Shown here piece after piece: positions 1 to 37,868 of a stretch of DNA of 37,868 nucleotides. Positions within the stretch are counted from its first letter, which is position 1. Every line of letters starts with the position of its first letter. Both the position numbers and the translations under genes were made by a program. Source of the stretch: a virus. Below the pieces are notes generated by a model. That model saw only the letters and a program-made list of their open reading frames with translations. It was not told where the DNA came from and did not search any database. The stretch lies in IMG/VR virus record IMGVR_UViG_3300046012_000762, positions 1 through 37,868 of that record. The stretch is one strand, 5' to 3'.

Positions 1-22
1 CGCACACGAAGGAGCAACCGAG

Positions 23-475
23 ATGATCAGCACTCAGCCCAGCAGGCAGGACATGATGCGCGTGCCGTGCCTCATTCATCACCCGGCCACACTGGACGGC
101 GCACGATCCTGGGTCCTGTCCCTGCCCGGCCCGGTCACGGCCGGCGCTGCGCTCACTGCCCTGCGGGGAGAAGGTTCCCACTGCTGTGCACGTGGCGCGT
201 ACGCCGCTTACCTCATCGGGGCAGCTGCCCGCATGATGGCAACGGAGACCGAATTGGCGCGCGAGGGCCAGCACGCATACACGTTCGAGATGTGGACGCC
301 GGCCGGCGGTATCTACCGGCTTACGGGAGATTCGCCCCTCGTCTGGGCATCTAAGCCCAGGATCGCGCGCGAGCGCGCTGTTTCCGCTCTGGGCACCGAT
401 GACTACCGGCTCGGCGCCGGCTATCACCAGCGTGGCTACTGCTGCCAGGACATCACGGCTACCCGGGAGGCCTGA
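23..475 (+). CDS. hypothetical protein, 150 aa
   Basis: I do not recognise a family. The ATG follows a clear ribosome binding site (GAAGGAG at about 8-14). The protein is soluble, Ala/Arg-rich, with cysteine pairs near residues 54-55 (CC) and at the C-terminus (YCCQD) that could bind metal. It ends 3 nt before the next gene, so both belong to the tail of a forward operon whose upstream part lies outside the window and which stops at the terminator at 744-777. Confidence 0.75.
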   Translation: MISTQPSRQDMMRVPCLIHHPATLDGARSWVLSLPGPVTAGAALTALRGEGSHCCARGAYAAYLIGAAARMMATETELAREGQHAYTFEMWTPAGGIYRLTGDSPLVWASKPRIARERAVSALGTDDYRLGAGYHQRGYCCQDITATREA

Positions 476-478
476 GTC

Positions 479-730
479 ATGAGTGATGTCACTGCTACTG
501 CCCTGCTGCTGGCCAAATCGGATTGCCGGCGCGCTCACGTGTTCATCGTCAGTAACGGGGGTGACATTGCCTATGCAGCCACGAAGCTTCCCGGTGCCGT
601 GGCCTGCCTGGCCTGGCATATCGCCGGCGGTTACCAGCCTGAGTCATGCGCTGTCCATGCTGACGGATCGCCGTGCGAGTCCGCCGGCATGGCTGTTCCC
701 TTCCTGTACCGGGCAGGGTTCCGTCACTGA
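479..730 (+). CDS. hypothetical protein, 83 aa
   Basis: Small soluble protein of unknown function, starting 3 nt after the preceding stop codon and so translated in the same operon. It has three cysteines (CRR, ESCAV, SPCES) but no recognisable metal motif. It is the last gene before a strong terminator. Start chosen because ATG sits directly after the upstream stop; the alternative forward frame over the same bases lacks an RBS and runs through the terminator. Confidence 0.7.
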   Translation: MSDVTATALLLAKSDCRRAHVFIVSNGGDIAYAATKLPGAVACLAWHIAGGYQPESCAVHADGSPCESAGMAVPFLYRAGFRH

Positions 731-743
731 GCACTGGTCACCA

Positions 744-777
744 GTGCCCCTAGCCCGCACCGGGCTAGGGGCACTTT
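744..777 (+). terminator. rho-independent terminator
   Basis: Perfect 13-bp stem (744-756 with 762-774, core CCCCTAGCCC) with a five-base loop, followed by TTT. It closes the forward operon ending at 730. Confidence 0.85.
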
Positions 778-987
778 GGCGTCTTGCCCTCTGTATGGCC
801 CCAGGATCGATGGAGACGGGCCGGCAGGGTTGCCCTCGTGGTCACCACTAGCCCGGCGTTCCCGGCTCGTTAGGGTGGCATACAGCGCTGTGTTCCCTGA
901 GTTACTGACTTCCCCTCTTCCCTGCCCCTCCTTCCTGGCCTCGTTGCCTCCGGCTCATGAATGCCGGAGCCAATTTTTAATCCCGGC

Positions 988-1054
988 AGCCTCTGCCTGG
1001 CCAATTATTTAAATAATTAACTCAGGGGCTCAATTATTTATCCAGGCAGAGGCT
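988..1054. repeat. inverted repeat around AT-rich palindrome (origin candidate)
   Basis: Arms AGCCTCTGCCTGG (988-1000) and its exact reverse complement (1042-1054) flank 41 bp that contain a perfect 16-bp palindrome AATTATTTAAATAATT (1003-1018) and a second CAATTATTTA copy. Such an arrangement suits a protein-bound unwinding element or replication origin, but no initiator gene is seen next to it; function is inferred. Confidence 0.6.
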
Positions 1055-1111
1055 GGCCGATTTAAATCCTTCGCAATCAATGGCAAATGAACATTTAAAT
1101 AATCAACTGTG

Positions 1112-1162
1112 AGCCGGGCTAACTGCTGTTGTTTAGCCTAACTAACTATTACAGTTAGCAAA
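1112..1162. repeat. GCTAACTG/CAGTTAGC inverted repeat
   Basis: Eight-base arms GCTAACTG (about 1117) and CAGTTAGC (about 1152) flank an AT-rich stretch with further CTAAC half-sites. It may be a protein binding site belonging to the same element as the larger inverted repeat upstream. Confidence 0.4.
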
Positions 1163-1290
1163 GCTAAGCGATAAATGGCAATGGCATTATATCCCCATTA
1201 GTTTATAGGGAATTAATCCCGAACCGGACACACAGGGACAGACCCCCCATCCTTAATCAAACCGGGGCAAAAGGGGCGGGCCAGGTTCCC

Positions 1291-1391
1291 TGCGTGAGTT
1301 TCAGGGATACCCCGGTACATAGTGTCACCCAAGGGCAAAAGTGCGTGAGTTTTGCGGGGTAGCAGGCACGTAGTGCCAGAAGCCAGGGAAT
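1291..1391. repeat. imperfect direct repeat, period about 51 bp
   Basis: TGCGTGAGTT occurs at 1291 and TGCGTGAGTTTT at 1342, each followed 29 nt later by a TAGTG motif (1320, 1371). TAGTG recurs at 1391 and 1425. The copies have diverged; they could be iterons or operator sites. Confidence 0.4.
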
Positions 1392-1464
1392 AGTGCACTG
1401 TACCAGTCCTGTGTTACTGGCAGATAGTGTCCTGTACGGGTTCCCCCCGGGAGTTAAATATTTA

Positions 1465-1502
1465 AAGGAAAAGCCCTCCTGGCACACCAGTACCAGGAGG
1501 GC
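1465..1502 (-). terminator. terminator of the reverse operon
   Basis: Stem GCCCTCCTGG (1473-1482) with CCAGGAGGGC (1493-1502); read on the minus strand it is followed by TTTTCCTTT. It lies just after the last reverse gene. Confidence 0.85.
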
Positions 1503-1519
1503 TCGTTCCTCTTCCTGCT

Positions 1520-1780
1520 TTACCCCAGGTTCAGTGCCACCCCGGCCAGCGCGCAGAAGTCCGGCAAGGTGATATACCCGTCCAGGGGATCACCGTGACG
1601 GAAGTCAGCAGCAAGCGCGCTGCGGGTAATATCCCCGAAATCCTCCTGGGACTGGTACTTCCGCATCGTCCCGTGCCCGTTGCGGTATCTGAGGTAGTAA
1701 TAATTACCCTCCTCATCCCACGCGTCCCACTGAGACGGGCAGGCGAAGCACGTGCTGACTGCCCTGGTGATGGTGACCAC
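1520..1780 (-). CDS. hypothetical protein, 86 aa
   Basis: Last gene of the reverse operon. GTG start with a good RBS (AAAGGAGG, spacing about 8). An aromatic stretch with EEGNYYYLRYRNGHGTMRKY suggests a small beta-rich protein; family not recognised. It lies 30 nt downstream of the preceding gene, the only gap in the operon, and has its own strong RBS. Confidence 0.75.
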   Translation of the reverse strand: MVTITRAVSTCFACPSQWDAWDEEGNYYYLRYRNGHGTMRKYQSQEDFGDITRSALAADFRHGDPLDGYITLPDFCALAGVALNLG

Positions 1781-1810
1781 TGCCCACGCCTCCTTTCCCT
1801 GATTATTTAA

Positions 1811-2011
1811 CTACCTGGGCACCGACCACGTTCCGGTTGCCCGCAAACGCTGGGTGAATACCTGCCCCAGCCACAGTGCCTGCCACGCGCCCGGCTGGCT
1901 ATCGGGGTCCATAAGACTGCGGCAGTGGTCCAGCTCGCGCCCGAAGCGCTCCAGGACCAGTATTTCCGCATCCGTCATCGGGTAGGGGATCTCCTCCCCG
2001 TCATTGCTCAT
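1811..2011 (-). CDS. hypothetical protein, 66 aa
   Basis: The ATG overlaps the stop of the upstream gene in an ATGA quartet (2011-2008), which decides the start over a longer reading frame reaching 2137. Acidic N-terminus, then a helical stretch (ILVLERFGRELDHCRSL). Family not recognised; translationally coupled member of the ParB-like operon. Confidence 0.75.
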   Translation of the reverse strand: MSNDGEEIPYPMTDAEILVLERFGRELDHCRSLMDPDSQPGAWQALWLGQVFTQRLRATGTWSVPR

Positions 2012-2190
2012 TGCCCTGCCTTCCTCGCGTAAATGCCGATCCAGTAGCCCAGGTGGGAGTTCAGCAGGCCCTCGGTCGAGCGCTCGTAGCCCTTCTCCGC
2101 TCGGTAGCCGGCAGCCAGGGACAGGAATTTCGCGCATTCCCTGCTCTGGTCAGCCAGGATTTCCTGCCAGTACCGCTCGTCATCACTCAC
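2008..2190 (-). CDS. hypothetical protein, 60 aa
   Basis: GTG start overlapping the upstream stop (GTGA, 2190-2187); the longer frame to 2343 has low-complexity Pro/Arg/Gly sequence and is rejected. A mostly helical small protein with the opening DDERYWQEILADQSRECAKF. Function unknown. Confidence 0.75.
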   Translation of the reverse strand: MSDDERYWQEILADQSRECAKFLSLAAGYRAEKGYERSTEGLLNSHLGYWIGIYARKAGQ

Positions 2191-2642
2191 AGATCGTCCC
2201 GGCCGGCGAAGGTGGTCATCATGCGCTCCCGGTACTCCGGGTCGCTGATCATCGTCTGGATATGCTGCGCCTGACGGATGATGCGCTGGGCCAGGTCCCG
2301 GTACTCCTCGGGATCGCCGGCCCGGTCCAGCACGCACGCCCACGCGTTGCGGTAATTGCGCTCGGTGTTCTGGGTGGCGAACTGCTCCCAGAAGCGGATA
2401 ATAGGATCCGTCCCGTTCGCGCGTGGGTTTACCCGGGGCTCAGCGCGCCAGTCATAGGGAGGGGGGTCGGGCAGTCCTTTTCCCCGGATGTCATAGGAGG
2501 CGCCGGCCAGTGCGCGCAGGTCAGCGCGCACGGTGCCGGGGGAGACCTTCAGCGCGCCGCACAGCTGGGCCAGGGAGTACCCCTCGTGCTCGCGCAGCCA
2601 GTCATGCCGGCGCTGCACGGCCCGGGGTGAGGAGGCGCCCAT
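2187..2642 (-). CDS. helix-turn-helix DNA-binding protein, 151 aa
   Basis: Residues about 23-45 (YSLAQLCGALKVSPGTVRAD) read as a helix-turn-helix of the DeoR/LacI-like type used to contact operator DNA. The rest is helical and not recognised. Its ATG follows the stop of the ParB-like gene directly, without spacer. A phage regulator acting on its own operon or on the adjacent repeat-rich region is plausible but inferred. Confidence 0.7.
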   Translation of the reverse strand: MGASSPRAVQRRHDWLREHEGYSLAQLCGALKVSPGTVRADLRALAGASYDIRGKGLPDPPPYDWRAEPRVNPRANGTDPIIRFWEQFATQNTERNYRNAWACVLDRAGDPEEYRDLAQRIIRQAQHIQTMISDPEYRERMMTTFAGRDDL

Positions 2643-3446
2643 CTACTCCCACTCCCGCACACGGGTGGTGGTGGCGCGCAGCGCGTAGTTGTACGCCTTG
2701 CGGATCTCCGTGTAGATTGCGCGCGTCTGGTCCGGGATGCCCAGGGCCACGCGCCGCTTCTTGGCGCCGAAGGACAGCCAGTGATCGCCGTTATAGGCGT
2801 GCAGCTTCTCCCGCAGCCGGTTCAGGTCCAGCCCGGGGTTGCGGTACATCACCTGGGCGATGGCCTTCCACAGGCCCCCGTCCAGGTTGCCCGGCCCGTC
2901 CATATCCGACAGGATCCACGCCGTCATCCCCAGCAGCTCCAGGGTCGGGTCCAGCGCTGCGATGCGCGTCAGGTCCCGCACGCAGTGCAGGGTGCCCTTG
3001 CGGGTGGACTGGCTGACCGACAAGCCGAAGGTGCCGATGGCCGCCTCGATGCGGACCGCCTCGTCCTCGCCCGCAGCCAGGCGCAGGCGCCATTCCTGCT
3101 GGGGGGAGTACGCCTTGCGGCCGGTGCTGATGTCATAGGCCGTCTGCGCCTGCCGGGCCGGGGTGTAGGTGCCGTCCAGGATGACGCACCACAAATGCGC
3201 GTCCCGGCCGTGCTGCTCGCAGATGGCCTGGAGGTACAGGGCCCGGTTCTGGCCCTCGGTGACCCACATGCGCCCCTGGCTGTCCCGCATGACGGACAGC
3301 ACCTCGGCCTTGTCGTAATCCCAGGCGCCGGTGCGGATGGGGTGGCTGGGCACGGATCGCTGGGAGGTCTGGTCGATCAGCAGCTTGCTGACCGGGACCA
3401 GCTCCACGGTGCGGGGATCATCCCCGGGATGCGTGTAATTGATCAT
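2643..3446 (-). CDS. ParB-like nuclease-fold protein, 267 aa
   Basis: The N-terminal half carries a ParB/sulfiredoxin-like domain: a V-P-V-S-K-L-L-I-D strand near residue 16, a later QGRMWVTEGQNRALYLQAI segment matching the G-x-x-R core region, and further helices to residue 267. Phage members of this superfamily act as DNA-binding or nucleotide-dependent proteins; the exact role here is unknown. A longer frame starts at TTG 3482, but that codon is the -35 box of the promoter (3477-3482). The ATG at 3446 sits 7 nt after the -10 box, so the mRNA is probably leaderless. Confidence 0.7.
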   Translation of the reverse strand: MINYTHPGDDPRTVELVPVSKLLIDQTSQRSVPSHPIRTGAWDYDKAEVLSVMRDSQGRMWVTEGQNRALYLQAICEQHGRDAHLWCVILDGTYTPARQAQTAYDISTGRKAYSPQQEWRLRLAAGEDEAVRIEAAIGTFGLSVSQSTRKGTLHCVRDLTRIAALDPTLELLGMTAWILSDMDGPGNLDGGLWKAIAQVMYRNPGLDLNRLREKLHAYNGDHWLSFGAKKRRVALGIPDQTRAIYTEIRKAYNYALRATTTRVREWE

Positions 3447-3452
3447 GCCATG

Positions 3453-3482
3453 ATGATAATACGCAAAGGAATCACCTGTCAA
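3453..3482 (-). promoter_or_regulatory. promoter of the ParB-like operon (leaderless)
   Basis: On the minus strand: TTGACA (3482-3477), 18-bp spacer, TATCAT (3458-3453). The expected transcription start falls on or next to the ATG at 3446. Confidence 0.8.
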
Positions 3483-3486
3483 GGGG

Positions 3487-3516
3487 TAGACACGCGATAG
3501 ATCGCTGATGTAGGGT
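3487..3516 (+). promoter_or_regulatory. promoter of the forward early operon (leaderless)
   Basis: TAGACA (3487-3492), 18-bp spacer, TAGGGT (3511-3516), then 7 nt to the ATG at 3524. Only four G separate its -35 box from that of the divergent promoter. Confidence 0.65.
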
Positions 3517-3523
3517 TGAGGTC

Positions 3524-3775
3524 ATGAGCTACGGACGCATGGGCCCGGCCTGCGATGTCTACGTGATCCCTACTGTCGTGCGGGGCGCCAAGGCCATCCA
3601 GTGCCTGGCGTGCCGGATCAACCCGGTCAGCCCGTTTTACCGGGACTCGGCACTGATGATCATCCATCTCAACGAGCATGCGGCGCGTGGCCATCAGGTC
3701 CCTCCGTACGTGTTCCACAGCGTGCTCACGCGTGGTGCGGACTACCTGGGCGAGATCGCCCCCGAGGAGGGGTAA
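3524..3775 (+). CDS. hypothetical protein, 83 aa
   Basis: First gene of the long forward operon. It has no Shine-Dalgarno sequence; the ATG lies 7 nt after the -10 box, so translation from a leaderless mRNA is likely. Features: CLAC pair near residues 28-31 and two histidine-rich patches (IHLNEHAARGH), which resemble a C2H2-like metal site, though this is not a sure assignment. Its stop overlaps the next start (TAATG). Confidence 0.75.
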   Translation: MSYGRMGPACDVYVIPTVVRGAKAIQCLACRINPVSPFYRDSALMIIHLNEHAARGHQVPPYVFHSVLTRGADYLGEIAPEEG

Positions 3776-4056
3776 TGAGCGTGCGGCTGCGCCGGGACGG
3801 GGAGATTATCCCGGGAACTGAATCCGGCTTCCGCACTAATGTGCCGGTGGCCAGGGCCAATGCCATGATCTTGTGGCGGGCCGGCAATGACAGCTGGCTT
3901 TTCCAGCATGGCCGGGACCGGTGGGACATGACGCGCTGGCGCTGGGATGAGTTTACCCGGCCGGATGACGGCGTGCTGGAGATGCACCTGATGGGCTGGC
4001 ACCCCGGCTGGGACGAGGCTGCGGGCACCGGCTACGTCATCGAGGTGGACCCGTGA
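3775..4056 (+). CDS. hypothetical protein, 93 aa
   Basis: Coupled to the preceding gene through TAATG. Tryptophan-rich (SWLFQHGRDRWDMTRWRWDE, GWHPGWDE), suggesting a compact beta-rich fold. No family recognised. Confidence 0.75.
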   Translation: MSVRLRRDGEIIPGTESGFRTNVPVARANAMILWRAGNDSWLFQHGRDRWDMTRWRWDEFTRPDDGVLEMHLMGWHPGWDEAAGTGYVIEVDP

Positions 4057-4187
4057 GGTGGCGCCGGCGCAAGCTGCCTGATATTCCCCGGTGCCCGGTG
4101 TGCTCGTGCGCGCTGACCATGCGCACGTTCCGGTGGTGGTGCCCCCGGTGCCGGACCAGCGACTTCCCTGAAAGGACCCGCAGGTGA
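4053..4187 (+). CDS. zinc-ribbon miniprotein, 44 aa
   Basis: GTGA overlap with the upstream stop sets the start. Two CxxC knuckles (CPVC, CPRC) about 21 residues apart in a very basic, Trp-rich chain make a small zinc ribbon. Probably a nucleic-acid or protein-binding accessory protein; role unknown. Confidence 0.65.
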   Translation: MRWRRRKLPDIPRCPVCSCALTMRTFRWWCPRCRTSDFPERTRR

Positions 4188-4363
4188 ACGAGAAGTTCTT
4201 TATCATCATGGCGTGGCAGGACGGCTGGACGGATTTCCTGAACGTCAGCTCGGCCACGTTCCCTGAGCGGCTGGGCCAGCTGACGCGTACCCGTTTTAAT
4301 TACCCGGATAACACGTTCCGGCTCGTGCGCAGGACGGATGAGTTTGTGGAGGAGACCCGGTGA
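4184..4363 (+). CDS. hypothetical protein, 59 aa
   Basis: GTG start overlapping the preceding stop (GTGA). Short soluble protein starting with a hydrophobic strand (KFFIIMAWQDGW) and ending with an acidic tail. Family not recognised; part of the translationally coupled chain 3524-4494. Confidence 0.65.
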   Translation: MNEKFFIIMAWQDGWTDFLNVSSATFPERLGQLTRTRFNYPDNTFRLVRRTDEFVEETR

Positions 4364-4494
4364 GCGTCATGGATGTCCCCGAGCAGGTGATGTGCCACTG
4401 CACATGCGATAAGTGCCTGCTCGCGCGCTTCATGGGACTGGATAAGGAAAAGCACTGCAACCGGCCCTGGACGAACTGCCGGGTGGACCGGTAA
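4360..4494 (+). CDS. Cys-rich miniprotein, 44 aa
   Basis: GTGA overlap start (an ATG at 4369 is an alternative). Contains CHCTCDKC and two further cysteines, a likely zinc cluster. Function unknown. Confidence 0.6.
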   Translation: MSVMDVPEQVMCHCTCDKCLLARFMGLDKEKHCNRPWTNCRVDR

Positions 4495-4519
4495 AGGCAG
4501 AAACGGGGAAAGGGGACGC

Positions 4520-4687
4520 ATGATGCCGGTTTTCAGGAAATACCCCCCGGGATTCGGGAAATGTGACGCCCGGGGCTGCAAGAAGGGCTGGATACAGCAG
4601 TACAAAGAGATTTCCGGCCGTCTCCAGAAGGACGGCAAGAAGAAATGCCCCGTCTGCAATGGCACCGATATGGTCAGGAAGCGCTGA
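4520..4687 (+). CDS. zinc-finger miniprotein, 55 aa
   Basis: ATG preceded by GGGGAAAGGGGA. Two metal knuckles: CDARGCKKGW and CPVCNGTD, resembling half of a DnaJ-type zinc-binding module. It opens a second coupled block (4520-5256). Confidence 0.65.
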   Translation: MMPVFRKYPPGFGKCDARGCKKGWIQQYKEISGRLQKDGKKKCPVCNGTDMVRKR

Positions 4688-4688
4688 G

Positions 4689-4835
4689 ATGACCTGGATT
4701 GCGTTCTGCTGTGCCGGGGTGGTCCTGACAGCTGCCTGGGCCCTCTGGTTTACCGGGATTTACCTGGGCTGGTGGGTATTCCGGCCTGTCCACAGTGTCC
4801 ATCAGCGCCTGAGAAGGAGAAAAAACGCGTCATGA
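4689..4835 (+). CDS. small membrane protein, 48 aa
   Basis: One long hydrophobic helix (about residues 3-31, Trp-rich) followed by a strongly basic tail (QRLRRRKN): a single-pass membrane protein with the tail in the cytoplasm. ATG starts 1 nt after the previous stop; its own stop overlaps the next ATG (ATGA). Confidence 0.65.
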   Translation: MTWIAFCCAGVVLTAAWALWFTGIYLGWWVFRPVHSVHQRLRRRKNAS

Positions 4836-5029
4836 GACGGGTTCTGCCGCATCATCTCCGGGCACGGAAGCCTTTTCCGTGCATCACGTGCTCCGGGACG
4901 GGATTTGACAACCAGAAAACCTGTATTTCCTGCCGGGGGAGAGGAATTACGCGCATCCCCCGGTCCATGGCGCGCGATATCAGGAAAGGAAAAGCCCGAT
5001 GGCCGATACAGGGACCCCGGTACCGCTAG
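4832..5029 (+). CDS. DnaJ-type zinc-finger miniprotein, 65 aa
   Basis: Two CxxCxGxG motifs (CITCSGTG and CISCRGRG, residues about 19-42) form a DnaJ-like zinc-binding module without a J domain. Basic flanks. ATGA overlap with the upstream membrane protein. Such stand-alone modules are frequent in actinophages; partner unknown. Confidence 0.7.
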   Translation: MRRVLPHHLRARKPFPCITCSGTGFDNQKTCISCRGRGITRIPRSMARDIRKGKARWPIQGPRYR

Positions 5030-5256
5030 CCCGGGGCCAGCTGCGCCGGATCTCGGCCTCACTGCCCCATGAGACGCGCCTGGAGCTGGCGAACGCCATG
5101 TTCAGCCTCATGACGCACGCTGACACGGTGTGCAAGCGGGCAGAAGATCCCGGCCAGCCCGGGAAGTCGTTCTACTACTGGGCCGGGTATGCTCGCGCGA
5201 TGTCCGAGATCTGCGATCTGCTCGGCGGCAGTGACCTCGCTCTCCTTGACACATGA
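4999..5256 (+). CDS. hypothetical protein, 85 aa
   Basis: Starts inside the preceding gene (31-nt overlap) with an RBS-like AGGAAAGG upstream. Predominantly helical, soluble; no family recognised. Its final codons contain the -35 box (TTGACA, 5246-5251) of the next promoter. Confidence 0.65.
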   Translation: MADTGTPVPLARGQLRRISASLPHETRLELANAMFSLMTHADTVCKRAEDPGQPGKSFYYWAGYARAMSEICDLLGGSDLALLDT

Positions 5257-5274
5257 TATGTGGCTTAGTAGATT
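5246..5274 (+). promoter_or_regulatory. internal promoter (leaderless)
   Basis: TTGACA (5246-5251), 17-bp spacer, TAGATT (5269-5274), then 6 nt to the ATG at 5281. Confidence 0.75.
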
Positions 5275-5280
5275 GCTGTC

Positions 5281-5487
5281 ATGACTAACCGCTGGGCTGT
5301 TTTCGACTGCACATCTCTCATCGGCACGCTGATGTTTGCTGCGGCGTGGCTGGGCATGAATGTCCGGTCTCCTCACGACCGGCGACGTCCGGTGTTCCAT
5401 AACCGGCTGCTCTCGCTGATCGTGCTGCTCGCTGCCGGCACTGCCTGGTCCGCTATTGTCGCTCTTACGTTCTTGGAGAATTCATGA
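5281..5487 (+). CDS. small membrane protein, 68 aa
   Basis: Two hydrophobic helices (about residues 10-28 and 43-63) joined by a basic loop (RSPHDRRRP). There is no ribosome binding site; the ATG lies 6 nt after a consensus -10 box, so the gene is a probable leaderless first gene. ATGA overlap with the next gene. Confidence 0.7.
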   Translation: MTNRWAVFDCTSLIGTLMFAAAWLGMNVRSPHDRRRPVFHNRLLSLIVLLAAGTAWSAIVALTFLENS

Positions 5488-5756
5488 CGTGCCTCAGGAT
5501 CACCCCGTTCCAGGCTGAGGAGCTGGAAGATGCCGTCGCGCGCCAGGAAGCTTCGGATTCCTGGTTCACGATCACCTGGCGTGGTGCGGCCCCCTGGATC
5601 GAGATCCATGATGCTGACAGCCTCAGGGAGGTAACCGGGATTATCAGGGCCCGGTACGCCGTCAGGAAGGCCCAGGACCGCTCGTTTGTCTCAGCGTGGA
5701 AATCCCTGCGCCTGCTCAGTGACAGGCTGGAGAAGGAGCTGGAGAAGAAGCTATGA
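5484..5756 (+). CDS. hypothetical protein, 90 aa
   Basis: ATGA overlap start. Mixed alpha/beta N-terminal part and a C-terminal amphipathic, coiled-coil-like helix (RLLSDRLEKELEKKL). Function unknown; coupled to the metallophosphoesterase that follows (ATGA). Confidence 0.7.
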   Translation: MTCLRITPFQAEELEDAVARQEASDSWFTITWRGAAPWIEIHDADSLREVTGIIRARYAVRKAQDRSFVSAWKSLRLLSDRLEKELEKKL

Positions 5757-6469
5757 GCCCATCTGGCCGGATGACGGCCCGCACGGGCCGGCGCATGATC
5801 GCCTCGGACACCCACATCGGCCACCGGCTGATGGCCGGGCTCCGGGGTTTCGGGACAGTCGTCCCGGAGAAGGACCTGGTATCCGTGAGCGACACCTCCC
5901 TCCTGACCCGGAACGGGCGCATCGTGACAGACGGGGATATCGCTGATCACGATGCCTACGTCATCGACACCTGGAACTCGCGCGTGCGCCCGGAGGACAC
6001 GGTATTCCATGCCGGGGACGTTTTCCTGGGCCCGCATGCCAACATAGAAAAAATCGCGTTCCTGAACGGGACCAAGCACCTGATTGCCGGCAATCACGAC
6101 GAGGTATTCGCCGGCCACAGGCAGGGATACCGGCATCACCGGATGTGGATGGCCTACTTTGACTCCATCAGCGCGTTCCTGCGGCTTAATCTCGGGGACA
6201 TGCGCTGCCTGGTGTCTCATTTCCCGTACGGGGGCATGCCCGAAGGACACGGCGAGGGCCGGTACGAGGAATTCCGGCTGCGCAACGAGGGATTCATGCT
6301 CCTGCACGGCCACACGCATGGCAGTGAGCCGTTCACGCGCGTGGACGGTGTGCTGGTCCCGAATATGGTTCACATCGGCTGGGACACCTGGGGTGGCCCT
6401 GTCGAGCTGGATGTCATGGTCCGGGCAACGGCAATCGAGCTGGGAAGGCTGGCGAGAGCGGGTGAGTGA
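5753..6469 (+). CDS. calcineurin-like metallophosphoesterase, 238 aa
   Basis: All metal-binding motifs of the family appear in order: SDTHIGH (D19, H21), GDV (D89), GNHDE (N114, H115), SHFPYGG (H156) and LHGHTHG (H187, H189). Family members hydrolyse phosphomono- or diesters with two metal ions; the phage substrate is not predictable. A 30-residue insertion follows the first motif. Coupled on both sides (ATGA upstream; next GTG inside its last codons). Cytoplasmic, no signal peptide. Confidence 0.9.
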   Translation: MSPSGRMTARTGRRMIASDTHIGHRLMAGLRGFGTVVPEKDLVSVSDTSLLTRNGRIVTDGDIADHDAYVIDTWNSRVRPEDTVFHAGDVFLGPHANIEKIAFLNGTKHLIAGNHDEVFAGHRQGYRHHRMWMAYFDSISAFLRLNLGDMRCLVSHFPYGGMPEGHGEGRYEEFRLRNEGFMLLHGHTHGSEPFTRVDGVLVPNMVHIGWDTWGGPVELDVMVRATAIELGRLARAGE

Positions 6470-6626
6470 GCTGCTGTACACAACCATGGACGGGACAGAG
6501 TTCTTTGCCGACGTGGTCCCCGGGATGTGGTGGCATCACTGCCCCCGCTACCGGGGGATCATGTACGTCTCCCAGGCTGACCCGCAGCACGAGGGCCAGG
6601 CACCGGGATGCGGGTGCTGGTCGTGA
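6462..6626 (+). CDS. hypothetical protein, 54 aa
   Basis: GTG start within the end of the phosphoesterase gene. Contains HHCPRYRG and a C-terminal CGCW, a possible metal site. Unknown function. Confidence 0.6.
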   Translation: MSELLYTTMDGTEFFADVVPGMWWHHCPRYRGIMYVSQADPQHEGQAPGCGCWS

Positions 6627-6757
6627 TCTGCTGGTTCTGCGCTGAGCCGGTCCCCGATGCCCTCCTGGGCGAGTTCGGTGAGGACAGGCAGTTCTGCTCA
6701 GAAGAATGCTTTGCTGACTACTGGGACGACGGGTTCTCTCCAGCTGACTACGCTTGA
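6623..6757 (+). CDS. zinc-finger miniprotein, 44 aa
   Basis: GTGA overlap start (ATG 6608 in the same frame is an alternative). CWFC at the N-terminus and FCSEECFADYW later give a CxxC...CxxxC arrangement as in MYM/TRASH-like fingers. Its stop TGA lies within the TTGACA box of the next promoter. Confidence 0.65.
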   Translation: MICWFCAEPVPDALLGEFGEDRQFCSEECFADYWDDGFSPADYA

Positions 6758-6783
6758 CATGCGATACACCGCACTGGTAAACT
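6754..6783 (+). promoter_or_regulatory. internal promoter (leaderless)
   Basis: TTGACA (6754-6759), 18-bp spacer, TAAACT (6778-6783), then 6 nt to the ATG at 6790. The CTGGTAAACTAC block recurs at the promoter at 19973-20002. Confidence 0.8.
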
Positions 6784-6789
6784 ACATGC

Positions 6790-7089
6790 ATGAGCACAGT
6801 GACAGAAACCCCGGCCCGCACCGTGCCCGGGATCGTGTGGTGGGATAATCTGTCCCTGCCAGGGACCCGGGTCGAAAAGGGCTGGATTTATTTCAGCGAC
6901 CACACGCGCCTGGGTTTCAACCTGGCGACCCCGGCCCGGCCGGTATTCCCGGATTTCCAGAATTGCTGGCACCCGGAGAAGGTTGTCAAGCGGCACTTCT
7001 ACCTGGCGCGCCGGTTCCTGGGTGGTCTGGGCTACAACATCGAGATTACCGAGGACACCATCCGCCGGCCCGCTCAGGAGCCGTCATGA
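6790..7089 (+). CDS. hypothetical protein, 99 aa
   Basis: Leaderless-type start: no RBS and ATG 6 nt after the -10 box. Trp/aromatic-rich N-terminal half (VWWDNLSLPG, GWIYFSD) suggests a beta fold; basic helix in the second half (KVVKRHFYLARRF). Not recognised. Stop overlaps the next start (ATGA). Confidence 0.7.
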   Translation: MSTVTETPARTVPGIVWWDNLSLPGTRVEKGWIYFSDHTRLGFNLATPARPVFPDFQNCWHPEKVVKRHFYLARRFLGGLGYNIEITEDTIRRPAQEPS

Positions 7090-7295
7090 CTGAGCTGACG
7101 CCCAGCCAGAGATGGGCTCTTCAGCAGCGCGCCCGTGCCGTTGAGGAAGTGGGTGCCGATCTGGTGACGGACTGGGAATCCATTCTCGGGGACCTGGTAA
7201 TTGCCAATGGCACCATCCCCGTGGGGGACGTGCTGATGATGCTGGTCTGCGTTCACAAGAACGCCGTGAACGAGAGGAGGCCCCGTGCTGGGTGA
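7086..7295 (+). CDS. hypothetical protein, 69 aa
   Basis: ATGA overlap start. Helical protein of unknown function; the following gene begins inside its last codons. Confidence 0.7.
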   Translation: MTELTPSQRWALQQRARAVEEVGADLVTDWESILGDLVIANGTIPVGDVLMMLVCVHKNAVNERRPRAG

Positions 7296-7488
7296 AGAGT
7301 TCGAGCAGATGGTCCGGGACGTGCTGAACCTGCACCAGGTTAACTACATGGACACGACTTTCATGGAGCTGCTGCACTGCGGGTGCGGTGCCCCCCTGCC
7401 TGAGGGGCTGATCCCGCACCAGGCAGCCATGATCACCAACGCGTTTGCGGAATGGGGGCTGAGCTGTGCCGGCTACGCGTCTGTCTAG
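7285..7488 (+). CDS. Cys/His miniprotein, 67 aa
   Basis: GTG start with GAGAGGAGG just upstream. Central HCGCGAPLPEGLIPHQAAM resembles the CxCG...H motif of the next gene's product, suggesting two divergent copies of a small zinc-binding fold. Function unknown. Confidence 0.65.
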   Translation: MLGEEFEQMVRDVLNLHQVNYMDTTFMELLHCGCGAPLPEGLIPHQAAMITNAFAEWGLSCAGYASV

Positions 7489-7690
7489 CAGAGTGCCCTG
7501 CCTGCTGGTCGTGCTGACCGAGGCGCTGCAAGAGCACAAGTGGCTGTACGTCACGCGTGGCTGCTCCTGCGGCTGGATCCCGGAGCTGCATGGCCGGGGT
7601 GATTCTTCTGTCCTGCACAGTGCCCACCTGGCCGTGATCGTCCAGGAACTGCTGGATTCCCTGGACCTGCTGACTGAGGGGGGCCTGTGA
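7466..7690 (+). CDS. Cys/His miniprotein, 74 aa
   Basis: GTG start inside the preceding gene (another GTG at 7493 is possible). The motif GCSCGWIPELHG...HSAHLAVIVQEL matches the CxCGW...H..H pattern of small actinophage zinc proteins. Likely paralogue of the upstream gene product. Confidence 0.6.
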   Translation: MPATRLSSRVPCLLVVLTEALQEHKWLYVTRGCSCGWIPELHGRGDSSVLHSAHLAVIVQELLDSLDLLTEGGL

Positions 7691-7857
7691 GCAGGGGCCA
7701 GGCGAAGATCCTGCGCAAGGTCGCCAGGACCAAGGAGAAGGAGGCGCGCAAGTTCCTGCGCTCCAGGGATCCGGTCGACAAGGCCGTTGGCCGGGAGCTT
7801 CTCACCCAGGTCAGGAACCTGCGGACCAGGGCAGACATCATGGACGCGCAGGGCTGA
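7687..7857 (+). CDS. basic hypothetical protein, 56 aa
   Basis: GTGA overlap start; Lys/Arg-rich helical protein that could bind nucleic acid. Family not recognised. Last gene before the promoter near 7884. Confidence 0.6.
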   Translation: MSRGQAKILRKVARTKEKEARKFLRSRDPVDKAVGRELLTQVRNLRTRADIMDAQG

Positions 7858-7881
7858 GGCTGGCTTTCCTGATCATCCCCT

Positions 7882-7889
7882 GATACGAT
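7882..7889 (+). promoter_or_regulatory. possible extended -10 promoter
   Basis: TGATACGAT contains an extended -10 (TG-N-TACGAT, box at 7884-7889) 29 nt upstream of the GTG at 7918; no convincing -35 box. Confidence 0.45.
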
Positions 7890-7917
7890 ACGGGGACGAC
7901 AACGAAGGGAGGGCTGC

Positions 7918-8364
7918 GTGAGCACCCAGTCTCAGTCAGGCGCCCCGGAGCACAAGTCCCGGGCGCTGGCCAAGCCCCTGGACATGAAGAAGGTTGCCGA
8001 TCTGTACTACAACCAGGGCATGTCCCTGGAGAAGATCGGCAAGCTGCTGGGCCCTCCCCCCAAGGGGGTAACCGGGATGACCGTGCGGCGCCAGATGATG
8101 CGCGCTGGTTTGTCCACGCGCCCCCTGGGATTCAACTCAGCCCGGGGCAGGGCAGCATCACGCGCACGCTGGGGCAGCTCCCGGGACGACTTCAAGTACA
8201 CAAAGATCATCGATCTGGGCAAAGAGCACCCTGCTCCCTACCCGATTGCCCTGATTGCCAGGGAAGCCGGCGTTTCCTACTCCTGGGCCTGTCACGTGCT
8301 GACCCGGGAGAATTTGCGCCCCCGTAAGTTCACCCGGAAGAGGAAGGAAGAGGAGGAGCAATGA
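7918..8364 (+). CDS. helix-turn-helix protein, 148 aa
   Basis: GTG start with RBS GAAGGGAGG. Two DNA-binding-like segments: residues about 24-58 (VADLYYNQGMSLEKIGKLLG followed by MTVRRQMMRAG), like resolvase/sigma-type HTH domains, and about 105-130 (PYPIALIAREAGVSYSWACHV). Very basic, Glu-tailed C-terminus. Probably a sequence-specific phage regulator; target unknown. Confidence 0.75.
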   Translation: MSTQSQSGAPEHKSRALAKPLDMKKVADLYYNQGMSLEKIGKLLGPPPKGVTGMTVRRQMMRAGLSTRPLGFNSARGRAASRARWGSSRDDFKYTKIIDLGKEHPAPYPIALIAREAGVSYSWACHVLTRENLRPRKFTRKRKEEEEQ

Positions 8365-8618
8365 GCATCTTCGGCAAGAAATATATTGCCCATGACGGGG
8401 GAGGTGACCGTCACGTCGGCACGTCTGCGGATGTAGAAGCCCGGAAGCGCGCTGACAAGGCGATGGCCGCAGCCGCAGCCAAGGAGCGCGACAAGCGGCT
8501 GAAGCAGAGGAAGCTTGACATTGCCCAGGCCCAGGCCGAGCTGGTCAAGGCCGAGGTGTCCGGGGACAAGAAGCGGATCAAGAAGGCGAAGAAGGCCCTC
8601 AGGGACGCCAAGGGCTGA
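8361..8618 (+). CDS. basic coiled-coil protein, 85 aa
   Basis: ATGA overlap with the HTH gene. After a short N-terminal part, residues about 28-85 are a continuous Lys/Ala/Glu-rich helix, a coiled coil likely to oligomerise or coat nucleic acid. Family not recognised. Followed by a terminator. Confidence 0.7.
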   Translation: MSIFGKKYIAHDGGGDRHVGTSADVEARKRADKAMAAAAAKERDKRLKQRKLDIAQAQAELVKAEVSGDKKRIKKAKKALRDAKG

Positions 8619-8634
8619 GTCTGCGCGCAAATAC

Positions 8635-8668
8635 AGGCTGGCCGGGTTACTCCCCGGCCAGCCTTCTT
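8635..8668 (+). terminator. rho-independent terminator
   Basis: 12-bp perfect stem (8635-8646 with 8653-8664, core GGCTGGCCGGG), loop TTACTC, then TTCTT. Confidence 0.8.
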
Positions 8669-8674
8669 GCGTTC

Positions 8675-8703
8675 TTGACGCGATGCCTGGCACTGCGTAG
8701 GAT
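8675..8703 (+). promoter_or_regulatory. promoter
   Basis: TTGACG (8675-8680), 17-bp spacer, TAGGAT (8698-8703). The leader carries a GAAGGAG RBS before the GTG at 8731. TTGACGCG and ACTGCGTAG are shared with the promoter at 9454. Confidence 0.75.
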
Positions 8704-8730
8704 CACACTACATCGACCGAAGGAGTCACT

Positions 8731-9243
8731 GTGGACCTGACCAAATGGGAACTGGCCGTACTGCGCGTGATTGCCGACCGGGGCTCCAATGCGCGCCCCC
8801 TGGACGCTGAGACACTGCACCGGTCCCTGCCGGTGGAGCACCAGCTGTCCCCGCACCTGTACAACCGGATGAAGCCCCTGCTGGACAAGGGCCTGGTGCT
8901 GTCCCGCACGATGCGGCCGATGCGCAGGGCCTGCTATTCCCTTACCCCCGATGGCCTCAAGGTGCTGGAGGGTAGTGGCCCAACCCGGCACGACCGGGTC
9001 CAGCAGGCGCAAGCCATCCTGGAACTGGCCCGGCTGTGCAAGGAATCGGGCCTGGTGAACGTATCCGCAGCACTGGCCTGGGAGTCCTGGTCCCCCTTGT
9101 GCCGGGAGGGTGAGTGCGCTGCCGGCGCGATGGTCCACGCATGGCCCGGCGCCCTGCGGACCATCCGCAAGCTGGGCTACACCGGCACCGACGAGAACGC
9201 CGACGCCGTAGCTGCCTTCTGTGAGGGGGTGCTGTGCGGGTGA
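8731..9243 (+). CDS. winged-helix-like protein, 170 aa
   Basis: GTG with a strong RBS. The first 80 residues look like a winged helix of MarR/PadR type: WELAVLRVIADRG, LYNRMKPLLDKGLV, and a wing-like RRACYSLTPDGLKVLEG. The C-terminal half is helical with three cysteines (CREGECAAG). Likely a transcription regulator; it is coupled to the HicA-like gene downstream. Confidence 0.75.
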   Translation: MDLTKWELAVLRVIADRGSNARPLDAETLHRSLPVEHQLSPHLYNRMKPLLDKGLVLSRTMRPMRRACYSLTPDGLKVLEGSGPTRHDRVQQAQAILELARLCKESGLVNVSAALAWESWSPLCREGECAAGAMVHAWPGALRTIRKLGYTGTDENADAVAAFCEGVLCG

Positions 9244-9449
9244 ACGCCAACAGACGGCTGATCAAGGATTGCAGAAGGCTAGCCGAGAGACAAGGCTGGG
9301 AGGTGCGGATGGGCGGCAACGGCCACTGGCATTTCATCTCCCCGGCCGGGAGGCGCATAATCACGCCGTCCACACCAGGTGGCGGCAACCCCCGCAAGTT
9401 CCTCAACGTGCGCGCAGAGCTGCGCAAAGCCGGCCTGGAGGGGCTGTAG
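9240..9449 (+). CDS. HicA-like (dsRBD-fold) protein, 69 aa
   Basis: GTGA overlap at 9240 sets the start (GTG 9234 also in frame). Sequence order fits HicA mRNA interferases: helix (LIKDCRRLAERQGW), strand, GGNGHWHFISPAGRRI with the candidate catalytic His29, then PSTPGGGNPRKFLNVR and AELRKAGL. Family toxins cut mRNA, usually held by a HicB partner. No HicB is obvious next to it; the 82-aa downstream protein or the winged-helix protein upstream are the only candidates. Confidence 0.65.
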   Translation: MNANRRLIKDCRRLAERQGWEVRMGGNGHWHFISPAGRRIITPSTPGGGNPRKFLNVRAELRKAGLEGL

Positions 9450-9453
9450 GCCC

Positions 9454-9482
9454 TTGACGCGCAGTGCCTTACTGCGTAGCCT
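9454..9482 (+). promoter_or_regulatory. promoter
   Basis: TTGACG (9454-9459), 17-bp spacer, TAGCCT (9477-9482), followed by a leader with GAAGGAG before the GTG at 9518. Confidence 0.65.
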
Positions 9483-9517
9483 TGGGAGCGTCGCACAGGC
9501 CATGAGAAGGAGTCCCA

Positions 9518-9766
9518 GTGATCAGGCTTCAGATCATCGACCGCACCGGCCACACAGAGCTTCTGGAGCGCTCTGCGAGCGCTCCAGCTGACCCGGGCAC
9601 CCTGACCCGGGAGGAGATCGAGGAAAAGTTCCAGGAGATGGTGGGCACTGGCGCTGCTTTCGCCGGCAGCGACACCAGTGGCCTGGAGCAGGTGACGAAG
9701 TTCAGCCAGATCCCGGACGATCAGGACGTGACGGTCCTGATCGTCGGCCCCTATCAGGGTGGGTAA
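9518..9766 (+). CDS. hypothetical protein, 82 aa
   Basis: GTG start with GAAGGAG eight nt upstream. Starts with a beta-strand pair (IRLQIIDRTGHTELLE) and ends with another (DVTVLIVGPYQGG), a small alpha/beta protein. No family recognised. The next gene overlaps its end. Confidence 0.7.
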   Translation: MIRLQIIDRTGHTELLERSASAPADPGTLTREEIEEKFQEMVGTGAAFAGSDTSGLEQVTKFSQIPDDQDVTVLIVGPYQGG

Positions 9767-9800
9767 GAGGGGCCGGCGGCGCCTGCGGGAAGAGGCCCTG

Positions 9801-10511
9801 ATGGCCAGGACCGGCTACACCGGCATCGTATTCCCTGGGCAGGATCATATTCTCAGGGAATACGCGCGCCTTGAGGGGCACTGGAATCCCATCCCGACAA
9901 ACCCTTTTCGGCTCGGCCCGGATCATCCTCATATGCCCATGGAGCTGCGAAGGCCGACACCAGCCCGGCGCGTGGTGCAGTACGAGCGGTATCCCTGGGT
10001 AGAGGGCGTCCCGGTATTCCCGTATGACTATACTTTTGCCGAGTGGAACGGCGCAACCTGCCCGGCGAACGGCGCGCAGGAAAAGGCGAGGGAACTGTTC
10101 ATCAGCCGGCTGGCGGCTGCCCAGCGCGAGACCTTCGAGGCGTACCAGTGCATTGATGTCCTGGGTTCTTCGGGGGATGTCTGGCGTATTGACACCGCCG
10201 GAAGTAATTCCTTCAACATCCTGAACATCAATAATCTGACGCGCCACTGCTTTCATCTCAGTGATTACCAGCTGCCCTTGTTCGATCACTTCACGGCTCA
10301 GGCAGCTATCCTCGCCTGCGCTGATCACAATGCCCGCAAATGGCCCTGGAGGCCAGAAGTGGACACGTCAGGAAAGCGCAGGCTGCTTTCCCTTTACCCG
10401 GTGGCTAATTATCCGGTGCATAAAAAGGAGCCCAGTGAGTTATCCTGTTTTCGCTATCGGCACGTTTACCCGGGACCTGTCCATCAGCGAGCTGGCCGGG
10501 GAGGTGGATAA
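9801..10511 (+). CDS. hypothetical protein, 236 aa
   Basis: ATG 9801 preceded by GGAAGAGG; an in-frame GTG at 9759 would add 14 basic residues. A mixed alpha/beta protein with a central WRIDTAGSNSFNILNINN segment; family not recognised. The last 25 codons overlap the next gene by 77 nt, an unusually long overlap here, so either a sequence error or a late frameshift is possible. Confidence 0.65.
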   Translation: MARTGYTGIVFPGQDHILREYARLEGHWNPIPTNPFRLGPDHPHMPMELRRPTPARRVVQYERYPWVEGVPVFPYDYTFAEWNGATCPANGAQEKARELFISRLAAAQRETFEAYQCIDVLGSSGDVWRIDTAGSNSFNILNINNLTRHCFHLSDYQLPLFDHFTAQAAILACADHNARKWPWRPEVDTSGKRRLLSLYPVANYPVHKKEPSELSCFRYRHVYPGPVHQRAGRGGG

Positions 10512-10899
10512 CCTGCTGAGGGGAGCCGGGTTCACCAAGGACACCCTGTACAGTCCGCACCCCACTGTCATTGACGGTCGGGAAGTCCCTGCCGGGTACT
10601 GCATCGCCGGCGCGATCAACAAGGTCCTGACCGGCTCGCACGAGTACCCCCGTGCCGAGGGATCCTATTTGCTGCCGATGCAGCACATGAACGGGACCAT
10701 GGGCCACTTTGCTGCCCGGTTCTGTGACATCGCATCAAAGGAGTTTCCTGCCCTGTGGATGGAGGCGAACATCTTTGCGCCTTCCAGTCCCGTATCTTCC
10801 GTGGATGCTCACTTCCTCGTCAACGCGATGGTCCGGTTCAATAACCTGCCGGCGGTCACGCTGGCTGACATGCGGCGCGTTCTCATCCTGATGCGCTAG
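10435..10899 (+). CDS. hypothetical protein, 154 aa (DUF6197-like?)
   Basis: GTG preceded by AAAAAGGAG. The order LLRGAGF..., GYCIAGAINKVLTG and C-terminal FNNLPAVTLADMRRVL reminds me of the DUF6197 group of actinobacterial and phage proteins, which is itself uncharacterised; the match is from memory. Last gene of the long forward operon, closed by a terminator. Confidence 0.65.
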   Translation: MSYPVFAIGTFTRDLSISELAGEVDNLLRGAGFTKDTLYSPHPTVIDGREVPAGYCIAGAINKVLTGSHEYPRAEGSYLLPMQHMNGTMGHFAARFCDIASKEFPALWMEANIFAPSSPVSSVDAHFLVNAMVRFNNLPAVTLADMRRVLILMR

Positions 10900-10906
10900 G
10901 GCATGC

Positions 10907-10947
10907 GAAAGCCCCTGTGCCTCCTCATACGGGGCACAGGGGCTTTC
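10907..10947. terminator. bidirectional terminator
   Basis: 15-bp perfect stem (10907-10921 with 10933-10947) that begins with GAAA and ends with TTTC, so it can end transcription from both the forward operon and the convergent reverse genes. Confidence 0.85.
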
Positions 10948-10953
10948 TGCTGC

Positions 10954-11142
10954 CTACCTGAGGTTGAACAGGTCCTTGAAGAAAACCAGGACCCCGCCGA
11001 GGCTGCGGAAAAGCCCTTTGAAGAAATTGGCTGCCTGAGCCGGCCCTACGGCGCGCAGGACGTAGACAATAATGATGACGACCAGGATCCACCCGATAAT
11101 CTTGGCGAGGAAAGCGAATGGCCCCAGGAATTCGTCTTTCAT
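10954..11142 (-). CDS. small membrane protein, 62 aa
   Basis: One hydrophobic helix (residues about 10-30: AKIIGWILVVIIIVYVL) followed by an amphipathic C-terminal half (NFFKGLFRSLGGVLVFFKDL). Starts directly after the stop of the upstream reverse gene. Unknown function. Confidence 0.75.
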   Translation of the reverse strand: MKDEFLGPFAFLAKIIGWILVVIIIVYVLRAVGPAQAANFFKGLFRSLGGVLVFFKDLFNLR

Positions 11143-11331
11143 TTACTTTTTGTCTCCTTCGGTCTTGGGCTTGCGGCCGGAGCGGTCGGGCTTCTGGTTC
11201 TTGCCTTCCTTACCCTCACGCGCCTTCTTGATCTTGGCCTGCTTCTCGCGCTCAGCTGCCTTCTTGTCGCTGCGCTGCGCACCCCGCTCACGGGGCTGCC
11301 CGGCTTTGGAACCGCTGCGGCGTCCGGCCAC
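11143..11331 (-). CDS. very basic protein, 62 aa
   Basis: GTG start with AGGAGGGAG upstream. Almost entirely Lys/Arg/Glu/Gly, likely disordered or helical and nucleic-acid-binding. Forms a two-gene reverse operon with the membrane protein, driven by the promoter at 11370-11398. Confidence 0.7.
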   Translation of the reverse strand: MAGRRSGSKAGQPRERGAQRSDKKAAEREKQAKIKKAREGKEGKNQKPDRSGRKPKTEGDKK

Positions 11332-11369
11332 GGGCTGTCTCCCTCCTAGTCAAAATACCTGTACCCGTA

Positions 11370-11398
11370 AGGATATAACGCATCAGGAAACCTGTCAA
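11370..11398 (-). promoter_or_regulatory. promoter of the two reverse genes
   Basis: Minus strand: TTGACA (11398-11393), 17-bp spacer, TATCCT (11375-11370). Confidence 0.8.
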
Positions 11399-11403
11399 CC
11401 CCC

Positions 11404-11432
11404 TTGACGGGCCGGTGGCAGTCCCCTAGTAT
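11404..11432 (+). promoter_or_regulatory. promoter of the transglycosylase operon
   Basis: TTGACG (11404-11409), 17-bp spacer, TAGTAT (11427-11432). Its -35 box is 5 bp (CCCCC) from that of the divergent promoter. It produces a leader of about 140 nt. Confidence 0.75.
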
Positions 11433-11438
11433 CGTCCC

Positions 11439-11578
11439 AATCGGCACCCAGCCAGGACCCGAACCGCTACACTCAATTTAAATGTTCGTGGTTAACCATG
11501 CCCGGATTATTTCCCGGTCGTGATGCGTCCCGGGAGGAAAAAGCCCTCCGGGATATGCCCTGCGGCGTTAGGTAACAG
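11439..11578 (+). promoter_or_regulatory. long 5' leader with hairpin
   Basis: Untranslated leader of the next gene. It holds a GC-rich hairpin (TCCCGG...CCGGGA, about 11528-11554) and, at 11476-11487, the reverse complement of GAACATTTAAAT that also occurs in the AT-rich region at 1089. Could be a control element; nothing diagnostic for a known riboswitch. Confidence 0.4.
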
Positions 11579-12229
11579 GTGCTATTCAGTGAGGATACTT
11601 CCCGAGCACGTGTAATTATCCACGCAGCGCTTTACGGCGCCATAGCATGTTTTCTTATTCTCCCTGCTTTGCTGGTACTGAGCATGTACCTTCAGACCGG
11701 GACCAGTTCCCCCGCTTTCTCGGCAGCCGGTGACGTCGCAGGGGCCTCCCAGCCTCTCAAGGCACGTGTCACCCACGCCGGCGCGCACTTCGCAGATGCG
11801 GGCAAGGCCACCCGGATGTACATCGCCCGGCACTACCACCCCTACGTGAAACCCAGGCCGGTTCCCCCGGCCCCGGTGGCATCCCCCTCTCCTCCCCCTC
11901 CTCCGCCCCCGGCCCCGGTGCAGCCGGCCGGCTCTTACCAGCAGTACGCGCAGGGCCTGTTCCCCCAGTACGGGTGGGCCTCGTCGGAATTCAGCTGCCT
12001 GGACGCGCTGTGGAATAAGGAAAGCGGCTGGAATCCCCGGGCGTACAACGCCTACTCCGGGGCCACGGGCATCCCCCAGGCACTGCCCGGGTCCAAGATG
12101 GCCTCTGCGGGGGCCGACTGGGCTACCAACGGCGACACGCAGATCCGCTGGGGCCTGGGCTACATCAAGGAGCGCTACGGCACCCCGTGCAGCGCCTGGG
12201 CTACTTCTGAAGCGACGGGAGCTTACTGA
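11579..12229 (+). CDS. membrane-anchored lytic transglycosylase-like protein, 216 aa
   Basis: GTG start. One transmembrane helix (residues about 12-38), a linker with a run of prolines (about 92-115), and a C-terminal domain (about 118-206) of the actinobacterial SLT type: LDALWNKESGWNPRAYN with the candidate catalytic E148, SGATGIPQALPG and WGLGYIKERYG. Such domains cleave peptidoglycan glycan strands. The anchor and linker would place the enzyme outside the membrane. A role in host wall remodelling or lysis is likely but inferred. The last codon overlaps the next ATG (TGATG). Confidence 0.85.
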   Translation: MLFSEDTSRARVIIHAALYGAIACFLILPALLVLSMYLQTGTSSPAFSAAGDVAGASQPLKARVTHAGAHFADAGKATRMYIARHYHPYVKPRPVPPAPVASPSPPPPPPPAPVQPAGSYQQYAQGLFPQYGWASSEFSCLDALWNKESGWNPRAYNAYSGATGIPQALPGSKMASAGADWATNGDTQIRWGLGYIKERYGTPCSAWATSEATGAY

Positions 12230-12816
12230 TGTTCGTCATCGGCACCACCACCCTGATCATGATCTTGCTGGCGCTGTGCGTCGGCGTGATCCTCGGCGCG
12301 TTCGCCGTGATGTCGATCTACCGGAACAGGGACCAGCGTCTCTGGGAAACGGTGAACAACAGGATCGCGCTGTTCACCCCGGCTTTCCCTGTACCCCAGA
12401 CGCGTCCTGCCCCGGTCCAGGTAGTGACCTCAGCACCCCGGCGCGTCCCGGCCGACATCCTGGGCGATGACACGGTGATCAATCCCAAGTACACCCCGAC
12501 CGGCCTGGATAACCTGCGCGCGTCCATGACTGACCGTGGTTTCCCGGGCACGGGTGAGTTCAGCGCCGTGCGCGAGCCGGACTTCACGGGCCCGCTCTCT
12601 GCCTTCCGTGATGTCCCCGAGCCGGAGCCTGCCCGGGACGATTATCACGAGGCGCCTGATACGGACTGGCGCATCCCCTATAATTATCAGGCCCAGCCTG
12701 GTACAGTGGCAGCTGAGGAGCCCTCATTCGTGTGGCCCTCCGGGGAGAGCCGTGAGCAGCTCCTTGACCGTCTGGAACGCGAGGCATGGGGAGGACGCGT
12801 GGCTATCTGTGGATGA
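12229..12816 (+). CDS. single-pass membrane protein, 195 aa
   Basis: N-terminal transmembrane helix (residues about 5-30, TLIMILLALCVGVILGAFAV) followed by a short basic segment and a long, acidic, Pro-rich, probably disordered cytoplasmic tail. Coupled to the transglycosylase gene through TGATG. Function unknown. Confidence 0.75.
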   Translation: MFVIGTTTLIMILLALCVGVILGAFAVMSIYRNRDQRLWETVNNRIALFTPAFPVPQTRPAPVQVVTSAPRRVPADILGDDTVINPKYTPTGLDNLRASMTDRGFPGTGEFSAVREPDFTGPLSAFRDVPEPEPARDDYHEAPDTDWRIPYNYQAQPGTVAAEEPSFVWPSGESREQLLDRLEREAWGGRVAICG

Positions 12817-13270
12817 CCACCACGCTCTTGCCCAGGCGCACCGGATGCTCGCACGCTATGACATGACCTGCGTGCCTATCCTCCGGCGCCCGGGGAACAG
12901 CACAGGCCCGGCTGCCGATCCGGTCTCCACGGCCGGGGAGATCCTGCTGGTCCACTCGGCGCAGCGCTGCCCGGCCAGGGCCGGGGACGGCACGTGGTGC
13001 TGTATCCACAAGCCCTCGGACCACCACATGCGCACCTGGCAGATGGTCTGGGTAGATGAGCACCACTTTATGATCCGTCTGTGCGAGCACGGGAACGGCC
13101 ACATCGACCCGGATGACGCTGAGCACCGCAACCGCATGTGGGCGCGTGAGCGCCTGCGGCATGCTCATCTCAGCGATTCGGGGAACACCTTCTCCGTCAT
13201 TGCTGATCAGTTCGACGCTGGCCGGCATGCGTGCGGGTGCCTGTGCTGTGACCCGGGGGCCCGGCCCTGA
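12752..13270 (+). CDS. Cys/His-rich protein, paralogue A, 172 aa
   Basis: GTG 12752 has GGGGAGAG upstream; GTG 12809 (overlapping the previous stop) is the alternative start. The block CCIHKPSDHHM..W...W....F.IRLCEHGNGHIDPDD, and the closing CGCLCC, recur in the protein at 25268-25675. Conserved Cys and His suggest a zinc-binding domain. No family name known to me. Confidence 0.7.
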   Translation: MSSSLTVWNARHGEDAWLSVDDHHALAQAHRMLARYDMTCVPILRRPGNSTGPAADPVSTAGEILLVHSAQRCPARAGDGTWCCIHKPSDHHMRTWQMVWVDEHHFMIRLCEHGNGHIDPDDAEHRNRMWARERLRHAHLSDSGNTFSVIADQFDAGRHACGCLCCDPGARP

Positions 13271-13440
13271 ATGCGTTAGCCGGCGAGCTGGGCCGGGTCA
13301 TTGCTGACCTGGATGAGATCTGGGATCTCATCCAGGACAGCGGCCTTCACGAGGATGTCAGGGACTGGGCAGCACGGGATATTGAGGACGCGTGTGCCAT
13401 CCTGGCGCACGTCAGATCCGTGTTTCTCTCTTCACTGTAG
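13267..13440 (+). CDS. small acidic protein with CTG start, 57 aa
   Basis: No ATG, GTG or TTG exists at the 5' end of this open frame. CTG at 13267 overlaps the previous stop as CTGA, the same coupling used elsewhere. The product would be an acidic helical protein (ELGRVIADLDEIWDLIQDSG...). It is followed at once by a terminator. Coding by composition and position; start uncertain. Confidence 0.5.
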   Translation: MNALAGELGRVIADLDEIWDLIQDSGLHEDVRDWAARDIEDACAILAHVRSVFLSSL

Positions 13441-13443
13441 TTG

Positions 13444-13479
13444 CAGGCCAGGTTCCCGCACGGGAACCTGGCCTGTTTT
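13444..13479 (+). terminator. terminator or attenuator upstream of whiB-like gene
   Basis: Perfect 15-bp stem (13444-13458 with 13461-13475, core CAGGTTCCCG) then TTTTC. The RBS of the next gene begins 1 nt after the T-run, with no promoter between, so the whiB-like gene depends on read-through. Confidence 0.85.
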
Positions 13480-13490
13480 CGGAGGAATAT

Positions 13491-13826
13491 ATGGTCAGTA
13501 AATACAGGAACCGTACCCCACGCACGACACGCAGGTGGCTGGCTCCCGGTTTTCACTACAGCCAGATCCGGTGGCAGCTTGACGGCGCGTGCAACAATTA
13601 TGACCCGGTGTGGTGGGATACTGATGTTGCAGCCCCAGCTGATGCCAGGAAAGCACTGCTGATCTGCTGGACAGAGTGCCCCGTCCGCAGGGAATGCACG
13701 GAGTTCTCGATGAGGAAGGGCCGGGGGGAAGAGTCCGGGATCTGGGGAGGCATCAGGCCAGCGGACCGGCGCACGATCATGCGGCGCAGGGAACGCCAGT
13801 CCCTTACCAGCCAGGAGCGGCAATGA
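13491..13826 (+). CDS. WhiB-like iron-sulfur regulator, 111 aa
   Basis: Start ATG with RBS GGAGG at 13481. Four cysteines (C34, C59, C63, C69) followed by the turn GIWGG (83-87) and a basic tail (RRTIMRRRERQ) mark the actinobacterial Wbl family, which binds a 4Fe-4S cluster and acts with sigma factor. The inner pair is C-x3-C (CWTEC) where C-x2-C is usual. Phage Wbl proteins can redirect host transcription. ATGA overlap with the next gene. Confidence 0.85.
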   Translation: MVSKYRNRTPRTTRRWLAPGFHYSQIRWQLDGACNNYDPVWWDTDVAAPADARKALLICWTECPVRRECTEFSMRKGRGEESGIWGGIRPADRRTIMRRRERQSLTSQERQ

Positions 13827-14329
13827 ACTGTGAGGATGTGGCCCCGGACCTGATTACCCGGGCCGTGGACGTGTTCAACCTGGAACGGGAGTTCGGGGGG
13901 CCGGACAAGGAAGCCCTGGGCAAGGCCATCTCAGCTGCCTTATTACTGCATGAGCGCAAGGTCATCGACCGGGTTGCCACCATCCTGGAGACGCTGGCTG
14001 ACGCCACGGATGAGGCCGACACCGGCGAGGACGATTCCGACCAGGGAGCCCAGGCGTTCGCCATGCGCTGGGCGGCATGCCGCATCCGTGAGCACATCCC
14101 GGAGATCGCCGCCGAGAAAGCCTTGTACACCCCACGCGAGGGCGATATCGTGGAGGTAGTCCTGGCCGGTGAGGTCCACGTCCTGGACGACACCTGCGAG
14201 GCATGCGGGCATCATTCCAGGTCCATGTGGTCCCTGTTTGATAACCGCAGCAAAGCAGAGTATTACTTTGACGAAGCGGAATTGCAGGGACGCCTTCGCA
14301 CGCGCGTTCTGTACCGGATGGAGGACTGA
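13823..14329 (+). CDS. hypothetical protein, 168 aa
   Basis: ATGA overlap with the whiB-like gene. N-terminal two thirds helical; C-terminal part has TCEACGHHSRSMWSLFDN, a possible metal site, then a short tail. Family not recognised. Confidence 0.7.
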   Translation: MNCEDVAPDLITRAVDVFNLEREFGGPDKEALGKAISAALLLHERKVIDRVATILETLADATDEADTGEDDSDQGAQAFAMRWAACRIREHIPEIAAEKALYTPREGDIVEVVLAGEVHVLDDTCEACGHHSRSMWSLFDNRSKAEYYFDEAELQGRLRTRVLYRMED

Positions 14330-14532
14330 TGGCCAGCATCATCATGATGAAGATCATGATGCGCGCAGCAAGGCGCGAGGCAGTGAAAACTTTCAAGGAT
14401 GCCAATGACCTGGACCGTGAGGGCCAGCACGCCCGGGCGCGTTCCCTGCGCACGCATGCTGAAAGCCTGGCCCGGGAAGCTGATGACCTGGAGCGCCAGA
14501 TCAGGGAGCAGCAGCGGAAGAAGGGGAAATAA
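14329..14532 (+). CDS. basic coiled-coil protein, 67 aa
   Basis: TGATG overlap start. Met/Ile/Lys-rich N-terminus and a long charged helix (residues 15-64). Coupled to the VWA gene, whose GTG directly follows its stop. Confidence 0.7.
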   Translation: MASIIMMKIMMRAARREAVKTFKDANDLDREGQHARARSLRTHAESLAREADDLERQIREQQRKKGK

Positions 14533-15168
14533 GTGAAGGACAAGGGAGTAAGGCCCGGGTTTGTTGCCGTGCTGACGGACGAATCCGGGTCCATGTACAA
14601 GATCAGGGAAGATGCCGAAGGGGGCTATCAGCAGTTCCTGGCTGAGCTGGAAAAATCCGGCGTGGATATCCTGGTCTCCCGGTACGCTTTCGGGGGTTCC
14701 CGGTTCGAGGTTGTCCATAAGCCCGTGCCTGTTGCCGAGGCACCCCCGATGGCCATGAAGCCCGGCGGCACCACCCCCTTGCTGGACTCTATCGGCAAGG
14801 TGATTCCCCGGATCACCCGGTCCAGCCGCACCAAGGGCCGGCGCATCACCCTGGTGATTATCACTGACGGCGAGGAGAACGCCTCGGTTGAGCATAAGCG
14901 CGCTGATATCCGCAAAATGCTGACCAAGCTGCAAAAGCAGGACGACTGGGATGTCGTCTACCTGGGCGCCAATCAGGACGCGTTCCACGAGGCCGGCAAC
15001 ATCGGCATCAGCATGCGCTCGACGGCTAACTACAGGGGCACTAGAGCCGGCGCACAGTCTGCTTACCTGAACACCGGGGTTGCTGTTGCCGCAGCTTTCA
15101 CATCAAATGCTCCCGTTAGCTATTCGGATGAGCAGCGCACAGCGATGGAAAATCCTGATGGCAGCTGA
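14533..15168 (+). CDS. von Willebrand factor A domain protein, 211 aa
   Basis: GTG start directly after the upstream stop. MIDAS metal site in order: DESGS (D16, S18, S20), the Thr of GGTTPLLDS (about T81) and ITDGEEN (D112). VWA proteins bind partners through a Mg ion; in phages such genes are often near tellurite-resistance-like or stress genes, but none is seen here. Partner unknown. The last codons overlap the next gene by 11 nt. Confidence 0.85.
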   Translation: MKDKGVRPGFVAVLTDESGSMYKIREDAEGGYQQFLAELEKSGVDILVSRYAFGGSRFEVVHKPVPVAEAPPMAMKPGGTTPLLDSIGKVIPRITRSSRTKGRRITLVIITDGEENASVEHKRADIRKMLTKLQKQDDWDVVYLGANQDAFHEAGNIGISMRSTANYRGTRAGAQSAYLNTGVAVAAAFTSNAPVSYSDEQRTAMENPDGS

Positions 15169-15391
15169 AGAACCGGAGTACGTCTACCGGGTTATGGCTT
15201 CCGGAAGCATTTACAAGAGATCTGTTAGCAAGAATTCAGCTATCCAGACGGTCTCGGCTGGATACCGGTACACCCGGAAGTGGAACCCGGAAACGCGCCG
15301 GTATGAGAAGGCAGTCCCTGATGGCCGGTTCCGTATCCTGCGCGCTCCTGTCGGTGAGTGGGAAGATGTGACGGACGAGCTGCGCAAGTAG
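15158..15391 (+). CDS. hypothetical protein, 77 aa
   Basis: ATG within the end of the VWA gene. Basic, beta-rich sequence (YVYRVMASGSIYKRSV, RYEKAVPDGRFRILRAPVGE). No family recognised; ends at a terminator. Confidence 0.7.
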   Translation: MAAEEPEYVYRVMASGSIYKRSVSKNSAIQTVSAGYRYTRKWNPETRRYEKAVPDGRFRILRAPVGEWEDVTDELRK

Positions 15392-15405
15392 CCGTCCCCC
15401 CAGGG

Positions 15406-15434
15406 AGCCCGGATCAACTGATCCGGGCTTCTTG
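15406..15434 (+). terminator. rho-independent terminator
   Basis: 11-bp perfect stem (15406-15416 with 15419-15429, AGCCCGGATCA) followed by TCTT. The apparent loop is only 2 nt, so the top pairs probably open. Confidence 0.75.
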
Positions 15435-15470
15435 CTATTATCGTCTTGTATGCCTACACAGGAGAAATAC

Positions 15471-16217
15471 ATGACGATGAAATTAGGCAAGGCGCCGGCG
15501 CGCAAGGACAAGCGGACGCTTCAGTTCAGCCGGTACGCGACAACCCAGTCACTGAAAACTCCTTCCTCAGCGCACTGGGGACACGGGCTTCCCTTTGGGA
15601 TGCTGGGCAACGACCAGTACGGGGACTGCGTGGAAGCTGCCTACGCGCACATGCTCCAGATCTGGATCACGCGCGCTGGCGGTTCCTTTACCCCTGACTC
15701 CACCTCTGTGCTGAATGCTTACAGCGCACTGACGGGTTTCTCCCCGGGCAACCCCAATACCGACCGTGGCACCGACATGCTGAGCGCTGCCAATTACTGG
15801 CGCGCTACCGGGATGAACGGTCACGAGATCGACGCGTTCCTGGAAGTCAACCCCCTGCGTGCAACGGACGTCAAGGATGCGGCTTACTATTACGGGGGCG
15901 TCAACATCGGTCTCCAGCTGCCTCTTGCTGCCCAGGATCAGTCCTCCCCCGAAAGCACCTGGACGGTGTCCACAGGTGCTGGCTCGGTCGCCGGTTCCTG
16001 GGGCGGCCACTGCGTGCCGGTGTGCGGGTTCGACAAGAACACGCTGTGGGTTGTCACCTGGGGCTACATCCAGGCGATGACCTGGGACTTCTTCACCACC
16101 TACTGTGATGAGGCGTTCGTGTTCCTGTCGCACGACTGGATCGAGAACACCGGCAAATCCCCGTCCGGGCTGGCCTGGGGCGTGCTGATGGCTGATCTGG
16201 CAAACCTGGGGCACTGA
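15471..16217 (+). CDS. papain-like cysteine protease-type protein, 248 aa
   Basis: ATG 15471 chosen for its CAGGAGA RBS; longer starts lack one. The pattern GNDQYGDCVEAAYAH (candidate nucleophile C53), a later SWGGHCVPVCGF (candidate H180) and TWGYIQAMTW follows the C1/C39-like papain fold common in large phage genomes. It could process virion or host proteins; substrate unknown. Next gene overlaps (TGATG). Confidence 0.7.
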   Translation: MTMKLGKAPARKDKRTLQFSRYATTQSLKTPSSAHWGHGLPFGMLGNDQYGDCVEAAYAHMLQIWITRAGGSFTPDSTSVLNAYSALTGFSPGNPNTDRGTDMLSAANYWRATGMNGHEIDAFLEVNPLRATDVKDAAYYYGGVNIGLQLPLAAQDQSSPESTWTVSTGAGSVAGSWGGHCVPVCGFDKNTLWVVTWGYIQAMTWDFFTTYCDEAFVFLSHDWIENTGKSPSGLAWGVLMADLANLGH

Positions 16218-16465
16218 TGCACTTCCTGACGTCTGCCTGGTCCCAGATCTGGCCGAACCTGGTGGCCGGGCTGTTCCCGTCCGGCGCCGTGGCAGTCTCG
16301 CACGTCAAGCGCGTGAACATGGCCAGGCGCCACCACGCCGAGATGAAACAGCACGTTAACGGGGTTGCAGCAGCTATGTCCCTGTCCCGGCCTTCTTTCT
16401 CCGGGAATCTGTCAGTGGGCAGCAAGGGGGACCTTGACCCCGCTGACGGTGCCATGCTAAAGTAG
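16217..16465 (+). CDS. small membrane-associated protein, 82 aa
   Basis: TGATG overlap start. A hydrophobic stretch (IWPNLVAGLFPSGAVAV) is followed by basic KRVNMARRHHAEMKQHV and a polar tail. Looks like a single-pass membrane protein of the kind seen in Streptomyces phages; function unknown. Confidence 0.65.
   Translation: MHFLTSAWSQIWPNLVAGLFPSGAVAVSHVKRVNMARRHHAEMKQHVNGVAAAMSLSRPSFSGNLSVGSKGDLDPADGAMLK
16434..16463 (+). promoter_or_regulatory. promoter reading into the tRNA array
   Basis: TTGACC (16434-16439), 18-bp spacer, TAAAGT (16458-16463), lying over the end of the preceding gene. Confidence 0.65.
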
Positions 16466-16510
16466 TGAGCAGGGACGCCCCCCAGACCGGGGGCTCCCTG
16501 TCCACTCTAA

Positions 16511-16549
16511 TCCCCAGTAGCTCAGCCTGGCAGAGCGCATGTTGATCTG
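16511..16549 (+). pseudogene. 5' half of a tRNA gene
   Basis: CCCCAGTAGCTCAGCCTGG and the following bases give an acceptor strand and an intact D arm (GCTC/GAGC), but the anticodon arm does not pair and no 3' half follows; the HNH gene begins there instead. Anticodon cannot be assigned. Confidence 0.6.
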
Positions 16550-16873
16550 GTGGAGCACAATTTCTTGTCAGGCAGAGATGCAGCCAAAGTTACTCTTTGG
16601 CGCCAGCAAACTAAAGCACGACTAGTTGTTGAGCATGGTGGGCGATGTGTGGACTGTGATTTTACGGGACCTCCGTTCATGTTTGACTTTGACCATCGCG
16701 TTCCCGGAGAAAAAGCGTTTGGGTTATCGGGGCGTGGAGTAAGTCGAAGTTACGCGCGCCAGTTAGAGGAGTCCAGGAAATGCGACTTAGTGTGCGCTAA
16801 TTGTCACAGGATGCGAACACACAGGCAGCGATGTCCCGGATGTTTGCACTGCACCACAGACAATCTCATGTAG
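16550..16873 (+). CDS. HNH endonuclease, 107 aa
   Basis: GTG start. CVDC (residues about 34-37), FDFDHR with the candidate catalytic His, and CANCHRMRTHRQRCPGC form the zinc-bound HNH nuclease fold typical of free-standing homing endonucleases. Base composition is clearly more AT-rich than neighbours. It sits between a truncated tRNA and tRNA-Asn, its stop TAG lying inside the tRNA-Asn gene (16871-16873). An independent mobile gene that has disrupted a tRNA is the simplest reading. Confidence 0.8.
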   Translation: MEHNFLSGRDAAKVTLWRQQTKARLVVEHGGRCVDCDFTGPPFMFDFDHRVPGEKAFGLSGRGVSRSYARQLEESRKCDLVCANCHRMRTHRQRCPGCLHCTTDNLM

Positions 16874-16936
16874 CTCAATTGGCAGAGCAAGTGGCCGTTA
16901 ACCACGAGGTTGAAGGTTCGAGTCCTTCCGTGAGAG
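16864..16936 (+). tRNA. tRNA-Asn(GTT)
   Basis: Complete cloverleaf; acceptor TCTCATG/CGTGAGA, anticodon loop CCGTTAA. Its first bases encode the end of the HNH gene. Followed by C and then ATG. Confidence 0.85.
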
Positions 16937-16937
16937 C

Positions 16938-17030
16938 ATGGCACCGCTTGCTGGCCTGCCGGGGTACACTCCGGTTAACAGCAGGCATTATGCCCTCGTA
17001 GCTCAGATGGCCAGAGCAGCTGCCTTGTAA
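16938..17030 (+). CDS. candidate tRNA-coupled micro-ORF, 30 aa
   Basis: ATG one base after the tRNA-Asn discriminator, as for the better-supported genes at 19318, 19549, 19874, 21362 and 22539. Product begins MAPLAGLPGYTPVNSRHY; the stop TAA lies in the anticodon loop of tRNA-Thr. No RBS. Short and unsupported by homology. Confidence 0.3.
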   Translation: MAPLAGLPGYTPVNSRHYALVAQMARAAAL

Positions 17031-17065
17031 CCAGCAGGTCACAGGTTCGAATCCTGCCGGGGGCT
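16992..17065 (+). tRNA. tRNA-Thr(TGT)
   Basis: Acceptor GCCCTCG/CGGGGGC; anticodon loop CTTGTAA; one mismatch at the base of the T stem. Confidence 0.85.
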
Positions 17066-17142
17066 CTTGATCTTTCCTTATTCCGGGATTACAATTCCTT
17101 TACAGGGGTTGCCGTAAACCCCCCGATCTCCGGGGAGCGGGA

Positions 17143-17280
17143 ATGGGAAGTCACGACGGCTGGAAGCTGGTTGCAGCTGCGTACGACAGGCGGCTTGCCG
17201 ATCAGGAGAGGGATATCACCATCGTCCTGGGCGACCAGGTGATGGGAAAAGGGGTGGACACCCCCGTGCAGGTAGGATAG
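17143..17280 (+). CDS. small hypothetical protein, 45 aa
   Basis: ATG with GGGGAG eight nt upstream. Soluble, no recognised motif. It lies between tRNA genes and is followed by a 10-bp hairpin at 17291-17322. Confidence 0.5.
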   Translation: MGSHDGWKLVAAAYDRRLADQERDITIVLGDQVMGKGVDTPVQVG

Positions 17281-17290
17281 TCTAGTACAA

Positions 17291-17322
17291 GACCGGGAGG
17301 ACGTCCACCCGACCTCCCGGTC
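17291..17322 (+). other. spacer hairpin before tRNA-Gln
   Basis: GACCGGGAGG (17291-17300) pairs perfectly with CCTCCCGGTC (17313-17322), ending 5 nt before the next tRNA; no T-run follows. Confidence 0.7.
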
Positions 17323-17327
17323 ACTAA

Positions 17328-17398
17328 TCCGGGATGGTCTAGCGGCATGACACCAGGTTCTGGCCCTGGTAACCGAGGTTCGAATCCTTGTCCCGGAG
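17328..17398 (+). tRNA. tRNA-Gln(CTG)
   Basis: Perfect acceptor TCCGGGA/TCCCGGA; anticodon stem CCAGG/CCTGG with loop TTCTGGC; discriminator G. Confidence 0.9.
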
Positions 17399-17403
17399 CA
17401 CAA

Positions 17404-17480
17404 GCGGGCATAACCCCTCGGTCCTCTAAACCGGTGGAAGGGTAACTGGATTCATGGGGGTTCGAATCCCTCTGCCCGTG
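17404..17480 (+). tRNA. atypical tRNA-like gene, possibly Arg(TCT)
   Basis: Acceptor GCGGGCA/TGCCCGT and T arm are canonical, but no normal D arm can be drawn. A hairpin TCGGT-CCTCTAA-ACCGG would present TCT, with C instead of the invariant U33. Either a decayed gene or an unusual tRNA. Confidence 0.45.
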
Positions 17481-17486
17481 CAATTC

Positions 17487-17548
17487 CTGCTGGCGCGTTA
17501 TACTATTCCTGTAGCCTTTTCGGACTTACAGGAATTTACCGCTAGCAG
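17487..17548 (+). other. stem-capped spacer with nested hairpin
   Basis: CTGCTGGCG (17487-17495) pairs with CGCTAGCAG (17540-17548, one G-U), enclosing ATTCCTGTA/TACAGGAAT. It overlaps a TATACT -10-like box and leads into the gene at 17560. Confidence 0.55.
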
Positions 17549-17559
17549 AAGGACTTCCC

Positions 17560-17988
17560 ATGGCTTTATCAGTAGCCAACCTGAACGTTTACCCGTTCGG
17601 CGGGGCAGCAGTCGTAGACAACGAGTCAACCATCGCTAACTACGCTCTGTCCGCTCACACCTCGGCCGCCACCCTGGTGGCTTTCCCCACCGTAGGCTCC
17701 GGCGGAACCGCAGGTGTGTACACCCCATCCGGTAACATCTTCGTCGCTGCTCTCCTTGACGGCGAGCAGCGAGCGCGCTTCTTCTACACGGACGGTAACT
17801 CCGTGGCGCTGCCGACCATCAAGTACATCGCCCAGACCCAGTACACCGACTCCGTTGGCCTCAAGGGCGGCGGCTTCAAGGTTGCCCTGACCCCCTCGGC
17901 TGCCAACCTGGTGGACGCCACCTCCCCCATGACCTTCTACCTCGACGGTTTCGCTATGCTGATCATTGCGTCCACGCAGTACGGATGA
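17560..17988 (+). CDS. hypothetical protein, 142 aa, possible virion component
   Basis: ATG with AGAAGGAC upstream. Ser/Thr/Ala/Val-rich beta-type sequence with few charges, like phage decoration or minor structural proteins, placed far from the head genes. Not recognised. Followed by a strong hairpin at 18020-18058. Confidence 0.7.
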   Translation: MALSVANLNVYPFGGAAVVDNESTIANYALSAHTSAATLVAFPTVGSGGTAGVYTPSGNIFVAALLDGEQRARFFYTDGNSVALPTIKYIAQTQYTDSVGLKGGGFKVALTPSAANLVDATSPMTFYLDGFAMLIIASTQYG

Positions 17989-18019
17989 TACTGTTCTTCT
18001 AGTGGATGCATGCAGGTCC

Positions 18020-18058
18020 CGGCCCCCCAGCCAGAGCGTCGAACTGGCTGGGGGGCCG
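18020..18058 (+). terminator. strong hairpin, terminator-like without T-run
   Basis: 14-bp perfect stem (18020-18033 with 18045-18058, CGGCCCCCCAGCCA) ending 4 nt before tRNA-Glu. No T-run, so it may be a processing or stability element. Confidence 0.65.
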
Positions 18059-18062
18059 TCTA

Positions 18063-18135
18063 GCCCCCATCGTCTAGCGGCCCAGGACAACGCCCTTTCA
18101 AGGCGTGAACCGGAGTTCAACTCTCCGTGGGGGAG
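18063..18135 (+). tRNA. tRNA-Glu(TTC)
   Basis: Anticodon stem CGCC/GGCG, loop CTTTCAA; T arm CGGAG/CTCCG. First acceptor pair is a G-A mismatch. Confidence 0.8.
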
Positions 18136-18235
18136 CGAAAGGAGAAGGCCCGTCAGGGGCTTCTTGATTTACCCTTCAATATGGAGCTGATTCACATGCC
18201 AGAGACGCTGGCACGGAACACACGAAGGGGCGTAT

Positions 18236-18308
18236 GCCCCTGTAGCCCAATGGCAGAGGCACCGGACTTAAAACCCGCTCAGTGTCGGTTCGAATCCGAC
18301 TAGGGGTA
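18236..18308 (+). tRNA. tRNA-Leu(TAA), short variable arm
   Basis: Loop CTTAAAA; T stem GTCGG/CCGAC; acceptor GCCCCTG/TAGGGGT with end wobbles. Only 73 nt, so it lacks the long variable arm expected of leucine tRNAs. Confidence 0.75.
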
Positions 18309-18354
18309 CGCCCTCAATCTTATCCACAGCCTACACGACCAACTGAAAAGCCTC

Positions 18355-18384
18355 TTGACAGCCCCCGGACCCCGGGTATATGAT
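18355..18384 (+). promoter_or_regulatory. strong promoter inside the tRNA array
   Basis: TTGACA (18355-18360), 18-bp spacer, TATGAT (18379-18384), about 45 nt before the initiator-type tRNA. Confidence 0.85.
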
Positions 18385-18429
18385 GGAGGTACAACAGCAA
18401 GGGAGAGCACGACCAGCTTCCTGATGCGG

Positions 18430-18503
18430 TGCGGAGTGGAGCAGTTCGGTAGCTCGCTGGGCTCATAACCCAGAGGTCACGGGTTCAAATCCCGTCTCCG
18501 CTA
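18430..18503 (+). tRNA. initiator tRNA-fMet(CAT)
   Basis: Anticodon stem CTGGG/CCCAG with the three G-C pairs and an unpaired 1:72 position (T-T), the two hallmarks of initiator tRNA; loop CTCATAA. Confidence 0.85.
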
Positions 18504-18583
18504 CTGGGTCCTAGCACAGTTCAGGACTTACAACTTCATAGATCGCCCGGCCCGAGGCGATTCACTCTAAATATCGGGCTCTA

Positions 18584-18656
18584 GGGGCCTTAGCTCAGCT
18601 GGTAGAGCGCTTGCCTGGCAGGCATGAGGTCGTGGGTTCGAACCCCGCAGGCTCCA
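18584..18656 (+). tRNA. tRNA-Ala(GGC)
   Basis: Acceptor GGGGCCT/AGGCTCC with the G3-U70 alanine identity pair; loop CTGGCAG. Confidence 0.9.
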
Positions 18657-18666
18657 CAAGTGTGAG

Positions 18667-18698
18667 TCAACCGGCACACTCTAATCCCTACCGGTTGA
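18667..18698 (+). other. spacer hairpin
   Basis: TCAACCGG (18667-18674) with CCGGTTGA (18691-18698); ends 4 nt before the next tRNA. Confidence 0.65.
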
Positions 18699-18702
18699 GC
18701 CA

Positions 18703-18776
18703 GGGCCGCTAGCTCCAATTGGCAGAGCATCTGTTTTGCAGTCAGAGGGTTCGGGGTTCGAGTCCCCGGTGGTCCA
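18703..18776 (+). tRNA. tRNA-Ala(TGC)
   Basis: Acceptor GGGCCGC/GTGGTCC again with G3-U70; loop TTTGCAG; discriminator A. Confidence 0.85.
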
Positions 18777-18788
18777 CGGGAGCGGAGG

Positions 18789-19034
18789 ATGGTTGTGCAC
18801 ATCCCTCACTTGCCTTCCGGCTTTAGCCGGTCACCGAAAAGGTGGCGTATTGAAAAATGGATATGGACAGGGATGACAGTGGCGTGGATCGCCCTGTATT
18901 TCCTGAATCGCCCATTATTCGACGCGCTGTCTATTCTGTACGTGATTTGCATCAGTCACTGGGCACTGGTACTGGGAGCCTCCAGTACCGAAACTGCCTC
19001 AGAGGCACGGGATAGCGCAAATGGGTCCAGCTAA
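18789..19034 (+). CDS. small membrane protein, 81 aa
   Basis: Two hydrophobic helices (about residues 23-40 and 43-65) after a basic N-terminus. GGAGG touches ATG 18789, so GTG 18795 (spacing 6) may be the true start. Its stop codon directly abuts tRNA-Val. Unknown function. Confidence 0.6.
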   Translation: MVVHIPHLPSGFSRSPKRWRIEKWIWTGMTVAWIALYFLNRPLFDALSILYVICISHWALVLGASSTETASEARDSANGSS

Positions 19035-19106
19035 GCACCTATAGCTCAGCGGGAGAGCGTCGCTCTTACAAAGCGAGGGTCCGGGGTTCGAATCCCTGTG
19101 GGTGTA
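19035..19106 (+). tRNA. tRNA-Val(TAC)
   Basis: Anticodon stem TCGCT/AGCGA, loop CTTACAA; begins at the base after the preceding stop codon. Confidence 0.9.
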
Positions 19107-19108
19107 CT

Positions 19109-19182
19109 GAGGATGTAGCTCAACTGGTTAGAGCGCCTGGTTGTGGTCCAGGTGGTTGTGGGTTCGAGTCCCATCGTCCTCC
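19109..19182 (+). tRNA. tRNA-His(GTG)
   Basis: Loop TTGTGGT on stem CCTGG/CCAGG; C73 as expected for histidine, but the base before position 1 is T, so G-1 is not encoded. Confidence 0.9.
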
Positions 19183-19183
19183 C

Positions 19184-19240
19184 TGATCCCTGGACTGCGC
19201 GTGGGTTCACCCCCATCAGCTGACGCGCACCCAGGGATCA
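19184..19240 (+). other. stem-capped spacer
   Basis: TGATCCCTGG (19184-19193) and CCAGGGATCA (19231-19240) close it; TGCGCGT/ACGCGCA pair inside. Starts one C after tRNA-His, ends 4 nt before tRNA-Trp. Confidence 0.75.
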
Positions 19241-19244
19241 TCTA

Positions 19245-19316
19245 ATCAGAGTGGCCTGACGGGGAAGCAGCGGTCTCCAAAACCGTGAAATGAGAGTTCG
19301 AATCTCTCCTCTGGTG
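19245..19316 (+). tRNA. tRNA-Trp(CCA)
   Basis: Anticodon stem CGGT/ACCG with loop CTCCAAA; G73, the tryptophan discriminator. Confidence 0.85.
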
Positions 19317-19317
19317 C

Positions 19318-19473
19318 GTGGCTAAAAAAGGTCCCGTGCATTATTTTTGCCGGAAAAAGCCCAGAGGACACTGGTATCTTCAATCCGAATCGGGTAATAA
19401 CCAGCTGTGGCGGTGCAATTCATGCAGCCAGGCGCATAGCACAAAGAAAAATCACAAAGGCAATCTTCGCTAA
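19318..19473 (+). CDS. tRNA-coupled zinc miniprotein, 51 aa
   Basis: GTG begins one base (C) after the tRNA-Trp discriminator and the stop TAA ends on the base before tRNA-Arg(CCG), so the gene exactly fills the spacer. No RBS exists because tRNA sequence lies upstream. Basic product with FCRKK and CNSCSQAH, a likely zinc site. Confidence 0.6.
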   Translation: MAKKGPVHYFCRKKPRGHWYLQSESGNNQLWRCNSCSQAHSTKKNHKGNLR

Positions 19474-19547
19474 GTCTCTGTAGCTCAGCTGGATAGAGCG
19501 CCGGCCTCCGGAGCCGGGGGTAGCAGGTTCGAGTCCTGTCAGAGACA
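19474..19547 (+). tRNA. tRNA-Arg(CCG)
   Basis: Acceptor GTCTCTG/CAGAGAC; stem CCGGC/GCCGG with loop CTCCGGA. Confidence 0.9.
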
Positions 19548-19548
19548 C

Positions 19549-19701
19549 ATGAGTAACCAGACAGAGCTGGCCCGGCTGCGCAGAGCCCATCTGACGCCCA
19601 AGATCCAGCGCAAGATCGCTAAACTGGAAAGGCAGATTACTGCTCAGCAGAACCAGGCTGCCAGGAACGCGCGAAGCAACGTCAAGAGGTTCGGGAATTA
19701 G
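19549..19701 (+). CDS. tRNA-coupled basic helical protein, 50 aa
   Basis: ATG one base after the tRNA-Arg(CCG) discriminator, no RBS. Product is a basic helix (LARLRRAHLTPKIQRKIAKL, then QQNQAARNARSNVKRFG). Family unknown; nucleic-acid binding is plausible. Confidence 0.6.
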   Translation: MSNQTELARLRRAHLTPKIQRKIAKLERQITAQQNQAARNARSNVKRFGN

Positions 19702-19720
19702 CCGGCATTACTGAACATAA

Positions 19721-19798
19721 GCGCCTGTAGCTCAGGGGATAGAGCGCCCGCCTCCTAAGCGGGGACAAAATGCGGGGGTTCGATTCCCTCCAGGCGCA
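19721..19798 (+). tRNA. tRNA-Arg(CCT)
   Basis: Acceptor GCGCCTG/CAGGCGC; anticodon loop CTCCTAA; somewhat enlarged variable loop. Confidence 0.85.
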
Positions 19799-19799
19799 C

Positions 19800-19872
19800 G
19801 TCCGTATGGCTGAATGGCCCAGGCTGCCGGCTGCAACCCGGTATTACGCAGGTTCGATTCCTGTTACGGACT
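19800..19872 (+). tRNA. tRNA-Cys(GCA)
   Basis: Acceptor GTCCGTA/TACGGAC; loop CTGCAAC; T73. Starts 1 nt after the previous tRNA. Confidence 0.9.
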
Positions 19873-19873
19873 C

Positions 19874-19969
19874 ATGGCTAAATGGGGCAAATGCCAGCGA
19901 TGCCGCCGGTTCCGCAAGCTGGTGTACCTGAGCTGGTGCCTCGGGTGCAGGAAGTGGGTTGCAAAATAG
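19874..19969 (+). CDS. tRNA-coupled zinc-ribbon micropeptide, 31 aa
   Basis: ATG one base after the tRNA-Cys discriminator, no RBS. Contains two CxxC knuckles (CQRC and CLGC, 16 residues between) in a basic chain, a minimal zinc ribbon. Confidence 0.6.
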   Translation: MAKWGKCQRCRRFRKLVYLSWCLGCRKWVAK

Positions 19970-19972
19970 GGG

Positions 19973-20002
19973 TTGACGCCCCGTCGGCCCAGCTGGTAAA
20001 CT
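19973..20002 (+). promoter_or_regulatory. promoter
   Basis: TTGACG (19973-19978), 18-bp spacer, TAAACT (19997-20002); same CTGGTAAACTAC context as the promoter at 6754. Confidence 0.75.
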
Positions 20003-20035
20003 ACTGGTACAGCAGCAGAACACGGAGCTTCGCAG

Positions 20036-20170
20036 ATGCTCGGGAAAAAATGCACCCAGTGCAAGGGCCGTAAAACTGTCAGCCAGGTGATCATCATAAG
20101 CAGCCGGCTGTCGTACACCAGGGTTCAGTGCCCGAGATGTGAGGGTTCCGGTAAGGAACCAAAGAAGTAA
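20036..20170 (+). CDS. DnaJ-type zinc-finger miniprotein, 44 aa
   Basis: ATG with GGAG about 9 nt upstream, in its own transcription unit. CTQCKGRK and CPRCEGSG are DnaJ-like CxxCxGxG knuckles, as in the protein at 4832. Basic. Ends 6 nt before tRNA-Gly. Confidence 0.65.
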   Translation: MLGKKCTQCKGRKTVSQVIIISSRLSYTRVQCPRCEGSGKEPKK

Positions 20171-20176
20171 ATATAC

Positions 20177-20250
20177 GTGGCAGTAGCTCAGCCGGTTAGA
20201 GCACCACCTTGCCAAGGTGGGGGTCGTGGGTTCGAATCCCGTTTGCCACT
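20177..20250 (+). tRNA. tRNA-Gly(GCC)
   Basis: Stem CCACC/GGTGG, loop TTGCCAA; acceptor GTGGCAG/TTGCCAC. Confidence 0.9.
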
Positions 20251-20251
20251 C

Positions 20252-20370
20252 TGGTGGGAGATACCAGTGTCAGAGCTGGTCTGCCCAACGCAGCAGGAGA
20301 CCGCATAATTTCCGTGAAAGCGGGGGTGTTACGGGACCTGGGGGCGGTAGTTTACTGAGAATACCCACCA
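20252..20370 (+). other. stem-capped spacer, 119 nt
   Basis: TGGTGGG (20252-20258) pairs with CCCACCA (20364-20370). Shares GCAGCAGGAGACC with the spacer at 22308-22464. No gene inside. Confidence 0.65.
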
Positions 20371-20373
20371 TAA

Positions 20374-20445
20374 GCGGATGTAATTCAGTGGCAGAATGCC
20401 TGCTTCCCAAGCAGGTCGTCCCGGGTTCGAATCCCGATATCCGCT
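20374..20445 (+). tRNA. tRNA-Gly(CCC)
   Basis: Stem CCTGC/GCAGG, loop TTCCCAA; acceptor GCGGATG/TATCCGC. Confidence 0.9.
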
Positions 20446-20523
20446 CTGGCCGGATCTGGTTTATCCCCAGGTTCTCATGTCCGCAGGGATAGCGGCCCGG
20501 GAACCTGTCAGGAACGGCCTATT

Positions 20524-20591
20524 GCACCCGTAGTTCATCAGGCAGAACGCCCTTAACTGGGAGAGGTGGGTTCGAGTCCCATCGGGTTGCG
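20524..20591 (+). tRNA. degenerate tRNA-like gene, possibly Val(AAC)
   Basis: D arm and T arm are intact, but the acceptor needs a bulge (GCACCCG against CGGGTTGC) and the anticodon arm is about 5 nt short (CCC-TTAACT-GGG). Probably decaying; the anticodon is uncertain. Confidence 0.45.
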
Positions 20592-20605
20592 CTTCAAGTA
20601 AATAC

Positions 20606-20681
20606 GCTCCGGTCGTCTAGTTTGGCTCAGGACACTGCCCTCTCAAGGCAGAGATCACGGGTTCGAATCCCGTTCGGAGTA
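20606..20681 (+). tRNA. tRNA-Glu(CTC)
   Basis: Stem CTGCC/GGCAG, loop CTCTCAA; acceptor GCTCCGG/TCGGAGT. Confidence 0.9.
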
Positions 20682-20762
20682 CTCCCCCGTTCCTCAGGGA
20701 GCCTGGTCGTATTGGGCTTCGGCCTGAACGGGACCAGTCCAGGGTCAGACCTGGTGGGGGAG
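20682..20762 (+). other. stem-capped spacer
   Basis: CTCCCCC (20682-20688) with GGGGGAG (20756-20762); inner CTGGTC (20703) with GACCAG (20732). Followed to 20880 by smaller hairpins (GGCTGT/ACAGCC near 20769) and no gene. Confidence 0.65.
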
Positions 20763-20880
20763 CACGGGCTGTGGTGCACAGCCGCAGTAGGAGCGGTTAC
20801 TGTAACAGCCGTTACCGGAATGATCACCCGGTTTCCTGAAGTGTGAAGGGCCGGCCGGTCTGGATCACATGCACCGCCTA

Positions 20881-20954
20881 GGTCTCTTAGCTCAGCTGGT
20901 TAGAGCACCGCCCTGTCAAGGCGGGGGTCGCCGGTTCAAGTCCGGTAGGGACCG
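20881..20954 (+). tRNA. tRNA-Asp(GTC)
   Basis: Stem CCGCC/GGCGG, loop CTGTCAA; acceptor GGTCTCT/AGGGACC; G73. Confidence 0.9.
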
Positions 20955-20981
20955 CAAGCAGTATCTGCTAGGATAGTTCCC

Positions 20982-21080
20982 ATGAGAGGAGAGGATCGCA
21001 TGAAACGCTACGGACGTTACGGATATAAGCGATTTACCATGCGCCTCTCTAGCTCAATTGGCAGAGCTGCGGACTTTTAA
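20982..21080 (+). CDS. candidate micro-ORF overlapping tRNA-Lys, 32 aa
   Basis: A TAGGAT box (20969-20974) lies 7 nt before ATG 20982, fitting the leaderless pattern; an internal ATG 21000 has an RBS (AGAGGAGAG). Basic product (MKRYGRYGYKRF) whose stop is within tRNA-Lys. Weak case. Confidence 0.35.
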   Translation: MRGEDRMKRYGRYGYKRFTMRLSSSIGRAADF

Positions 21081-21115
21081 TCCGTGGGTTCAGGGTTCGA
21101 TCCCCTGGGGAGGTA
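21043..21115 (+). tRNA. tRNA-Lys(TTT)
   Basis: Loop CTTTTAA; T stem CAGGG/CCCTG; acceptor GCCTCTC/GGGAGGT. Its 3' strand also forms the 5' arm of a terminator. Confidence 0.9.
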
Positions 21116-21139
21116 CTGACAGGCAGTACCTCCTTTTTT
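21109..21139 (+). terminator. terminator overlapping the tRNA-Lys 3' end
   Basis: GGAGGTACTG (21109-21118) pairs with CAGTACCTCC (21124-21133), then TTTTTT. The left arm is the tRNA acceptor strand and CCA position, so folding of the tRNA and of the terminator exclude each other. Confidence 0.8.
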
Positions 21140-21149
21140 AATTCCATAC

Positions 21150-21223
21150 GGCTGCTTAGCTCAGTAGGTACGAGCGCTCGCCTGAAAAGCGAGAGGTCCC
21201 CCGTTCGATCCGGGGAGTAGCCA
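21150..21223 (+). tRNA. tRNA-Phe(GAA)
   Basis: Stem CTCGC/GCGAG, loop CTGAAAA; acceptor GGCTGCT/AGTAGCC. Confidence 0.9.
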
Positions 21224-21224
21224 C

Positions 21225-21283
21225 GAGGGGGAGAAATACACAAACGGCACGCGCCCCTGGGTATGCGCCGGTTTCTTCCCCTC
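21225..21283 (+). other. stem-capped spacer, 59 nt
   Basis: GAGGGGGAGAAA (21225-21236) pairs with TTTCTTCCCCTC (21272-21283; one G-U). Starts one C after tRNA-Phe, ends 5 nt before tRNA-Gly. Confidence 0.75.
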
Positions 21284-21288
21284 ACCAC

Positions 21289-21360
21289 GTGGGTGTAGCT
21301 CAACGGCTAGAGCTGGTGCCTTCCAAGTACCAGATGGGGGTTCGACTCCCCTCGCCCGCT
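21289..21360 (+). tRNA. tRNA-Gly(TCC)
   Basis: Stem GGTGC/GTACC, loop CTTCCAA; acceptor GTGGGTG/CGCCCGC; T73. Confidence 0.9.
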
Positions 21361-21361
21361 C

Positions 21362-21523
21362 GTGAGCGATAACTTCCTGAACATGGACTCCCTGGACGGT
21401 AAATGGAAGTGCCCCGGCTGTTTCCTGTGGGCCTGCCTGCACACCGAGGAGGACCCCTGCGGCCAGCTGGGGTGCCAGTGCCATCTCGGGTACAGGGTTG
21501 ACACCGGACCGCCCAGCCCGTAA
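21362..21523 (+). CDS. tRNA-coupled Cys-rich protein, 53 aa
   Basis: GTG one base after the tRNA-Gly(TCC) discriminator, no RBS. Six cysteines (CPGC, ACLH, DPCG, CQCH) suggest zinc binding. Not recognised. Confidence 0.6.
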   Translation: MSDNFLNMDSLDGKWKCPGCFLWACLHTEEDPCGQLGCQCHLGYRVDTGPPSP

Positions 21524-21548
21524 GATAGAAGGCATAACAGAAAAGTAC

Positions 21549-21623
21549 GCCTCTGTAGCTCAGGCCGGTCAGAGCAGCTGACTCTTAATCAGTGGGTCCT
21601 AGGTTCGAATCCTAGTAGGGGCA
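21549..21623 (+). tRNA. tRNA-Lys(CTT)
   Basis: Stem GCTGA/TCAGT, loop CTCTTAA; acceptor GCCTCTG/TAGGGGC. Confidence 0.9.
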
Positions 21624-21652
21624 CGTAAAATCCCCGTCAAGAAGGAGAATCT

Positions 21653-22189
21653 ATGCGGGTCATTACCCGGCTGACTGTTGTGCTTGCCGGTGCGGCAGCT
21701 GTTCTCTCGGTTAGTGCGGGCGCCCTCGCCGGCGTCCACCCCAGCACCTCCAACCAGTACTGCTTTGCCAGCGCCCAGGGGTGCATCCGCATCCAGAACA
21801 ACGGTGGCAACGGCTCTGCGGTTGTTGTCGGCGCGACCGATATCAACGGCCCGGCGGAGAACGCTTCGTTCAACCCAACCACCACCTACAACTTCCACGG
21901 GCAGACGTACTCGGCGGGCACGGTGCAGTTCACCGGCCACACCAACGAGTGCCTGGCGCTGGATAGCCAGCTGGTGCTGGCTAAGACGGCGGTGTGCAAT
22001 GCCACGGGGACGATCTGGGTGCCGGTGAATATGAACGGCGCGATCCAGTGGTTGTCACGGCCGGCTACGGAGGCCAACGGCGCTGATTCGTATCTGGAGG
22101 CCCCGGTGGCTGCTGATGGCACCCGGTTCCGGATCGCCGGTAACGGCCAGGGGTTCGAGCGGTTTAAGTCGTGCAGCGGTAACTGCTAG
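21653..22189 (+). CDS. secreted protein with signal peptide, 178 aa
   Basis: ATG with AGAAGGAGA upstream. Residues 1-27 are a signal peptide (MRVITR, hydrophobic core, SAGALAG). The mature part is uncharged and beta-rich with cysteine pairs (QYCFASAQGC, ECLALDS, KTAVCNATG, KSCSGNC) and reminds me of ricin-type beta-trefoil or similar secreted Streptomyces proteins; not a firm match. A secreted product inside a tRNA array suggests a lysogeny- or infection-time modifier of the cell surface, by inference only. Confidence 0.75.
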   Translation: MRVITRLTVVLAGAAAVLSVSAGALAGVHPSTSNQYCFASAQGCIRIQNNGGNGSAVVVGATDINGPAENASFNPTTTYNFHGQTYSAGTVQFTGHTNECLALDSQLVLAKTAVCNATGTIWVPVNMNGAIQWLSRPATEANGADSYLEAPVAADGTRFRIAGNGQGFERFKSCSGNC

Positions 22190-22226
22190 AAGAACGCACA
22201 ACTGAATAACAACTGAATAGCACCAT

Positions 22227-22307
22227 GCCGGGTTGGCCGAGCGGACGATGGCGCCTGACTGTAAATCAGGTCTGAAAGGCACGGGGGTTCGAATCCCTCA
22301 CCCGGTA
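22227..22307 (+). tRNA. tRNA-Tyr(GTA)
   Basis: Stem CCTGA/TCAGG, loop CTGTAAA; long variable arm; acceptor GCCGGGT/ACCCGGT. Confidence 0.9.
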
Positions 22308-22464
22308 CGCAGCTAGGCGGTAAAGCCAGGCAGCAGGAGACCCCGAACCACGGGTCAAGCACTGTGACTGGACTAGTATGCCCGCTGACCCGTGTCGGCG
22401 GGTACCGGGATTGAGTCTCCCCTTCCATAAGGGGGACGAGGATTCCCCGGGTCACACGGGACCA
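22308..22464 (+). other. structured spacer with alternative pairings
   Basis: No gene. CACGGGTC (about 22362) can pair with GACCCGTG (about 22387), while the flanks CCCGC/GCGGG or a third copy in GGGTCACACGGG near 22449 offer competing helices; GGAGAC/GTCTCC can enclose part of it. Confidence 0.5.
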
Positions 22465-22537
22465 GCACCCGTAGCTCAACGGACAGAGCACCTGATTACG
22501 GATCAGGTGGCTGGGGGTTCGAGTCCCTCCGGGTGCA
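22465..22537 (+). tRNA. tRNA-Arg(ACG)
   Basis: Stem CCTGA/TCAGG, loop TTACGGA; acceptor GCACCCG/CGGGTGC. Confidence 0.9.
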
Positions 22538-22538
22538 C

Positions 22539-22907
22539 GTGATAATCAGGTACGGGATGACCCTGTCAGATGTCGCCACCCAGGCCAGGGAGTTCCTGGA
22601 TATGAACGGGTGGGCCCAGGGTTACCTGTACGTGACCAACGGGCACGACTCCGGCCGGCTCGACCTGGCCGGCGCGCTGATGCTGGCTACTTCCGGGAAC
22701 TACGTCTGGGACAGCCAGGACCGGGAGCAAGTACAGGTGCTCCGTGCAGCAGCCGGCAGGCTGGTGCGCAAGCAGCCGTCCCTGGCCAAGATCAGGTCTA
22801 CTGATCGCGCCCGGGACCTGCGGGTCATCTCGGCCTGGAACGACGAGCCGGGGCGCACCAAGGAGCAGGTGCAGGAATTCCTGCACGAACTGGCAAAGGA
22901 GGCGTAG
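22539..22907 (+). CDS. tRNA-coupled hypothetical protein, 122 aa
   Basis: GTG 22539 is one base after the tRNA-Arg(ACG) discriminator; the in-frame GTG 22533 lies inside the tRNA. An alternative is ATG 22557. Helical protein (DVATQAREFLDMNGWAQGYL, EQVQEFLHELAKEA), family unknown. Longest of the tRNA-coupled genes, so its coding status is the most secure. TAGTG overlap with the next gene. Confidence 0.75.
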   Translation: MIIRYGMTLSDVATQAREFLDMNGWAQGYLYVTNGHDSGRLDLAGALMLATSGNYVWDSQDREQVQVLRAAAGRLVRKQPSLAKIRSTDRARDLRVISAWNDEPGRTKEQVQEFLHELAKEA

Positions 22908-23242
22908 TGGCTAAGGGCACCACCAGCGAGGCCAGGAAGAACGCAGCGAAGGCACGCTGGGTTTCCGGCAAGACCGCACGATCCCAGCGTGCAGCGGCTC
23001 AGCAGGCCGCTGCCCAGCGCAACAGGGCAGCAGGGACCTCACCCTGGAAGGAAGCCTGCGCAGCGCGCTACGCCCGTCACGAGGCGGCTAAGCGCGAGGG
23101 ACGGTGGGAGCCGGCAGTGCGCTCTCCCCTGGGCCTGATCCAGCGCAGTGATGGCCAGCGCTCGTGGTATGAGGATCCCGGGGTCAGGGAGCGTTCGCAT
23201 GTCACGGGGATCCCGGTAAATGCCTTGCGTGGCAGGGCTTAG
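22907..23242 (+). CDS. basic DNA-binding-like protein, 111 aa
   Basis: GTG overlapping the previous stop. N-terminal 45 residues are Ala/Arg/Lys-rich (KARWVSGKTARSQRAAAQQA), typical of nucleic-acid-coating tails; the rest is polar and Trp-containing. Family unknown. Confidence 0.7.
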   Translation: MAKGTTSEARKNAAKARWVSGKTARSQRAAAQQAAAQRNRAAGTSPWKEACAARYARHEAAKREGRWEPAVRSPLGLIQRSDGQRSWYEDPGVRERSHVTGIPVNALRGRA

Positions 23243-23443
23243 CCGGCTAGTGTAGTTCCTGTTCCGGTGAGGGGTTCATAACCGGAACAGGCGAGCCGGC
23301 TGGGCCCGGGCTCCCCGGGTTGAGTCCCCTTCCCGGGTGAGAAGCCAGCTGGCGAGGGCAAAGAAGGGACGGGCTGCGCAGGATTCCTTCCTGGGCCGGT
23401 GCACCCCCCGTCACCGGCCCCTTGCAGCCCGTCCCTTCTTTGC
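23241..23443 (+). other. highly structured noncoding region
   Basis: AGCCGGCT at 23241-23248 and 23294-23301 close a hairpin whose core is an 11-bp stem CCTGTTCCGGT/ACCGGAACAGG (23258-23291). A second domain is closed by a perfect 20-bp stem (23358-23377 with 23424-23443), enclosing GGGCCGGTG/CACCGGCCC. No gene; likely a structured RNA or a massive terminator. Confidence 0.75.
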
Positions 23444-23449
23444 TACAAT
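23422..23449 (+). promoter_or_regulatory. possible promoter for the Leu/Ser tRNAs
   Basis: TTGCAG (23422-23427), 16-bp spacer, TACAAT (23444-23449), partly inside the 20-bp stem. Confidence 0.45.
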
Positions 23450-23464
23450 TACAGCATAATATGC

Positions 23465-23549
23465 AGGGGTATGGCGAAATGGCAGACGCGCAGCCTTGAG
23501 GTGGCTGTGTCCTTTACCGGACGTGAGGGTTCAAATCCCTCTATCCCTA
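23465..23549 (+). tRNA. tRNA-Leu(GAG)
   Basis: Stem CAGCC/GGCTG, loop TTGAGGT; long variable arm; acceptor AGGGGTA/TATCCCT. Confidence 0.85.
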
Positions 23550-23550
23550 C

Positions 23551-23635
23551 GGCCTGATGGCGGAATTAGGCAGACGCGCTGGATTCAGAATCCAGTGTCC
23601 GCAAGGACGTGAGGGTTCGATTCCCTCTCGGGCTA
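23551..23635 (+). tRNA. tRNA-Leu(CAG)
   Basis: Stem CTGGA/TCCAG, loop TTCAGAA; variable arm GTCC/GGAC. One base after the previous tRNA. Confidence 0.9.
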
Positions 23636-23658
23636 CGAAGGACCTGATCAGTCCTTTA

Positions 23659-23732
23659 CCGGCAGGCAAAGCGAATCAAGATGGAGCTGCAAGCAGTCCT
23701 AGTTCCCTTGCTGACTCAAGGGTGCCTGTCGG
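23659..23732 (+). other. stem-capped spacer
   Basis: CCGGCAGGCA (23659-23668) with TGCCTGTCGG (23723-23732, one G-U); inner CCCTTG/CAAGGG. A small AAGGAC/GTCCTT hairpin (23638-23656) precedes it. Confidence 0.65.
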
Positions 23733-23737
23733 AACAC

Positions 23738-23827
23738 GGAGCGATGGCACGAGTGGCTTATGGCGCCATCCTGCTAAGGTGGTGGCCGATTAATGTCGGC
23801 CCGAGGGTTCGAATCCCTCTCGCTCCT
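23738..23827 (+). tRNA. tRNA-Ser(GCT)
   Basis: Stem CCATC/GGTGG, loop CTGCTAA; long variable arm; acceptor GGAGCGA/TCGCTCC. Confidence 0.9.
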
Positions 23828-23832
23828 CGCAA

Positions 23833-23915
23833 GGAAGATAAACCTGTTGGGTACGGGCTCCGTCTGGAAAGCGGATGGGCGGGAAACCGCTGAGGTTCGA
23901 GTCCTCTGTTTTCCG
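23833..23915 (+). tRNA. tRNA-Ser(GGA)
   Basis: Stem TCCGT/GCGGA, loop CTGGAAA; long variable arm; G73. Confidence 0.85.
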
Positions 23916-23918
23916 CAA

Positions 23919-24011
23919 GGAAGGTATGCCTCGCTGGCTAGGGGCACACGGTCCTGAAAACCGTTACTGGGGGCTAGTACCCTCCAGGGGGTTCGACACC
24001 TCTGCCTTCCG
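23919..24011 (+). tRNA. tRNA-Ser(TGA)
   Basis: Stem ACGGT/ACCGT, loop CCTGAAA; long variable arm; acceptor GGAAGGT/GCCTTCC. Confidence 0.85.
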
Positions 24012-24028
24012 CACAGTAAACTGAATAC

Positions 24029-24101
24029 GCCCTCTTAGCTCAGACGGAAGAGCGTCTGCATGGTAAGCAGGAGGTCTGGGGTTCGATTCCCCAAGGGGGC
24101 T
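24029..24101 (+). tRNA. tRNA-Thr(GGT)
   Basis: Stem TCTGC/GCAGG, loop ATGGTAA; acceptor GCCCTCT/AGGGGGC. Confidence 0.9.
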
Positions 24102-24102
24102 C

Positions 24103-24220
24103 GCAGGTATCTGCACAGCGGTACTGAGTGGCAGTAAGCACTGATCAGCCTCTGCCGTCAGGGACAAATACAGCCGGATAGTTGAGTCCGCCGGCCACTG
24201 CCCTGGCAAACAGTACCTGC
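24103..24220 (+). other. stem-capped spacer, 118 nt
   Basis: GCAGGTA (24103-24109) with TACCTGC (24214-24220); inner CAGGG/CCCTG. Starts one C after tRNA-Thr(GGT), ends 2 nt before tRNA-Thr(CGT). Confidence 0.7.
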
Positions 24221-24222
24221 AC

Positions 24223-24296
24223 GCCGGTATAGCTCTTAACGGCAGAGCAGCCCTTTCGTAAGGGGAAGGTTGCAGGTTCGAATCCTGTTACCGGCT
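24223..24296 (+). tRNA. tRNA-Thr(CGT)
   Basis: Loop TTCGTAA between CCCT and GGGG; acceptor GCCGGTA/TACCGGC; T73. Confidence 0.85.
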
Positions 24297-24297
24297 C

Positions 24298-24420
24298 GGG
24301 ATGATTGCCCAGGAGTTGGTTGGGCGCGAGGAGTGCACTCCGGACGCCACTGGGTTGCGGTGCAAGACCGCAGAAGGGGTGAGGGCTCATTAGCCGGGCT
24401 CTCGTGTAAGCAGTCATCCT
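24298..24420 (+). other. stem-capped spacer, 123 nt, multi-helix
   Basis: GGGATGATTGC (24298-24308) pairs with GCAGTCATCCT (24410-24420, G-U allowed). Inside: GGAGT/ACTCC, TGCGGT/ACCGCA and GGCT/AGCC hairpins. A compact multi-arm RNA. Confidence 0.7.
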
Positions 24421-24425
24421 GACTC

Positions 24426-24455
24426 TTGACAGTAAATCACTGAAGGTAGTAGACT
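24426..24455 (+). promoter_or_regulatory. promoter of the Pro/Ile tRNA block
   Basis: TTGACA (24426-24431), 18-bp spacer, TAGACT (24450-24455); start expected 3-4 nt before tRNA-Pro(TGG). Confidence 0.8.
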
Positions 24456-24465
24456 GGCAGTACAT

Positions 24466-24541
24466 CGGGATGTAGCTCAGTTTGGTCTAGAGCACCGGCT
24501 TTGGGAGCCGGGGGTCCGGGGTTCGAATCCCTGTATCCCGA
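24466..24541 (+). tRNA. tRNA-Pro(TGG)
   Basis: Stem CCGGC/GCCGG, loop TTTGGGA; acceptor CGGGATG/TATCCCG. Confidence 0.9.
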
Positions 24542-24542
24542 C

Positions 24543-24667
24543 GAAGGTAAGCGGGCCACGCTGGTCTGTACAGAGGGTCGTGACGGATACCTCGGGGGTG
24601 GTGATACCCAAGGCCATTGTCAAGGCGGCAACCCAGCGGGTCAGATGGGACTTCTCTGCTTACCTTC
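24543..24667 (+). other. stem-capped spacer, 125 nt
   Basis: GAAGGTAAGC (24543-24552) pairs perfectly with GCTTACCTTC (24658-24667). Begins one C after tRNA-Pro(TGG), ends 4 nt before tRNA-Pro(CGG). Inner GGG/CCC and GGCC-type helices; no gene. Confidence 0.75.
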
Positions 24668-24671
24668 ATAA

Positions 24672-24745
24672 CTGGGTATGGCGCAGTTTGGCAGCGCGCG
24701 TGCTTCGGGAGCACGAGGTCGCAGGTTCAAATCCTGCTATCCAGA
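24672..24745 (+). tRNA. tRNA-Pro(CGG)
   Basis: Stem CGTGC/GCACG, loop TTCGGGA; acceptor CTGGGTA/TATCCAG. Confidence 0.9.
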
Positions 24746-24746
24746 C

Positions 24747-24816
24747 GAATGGGGACATGTGTAATAGGTGATCCTAGGCACGTATCCGAAAGCACGGGTT
24801 CGTCCCATCCCCATTC
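24747..24816 (+). other. stem-capped spacer, 70 nt, tRNA-sized
   Basis: GAATGGGGA (24747-24755) pairs perfectly with TCCCCATTC (24808-24816). A GGGTTCGTCCC stretch recalls a T arm, so it could be a remodelled tRNA, but no anticodon arm is visible. Confidence 0.7.
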
Positions 24817-24820
24817 ACCA

Positions 24821-24895
24821 CGGGATATGGCGCAGCTTGGCTAGCGCGCTGGTCTGGGGGACCAGAGGTCGGCGGTTCGAATCCGTCTATCCCGA
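24821..24895 (+). tRNA. tRNA-Pro(GGG)
   Basis: Stem CTGGT/ACCAG, loop CTGGGGG; acceptor CGGGATA/TATCCCG. Confidence 0.9.
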
Positions 24896-24896
24896 C

Positions 24897-24938
24897 TGGT
24901 GGTACGCTGATGTCTTGGTCCACGGACGCGTACCACCA
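24897..24938 (+). other. stem-capped spacer, 42 nt
   Basis: TGGTGGTACGC (24897-24907) pairs perfectly with GCGTACCACCA (24928-24938). One C after tRNA-Pro(GGG), 4 nt before tRNA-Ile. Confidence 0.8.
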
Positions 24939-24942
24939 CTAA

Positions 24943-25016
24943 GGGCCTGTAGCTCAGTCGGTTAGAGCGCCACACTGATAATGTGGAGGCCGGAGGTTCA
25001 ATCCCTCCTGGGCCTA
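24943..25016 (+). tRNA. tRNA-Ile(GAT)
   Basis: Stem CCACA/TGTGG, loop CTGATAA; T stem GGAGG/CCTCC. Confidence 0.9.
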
Positions 25017-25079
25017 CGTACCAACCCCTAATGCGCGCCTCGGCGCGTCCTCAGCAGAGGATGCTGGGGGAGATGATGC

Positions 25080-25271
25080 ATGTGGATAACCTGCCCGTAC
25101 TGTGTCAGCAGGGAAAAGGCGCGCATAGCTAAGAAGTACAGCAAGCGCCGTTGCAGGGAATGCAGCAAGGTGCACGGGATCGAAGGCGTCCCTGAGGGCG
25201 TCATGTTCAGCACTGGCCGGCAGTACCGGCTGTGTTTCCTGCACCATCTGGAGCACAAGGAGGATTCGTGA
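25080..25271 (+). CDS. zinc-finger protein, 63 aa
   Basis: ATG with GGGGGAGATG upstream. CPYC (residues 5-8) and CREC (25-28) form a zinc knuckle in a basic context; the C-terminal half has LCFLHHLEH. GTGA overlap with the next gene. Function unknown. Confidence 0.7.
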   Translation: MWITCPYCVSREKARIAKKYSKRRCRECSKVHGIEGVPEGVMFSTGRQYRLCFLHHLEHKEDS

Positions 25272-25675
25272 GCGACGAGCGCGACACCATCCACCTGAAC
25301 GTGGCAGAGCCGGTGCTCGGCGTGCAGGTTGGTTCCCGGCCGCTCCGGGTCCACCCCCTCAGCGAATGCGAGGGACGGGATCTTCCCTGTGTTATCCACA
25401 GCCCCTCAGACCATCACATGGCCTCCTGGCCGCTGAACTGGCGTGCCGACACCCAGGTGATGGAGCGCATCTGCGAGCACGGCACAGGCCACCCTGACCC
25501 CGATCATATGGCCTACGTGCGCTCCCTGACCCCGGAGCACGACTGCATTGATGATCTGCTGATGATCCACCCGGAACACCGTGCCTCCATCAAGGACGTC
25601 AGCTCTTACGGCCGGCTGTGCAAGTACCCGCACCTGGAGTGGCAGGGCGTGCACGGCTGCGACCGGTGCTGCTGA
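25268..25675 (+). CDS. Cys/His-rich protein, paralogue B, 135 aa
   Basis: GTGA overlap start with AAGGAGG upstream. CVIHSPSDHHM..W...W....VMERICEHGTGHPDPDH and the C-terminal GCDRCC match the protein at 12752-13270, so these are two copies of one unnamed domain, probably zinc-binding. Coupled to the next gene (TGATG). Confidence 0.7.
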   Translation: MSDERDTIHLNVAEPVLGVQVGSRPLRVHPLSECEGRDLPCVIHSPSDHHMASWPLNWRADTQVMERICEHGTGHPDPDHMAYVRSLTPEHDCIDDLLMIHPEHRASIKDVSSYGRLCKYPHLEWQGVHGCDRCC

Positions 25676-25866
25676 TGAACGACCCGGGTTTCGATCGGTT
25701 CGAGGTCATCAGCCACTGCAAAGACCCTGATGCGATACTCACACACGAACGCCCCGGCCGGGTGCTGATTGCGGTTGGCGTGAAAATTGAATTGTCCGTT
25801 CAGGACGACGGGCGCACGCTGAAGGTGTTCCTGACGGACAGGAACAAGCCGGAAGAGGTTTCGTGA
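25675..25866 (+). CDS. hypothetical protein, 63 aa
   Basis: TGATG overlap start. Small alpha/beta protein (RVLIAVGVKIELSVQDDGRT). Unknown; coupled on both sides. Confidence 0.65.
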   Translation: MNDPGFDRFEVISHCKDPDAILTHERPGRVLIAVGVKIELSVQDDGRTLKVFLTDRNKPEEVS

Positions 25867-26021
25867 ACCCCATCCCGCATAAGCACAGGTTCAGGAAAAA
25901 GATCGGCGAGGGAATTATCCCGGTGAAGAACAAGCCGGGAGAGGTTGACCGGGTTACCGTGTGGCAGTGCGACGAGCCGGAGTGCACGACGACCAAGCGC
26001 AAGACAAAACGTGTAAAATAG
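25863..26021 (+). CDS. basic small protein, 52 aa
   Basis: GTGA overlap start. Lys/Arg-rich with a single CDEPEC pair near the end. Ends 5 nt before tRNA-Leu(CAA); a TAAAAT box in its last codons may serve that tRNA. Confidence 0.6.
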   Translation: MNPIPHKHRFRKKIGEGIIPVKNKPGEVDRVTVWQCDEPECTTTKRKTKRVK

Positions 26022-26026
26022 CAGAT

Positions 26027-26099
26027 GGGTGAGTACGCCAACGGCAGAGCGGGCCGGTTCAAAACCGTCCGGTTGAGGGTTCGAATCCCTCCCCACCCA
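26027..26099 (+). tRNA. tRNA-Leu(CAA), short variable arm
   Basis: Loop TTCAAAA; T stem GAGGG/CCCTC; acceptor GGGTGAG/CCCACCC with one mismatch. 73 nt, without the long variable arm of leucine tRNAs. Confidence 0.75.
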
Positions 26100-26100
26100 C

Positions 26101-26177
26101 AGCGGGGTAGCTTAGCTGGTTAAAGCACCGGACTCATAATCCGAAGATCGTGGGTTCAAATCCCACCCTCGCCACCA
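26101..26177 (+). tRNA. tRNA-Met or Ile2 (CAT), CCA encoded
   Basis: Loop CTCATAA on CCGGA/TCCGA; no GGG/CCC stem, so elongator Met or lysidine-type Ile. The gene encodes its own CCA (26175-26177), unlike all others here. Position 1:72 reads A-C. Confidence 0.8.
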
Positions 26178-26178
26178 A

Positions 26179-26211
26179 CCCCGGAGCATACTCGTATGCT
26201 CCGGGGTATTT
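26179..26211 (+). terminator. terminator closing the tRNA array
   Basis: 12-bp perfect stem (26179-26190 with 26195-26206, CCCCGGAGCATA), loop CTCG, then TATTTT. Confidence 0.85.
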
Positions 26212-26258
26212 TAATGTAATCTGTAATAGTAGTCTGTCATACTGAGAGGAACCGGCGG

Positions 26259-26564
26259 GTGGATGCAGAGCTGATTCAGGTTTTCGTCACCAATGCGGGT
26301 TTTGCCGGCGCAGTTATAGTAGCCATAATCACAGGGCTGTTATACCCGAGAACATATGTCAGGGACCTGAAAGAGGAAAACAAACGATTACGGGAATCCC
26401 TGGCGCTGGAACGTGCCCGGGGGGATGCGGCAGTCCAGGCAACAAACACAACCAACCAGATCCTGGGTGCCCTTCATGAAATCGCCAGTGAACGTTCTTT
26501 CAGTCCAGACCATTCAGCCGGGGAAATCAGGAATGCCCTGCGGAGCAGAGCCTATGAAGATTAA
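26259..26564 (+). CDS. single-pass membrane protein with coiled coil, 101 aa
   Basis: GTG with GAGAGGA at 26244. Transmembrane helix at residues about 10-29 (NAGFAGAVIVAIITGLLYP) followed by a charged coiled coil (RDLKEENKRLRESLALERAR). Position next to a probable holin suggests a lysis-cassette protein (holin-like or spanin-like); inference from context. Confidence 0.7.
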   Translation: MDAELIQVFVTNAGFAGAVIVAIITGLLYPRTYVRDLKEENKRLRESLALERARGDAAVQATNTTNQILGALHEIASERSFSPDHSAGEIRNALRSRAYED

Positions 26565-26751
26565 GCTGATCTGGGGGGAACGGAAAGATGCACGCAAGCG
26601 GTTAAAGGAAGCGGAGCATGAGGTAAATATCAGCCGGGAGAAGTACAATGAATGGCGCGCTGATACAGCTGCTCCCTTGCACACTTTACAGGAGCAGAAC
26701 CACTTTGCTGAGATATTAGCTGAATCATTGATTAAGGGGTACAGCAAGTAA
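26554..26751 (+). CDS. small charged helical protein, 65 aa (lysis-cassette type)
   Basis: ATG within the end of the previous gene. Layout K-rich helix, then EWRADTAAPLHTLQEQNHFAEILAE, resembles the short coiled-coil proteins that accompany holins in many actinophages (DUF7620-like, from memory). TAATG overlap with the next gene. Confidence 0.65.
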   Translation: MKIKLIWGERKDARKRLKEAEHEVNISREKYNEWRADTAAPLHTLQEQNHFAEILAESLIKGYSK

Positions 26752-27119
26752 TGACCCAGGTGCAGTTACTGCTGCTGGCGTACAAGGTCACTACGGTGTC
26801 AGTTATCGCCAGCACAGTGTCTTTCGTACTCGTGTACACGAAGCTGGCGCCCTGGTGGCGCTCGGCTATCGGCAGGACCATCGTGTGGAAGGACATCGTC
26901 CTGGTGATGGCTTTCCTCCCGGTGACCTTGTCCTTGTTCTTTCACTTCAGCCGGCTGACATCCCTGGTAGCGTCCTGGATTGACATTGCTGATTTCCTGG
27001 CGATTACGGTCATCATGGTGATCCGGTGCCGGATCTGGGTCCGGACGTACACCGATGGCCAGCTGGGGACTGAGCAGGACGGAGGCGGTGATGAGACAGC
27101 TCTCCCCGGGGTTCGGTGA
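26751..27119 (+). CDS. probable holin, 122 aa
   Basis: Three hydrophobic helices (about residues 5-30, 48-66, 70-92) with a KLAPWWRSAIGRTI turn typical of actinophage holin-like membrane proteins, and a polar C-terminal tail. Holins form the membrane lesion that lets wall enzymes out. No classic amidase endolysin lies beside it; the nearest wall enzyme is at 11579. Confidence 0.65.
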   Translation: MTQVQLLLLAYKVTTVSVIASTVSFVLVYTKLAPWWRSAIGRTIVWKDIVLVMAFLPVTLSLFFHFSRLTSLVASWIDIADFLAITVIMVIRCRIWVRTYTDGQLGTEQDGGGDETALPGVR

Positions 27120-27309
27120 GGGAATCATCACGCCTGTCCACGTCCCTGATGACCCGGTGCCCCAGCCGGTTCCCCTCCAGGCGTACTTCGCCCAGGAGAT
27201 GGCGCCGGCCTCCCGCAATCTCTCCCCTCCGAAACGCTGTATAGCCGTCCAGGTCACGCGCAGGCGAGCGCGTGGTCCTGAGGACGGCCCTGCGTTTTCC
27301 GGCCGCTAG
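27091..27309 (+). CDS. hypothetical protein, 72 aa
   Basis: ATG with GGAGG 7-11 nt upstream, inside the 3' end of the holin-like gene. Pro-rich and basic; probably disordered. Unknown function. Confidence 0.55.
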   Translation: MRQLSPGFGEGIITPVHVPDDPVPQPVPLQAYFAQEMAPASRNLSPPKRCIAVQVTRRRARGPEDGPAFSGR

Positions 27310-27346
27310 AATGCAGCTGAGAGCCGTATAGAAAGGACAGGGGGCA

Positions 27347-27760
27347 ATGGCCAGTCTCCGGGAGTACTACAAAATGCTCCGGGGCCAGGGGTACACCCCC
27401 CGGCACGCCCGGGAGCAGGCCCAGCTGTGGCGCTCGCGTCAGTCCCTGCCGGCTACCACCCAGGTCAGTGATGCTGTCCCTGACCCGGTTATTACTGACG
27501 AGCTGAGGTTCATCAGCTGGCGCGACCCGTCCCCGACCAGCAACCCGTCCCGGCCCCGGTCTGACCGGATCCGGTATGACGCCGTGCATCAGGTAGTGGC
27601 CATTGACTGGGCGCGCCCCGGCGCGCTGGGCCCGACCACGTACTACCGGGGTGTGCCCCGGCAGGTATGGGAGCAGCTGGCTAATTACGAGCCGTCCACC
27701 GGCCGGTATGTCAACCGGGTGCTGGGTGGCTATGCATATGATTACAATGAAGGGGTTTAG
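27347..27760 (+). CDS. KTSC-domain-like protein, 137 aa
   Basis: ATG with AAAGGACAGGGGG upstream. Residues about 76-118 (RYDAVHQVVAIDW, TYYRGVPRQVWEQL) have the strand-strand-helix order of the KTSC domain, a small module in phages often linked to nucleic-acid proteins. N-terminal helix (SLREYYKMLRGQGYTPRHAR) is separate. Role unknown. Confidence 0.65.
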   Translation: MASLREYYKMLRGQGYTPRHAREQAQLWRSRQSLPATTQVSDAVPDPVITDELRFISWRDPSPTSNPSRPRSDRIRYDAVHQVVAIDWARPGALGPTTYYRGVPRQVWEQLANYEPSTGRYVNRVLGGYAYDYNEGV

Positions 27761-27762
27761 TT

Positions 27763-27903
27763 ATGCCCGGAGATGCACCGGGGCCGTCTGTCCTTAACCC
27801 GGCACAGTACGAGGCCCTGAAGGATAAGGGATTCTCCAAGGAGTCTGCTGCGAAGATCTCCAATGCTTCAGCAGGCAGGAAGCGCAAGAGGAGGAAGAAG
27901 TAA
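27763..27903 (+). CDS. basic small protein, 46 aa
   Basis: ATG 2 nt after the previous stop. The order LNPAQYEALKDKGFSKESAAKISNA plus a Lys/Arg tail fits a short family common in actinophages and actinobacteria (DUF7218-like, from memory). TAATG overlap with the next micro-gene. Confidence 0.65.
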   Translation: MPGDAPGPSVLNPAQYEALKDKGFSKESAAKISNASAGRKRKRRKK

Positions 27904-27971
27904 TGATAGGCTGGCTAATCGGGGTTATCGTCCTGATAATTCTCATCGTTCTGCTGTTCAGGATTCTGTAA
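27903..27971 (+). CDS. 22-aa transmembrane micropeptide
   Basis: TAATG-coupled ORF encoding MIGWLIGVIVLIILIVLLF plus RIL: a single membrane-spanning helix and almost nothing else. Coupling and composition support it; no family can be assigned at this length. Confidence 0.5.
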   Translation: MIGWLIGVIVLIILIVLLFRIL

Positions 27972-27999
27972 TTGTTTCTGCGTGTTATCAATCTCCGTA

Positions 28000-28030
28000 A
28001 GGGGGCCCCTGTTTTCCACAGGGCCCCAAG
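28000..28030 (+). terminator. GC-rich hairpin, possible terminator
   Basis: GGGGCCC(C)TG with CAGGGCCCC around TTTTCCA; no T-run after it. Sits in the 166-nt gap 27972-28137, which otherwise shows only an isolated TTGACA (28034-28039). Confidence 0.45.
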
Positions 28031-28137
28031 TATTGACATAGATGAATCAGAAAGACGCCCACCCCGGATGTGCCGCAGGTCCCTTGTCGTCCGGGCCCCC
28101 GGGCGCAAGGGGATAGTGCTGGGGAGGTGGAAGAACG

Positions 28138-28332
28138 TTGGCCTTGGATCCGATGAAGCCCTCCGGGAAGTCATGCGGTGCGGGCTTGCCCGGGAACCTT
28201 CCGTCTGGGGGAACCTTGCCAGCGAGCGTGAAACTCTTGCTTCGGCGCAAGGTGGCAATCTTATCCACCGGCCTGGAGGACGAGATGATGCTCCTGGAGA
28301 TGATGGGGCTGATGACTGATGAAAGTCCGTGA
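28138..28332 (+). CDS. hypothetical protein, 64 aa
   Basis: TTG 28138 has GGGGAGGTGG upstream; ATG 28153 is the alternative. Gly/Leu/Met-rich (DEMMLLEMMGLMTDE at the end). Overlaps the next start by 14 nt. Another frame over the same bases exists, so this is uncertain. Confidence 0.45.
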   Translation: MALDPMKPSGKSCGAGLPGNLPSGGTLPASVKLLLRRKVAILSTGLEDEMMLLEMMGLMTDESP

Positions 28333-28612
28333 CCTGATCGGTGTTCGGGGGCTGCCGAACACCGAACAGCTGGCCGGGCTTTTAGCCGAGCAGCTGGCTG
28401 AGGTAGCCAAAGCGCGCAAACGGGTAGCCCGAATGTCCACTCATGAGATGCTGGAGTGGGCTGATGTCGCCGGCTCAGGGATGGCCAGGGCGTTCGGGGA
28501 TTACCGCAGGGAAGGCGCTCCCGAGGCCCTGGACGAGATCCGGCAGGCCCTGCTAGCCTTGAGTGCGGTCACCGATGAGCTGGCTGCCCGTCAGGACGCG
28601 CAAAATCACTGA
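28319..28612 (+). CDS. hypothetical helical protein, 97 aa
   Basis: ATG start with TGATGGGG upstream. Mostly helical, acidic C-terminus; family not recognised. Confidence 0.65.
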   Translation: MKVRDLIGVRGLPNTEQLAGLLAEQLAEVAKARKRVARMSTHEMLEWADVAGSGMARAFGDYRREGAPEALDEIRQALLALSAVTDELAARQDAQNH

Positions 28613-28628
28613 GCAGAAGGAGCACCCC

Positions 28629-28883
28629 GTGAAGATCGTTGATGAGCTTGAGCGCCTGTGGCGCGAGGCAGTCTCTGATTCCGGCCCCGAGCTGGAGAAG
28701 GTCAGGGAGGCCGCAGCTGCCGAGGTGACCACCCTCAAGGAGGACGTGAAGACCGACCTGGCTAACGCCAAGGCCGAGGTCCTGGCGTATGCTGAGCAGC
28801 ATCTGCCAGAGATCAAGGACTGGGCCGAGAAAATCCTGGTCAAGGTCGAGCAGGCTGTGCACAGCGCCCTCGCCAAGCACTGA
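28629..28883 (+). CDS. hypothetical helical protein, 84 aa
   Basis: GTG with GAAGGAG 6-7 nt upstream; the longer upstream extension is rejected. Long amphipathic helices (ELEKVREAAAAEVTTLKEDV and KDWAEKILVKVEQAVHSAL) suggest an oligomeric coiled-coil protein. Confidence 0.7.
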   Translation: MKIVDELERLWREAVSDSGPELEKVREAAAAEVTTLKEDVKTDLANAKAEVLAYAEQHLPEIKDWAEKILVKVEQAVHSALAKH

Positions 28884-28889
28884 TTTCCC

Positions 28890-28938
28890 TTTACAGATTC
28901 GCGTCCCGGGTATAGTATAGTCCTGTACCCGGGACGCG
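28890..28938 (+). promoter_or_regulatory. promoter with overlapping inverted repeat
   Basis: TTTACA (28890-28895), 17-bp spacer, TAGTAT (28913-28918). A perfect 13-bp inverted repeat CGCGTCCCGGGTA (28900-28912 / 28926-28938) straddles the -10 and start site, an operator-like layout. Confidence 0.7.
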
Positions 28939-28958
28939 TCTGTGTGAGGAGAATCATA

Positions 28959-29099
28959 ATGACTGACCGTCCGGACAGGCACCCAGCTGGCCAGTGCCTG
29001 TGCGGCTGCAACGATTGCAAAGCAGCCAGGAAGGGAACCATCTGGTCACAGCATTGTTTCAGGCACCGCAGGGGCTGCCACCTCAGGTGCACTAAATAG
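28959..29099 (+). CDS. Cys-rich zinc miniprotein, 46 aa
   Basis: ATG with TGAGGAGA upstream. CLCGCNDC, HCFRH and CHLRC give eight or so metal ligands in 46 residues, probably two zinc sites. Sole gene between its promoter and terminator. Confidence 0.65.
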   Translation: MTDRPDRHPAGQCLCGCNDCKAARKGTIWSQHCFRHRRGCHLRCTK

Positions 29100-29110
29100 C
29101 CCGGCAGCAA

Positions 29111-29136
29111 GGGGAACCGTAACGGTTCCCCTTTTT
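29111..29136 (+). terminator. rho-independent terminator
   Basis: 9-bp stem GGGGAACCG/CGGTTCCCC (29111-29119, 29123-29131) then TTTTT; ends the zinc miniprotein unit just before the terminase gene. Confidence 0.85.
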
Positions 29137-29150
29137 GTTATGCTCAATGC

Positions 29151-30713
29151 ATGAACAATGAATTTGAGGATGAATTCGGGGATGAAACCGATGCCGAGCG
29201 CGCTGCGCGCGAGGCAACGGCTGTTCACCTGGACGAAACCAGCCAGCAGTTTGTTGATGGCCTGGTAGACCAGCTGATGAAGGTCTGCAACGCGCTGTCC
29301 GGGCACGAATTGCGCCCTTACCAGACACCGTTAGCCAGCCGGCTGTTCGAGTCCGTCCTGATCGGGGACGGTTCTACAATCACAGCCCTGATGGCCCGGC
29401 AGGTCGGCAAGACCGAGACGATAGCCAACGTAGTCGCCACCTGCATGATCATGCTGCCCCGGCTCGCCAGGATTTACCCACGCCTCCTCGGCAAATTTGC
29501 CGAGGGCGTGCTGGTTGGCGCGTTCGCCCCCGTAGAGGAACAGGCCGGCACATTATTCGACCGGATTGTCGGCTGCCTGTCCTCGGACACAGCCAGCGAC
29601 ATGCTGCGCGATCCCTCTATTGACGACATGCTGATTGGCCGGGGACGGCAGGTATCGCTCAAGCGCTGCGGCTCCCTGGTCCGCAGGACAACCTGCCACC
29701 CACGCGCGACTATCGAGGGCCGGACCTACCACATCATCCTGGTGGACGAGTGCCAGTTTGCGGACGACAGGGTTATCAACAAGTCCGTGGCGCCCATGGG
29801 TGCGGCGAACCGGGCAACCATGGTGTTCACGGGCACCCCGACTATCCGCAAGAACGTTTTCTACGAGCAGATCCAGAAGAACAAGCGCAAGGAAACGCGC
29901 CGTTCCCGGAAATACCATTTCCAGGTGGACTGGAAAGAAGCCGGAAAATACAACGAGAACTACCGGCTGTTCGTTATGGACGAAATGCTCCGTCTGGGCG
30001 AGGACTCCAACGAATTCAAGCTGTCCTACAAATGCATGTGGCTGCTGGATCAGGGTATGTTCACCAGCTCGGAGAAGCTGGACACCCTGGGGGACACCTC
30101 TATGCAGTCCCTGGTCCACGCGTGGCACGCGACTCCCGTGGTGGTGGGAATTGACTGCGGCCGGAAGCAGGACAGGACCATTGTCACGGTTGTCTACGTG
30201 GACTGGGACAACCCGGACCCATTCGGCTTGTACATGCACCGGATCCTGTCCTGGAAGGACCTGGAGCACGTGGACTGGGAGGAGCAGTACTTCATCATCA
30301 AGGAGTACCTGGCGAATTACAACGTATGGAAAATCGCCATTGATTCGGGGGGATTAGGTGATGTTGTCTCTGACAGGCTCGCGCGCCTGATGCCCTACAC
30401 GGAGATAGTGAACATCCTGTCAGCGCCGGCTGAGCAGTCACGGCGCTGGAAGCACCTGCTCCAGCTGATGGACCGGGGCCTGCTGGCTTACCCGGCCGGC
30501 GCTAAGGTGCGCAATCTGCGCGTGTGGAAAAGGTTCCACCAGGAGATGGAGGACCTGGAGCTGGAGTACAAGGGACCGCACATCACGGCCCAGGCGCCAA
30601 AGGCAGCCAACGCCCACGATGACTACCCGGACTCCCTCGCCCTCGCCTGCGTACTGTCACTGGACGAGGGCGAGGGAGGGACCGTCACCGTTTTTGATAA
30701 TTTCTTCTACTGA
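29151..30713 (+). CDS. terL: terminase large subunit, 520 aa
   Basis: Packaging motor ATPase and nuclease. Walker A-like RQVGKTET (residues 83-90), Walker B ILVDECQ (D199, E200), coupling motif FTGTPT (227-231), then the RNase H-like nuclease domain with acidic residues at GIDCG (D335), IAIDSGG (D398) and HDDYPDS (about D490-D494). Length is usual for the family. No RBS precedes the ATG; a TATGCT box (29139-29144) ends 6 nt upstream, suggesting a leaderless mRNA. No small subunit is seen next to it. Confidence 0.95.
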   Translation: MNNEFEDEFGDETDAERAAREATAVHLDETSQQFVDGLVDQLMKVCNALSGHELRPYQTPLASRLFESVLIGDGSTITALMARQVGKTETIANVVATCMIMLPRLARIYPRLLGKFAEGVLVGAFAPVEEQAGTLFDRIVGCLSSDTASDMLRDPSIDDMLIGRGRQVSLKRCGSLVRRTTCHPRATIEGRTYHIILVDECQFADDRVINKSVAPMGAANRATMVFTGTPTIRKNVFYEQIQKNKRKETRRSRKYHFQVDWKEAGKYNENYRLFVMDEMLRLGEDSNEFKLSYKCMWLLDQGMFTSSEKLDTLGDTSMQSLVHAWHATPVVVGIDCGRKQDRTIVTVVYVDWDNPDPFGLYMHRILSWKDLEHVDWEEQYFIIKEYLANYNVWKIAIDSGGLGDVVSDRLARLMPYTEIVNILSAPAEQSRRWKHLLQLMDRGLLAYPAGAKVRNLRVWKRFHQEMEDLELEYKGPHITAQAPKAANAHDDYPDSLALACVLSLDEGEGGTVTVFDNFFY

Positions 30714-30919
30714 CCGGCCCGGTGCCTGCCCCGGCCCCTTTCCTTGCTGGCCTGCTGAGCTGCCTTCCTGGCTGCGCGCTCATCCTTCTTGTGCTGCTTT
30801 TTCAGATTGCGCGCAGCCTTCTGGGCTGCCTTGCGTGCCTTGCGCTCTTTCTCAGCAGCCTGCTCCCTGGCGTGACGGGCCTTCATCGTTACGTTATCCT
30901 CCCACTGTCGGTCTGGCAT
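30707..30919 (-). CDS. very basic helical protein, 70 aa
   Basis: ATG with AGGAGG at good spacing. Almost pure Lys/Arg/Ala/Glu helix (EKERKARKAAQKAARNLKKQ), likely nucleic-acid-binding. Convergent with terL, overlapping its end by 7 nt; own promoter at 30947-30975. Confidence 0.7.
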   Translation of the reverse strand: MPDRQWEDNVTMKARHAREQAAEKERKARKAAQKAARNLKKQHKKDERAARKAAQQASKERGRGRHRAGQ

Positions 30920-30946
30920 GTTCCTGACTACCTCCTATCGTATGAG

Positions 30947-30975
30947 ATACTATCATCACCGAGACTAAAAGTCAA
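30947..30975 (-). promoter_or_regulatory. promoter of the antisense basic-protein gene
   Basis: Minus strand: TTGACT (30975-30970), 17-bp spacer, TAGTAT (30952-30947). Confidence 0.75.
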
Positions 30976-30994
30976 GAACGGTAGAATGATAAAT

Positions 30995-31558
30995 ATGACC
31001 GTACAGTTCACCGGGGGTCCCGACTATAGTTCGCAGCCTCTCCTGCCACCGTGGTACACCATTGGCTGGACAGCGCAGGCGCCTTTTTTCCTGACAGCAC
31101 CGTCCAGCCCGTTCGCGCCCATCCCTTTTCCCTCTGATCAGGTATTTGTCGAGACAACGGGTATGTACTTTGATGCAGACCGCAACCCCCTGTCCGGTTA
31201 CCTGACTTTCCAGCAGGGTGACAACATCACCGTCACCGAGGGCGGTGTCACTTACCGGGTTCCGGCGCGTTTAACCGGGCTGATCCCCCCGGGCGCCTAT
31301 TACGGCTACGCCTTCCGGGGATCAGGGCGCATCAGTCTTTATTACGGGAGACTTGATGTTGTTCTCATGGCAACGGATAACCCGAACGTAGTTACTGACT
31401 CCGGCAGCCCATTGGTATATCATGTAAAGGAATACTTTATGGGTGGCCGCAATTTCGACATCAGAGTCCCGATGGCATCGGACAGCCCTGTGGATATCTC
31501 GGATCTCATCGTGGCAGGGACCACCTCGCCCAATAAAGACTGGAGTCTGGGATATTAA
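30995..31558 (+). CDS. hypothetical virion-type protein, 187 aa
   Basis: ATG 30995 lies 7 nt after a TAGAAT box without RBS (leaderless type); ATG 30986 is also in frame. Any start further upstream is shadowed by the antisense gene. Beta-rich sequence with few charges (VTYRVPARLTGLIPPGAYYG, RISLYYGRLDVVLM), like head or tail decoration proteins. Lies between terL and portal. Confidence 0.7.
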   Translation: MTVQFTGGPDYSSQPLLPPWYTIGWTAQAPFFLTAPSSPFAPIPFPSDQVFVETTGMYFDADRNPLSGYLTFQQGDNITVTEGGVTYRVPARLTGLIPPGAYYGYAFRGSGRISLYYGRLDVVLMATDNPNVVTDSGSPLVYHVKEYFMGGRNFDIRVPMASDSPVDISDLIVAGTTSPNKDWSLGY

Positions 31559-31699
31559 ATGCCTGATTTAGCGTTTTCCAGCACTAACAGCGTGGGTGCC
31601 GGCTGGACGGTTCAGAAGCTCAGCAACAACCCCGCCGGCTTTAACCTGGGCTACACCGTCACAGCGCCAGCCGGCAACCAGGATAAGGAAGATAAGTAA
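31559..31699 (+). CDS. short structural-type protein, 46 aa
   Basis: TAAATG junction with the previous gene. GWTVQKLSNNPAGFNLGY matches the N-terminus of the next protein, so the two share a short domain. TAATG overlap. Confidence 0.7.
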   Translation: MPDLAFSSTNSVGAGWTVQKLSNNPAGFNLGYTVTAPAGNQDKEDK

Positions 31700-32337
31700 T
31701 GGCTGACTACTCCTACCAGCCAGTCGGCTGGACTTGCCAGGCACTGGCCAACAACACTGCCGGGCAGAACCTCGGGTACGACGCGCACGCACCGAACCTG
31801 CCCGGCCACCCCAGCGTGCGGCCGGTTACCGGCGAGGCTGCCCATATGATGGCCGGCGCCCCCGGTGATTCTCCCGGCGGTCCCATTTCCAATGACCAGA
31901 TGCGCCTGCATCAGGACCCGACCACGAAAAAGACCTATGCAGATGGTGTCCCGGCGGTCAACCCGAACCCCGAGCACGATCTCGCCTCCAGTGCCAAGGA
32001 GAAGAAGCTGCTGGCTGGTGTCGATCACGGCACCTACGTCGGCGTGAATGTCTCTACTCCCCAAACGCGCGACAGCCGGTACGCTCCCCCGTCGCCTGCT
32101 CCTGCTGACCGGGCCACCCCCGAGGGCGAGAAGCAGTTTGAGGACAACCAGGAGCGCGCAGGAGAGGGCCCGGCAGCCGTCGAGGCCAAGGCGCTCGACA
32201 AGGCTGCCGGCGTGCGGTCCCGCAAGCCCCCGGCCGGCAAGAAGGCTGAGACTCCCCCCGAGCCCCAGCAGCAGAAGAAAAATGCTCCCGAGGTCGAGCA
32301 GGACCAGAGCACTGTCCAGCCCCAGGCTGATAAGTAA
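31699..32337 (+). CDS. disordered protein with shared N-terminal motif, 212 aa
   Basis: TAATG start. N-terminus GWTCQALANNTAGQNLGY is homologous to the preceding 46-aa protein; the remaining 180 residues are Pro/Glu/Lys/Gln-rich and disordered. A head-associated or virion-packaged protein is plausible from position. Confidence 0.7.
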   Translation: MADYSYQPVGWTCQALANNTAGQNLGYDAHAPNLPGHPSVRPVTGEAAHMMAGAPGDSPGGPISNDQMRLHQDPTTKKTYADGVPAVNPNPEHDLASSAKEKKLLAGVDHGTYVGVNVSTPQTRDSRYAPPSPAPADRATPEGEKQFEDNQERAGEGPAAVEAKALDKAAGVRSRKPPAGKKAETPPEPQQQKKNAPEVEQDQSTVQPQADK

Positions 32338-32354
32338 CCGAAAGGAAGCCTTAA

Positions 32355-33023
32355 ATGGCTACACAGAATTATTTCGCACCGGGCTGGACGTCGCAGCAGA
32401 ATCCTGACACCGAGCAGGGAGCCGGCGCTACTTTCGGCGGCTTAGCTTCCCCCGGCGCCAATGGCTACCTGGCTTGGTCCACCGAGCCGGATGATGCTAC
32501 CCAGAGCGTGGCTATCGGTGCGACCGCTACTTCCTTCGGCTGGCTGACCCGGGTATTCTGCCAGACCGGCGGCCCGTCAACCAAGCTGGATCTGGTGACG
32601 GCAACCGGCACGCCGGCAACTATTACCGGCTGCGTGTTCGCGCTGTATTCCAACACGTCCTTCGCCACCGGGCCGCTGGCGTTCACCGCATCCCAGACCG
32701 CTACCCAGCTCACTGCTGCCAACAGCCTGTTCTCCGTATCCTGGGCCACCCCGTCCTCGGTATTCCTTCAGGCCGGCCAGTACTACTGGGTGTACACCAC
32801 CTGCACATTCTCCTCCACTGGTGTACTGACCCTGGCTGCTACCACAGCTACCAATGCGGCAGTGATGAACACTAACCAGACGGCCTCGGCAACGAACGCC
32901 GGCAACTCCATGACCCTTTCCCCGGCCCCGGTCCTGTTCGGCGCAGTTGCTGCCAACAGCACGCTCACTCCGCAGACTTCCTGGGCCAACTCCGCATCCA
33001 AGTTCTGGTTCGGATTGAAGTAA
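32355..33023 (+). CDS. virion protein, beta-rich, 222 aa
   Basis: ATG with CGAAAGGAAG upstream. Low charge, Thr/Ser/Ala-rich with strand repeats, as in head decoration or fibre proteins; begins YFAPGWTSQQNP, again with a GWT motif. No specific family recognised. Confidence 0.7.
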   Translation: MATQNYFAPGWTSQQNPDTEQGAGATFGGLASPGANGYLAWSTEPDDATQSVAIGATATSFGWLTRVFCQTGGPSTKLDLVTATGTPATITGCVFALYSNTSFATGPLAFTASQTATQLTAANSLFSVSWATPSSVFLQAGQYYWVYTTCTFSSTGVLTLAATTATNAAVMNTNQTASATNAGNSMTLSPAPVLFGAVAANSTLTPQTSWANSASKFWFGLK

Positions 33024-33026
33024 CCC

Positions 33027-33458
33027 ATGGTATTCACTGCTGTTCAGTCGGCTGAGGGAACCCTGACAGCCGCCACGGTGGCTACAGTTACCTTCGGGGT
33101 GGGCTCTGCCCCGACACGGTATTCTTATATTGCGGTTACGAATGACAGCGCTGCTGCGTCCCCCGTCCCGATTTATTTCACAGCGGACGGGACAACTCCT
33201 ACAGTCGGCGGTCAGGACTGTTTCGCAGTAGACCCGAATACCACCGTGGTCGTGGCCAATGGAGGCGGGCTGTGGACCCAGGCCCAGTCCATTATGCAAA
33301 CGGGCACCCAGACTCCCAGTTCCTACACCACTGCCTCCACCCCGTGGCAGGCAACACCATATGGCTCCTCCCTGGGCGGTGGGGTGGCAAACCCGGGGAC
33401 AACCGTCAAGCTCATTTCGTCAGGAACCATGGCATACACGGTCTCCGGCTCAGGATAG
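33027..33458 (+). CDS. virion protein, beta-rich, 143 aa
   Basis: ATG 3 nt after the previous stop. Thr/Val/Gly-rich beta protein of decoration type (AVTNDSAAASPVPIYFTADG). Not recognised further. Confidence 0.7.
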   Translation: MVFTAVQSAEGTLTAATVATVTFGVGSAPTRYSYIAVTNDSAAASPVPIYFTADGTTPTVGGQDCFAVDPNTTVVVANGGGLWTQAQSIMQTGTQTPSSYTTASTPWQATPYGSSLGGGVANPGTTVKLISSGTMAYTVSGSG

Positions 33459-33466
33459 AGGAAAAC

Positions 33467-33874
33467 ATGGCACAGATCGCACCGGGCAACCCGTATCCAG
33501 AGCGGGTTACCAACACGTACGAGCGGATCATCGCTCCCAGTGCCCCGGGTGGCCGGGGACCCCTGCGTTTCGAGGAAGGGTTAGGTACTGACACTGACCT
33601 TCCCAACGAATTCGTAAATGGCATTATGCAGGGTTACGTTACGGACGCACGTGGGCATAACAAGAATGTCTATGAGAAGTTCCCCGAGGAGACCATGCGT
33701 GAGCGGGCTCACGTCGGCTCAGCTGCATGGGTCGAGGCGCCCACCTACCTTTCCGAGTTCGCCCAGGGCACCCAGGTTCCCGGCCGGTACGAGTACCTCC
33801 AGGTCAACCGGGGCGCGCCGAACCCATCAGGCCGTCGTTACGAGCGTCACAACCCGGCCTGCGTCAACGACTGA
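33467..33874 (+). CDS. hypothetical structural-module protein, 135 aa
   Basis: ATG with TAGAGGAAAA upstream. Polar, Pro/Gly/Arg-rich, perhaps flexible (ERIIAPSAPGGRGPLRFEEG). Position suggests a virion role. Confidence 0.7.
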   Translation: MAQIAPGNPYPERVTNTYERIIAPSAPGGRGPLRFEEGLGTDTDLPNEFVNGIMQGYVTDARGHNKNVYEKFPEETMRERAHVGSAAWVEAPTYLSEFAQGTQVPGRYEYLQVNRGAPNPSGRRYERHNPACVND

Positions 33875-33896
33875 CACATGGGGTATTCTCGGTATC

Positions 33897-34115
33897 GTGC
33901 CCGAGACTAAATCCACAGTATGCGGTCTCCCTCTGGACATGGAACCGCAAATCCCACTGGCTGCCCTCGTCCTGCTCAAAGGGCTGGACGAGGACGGCAA
34001 TGTCAGCTACTGGCATGAGAAAACGGATGGCCTGACGCTCACCGAGGCGTACGGGATGGTCCTTTCCATGGCCGACGAGATCCGTGAAGAACTCCTGCAC
34101 GGAGATGATGATTGA
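33897..34115 (+). CDS. hypothetical protein, 72 aa
   Basis: GTG 33897 lies 7 nt after a TATTCT box and has no RBS, matching the leaderless pattern. Alpha/beta protein (ALVLLKGLDEDGNVSYWHEK). TGATG overlap with the next gene. Confidence 0.65.
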   Translation: MPETKSTVCGLPLDMEPQIPLAALVLLKGLDEDGNVSYWHEKTDGLTLTEAYGMVLSMADEIREELLHGDDD

Positions 34116-34480
34116 TGCCCATGTTCCCCCGGGAAGGCTGGTGGCCTTTCTCGGATTGCAATGAAAGACAGTTTCATCACATCAATGAGAAACTGGAAGA
34201 AATTCTCCACAAGTTAGGAATGGTAATGGCAGCACAGGACGACGTAAATGCAGCTGTTGCAGCTTTACAGAACGAGGAGTCAGGGGTCGCAGCAGTAGCA
34301 GCCGACCTTCAGGGCGCCGTCACTAACATCCAGCAGGAACTGGCAGCTCTCCAGTCCCAGGGTGTGGACACCAGTGCACTGAATGCAGCTGTGGACGGCC
34401 TTCAGCAGCCGATGTCTGATCTCCAGAACGCGCAGGCATCTGTGGACGCGCTGGAGACCCCCGCACCTCCGGCCCAGTAA
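34115..34480 (+). CDS. coiled-coil protein, 121 aa
   Basis: TGATG start. After a Trp-rich N-terminus, residues 20-115 form a long Ala/Gln/Asp-rich coiled coil (DDVNAAVAALQNEESGVAAV ... VDTSALNAAVDGLQ) ending in PAPPAQ, a family common in actinophage structural modules. Likely trimeric or dimeric; role unknown. Confidence 0.75.
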   Translation: MPMFPREGWWPFSDCNERQFHHINEKLEEILHKLGMVMAAQDDVNAAVAALQNEESGVAAVAADLQGAVTNIQQELAALQSQGVDTSALNAAVDGLQQPMSDLQNAQASVDALETPAPPAQ

Positions 34481-34500
34481 CCACTCTCGCCATAGCAAAA

Positions 34501-34529
34501 GCCCGGGAACCCTGATTCCCGGGCTTTTT
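34501..34529 (+). terminator. rho-independent terminator
   Basis: GCCCGGGAA/TTCCCGGGC stem with loop CCCTGA, then TTTTT. Confidence 0.9.
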
Positions 34530-34564
34530 GCTGTATGCTATTAGCAAATAGAAGGGAACCACAC

Positions 34565-34723
34565 ATGCTTGCTGTTCTTGCGTTTGTCTCTGCTGTTGTA
34601 TCGGTTATCTTACTGATCGTTGGCGCCCACGCGCACCTGGCAGCTATCTTCCTGGCCCTTGCTGTTGGCCTGATTGCCCTGCACCTGGTGTACCCCTGGA
34701 CCCCTTGGGCCCGGCACCCGTGA
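34565..34723 (+). CDS. small membrane protein, 52 aa
   Basis: ATG with GAAGGGA 8-14 nt upstream. Two tightly spaced hydrophobic helices, then a short Trp/Pro/Arg end. Unknown function; GTGA overlap with the next micro-gene. Confidence 0.65.
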   Translation: MLAVLAFVSAVVSVILLIVGAHAHLAAIFLALAVGLIALHLVYPWTPWARHP

Positions 34724-34818
34724 GCGTAAGGCCCACGCCTCCCCGTATGCCGAGGATCCGGTCGCGTCCTCCCAGGGTAAAGCCGGCTCCCCCGAAAATG
34801 CCCCGTCCCGGACGGTAA
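34720..34818 (+). CDS. Pro/Arg-rich micropeptide, 32 aa
   Basis: GTGA overlap start. VSVRPTPPRMPRIRSRPPRV and similar up to the end: Pro, Arg and Lys with PRMPR/PKMPR repeats. Position just before portal and translational coupling favour a real gene. Confidence 0.5.
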   Translation: MSVRPTPPRMPRIRSRPPRVKPAPPKMPRPGR

Positions 34819-34828
34819 GTAAGAGACA

Positions 34829-36565
34829 ATGTCTATTGATTTCGTAAGCCCGTCCATGCGGGCTGCCGGCTCTGACTTAACTATTGCCGTCTCCCCCCTG
34901 GGCCTGATCGAGCTGTCGGACGAGGAGTTCGAGGTCCATGGGCCCCGTATGGCGCGCTACGCCCAGGCGTGGGGCTTCTACCTGGGTCACCACTGGGCCT
35001 ACCGGCGCGAGGCCGGTGAGCCCCAGCTGGTATTCAACTACGTCAAGGCACTGTCGGATTTCCTGACGAACTTCTCCTTCTCCCGGGGCATGACGTTCTC
35101 CTGTGACAAGGCGTTCCAGCACATCATCCCGGCCCTGCTGGACAGGGTGTGGACAGTGGACAACGCGAAGGAGCAGCTGCTGTGGGAGATGGGTAACATC
35201 GGCTCGGTAACGGGCGATGTCTTTGTTAAGGTAGCCTATGAGCCGGGGTACACCGACCCGGCTGGCCATGAGCATCCCGGGCGCGTGCTGATTCTGCCGA
35301 TCAATCCCTCCTTCGCTTTCCCGGAATGGCATCCTCACGCCAAGGGACGGATGATCCGCTTCAAGCTCAAGTACCGCTTCTGGGGAACTGCACCGGAGGG
35401 CACGCGCCAGGTCTACACCTACACCGAGATCATCACGGATGACGTGATCGAGGAGTACGTCAACGACGAGCTGATTGACCAGCGCCCCAATCCCCTGGGC
35501 TGCATCCCTATTGTGCATATCGCCAATCAGATCGCTTCGGCTTCTCCCTGGGGACTGTCTGACATCCAGGACCTGATCCCCCTGAACCGGGAGTACAACG
35601 AGAAAGCGACCGAGATCAGCGACATCATCAACTATCACGTCGCCCCGGTCACGATTATCACGGGTGGCAAGCCGGCCAATCTGGAAAAAGGCGCCAAGAA
35701 GGTCTGGGCCATGCAGTCCGATAAGGCCAAGATCTACAATCTTGAAGGGGGAGAAGCCGGTCTCCCTCCTGCCCTGGAATTCCTGGACCGCATCAAGATT
35801 GCCATGCATGAGATGTCCGGCGTGCCGGAGTCTGCCCTGGGTATGGCCCAGCCTATCTCCAATACCTCCGGCGTTGCGCTGTCCATTCAGTTCATGCCAA
35901 CCACTATGCGGTTTGCCCAGAAGAAAACCCAGTACGGCGTGGGCCTCCAGGAAATAAACCGGCTGGCGCTGCTGGTGCTGTTCACGCATGAGCCGGGGAC
36001 CGTTGTCTACGATCCGGACACGGACGGTATCAAGCAGAATGACCAGGCTGATGCCATTGACCCGGCTGACCCGGACGTGTACCACACGGACGTGGACTGG
36101 CACGACCCGCTTCCGGTAGACGCGCTGATCAAGCTGAACGAGATCCAGCTGAAGCTGGGCCTGGGGCTGGAATCCAAGAAGGGCGCCATGCGGGACCTCG
36201 GTGAGGAATTCCCGGACGAGAAGCTCCAGGAGCTGTTCGAGGAACTGATTACCGACGCTAAGCAGGCCGGCGCGCTCCAGATGCTCAAGGCACAGATTGA
36301 CGCTGCAACCATTCAGCTGACCGGGGTTATCCCCGAGGGAGCAGAGCCCGTTCCCCCGCAGGCGCCTCCTGGTGGCGCTAAGCCATCCTCCCCGTCAGCT
36401 GCTGCGCCGGATCCCCAGCTGCCTAAATCCCCCAGTATCCCGGGTATCAGCAGTCTCGGGAAGATTGTCGGCGCCGGCGGCAAAAACCTGATGGCTGACC
36501 TGGTAACCCAGGCTTACGGGACGCGCCTCCCCCAGAAGCGAGACCCGGATAAAGAAATTGATTGA
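34829..36565 (+). CDS. portal protein, 578 aa
   Basis: Forms the dodecameric DNA gate of the capsid. The typical portal layout is visible: N-terminal segment with YLGHHWAYRREAGEP, the clip/stem region, the helix near PLNREYNEKATEISDIINYH, and MHEMSGVPESALGMAQPISN, a signature of actinophage portals, then a Pro-rich C-terminal tail from about residue 505. Length is slightly above average because of that tail. RBS GTAAGTAAGAG is weak. Confidence 0.92.
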   Translation: MSIDFVSPSMRAAGSDLTIAVSPLGLIELSDEEFEVHGPRMARYAQAWGFYLGHHWAYRREAGEPQLVFNYVKALSDFLTNFSFSRGMTFSCDKAFQHIIPALLDRVWTVDNAKEQLLWEMGNIGSVTGDVFVKVAYEPGYTDPAGHEHPGRVLILPINPSFAFPEWHPHAKGRMIRFKLKYRFWGTAPEGTRQVYTYTEIITDDVIEEYVNDELIDQRPNPLGCIPIVHIANQIASASPWGLSDIQDLIPLNREYNEKATEISDIINYHVAPVTIITGGKPANLEKGAKKVWAMQSDKAKIYNLEGGEAGLPPALEFLDRIKIAMHEMSGVPESALGMAQPISNTSGVALSIQFMPTTMRFAQKKTQYGVGLQEINRLALLVLFTHEPGTVVYDPDTDGIKQNDQADAIDPADPDVYHTDVDWHDPLPVDALIKLNEIQLKLGLGLESKKGAMRDLGEEFPDEKLQELFEELITDAKQAGALQMLKAQIDAATIQLTGVIPEGAEPVPPQAPPGGAKPSSPSAAAPDPQLPKSPSIPGISSLGKIVGAGGKNLMADLVTQAYGTRLPQKRDPDKEID

Positions 36566-36648
36566 TTCTGCTAAGATATCCACAGAAAGCAAATACGTGA
36601 AACACCAGGGATCAACCCGGACAACTCCCCAGTTAAGGAAAAGAGATT

Positions 36649-37488
36649 ATGACTACGCCGGATAACACCGCACCTCCAGCCAGCGCAACCATGCCGGTCC
36701 AGCCCGGATGGTATGAGCAGGGCACGCCCGGTACTTCCAGCACCGGTCACACCGTGACCTTAACAGGTGCTTCTGGCAATACTGATCCCCGGCAGTTTTT
36801 TACTGCCGAGGATATCGAGAAGGCCCGGCGCGAGGAACGCGACAAGCTGTACGGCCGGATCTCCAAGGCAGACGATCGTTTCAAGACCCTGGAAGAGGAG
36901 ATCGGCACTCTCCGGGATGCTGCTGCCCAGCGCGCTGCTGCTGAGGCGCAGGCGCGCCAGGAGGCAGCAGAGACCCTGCGCATCAAGCAGGAAGAAGAAC
37001 TCTCCGCACGTGAGCTGATCCAGCAGCGTGAGCAGGAGTGGCAGCAGCGCTTCACCAAGTTCCAGGAGGAACAGGAGCGCGCCCGGGTCATGTACGAGAA
37101 GGACAAGGAGCATCTTGCCCTCAAGAATTACATCGAGCGCCGTGCCCGTGAGGAAATGGCAGCCGATAATATCGGTGATGAGCTTATTGATTTCATCACC
37201 GGCAATAATCCCGAAGAGGTCGAGGCGTCTATCGTTCTTCTTCGGGAAAAGACCAAGCGTATACTTGATGGTATACGGGAAGGCCAGCAGCAGGTCCGGG
37301 CAGGAATGCCGGGAGTTCAGGGCACTGGCCAGCCCCCCCTGGGGACACCGTTGGACAACCTTTCGGGACAGCAGAATCGCCAGATGTCACTAGAGGAAAT
37401 TGAAGCAATTCCTCAGTCCGAGTGGCACAAGTGGCGAGGAACATTTGGGCTTACCGGCTCAGGCAGCGACAAGGGACTCTACGCATAA
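36649..37488 (+). CDS. scaffold-like protein, 279 aa
   Basis: ATG with AAGGAAAAGAG upstream. Residues about 50-180 are a long charged coiled coil (EKARREERDKLYGRISKADD ... QEEQERARVMYEKDKEHLAL), flanked by disordered ends, between portal and major capsid genes: the position and build of a capsid scaffolding protein, which is expelled or cut during head assembly. Confidence 0.85.
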   Translation: MTTPDNTAPPASATMPVQPGWYEQGTPGTSSTGHTVTLTGASGNTDPRQFFTAEDIEKARREERDKLYGRISKADDRFKTLEEEIGTLRDAAAQRAAAEAQARQEAAETLRIKQEEELSARELIQQREQEWQQRFTKFQEEQERARVMYEKDKEHLALKNYIERRAREEMAADNIGDELIDFITGNNPEEVEASIVLLREKTKRILDGIREGQQQVRAGMPGVQGTGQPPLGTPLDNLSGQQNRQMSLEEIEAIPQSEWHKWRGTFGLTGSGSDKGLYA

Positions 37489-37518
37489 CCACATTTAAGA
37501 CCGAAAGGTTAAGAACAC

Positions 37519-37868
37519 ATGGCTGCTATTACCGGGAGCCCGTTCCTGTCAGCCTCTCCCACGGTTTACACAGGACCGAACACCTCTTTATCTGCCGCAG
37601 TGCAGACCATCTGGAGCAAGGAAATCCTGTTCCAGAGCATGCCGATTCTGCGCTTCGAGCAGTTTGCGGTGAAAAAGACTGAACTGGGCGTCCAGCCTGG
37701 TCTGTCTATTCACTTCATGCGTTACAACAACCTCGGTGCTGCCTCGCAGCTCGTGGAAGGCGTGCGCATGCAGACCGTGGCGCTGACCGCTTCCCAGTTC
37801 GACATCACCGTGGCTGAGCAGGGCTTCGCTATTGCCGTTTCCGAACTGCTGCTGAATGCATCTTTCGC
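37519..37868 (+). CDS. major capsid protein, N-terminal part
   Basis: Runs off the window after about 116 codons. The opening, with QTIWSKEILFQSMPILRFEQ and later VALTASQFDITVAEQGFAIA, matches the HK97-like major capsid start common in actinophages, and follows the scaffold gene as expected. A weak GAAAGG lies 12 nt upstream. Confidence 0.88.
   Translation, partial: MAAITGSPFLSASPTVYTGPNTSLSAAVQTIWSKEILFQSMPILRFEQFAVKKTELGVQPGLSIHFMRYNNLGAASQLVEGVRMQTVALTASQFDITVAEQGFAIAVSELLLNASF

Follow-up and report, generated by a model that had tools for sequence, protein, structure and literature searches.

Seven gene-free spacers of a viral tRNA array are closed by stems that begin exactly at nucleotide (nt) 75 of the preceding tRNA, and five open reading frames (ORFs) of the same array have their start codons at this very nucleotide. 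The array lies in the window, the whole 37,868-nt stretch of phage DNA analysed here. Taken as a whole, the arrangement may be one of tRNA punctuation combined with insulating closed spacers, an explanation to which we give about even chances.

C74 and the ORFs that follow it

16864 to 26177, plus strand: array of 37 tRNA genes found by ARAGORN

All 37 tRNAs are encoded on the plus strand of the window. Many neighbours have no spacer, being 0–4 nt apart, and at least one degenerate tRNA (20526-20587, 30.1 bits) lies inside the array. The closing stems had previously been described as starting directly after the same single C. This is correct, and the C has an identity which the earlier reading overlooked: it belongs to the tRNA as nt 74, so that the stems begin at nt 75. 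C74 is present in 37/37 window tRNAs and C75 is absent from 36 of them, CCA being encoded only by the last.

An encoded C74 is near-universal in Actinomycetota (40/40 and 55/56 tRNAs) and in their phages (105/105 and 199/201 in relatives). It occurs in only 4/15 tRNAs of a haloarchaeon and is therefore not forced by the tRNA caller. Vibrio tRNAs encode the full CCA. According to RNA-seq in Streptomyces coelicolor, CCA-encoding tRNAs are mostly cut between the two Cs (C74/C75), while for CCA-less tRNAs cuts are reported only "within a few nucleotides" (PMC4681348). In Propionibacterium (P. acnes), likewise by RNA-seq, the cut within CCA invariably falls between the Cs, and cleavage 3′ of CCA-less tRNAs may occur as well (PMC3848588). 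This actinobacterial cleavage shares with the window its nucleotide boundary, the likely phylum of the host and the presence of C74 in nearly all tRNA genes, but it has been mapped mainly on CCA-encoding host tRNAs, whereas 36/37 window tRNAs encode only C74.

Five ORFs start at the same boundary:

19318 to 19473, plus strand: predicted leaderless ORF of 51 aa, GTG at nt 75 of tRNA-Trp and TAA directly adjoining tRNA-Arg
19549 to 19701, plus strand: predicted leaderless ORF of 50 aa, ATG at nt 75 of tRNA-Arg
19874 to 19969, plus strand: predicted leaderless ORF of 31 aa with CxxC motifs, ATG at nt 75 of tRNA-Cys
21362 to 21523, plus strand: predicted leaderless ORF of 53 aa, Cys-rich, GTG at nt 75 of tRNA-Gly
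22539 to 22907, plus strand: predicted leaderless ORF of 122 aa, DUF6197, GTG at nt 75 of tRNA-Arg

The first occupies the entire tRNA-Trp/tRNA-Arg spacer. These five starts at offset 0 compare with 0.29 on average for the remaining offsets (Poisson P = 1.4e-5), and in relatives there are 9 versus 2.1 (P = 3e-4); the rule is post hoc, having been spotted on inspection and not predicted. Microbacterium phages do not follow it (1 versus 0.3–0.4). No Shine-Dalgarno motif lies within 20 nt upstream of the five window ORFs, where the sequence is that of the tRNA. Their codon-position GC (0.57/0.45/0.77) is like that of the phage structural genes (0.61/0.41/0.75). Gene-bearing spacers share the nt-75 rule with gene-free ones, a feature also overlooked previously. 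Searches of an open-access library yielded no earlier account of leaderless genes next to phage tRNAs, which is no proof of absence.

Stem-closed spacers and their geometry

Nine closing stems had been listed in the earlier note and all are present; the pattern is stronger than was claimed there. Lengths are counted here allowing G-U pairs:

19184 to 19240, plus strand: closed spacer His-Trp, 10-bp stem from nt 75, 3′ strand ending 4 nt before the next tRNA
20252 to 20370, plus strand: closed spacer Gly-Gly, 7-bp stem, 3′ strand ending 3 nt before the next tRNA
21225 to 21283, plus strand: closed spacer Phe-Gly, 13-bp stem, 3′ strand ending 5 nt before the next tRNA
24103 to 24220, plus strand: closed spacer Thr-Thr, 8-bp stem by helix scan, ending 2 nt before the next tRNA
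24543 to 24667, plus strand: closed spacer Pro-Pro, 13-bp stem, 3′ strand ending 4 nt before the next tRNA
24747 to 24816, plus strand: closed spacer Pro-Pro, 9-bp stem, 3′ strand ending 4 nt before the next tRNA
24897 to 24938, plus strand: closed spacer Pro-Ile, 11-bp stem, 3′ strand ending 4 nt before the next tRNA
20683 to 20762, plus strand: 5′-anchored closed element after tRNA-Glu, 3′ end 118 nt short of the following tRNA, anchored-helix p = 0.039
24298 to 24420, plus strand: 5′-anchored closed element after tRNA-Thr, 3′ end 45 nt before tRNA-Pro, anchored-helix p = 0.001

In the seven gene-free spacers, stems of 7–13 bp all start at offset 0 after C74 and leave 2–5 nt on the 3′ side, although at 24103-24220 the minimum free energy (MFE) fold of the isolated spacer favours an alternative pairing of the 5′ end. 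The geometry that the earlier note called constant holds for these seven, which are anchored at both ends, while the elements at 20683-20762 and 24298-24420 are tied only on their 5′ (tRNA) side. The latter is parted from tRNA-Pro by one of the following promoter- and terminator-like sites:

18355 to 18384, plus strand: promoter-like TTGACA-18-TATGAT inside the array
21498 to 21526, plus strand: promoter-like TTGACA-17-TAAGAT inside the array
24426 to 24455, plus strand: promoter-like TTGACA-18-TAGACT just upstream of tRNA-Pro(tgg)
21107 to 21135, plus strand: terminator-like hairpin using the 3′ acceptor strand of tRNA-Lys as its 5′ arm
26178 to 26207, plus strand: terminator-like hairpin after the last tRNA

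Closed spacers were also considered as intrinsic terminators and rejected, since none is among the U-tailed hairpins listed, those at 21107 and 26178 being other elements.

Computation shows that this geometry is not fortuitous. Equally long terminal stems in shuffled spacers had been proposed as a refutation; the test did not bear this out, dinucleotide shuffles giving p ≤ 0.01 for 7/25 spacers. Selection on structure, as the earlier note had argued, is supported by an exchange control in which the 5′ end of one spacer was combined with the 3′ end of another: a score ≥ 18 at offset 0 was reached by 7/24 own end pairs versus 1/552 mixed pairs, and in no spacer does a stem scoring ≥ 18 start at offsets 1–7. 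Among the 18 non-coding spacers, 13 have a first MFE pair that starts exactly at nt 75; for shuffles the share is 31.6% (binomial p = 5e-4). GC-rich spacers fold readily, and this background of offset-0 pairs in shuffled sequence would suit a functionless by-product of a compact genome and GC-rich composition. Such an origin is nevertheless quite unlikely in view of the exchange control, the offset specificity and an analogous closing stem in Borockvirus-like phages that clearly covaries.

These Borockvirus-like Streptomyces phages (BRock, LuckySocke, Alone3, GiJojo, pSt2308) resemble the window in having the array upstream of a related terminase (52–53% identity), partial CCA, some closing stems and some ORFs at nt 75. 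They differ in that fewer spacers are closed and stems start at offsets 0–3, not strictly 0. Their arrays also include a gene for a Ro-like protein and adjoin an RNA ligase gene, neither of which is among the window proteins scanned; no Ro match was obtained in that set, which covers part of the ORFs of a contig that is itself a fragment. Matches to Y RNA (YrlA) only overlap real tRNAs, below gathering, and this candidate was rejected. The Ro-bearing actinophages Frankenweenie, Kradal, VanLee and Neville have few tRNAs. Besides the terminase, scans with the five window proteins encoded at 15432-16214, 14533-15165, 22533-22904, 26751-27116 and 12229-12813 yielded no close relatives of the window array, and the searches run found no homologues of its spacers. 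The contig carrying the closest terminase (80%, L005) begins 300 nt upstream of that gene. As comparison arrays, those of Gilsonvirus SparkleGoddess and Vibrio phage Achelous have 4 and 5 testable spacers respectively, none of them closed.

Candidate roles of the closed spacers

The proposal that the spacers insulate neighbouring tRNAs from misfolding is supported in silico. For the tRNA on either side, acceptor-stem pairing changes by +0.50 and +0.36 with closed spacers relative to shuffled ones, versus +0.09 and −0.01 for other spacers, an effect which is partly mechanical because shuffling destroys the stem. An exception is spacer 20252-20373, which has no such effect in its context. On swapping, acceptor pairing was 0.70 with the own spacer, 0.54 with other closed spacers and 0.30 with non-closing ones; it was 0.61 when the spacer was removed altogether, so that closed spacers are neutral and not clearly beneficial. 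In these models the closed spacers read as mainly folding insulators, and we infer that this is why their stems are retained. An isoacceptor strand-swap version of insulation was rejected: enrichment between isoacceptor neighbours, a prediction of that one version and not a strict definition of an insulator, looked promising in the window (4/6 versus 4/18) but was absent across all arrays (17/91 versus 24/134, Fisher p = 1.0). A role in guiding RNase P and a 3′ endonuclease, also suggested earlier, is plausible by analogy, since the 74/75 cut mapped in actinobacteria coincides with the start of the stems.

The suggestion of a family of stable small RNAs is not supported in the window. The window spacers contain no Rfam family, at gathering or in a permissive scan, no fold or sequence common to the closed spacers was noted, and in 7/9 the interior shows no gain in folding over shuffles (|z| < 1), the remaining two having z of −1.4 and −2.5. 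Interiors that look random argue against a specific small RNA family in the window. Extra stable RNAs are known from the phage T4 tRNA cluster, and closed spacers released from the array as stable trans-acting small RNAs would be comparable. Closed ends would resist exonucleases, full-length spacers have MFE z-scores of −1.8 to −5.4, and the Borockvirus-like spacer by tRNA-Phe is a conserved three-helix RNA with covariation in every helix. With no counterpart of that RNA in the window and such mostly random-looking interiors, we regard this alternative as rather unlikely.

The position of the stems between tRNAs and the presence of several long hairpins (10+7 bp at 19184-19240; at 21225-21283, 13 bp with a further helix inside) raise the alternative that RNase III or another double-strand-specific enzyme cuts them to free the tRNAs. 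RNase III prefers roughly two helical turns and most stems, at 7–13 bp, fall below this. Moreover, another activity must separate the many tRNA neighbours lying 0–4 nt apart, and we consider such cutting very unlikely.

Decay of tRNA genes, or of other mobile elements, could leave an acceptor-like stem; indeed, there is the degenerate tRNA within the array, and inspection revealed tRNA-like inserts in the Pro-Phe spacer of relatives. A permissive Rfam scan (E ≤ 5), however, matched none of the nine closed spacers to tRNA, and this by itself appears largely to refute a decayed-tRNA origin. The stems also reach 13 bp and not 7, and decay would not hold them exactly at nt 75, making this origin highly improbable.

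Spacers located directly after tRNA 3′ ends occupy the place where cleavage sites of theta ribozymes lie (PMC10879173). These self-cleaving HDV-like ribozymes mature tRNA 3′ ends in gut phages, likewise as structured RNA directly after phage tRNAs mostly without encoded CCA. They belong to Bacteroidota phages and form a nested double pseudoknot, for which the 42-nt spacer is too small, whereas the window is kin to Streptomyces phages. In its spacers the closing stem pairs the first with the last bases, unlike HDV P1, and the scan against Rfam 15 (E ≤ 5) gave no match to an HDV-like or other ribozyme. It is extremely improbable that the spacers are of this type.

A proposed scheme of tRNA punctuation

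We propose that the array is transcribed as a polycistronic RNA and then divided up by the tRNA-processing enzymes of the host, with RNase P cutting each tRNA 5′ end and an endonuclease each 3′ end at, or at most one nucleotide from, the 74/75 bond. Every inter-tRNA unit would consequently begin at nt 75. Coding units, with AUG or GUG exactly at this position, would become leaderless mRNAs on tRNA excision and be translated as such, while non-coding units mostly open with a helix there. In the seven spacers this helix closes the whole unit, leaving only C74 and 2–5 nt unpaired between adjacent acceptor stems. It would serve mainly as an insulator, protecting the acceptor stems against invasion by spacer RNA, and would hold the two cleavage sites at clean junctions of single and double strand. 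Against a cut at 74/75 stands the general view that RNase Z cleaves after nt 73.

More broadly, and somewhat short of even chances, actinobacterial tRNA 3′ ends may generally be cut after the encoded C74, with this phage and its relatives having built their punctuation on it, so that excision yields either a leaderless mRNA or a self-closed RNA from nt 75. If so, the unexplained C74/C75 cut in Streptomyces and Propionibacterium would become directly testable and the retention of at least one C of CCA by actinobacterial tRNA genes would be explained. Small genes in phage tRNA arrays may then be mis-annotated, because annotators look for ribosome-binding sites, and closed spacers would represent a simple, exchangeable design for multi-tRNA transcripts.

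This would amount to mitochondria-style tRNA punctuation in a bacterial virus. In mitochondria, likewise, tRNAs are interleaved with short genes whose start codon coincides with the tRNA 3′ cut or adjoins it, and gene 19318-19473 similarly fills the space between two tRNAs. The window differs in that its processing is deduced from sequence and its boundary lies after C74 and not after the discriminator, and in having stem-closed non-coding units and internal promoters.

Identity and anatomy of the array

The sequence analysed (the window) is a 37,868-base viral fragment from IMG/VR. It encodes a terminase and a portal protein related to those of the Streptomyces phages BRock, LuckySocke, Alone3, GiJojo and pSt2308 (terminase identity 52-53%). 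These Borockvirus-like phages also carry tRNA arrays at the same genome place. ARAGORN predicts 37 tRNA genes on the plus strand at 16864-26177. The reading best supported by the anatomy of the array and the host literature is tRNA punctuation by a cut between C74 and C75, with closed spacers, whose two ends pair, serving as insulators.

Several additional features were observed. The Gly-Glu spacer includes an apparently degenerate tRNA missed by ARAGORN (20526-20587; Rfam, 30.1 bits). A tRNA-like sequence with a T-arm and a long variable region lies directly 3′ of tRNA-Gln (17404-17479; 27.7 bits against the tRNA-Sec model). At just 74 nt, the tRNA-Leu with anticodon UAA (18236-18309) is without the long variable arm that leucine tRNAs normally have. 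Three promoter-like TTGACA sites occur within the array (18355, 21498 and 24426), and 11 promoter-like sites were found in 16500-26500 compared to 3.3 expected. A terminator-like hairpin (21107-21135) uses the 3′ acceptor strand of tRNA-Lys(ttt) as its 5′ arm; terminator and mature tRNA thus compete for this strand. Finally, a perfect 20-bp inverted repeat (GCAAAGAAGGGACGGGCTGC; 23358-23443) with a 46-nt loop is located upstream of tRNA-Leu(gag).

Stems and reading frames at nucleotide 75

The single C preceding the stems corresponds to position 74 of the tRNA, where the CCA tail starts. All 37 window tRNAs encode it, and C75 is absent from 36. Related phages likewise encode C74 (105/105 and 199/201 tRNAs), as do the Actinomycetota sampled (40/40 and 55/56); the figure for a haloarchaeon is only 4/15. 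For most of the CCA-encoding tRNAs of Streptomyces coelicolor, cleavage falls between the two Cs (PMC4681348), and in Propionibacterium acnes cuts within CCA, by an unidentified enzyme, are always at this position (PMC3848588). The stems thus start at nucleotide 75, exactly on the cut mapped experimentally in this phylum.

All nine stems listed in the earlier note are present. Seven of them span the whole spacer from the first base after the C ending the ARAGORN tRNA to 2-5 nt short of the next tRNA. The other two are anchored on the 5′ side only:

20683-20762, 5′-anchored element
24298-24420, 5′-anchored element followed by a promoter-like TTGACA-18-TAGACT

This geometry is not due to chance. 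In the best control, the 5′ end of one spacer was paired with the 3′ end of another: stems scoring at least 18 at offset 0 (nucleotide 75) occurred in 7/24 true pairs versus 1/552 mixed pairs, and none started at offsets 1-7 in any spacer tested. In a wider set, the first predicted pair lies at nucleotide 75 in 13 of 18 non-coding spacers, against 31.6% in shuffles.

Gene-bearing spacers obey the same rule. Five window ORFs have ATG or GTG exactly at nucleotide 75 (19318, 19549, 19874, 21362 and 22539), including:

19318-19473, ORF occupying the entire spacer to the last base before the next tRNA
22539-22907, DUF6197 protein

Their codon-position GC matches that of phage genes and none has a Shine-Dalgarno motif. 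The window has 5 such starts, where other offsets average 0.29 (P=1.4e-5), and relatives have 9 versus 2.1 (P=3e-4); the rule emerged only on inspection of the data and is therefore provisional. Among relatives, starts at nucleotide 75 are found for similar small Cys-containing proteins after tRNA-Lys(ttt) (two contigs), a Pro-rich 26-aa peptide after tRNA-Val (three phages) and, with ATG, an RF-1-domain, release-factor-like protein after tRNA-Leu(caa) (comparison sequence L066). The rule is absent from the Microbacterium phages examined.

Predicted influence of spacers on tRNA folding

Partition-function folding of tRNA-spacer-tRNA with native or shuffled spacers gave acceptor-stem pairing gains of +0.50 (upstream tRNA) and +0.36 (downstream) for closed spacers, and of 0.09 and -0.01 for the remainder. 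Closed spacers are predicted to be folding-neutral, largely through shape and less through sequence, since acceptor pairing on swapping was 0.70 with the own spacer, 0.54 with another closed spacer, 0.30 with a non-closing one and 0.61 with none. Spacer 20252-20373 had no effect on neighbouring acceptor stems in the folding test. Once closing stems were removed, interiors gave z near zero in 7/9 spacers; the signal therefore resides in the stem. The proposal that insulation is needed most where the neighbours are isoacceptors was tested and not supported.

Spacers of related phages

In related phages and Microbacterium phages together, 228 spacers were covered, of which 20 had p<0.01 and 37 p<0.05 (expected, 2 and 11); because of their relatedness the sequences are not independent. 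In Borockvirus-like phages, the tRNA-Pro/tRNA-Phe spacer is a conserved, strongly covarying RNA with three helices and a length of about 76 nt. It immediately precedes tRNA-Phe and was found, with homologues, in these comparison sequences:

L012:793-869, three-helix RNA
L014:2870-2946, three-helix RNA
L068:12074-12151, three-helix RNA
L070:10080-10150, three-helix RNA

Its closing helix is changed on both sides in 5/8 pairs and the whole structure has a covariation score of 0.40; shuffling lowers this to 0.18 and sliding to no more than 0.095. L069 includes a previously unseen copy at the syntenic place (a weak match, E=0.83). Where additional sequence separates it from tRNA-Pro, the RNA still adjoins tRNA-Phe, so it belongs with that tRNA, on its 5′ side. 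In this the window spacers differ, and the window sequence includes no match to it.

A Ro-like RNA-binding protein and an RNA ligase are encoded within or close to the tRNA array of the related and Microbacterium tRNA-rich phages L012, L013, L014, L015, L016, L020 and L021, which suggests phage tRNA surveillance or repair.
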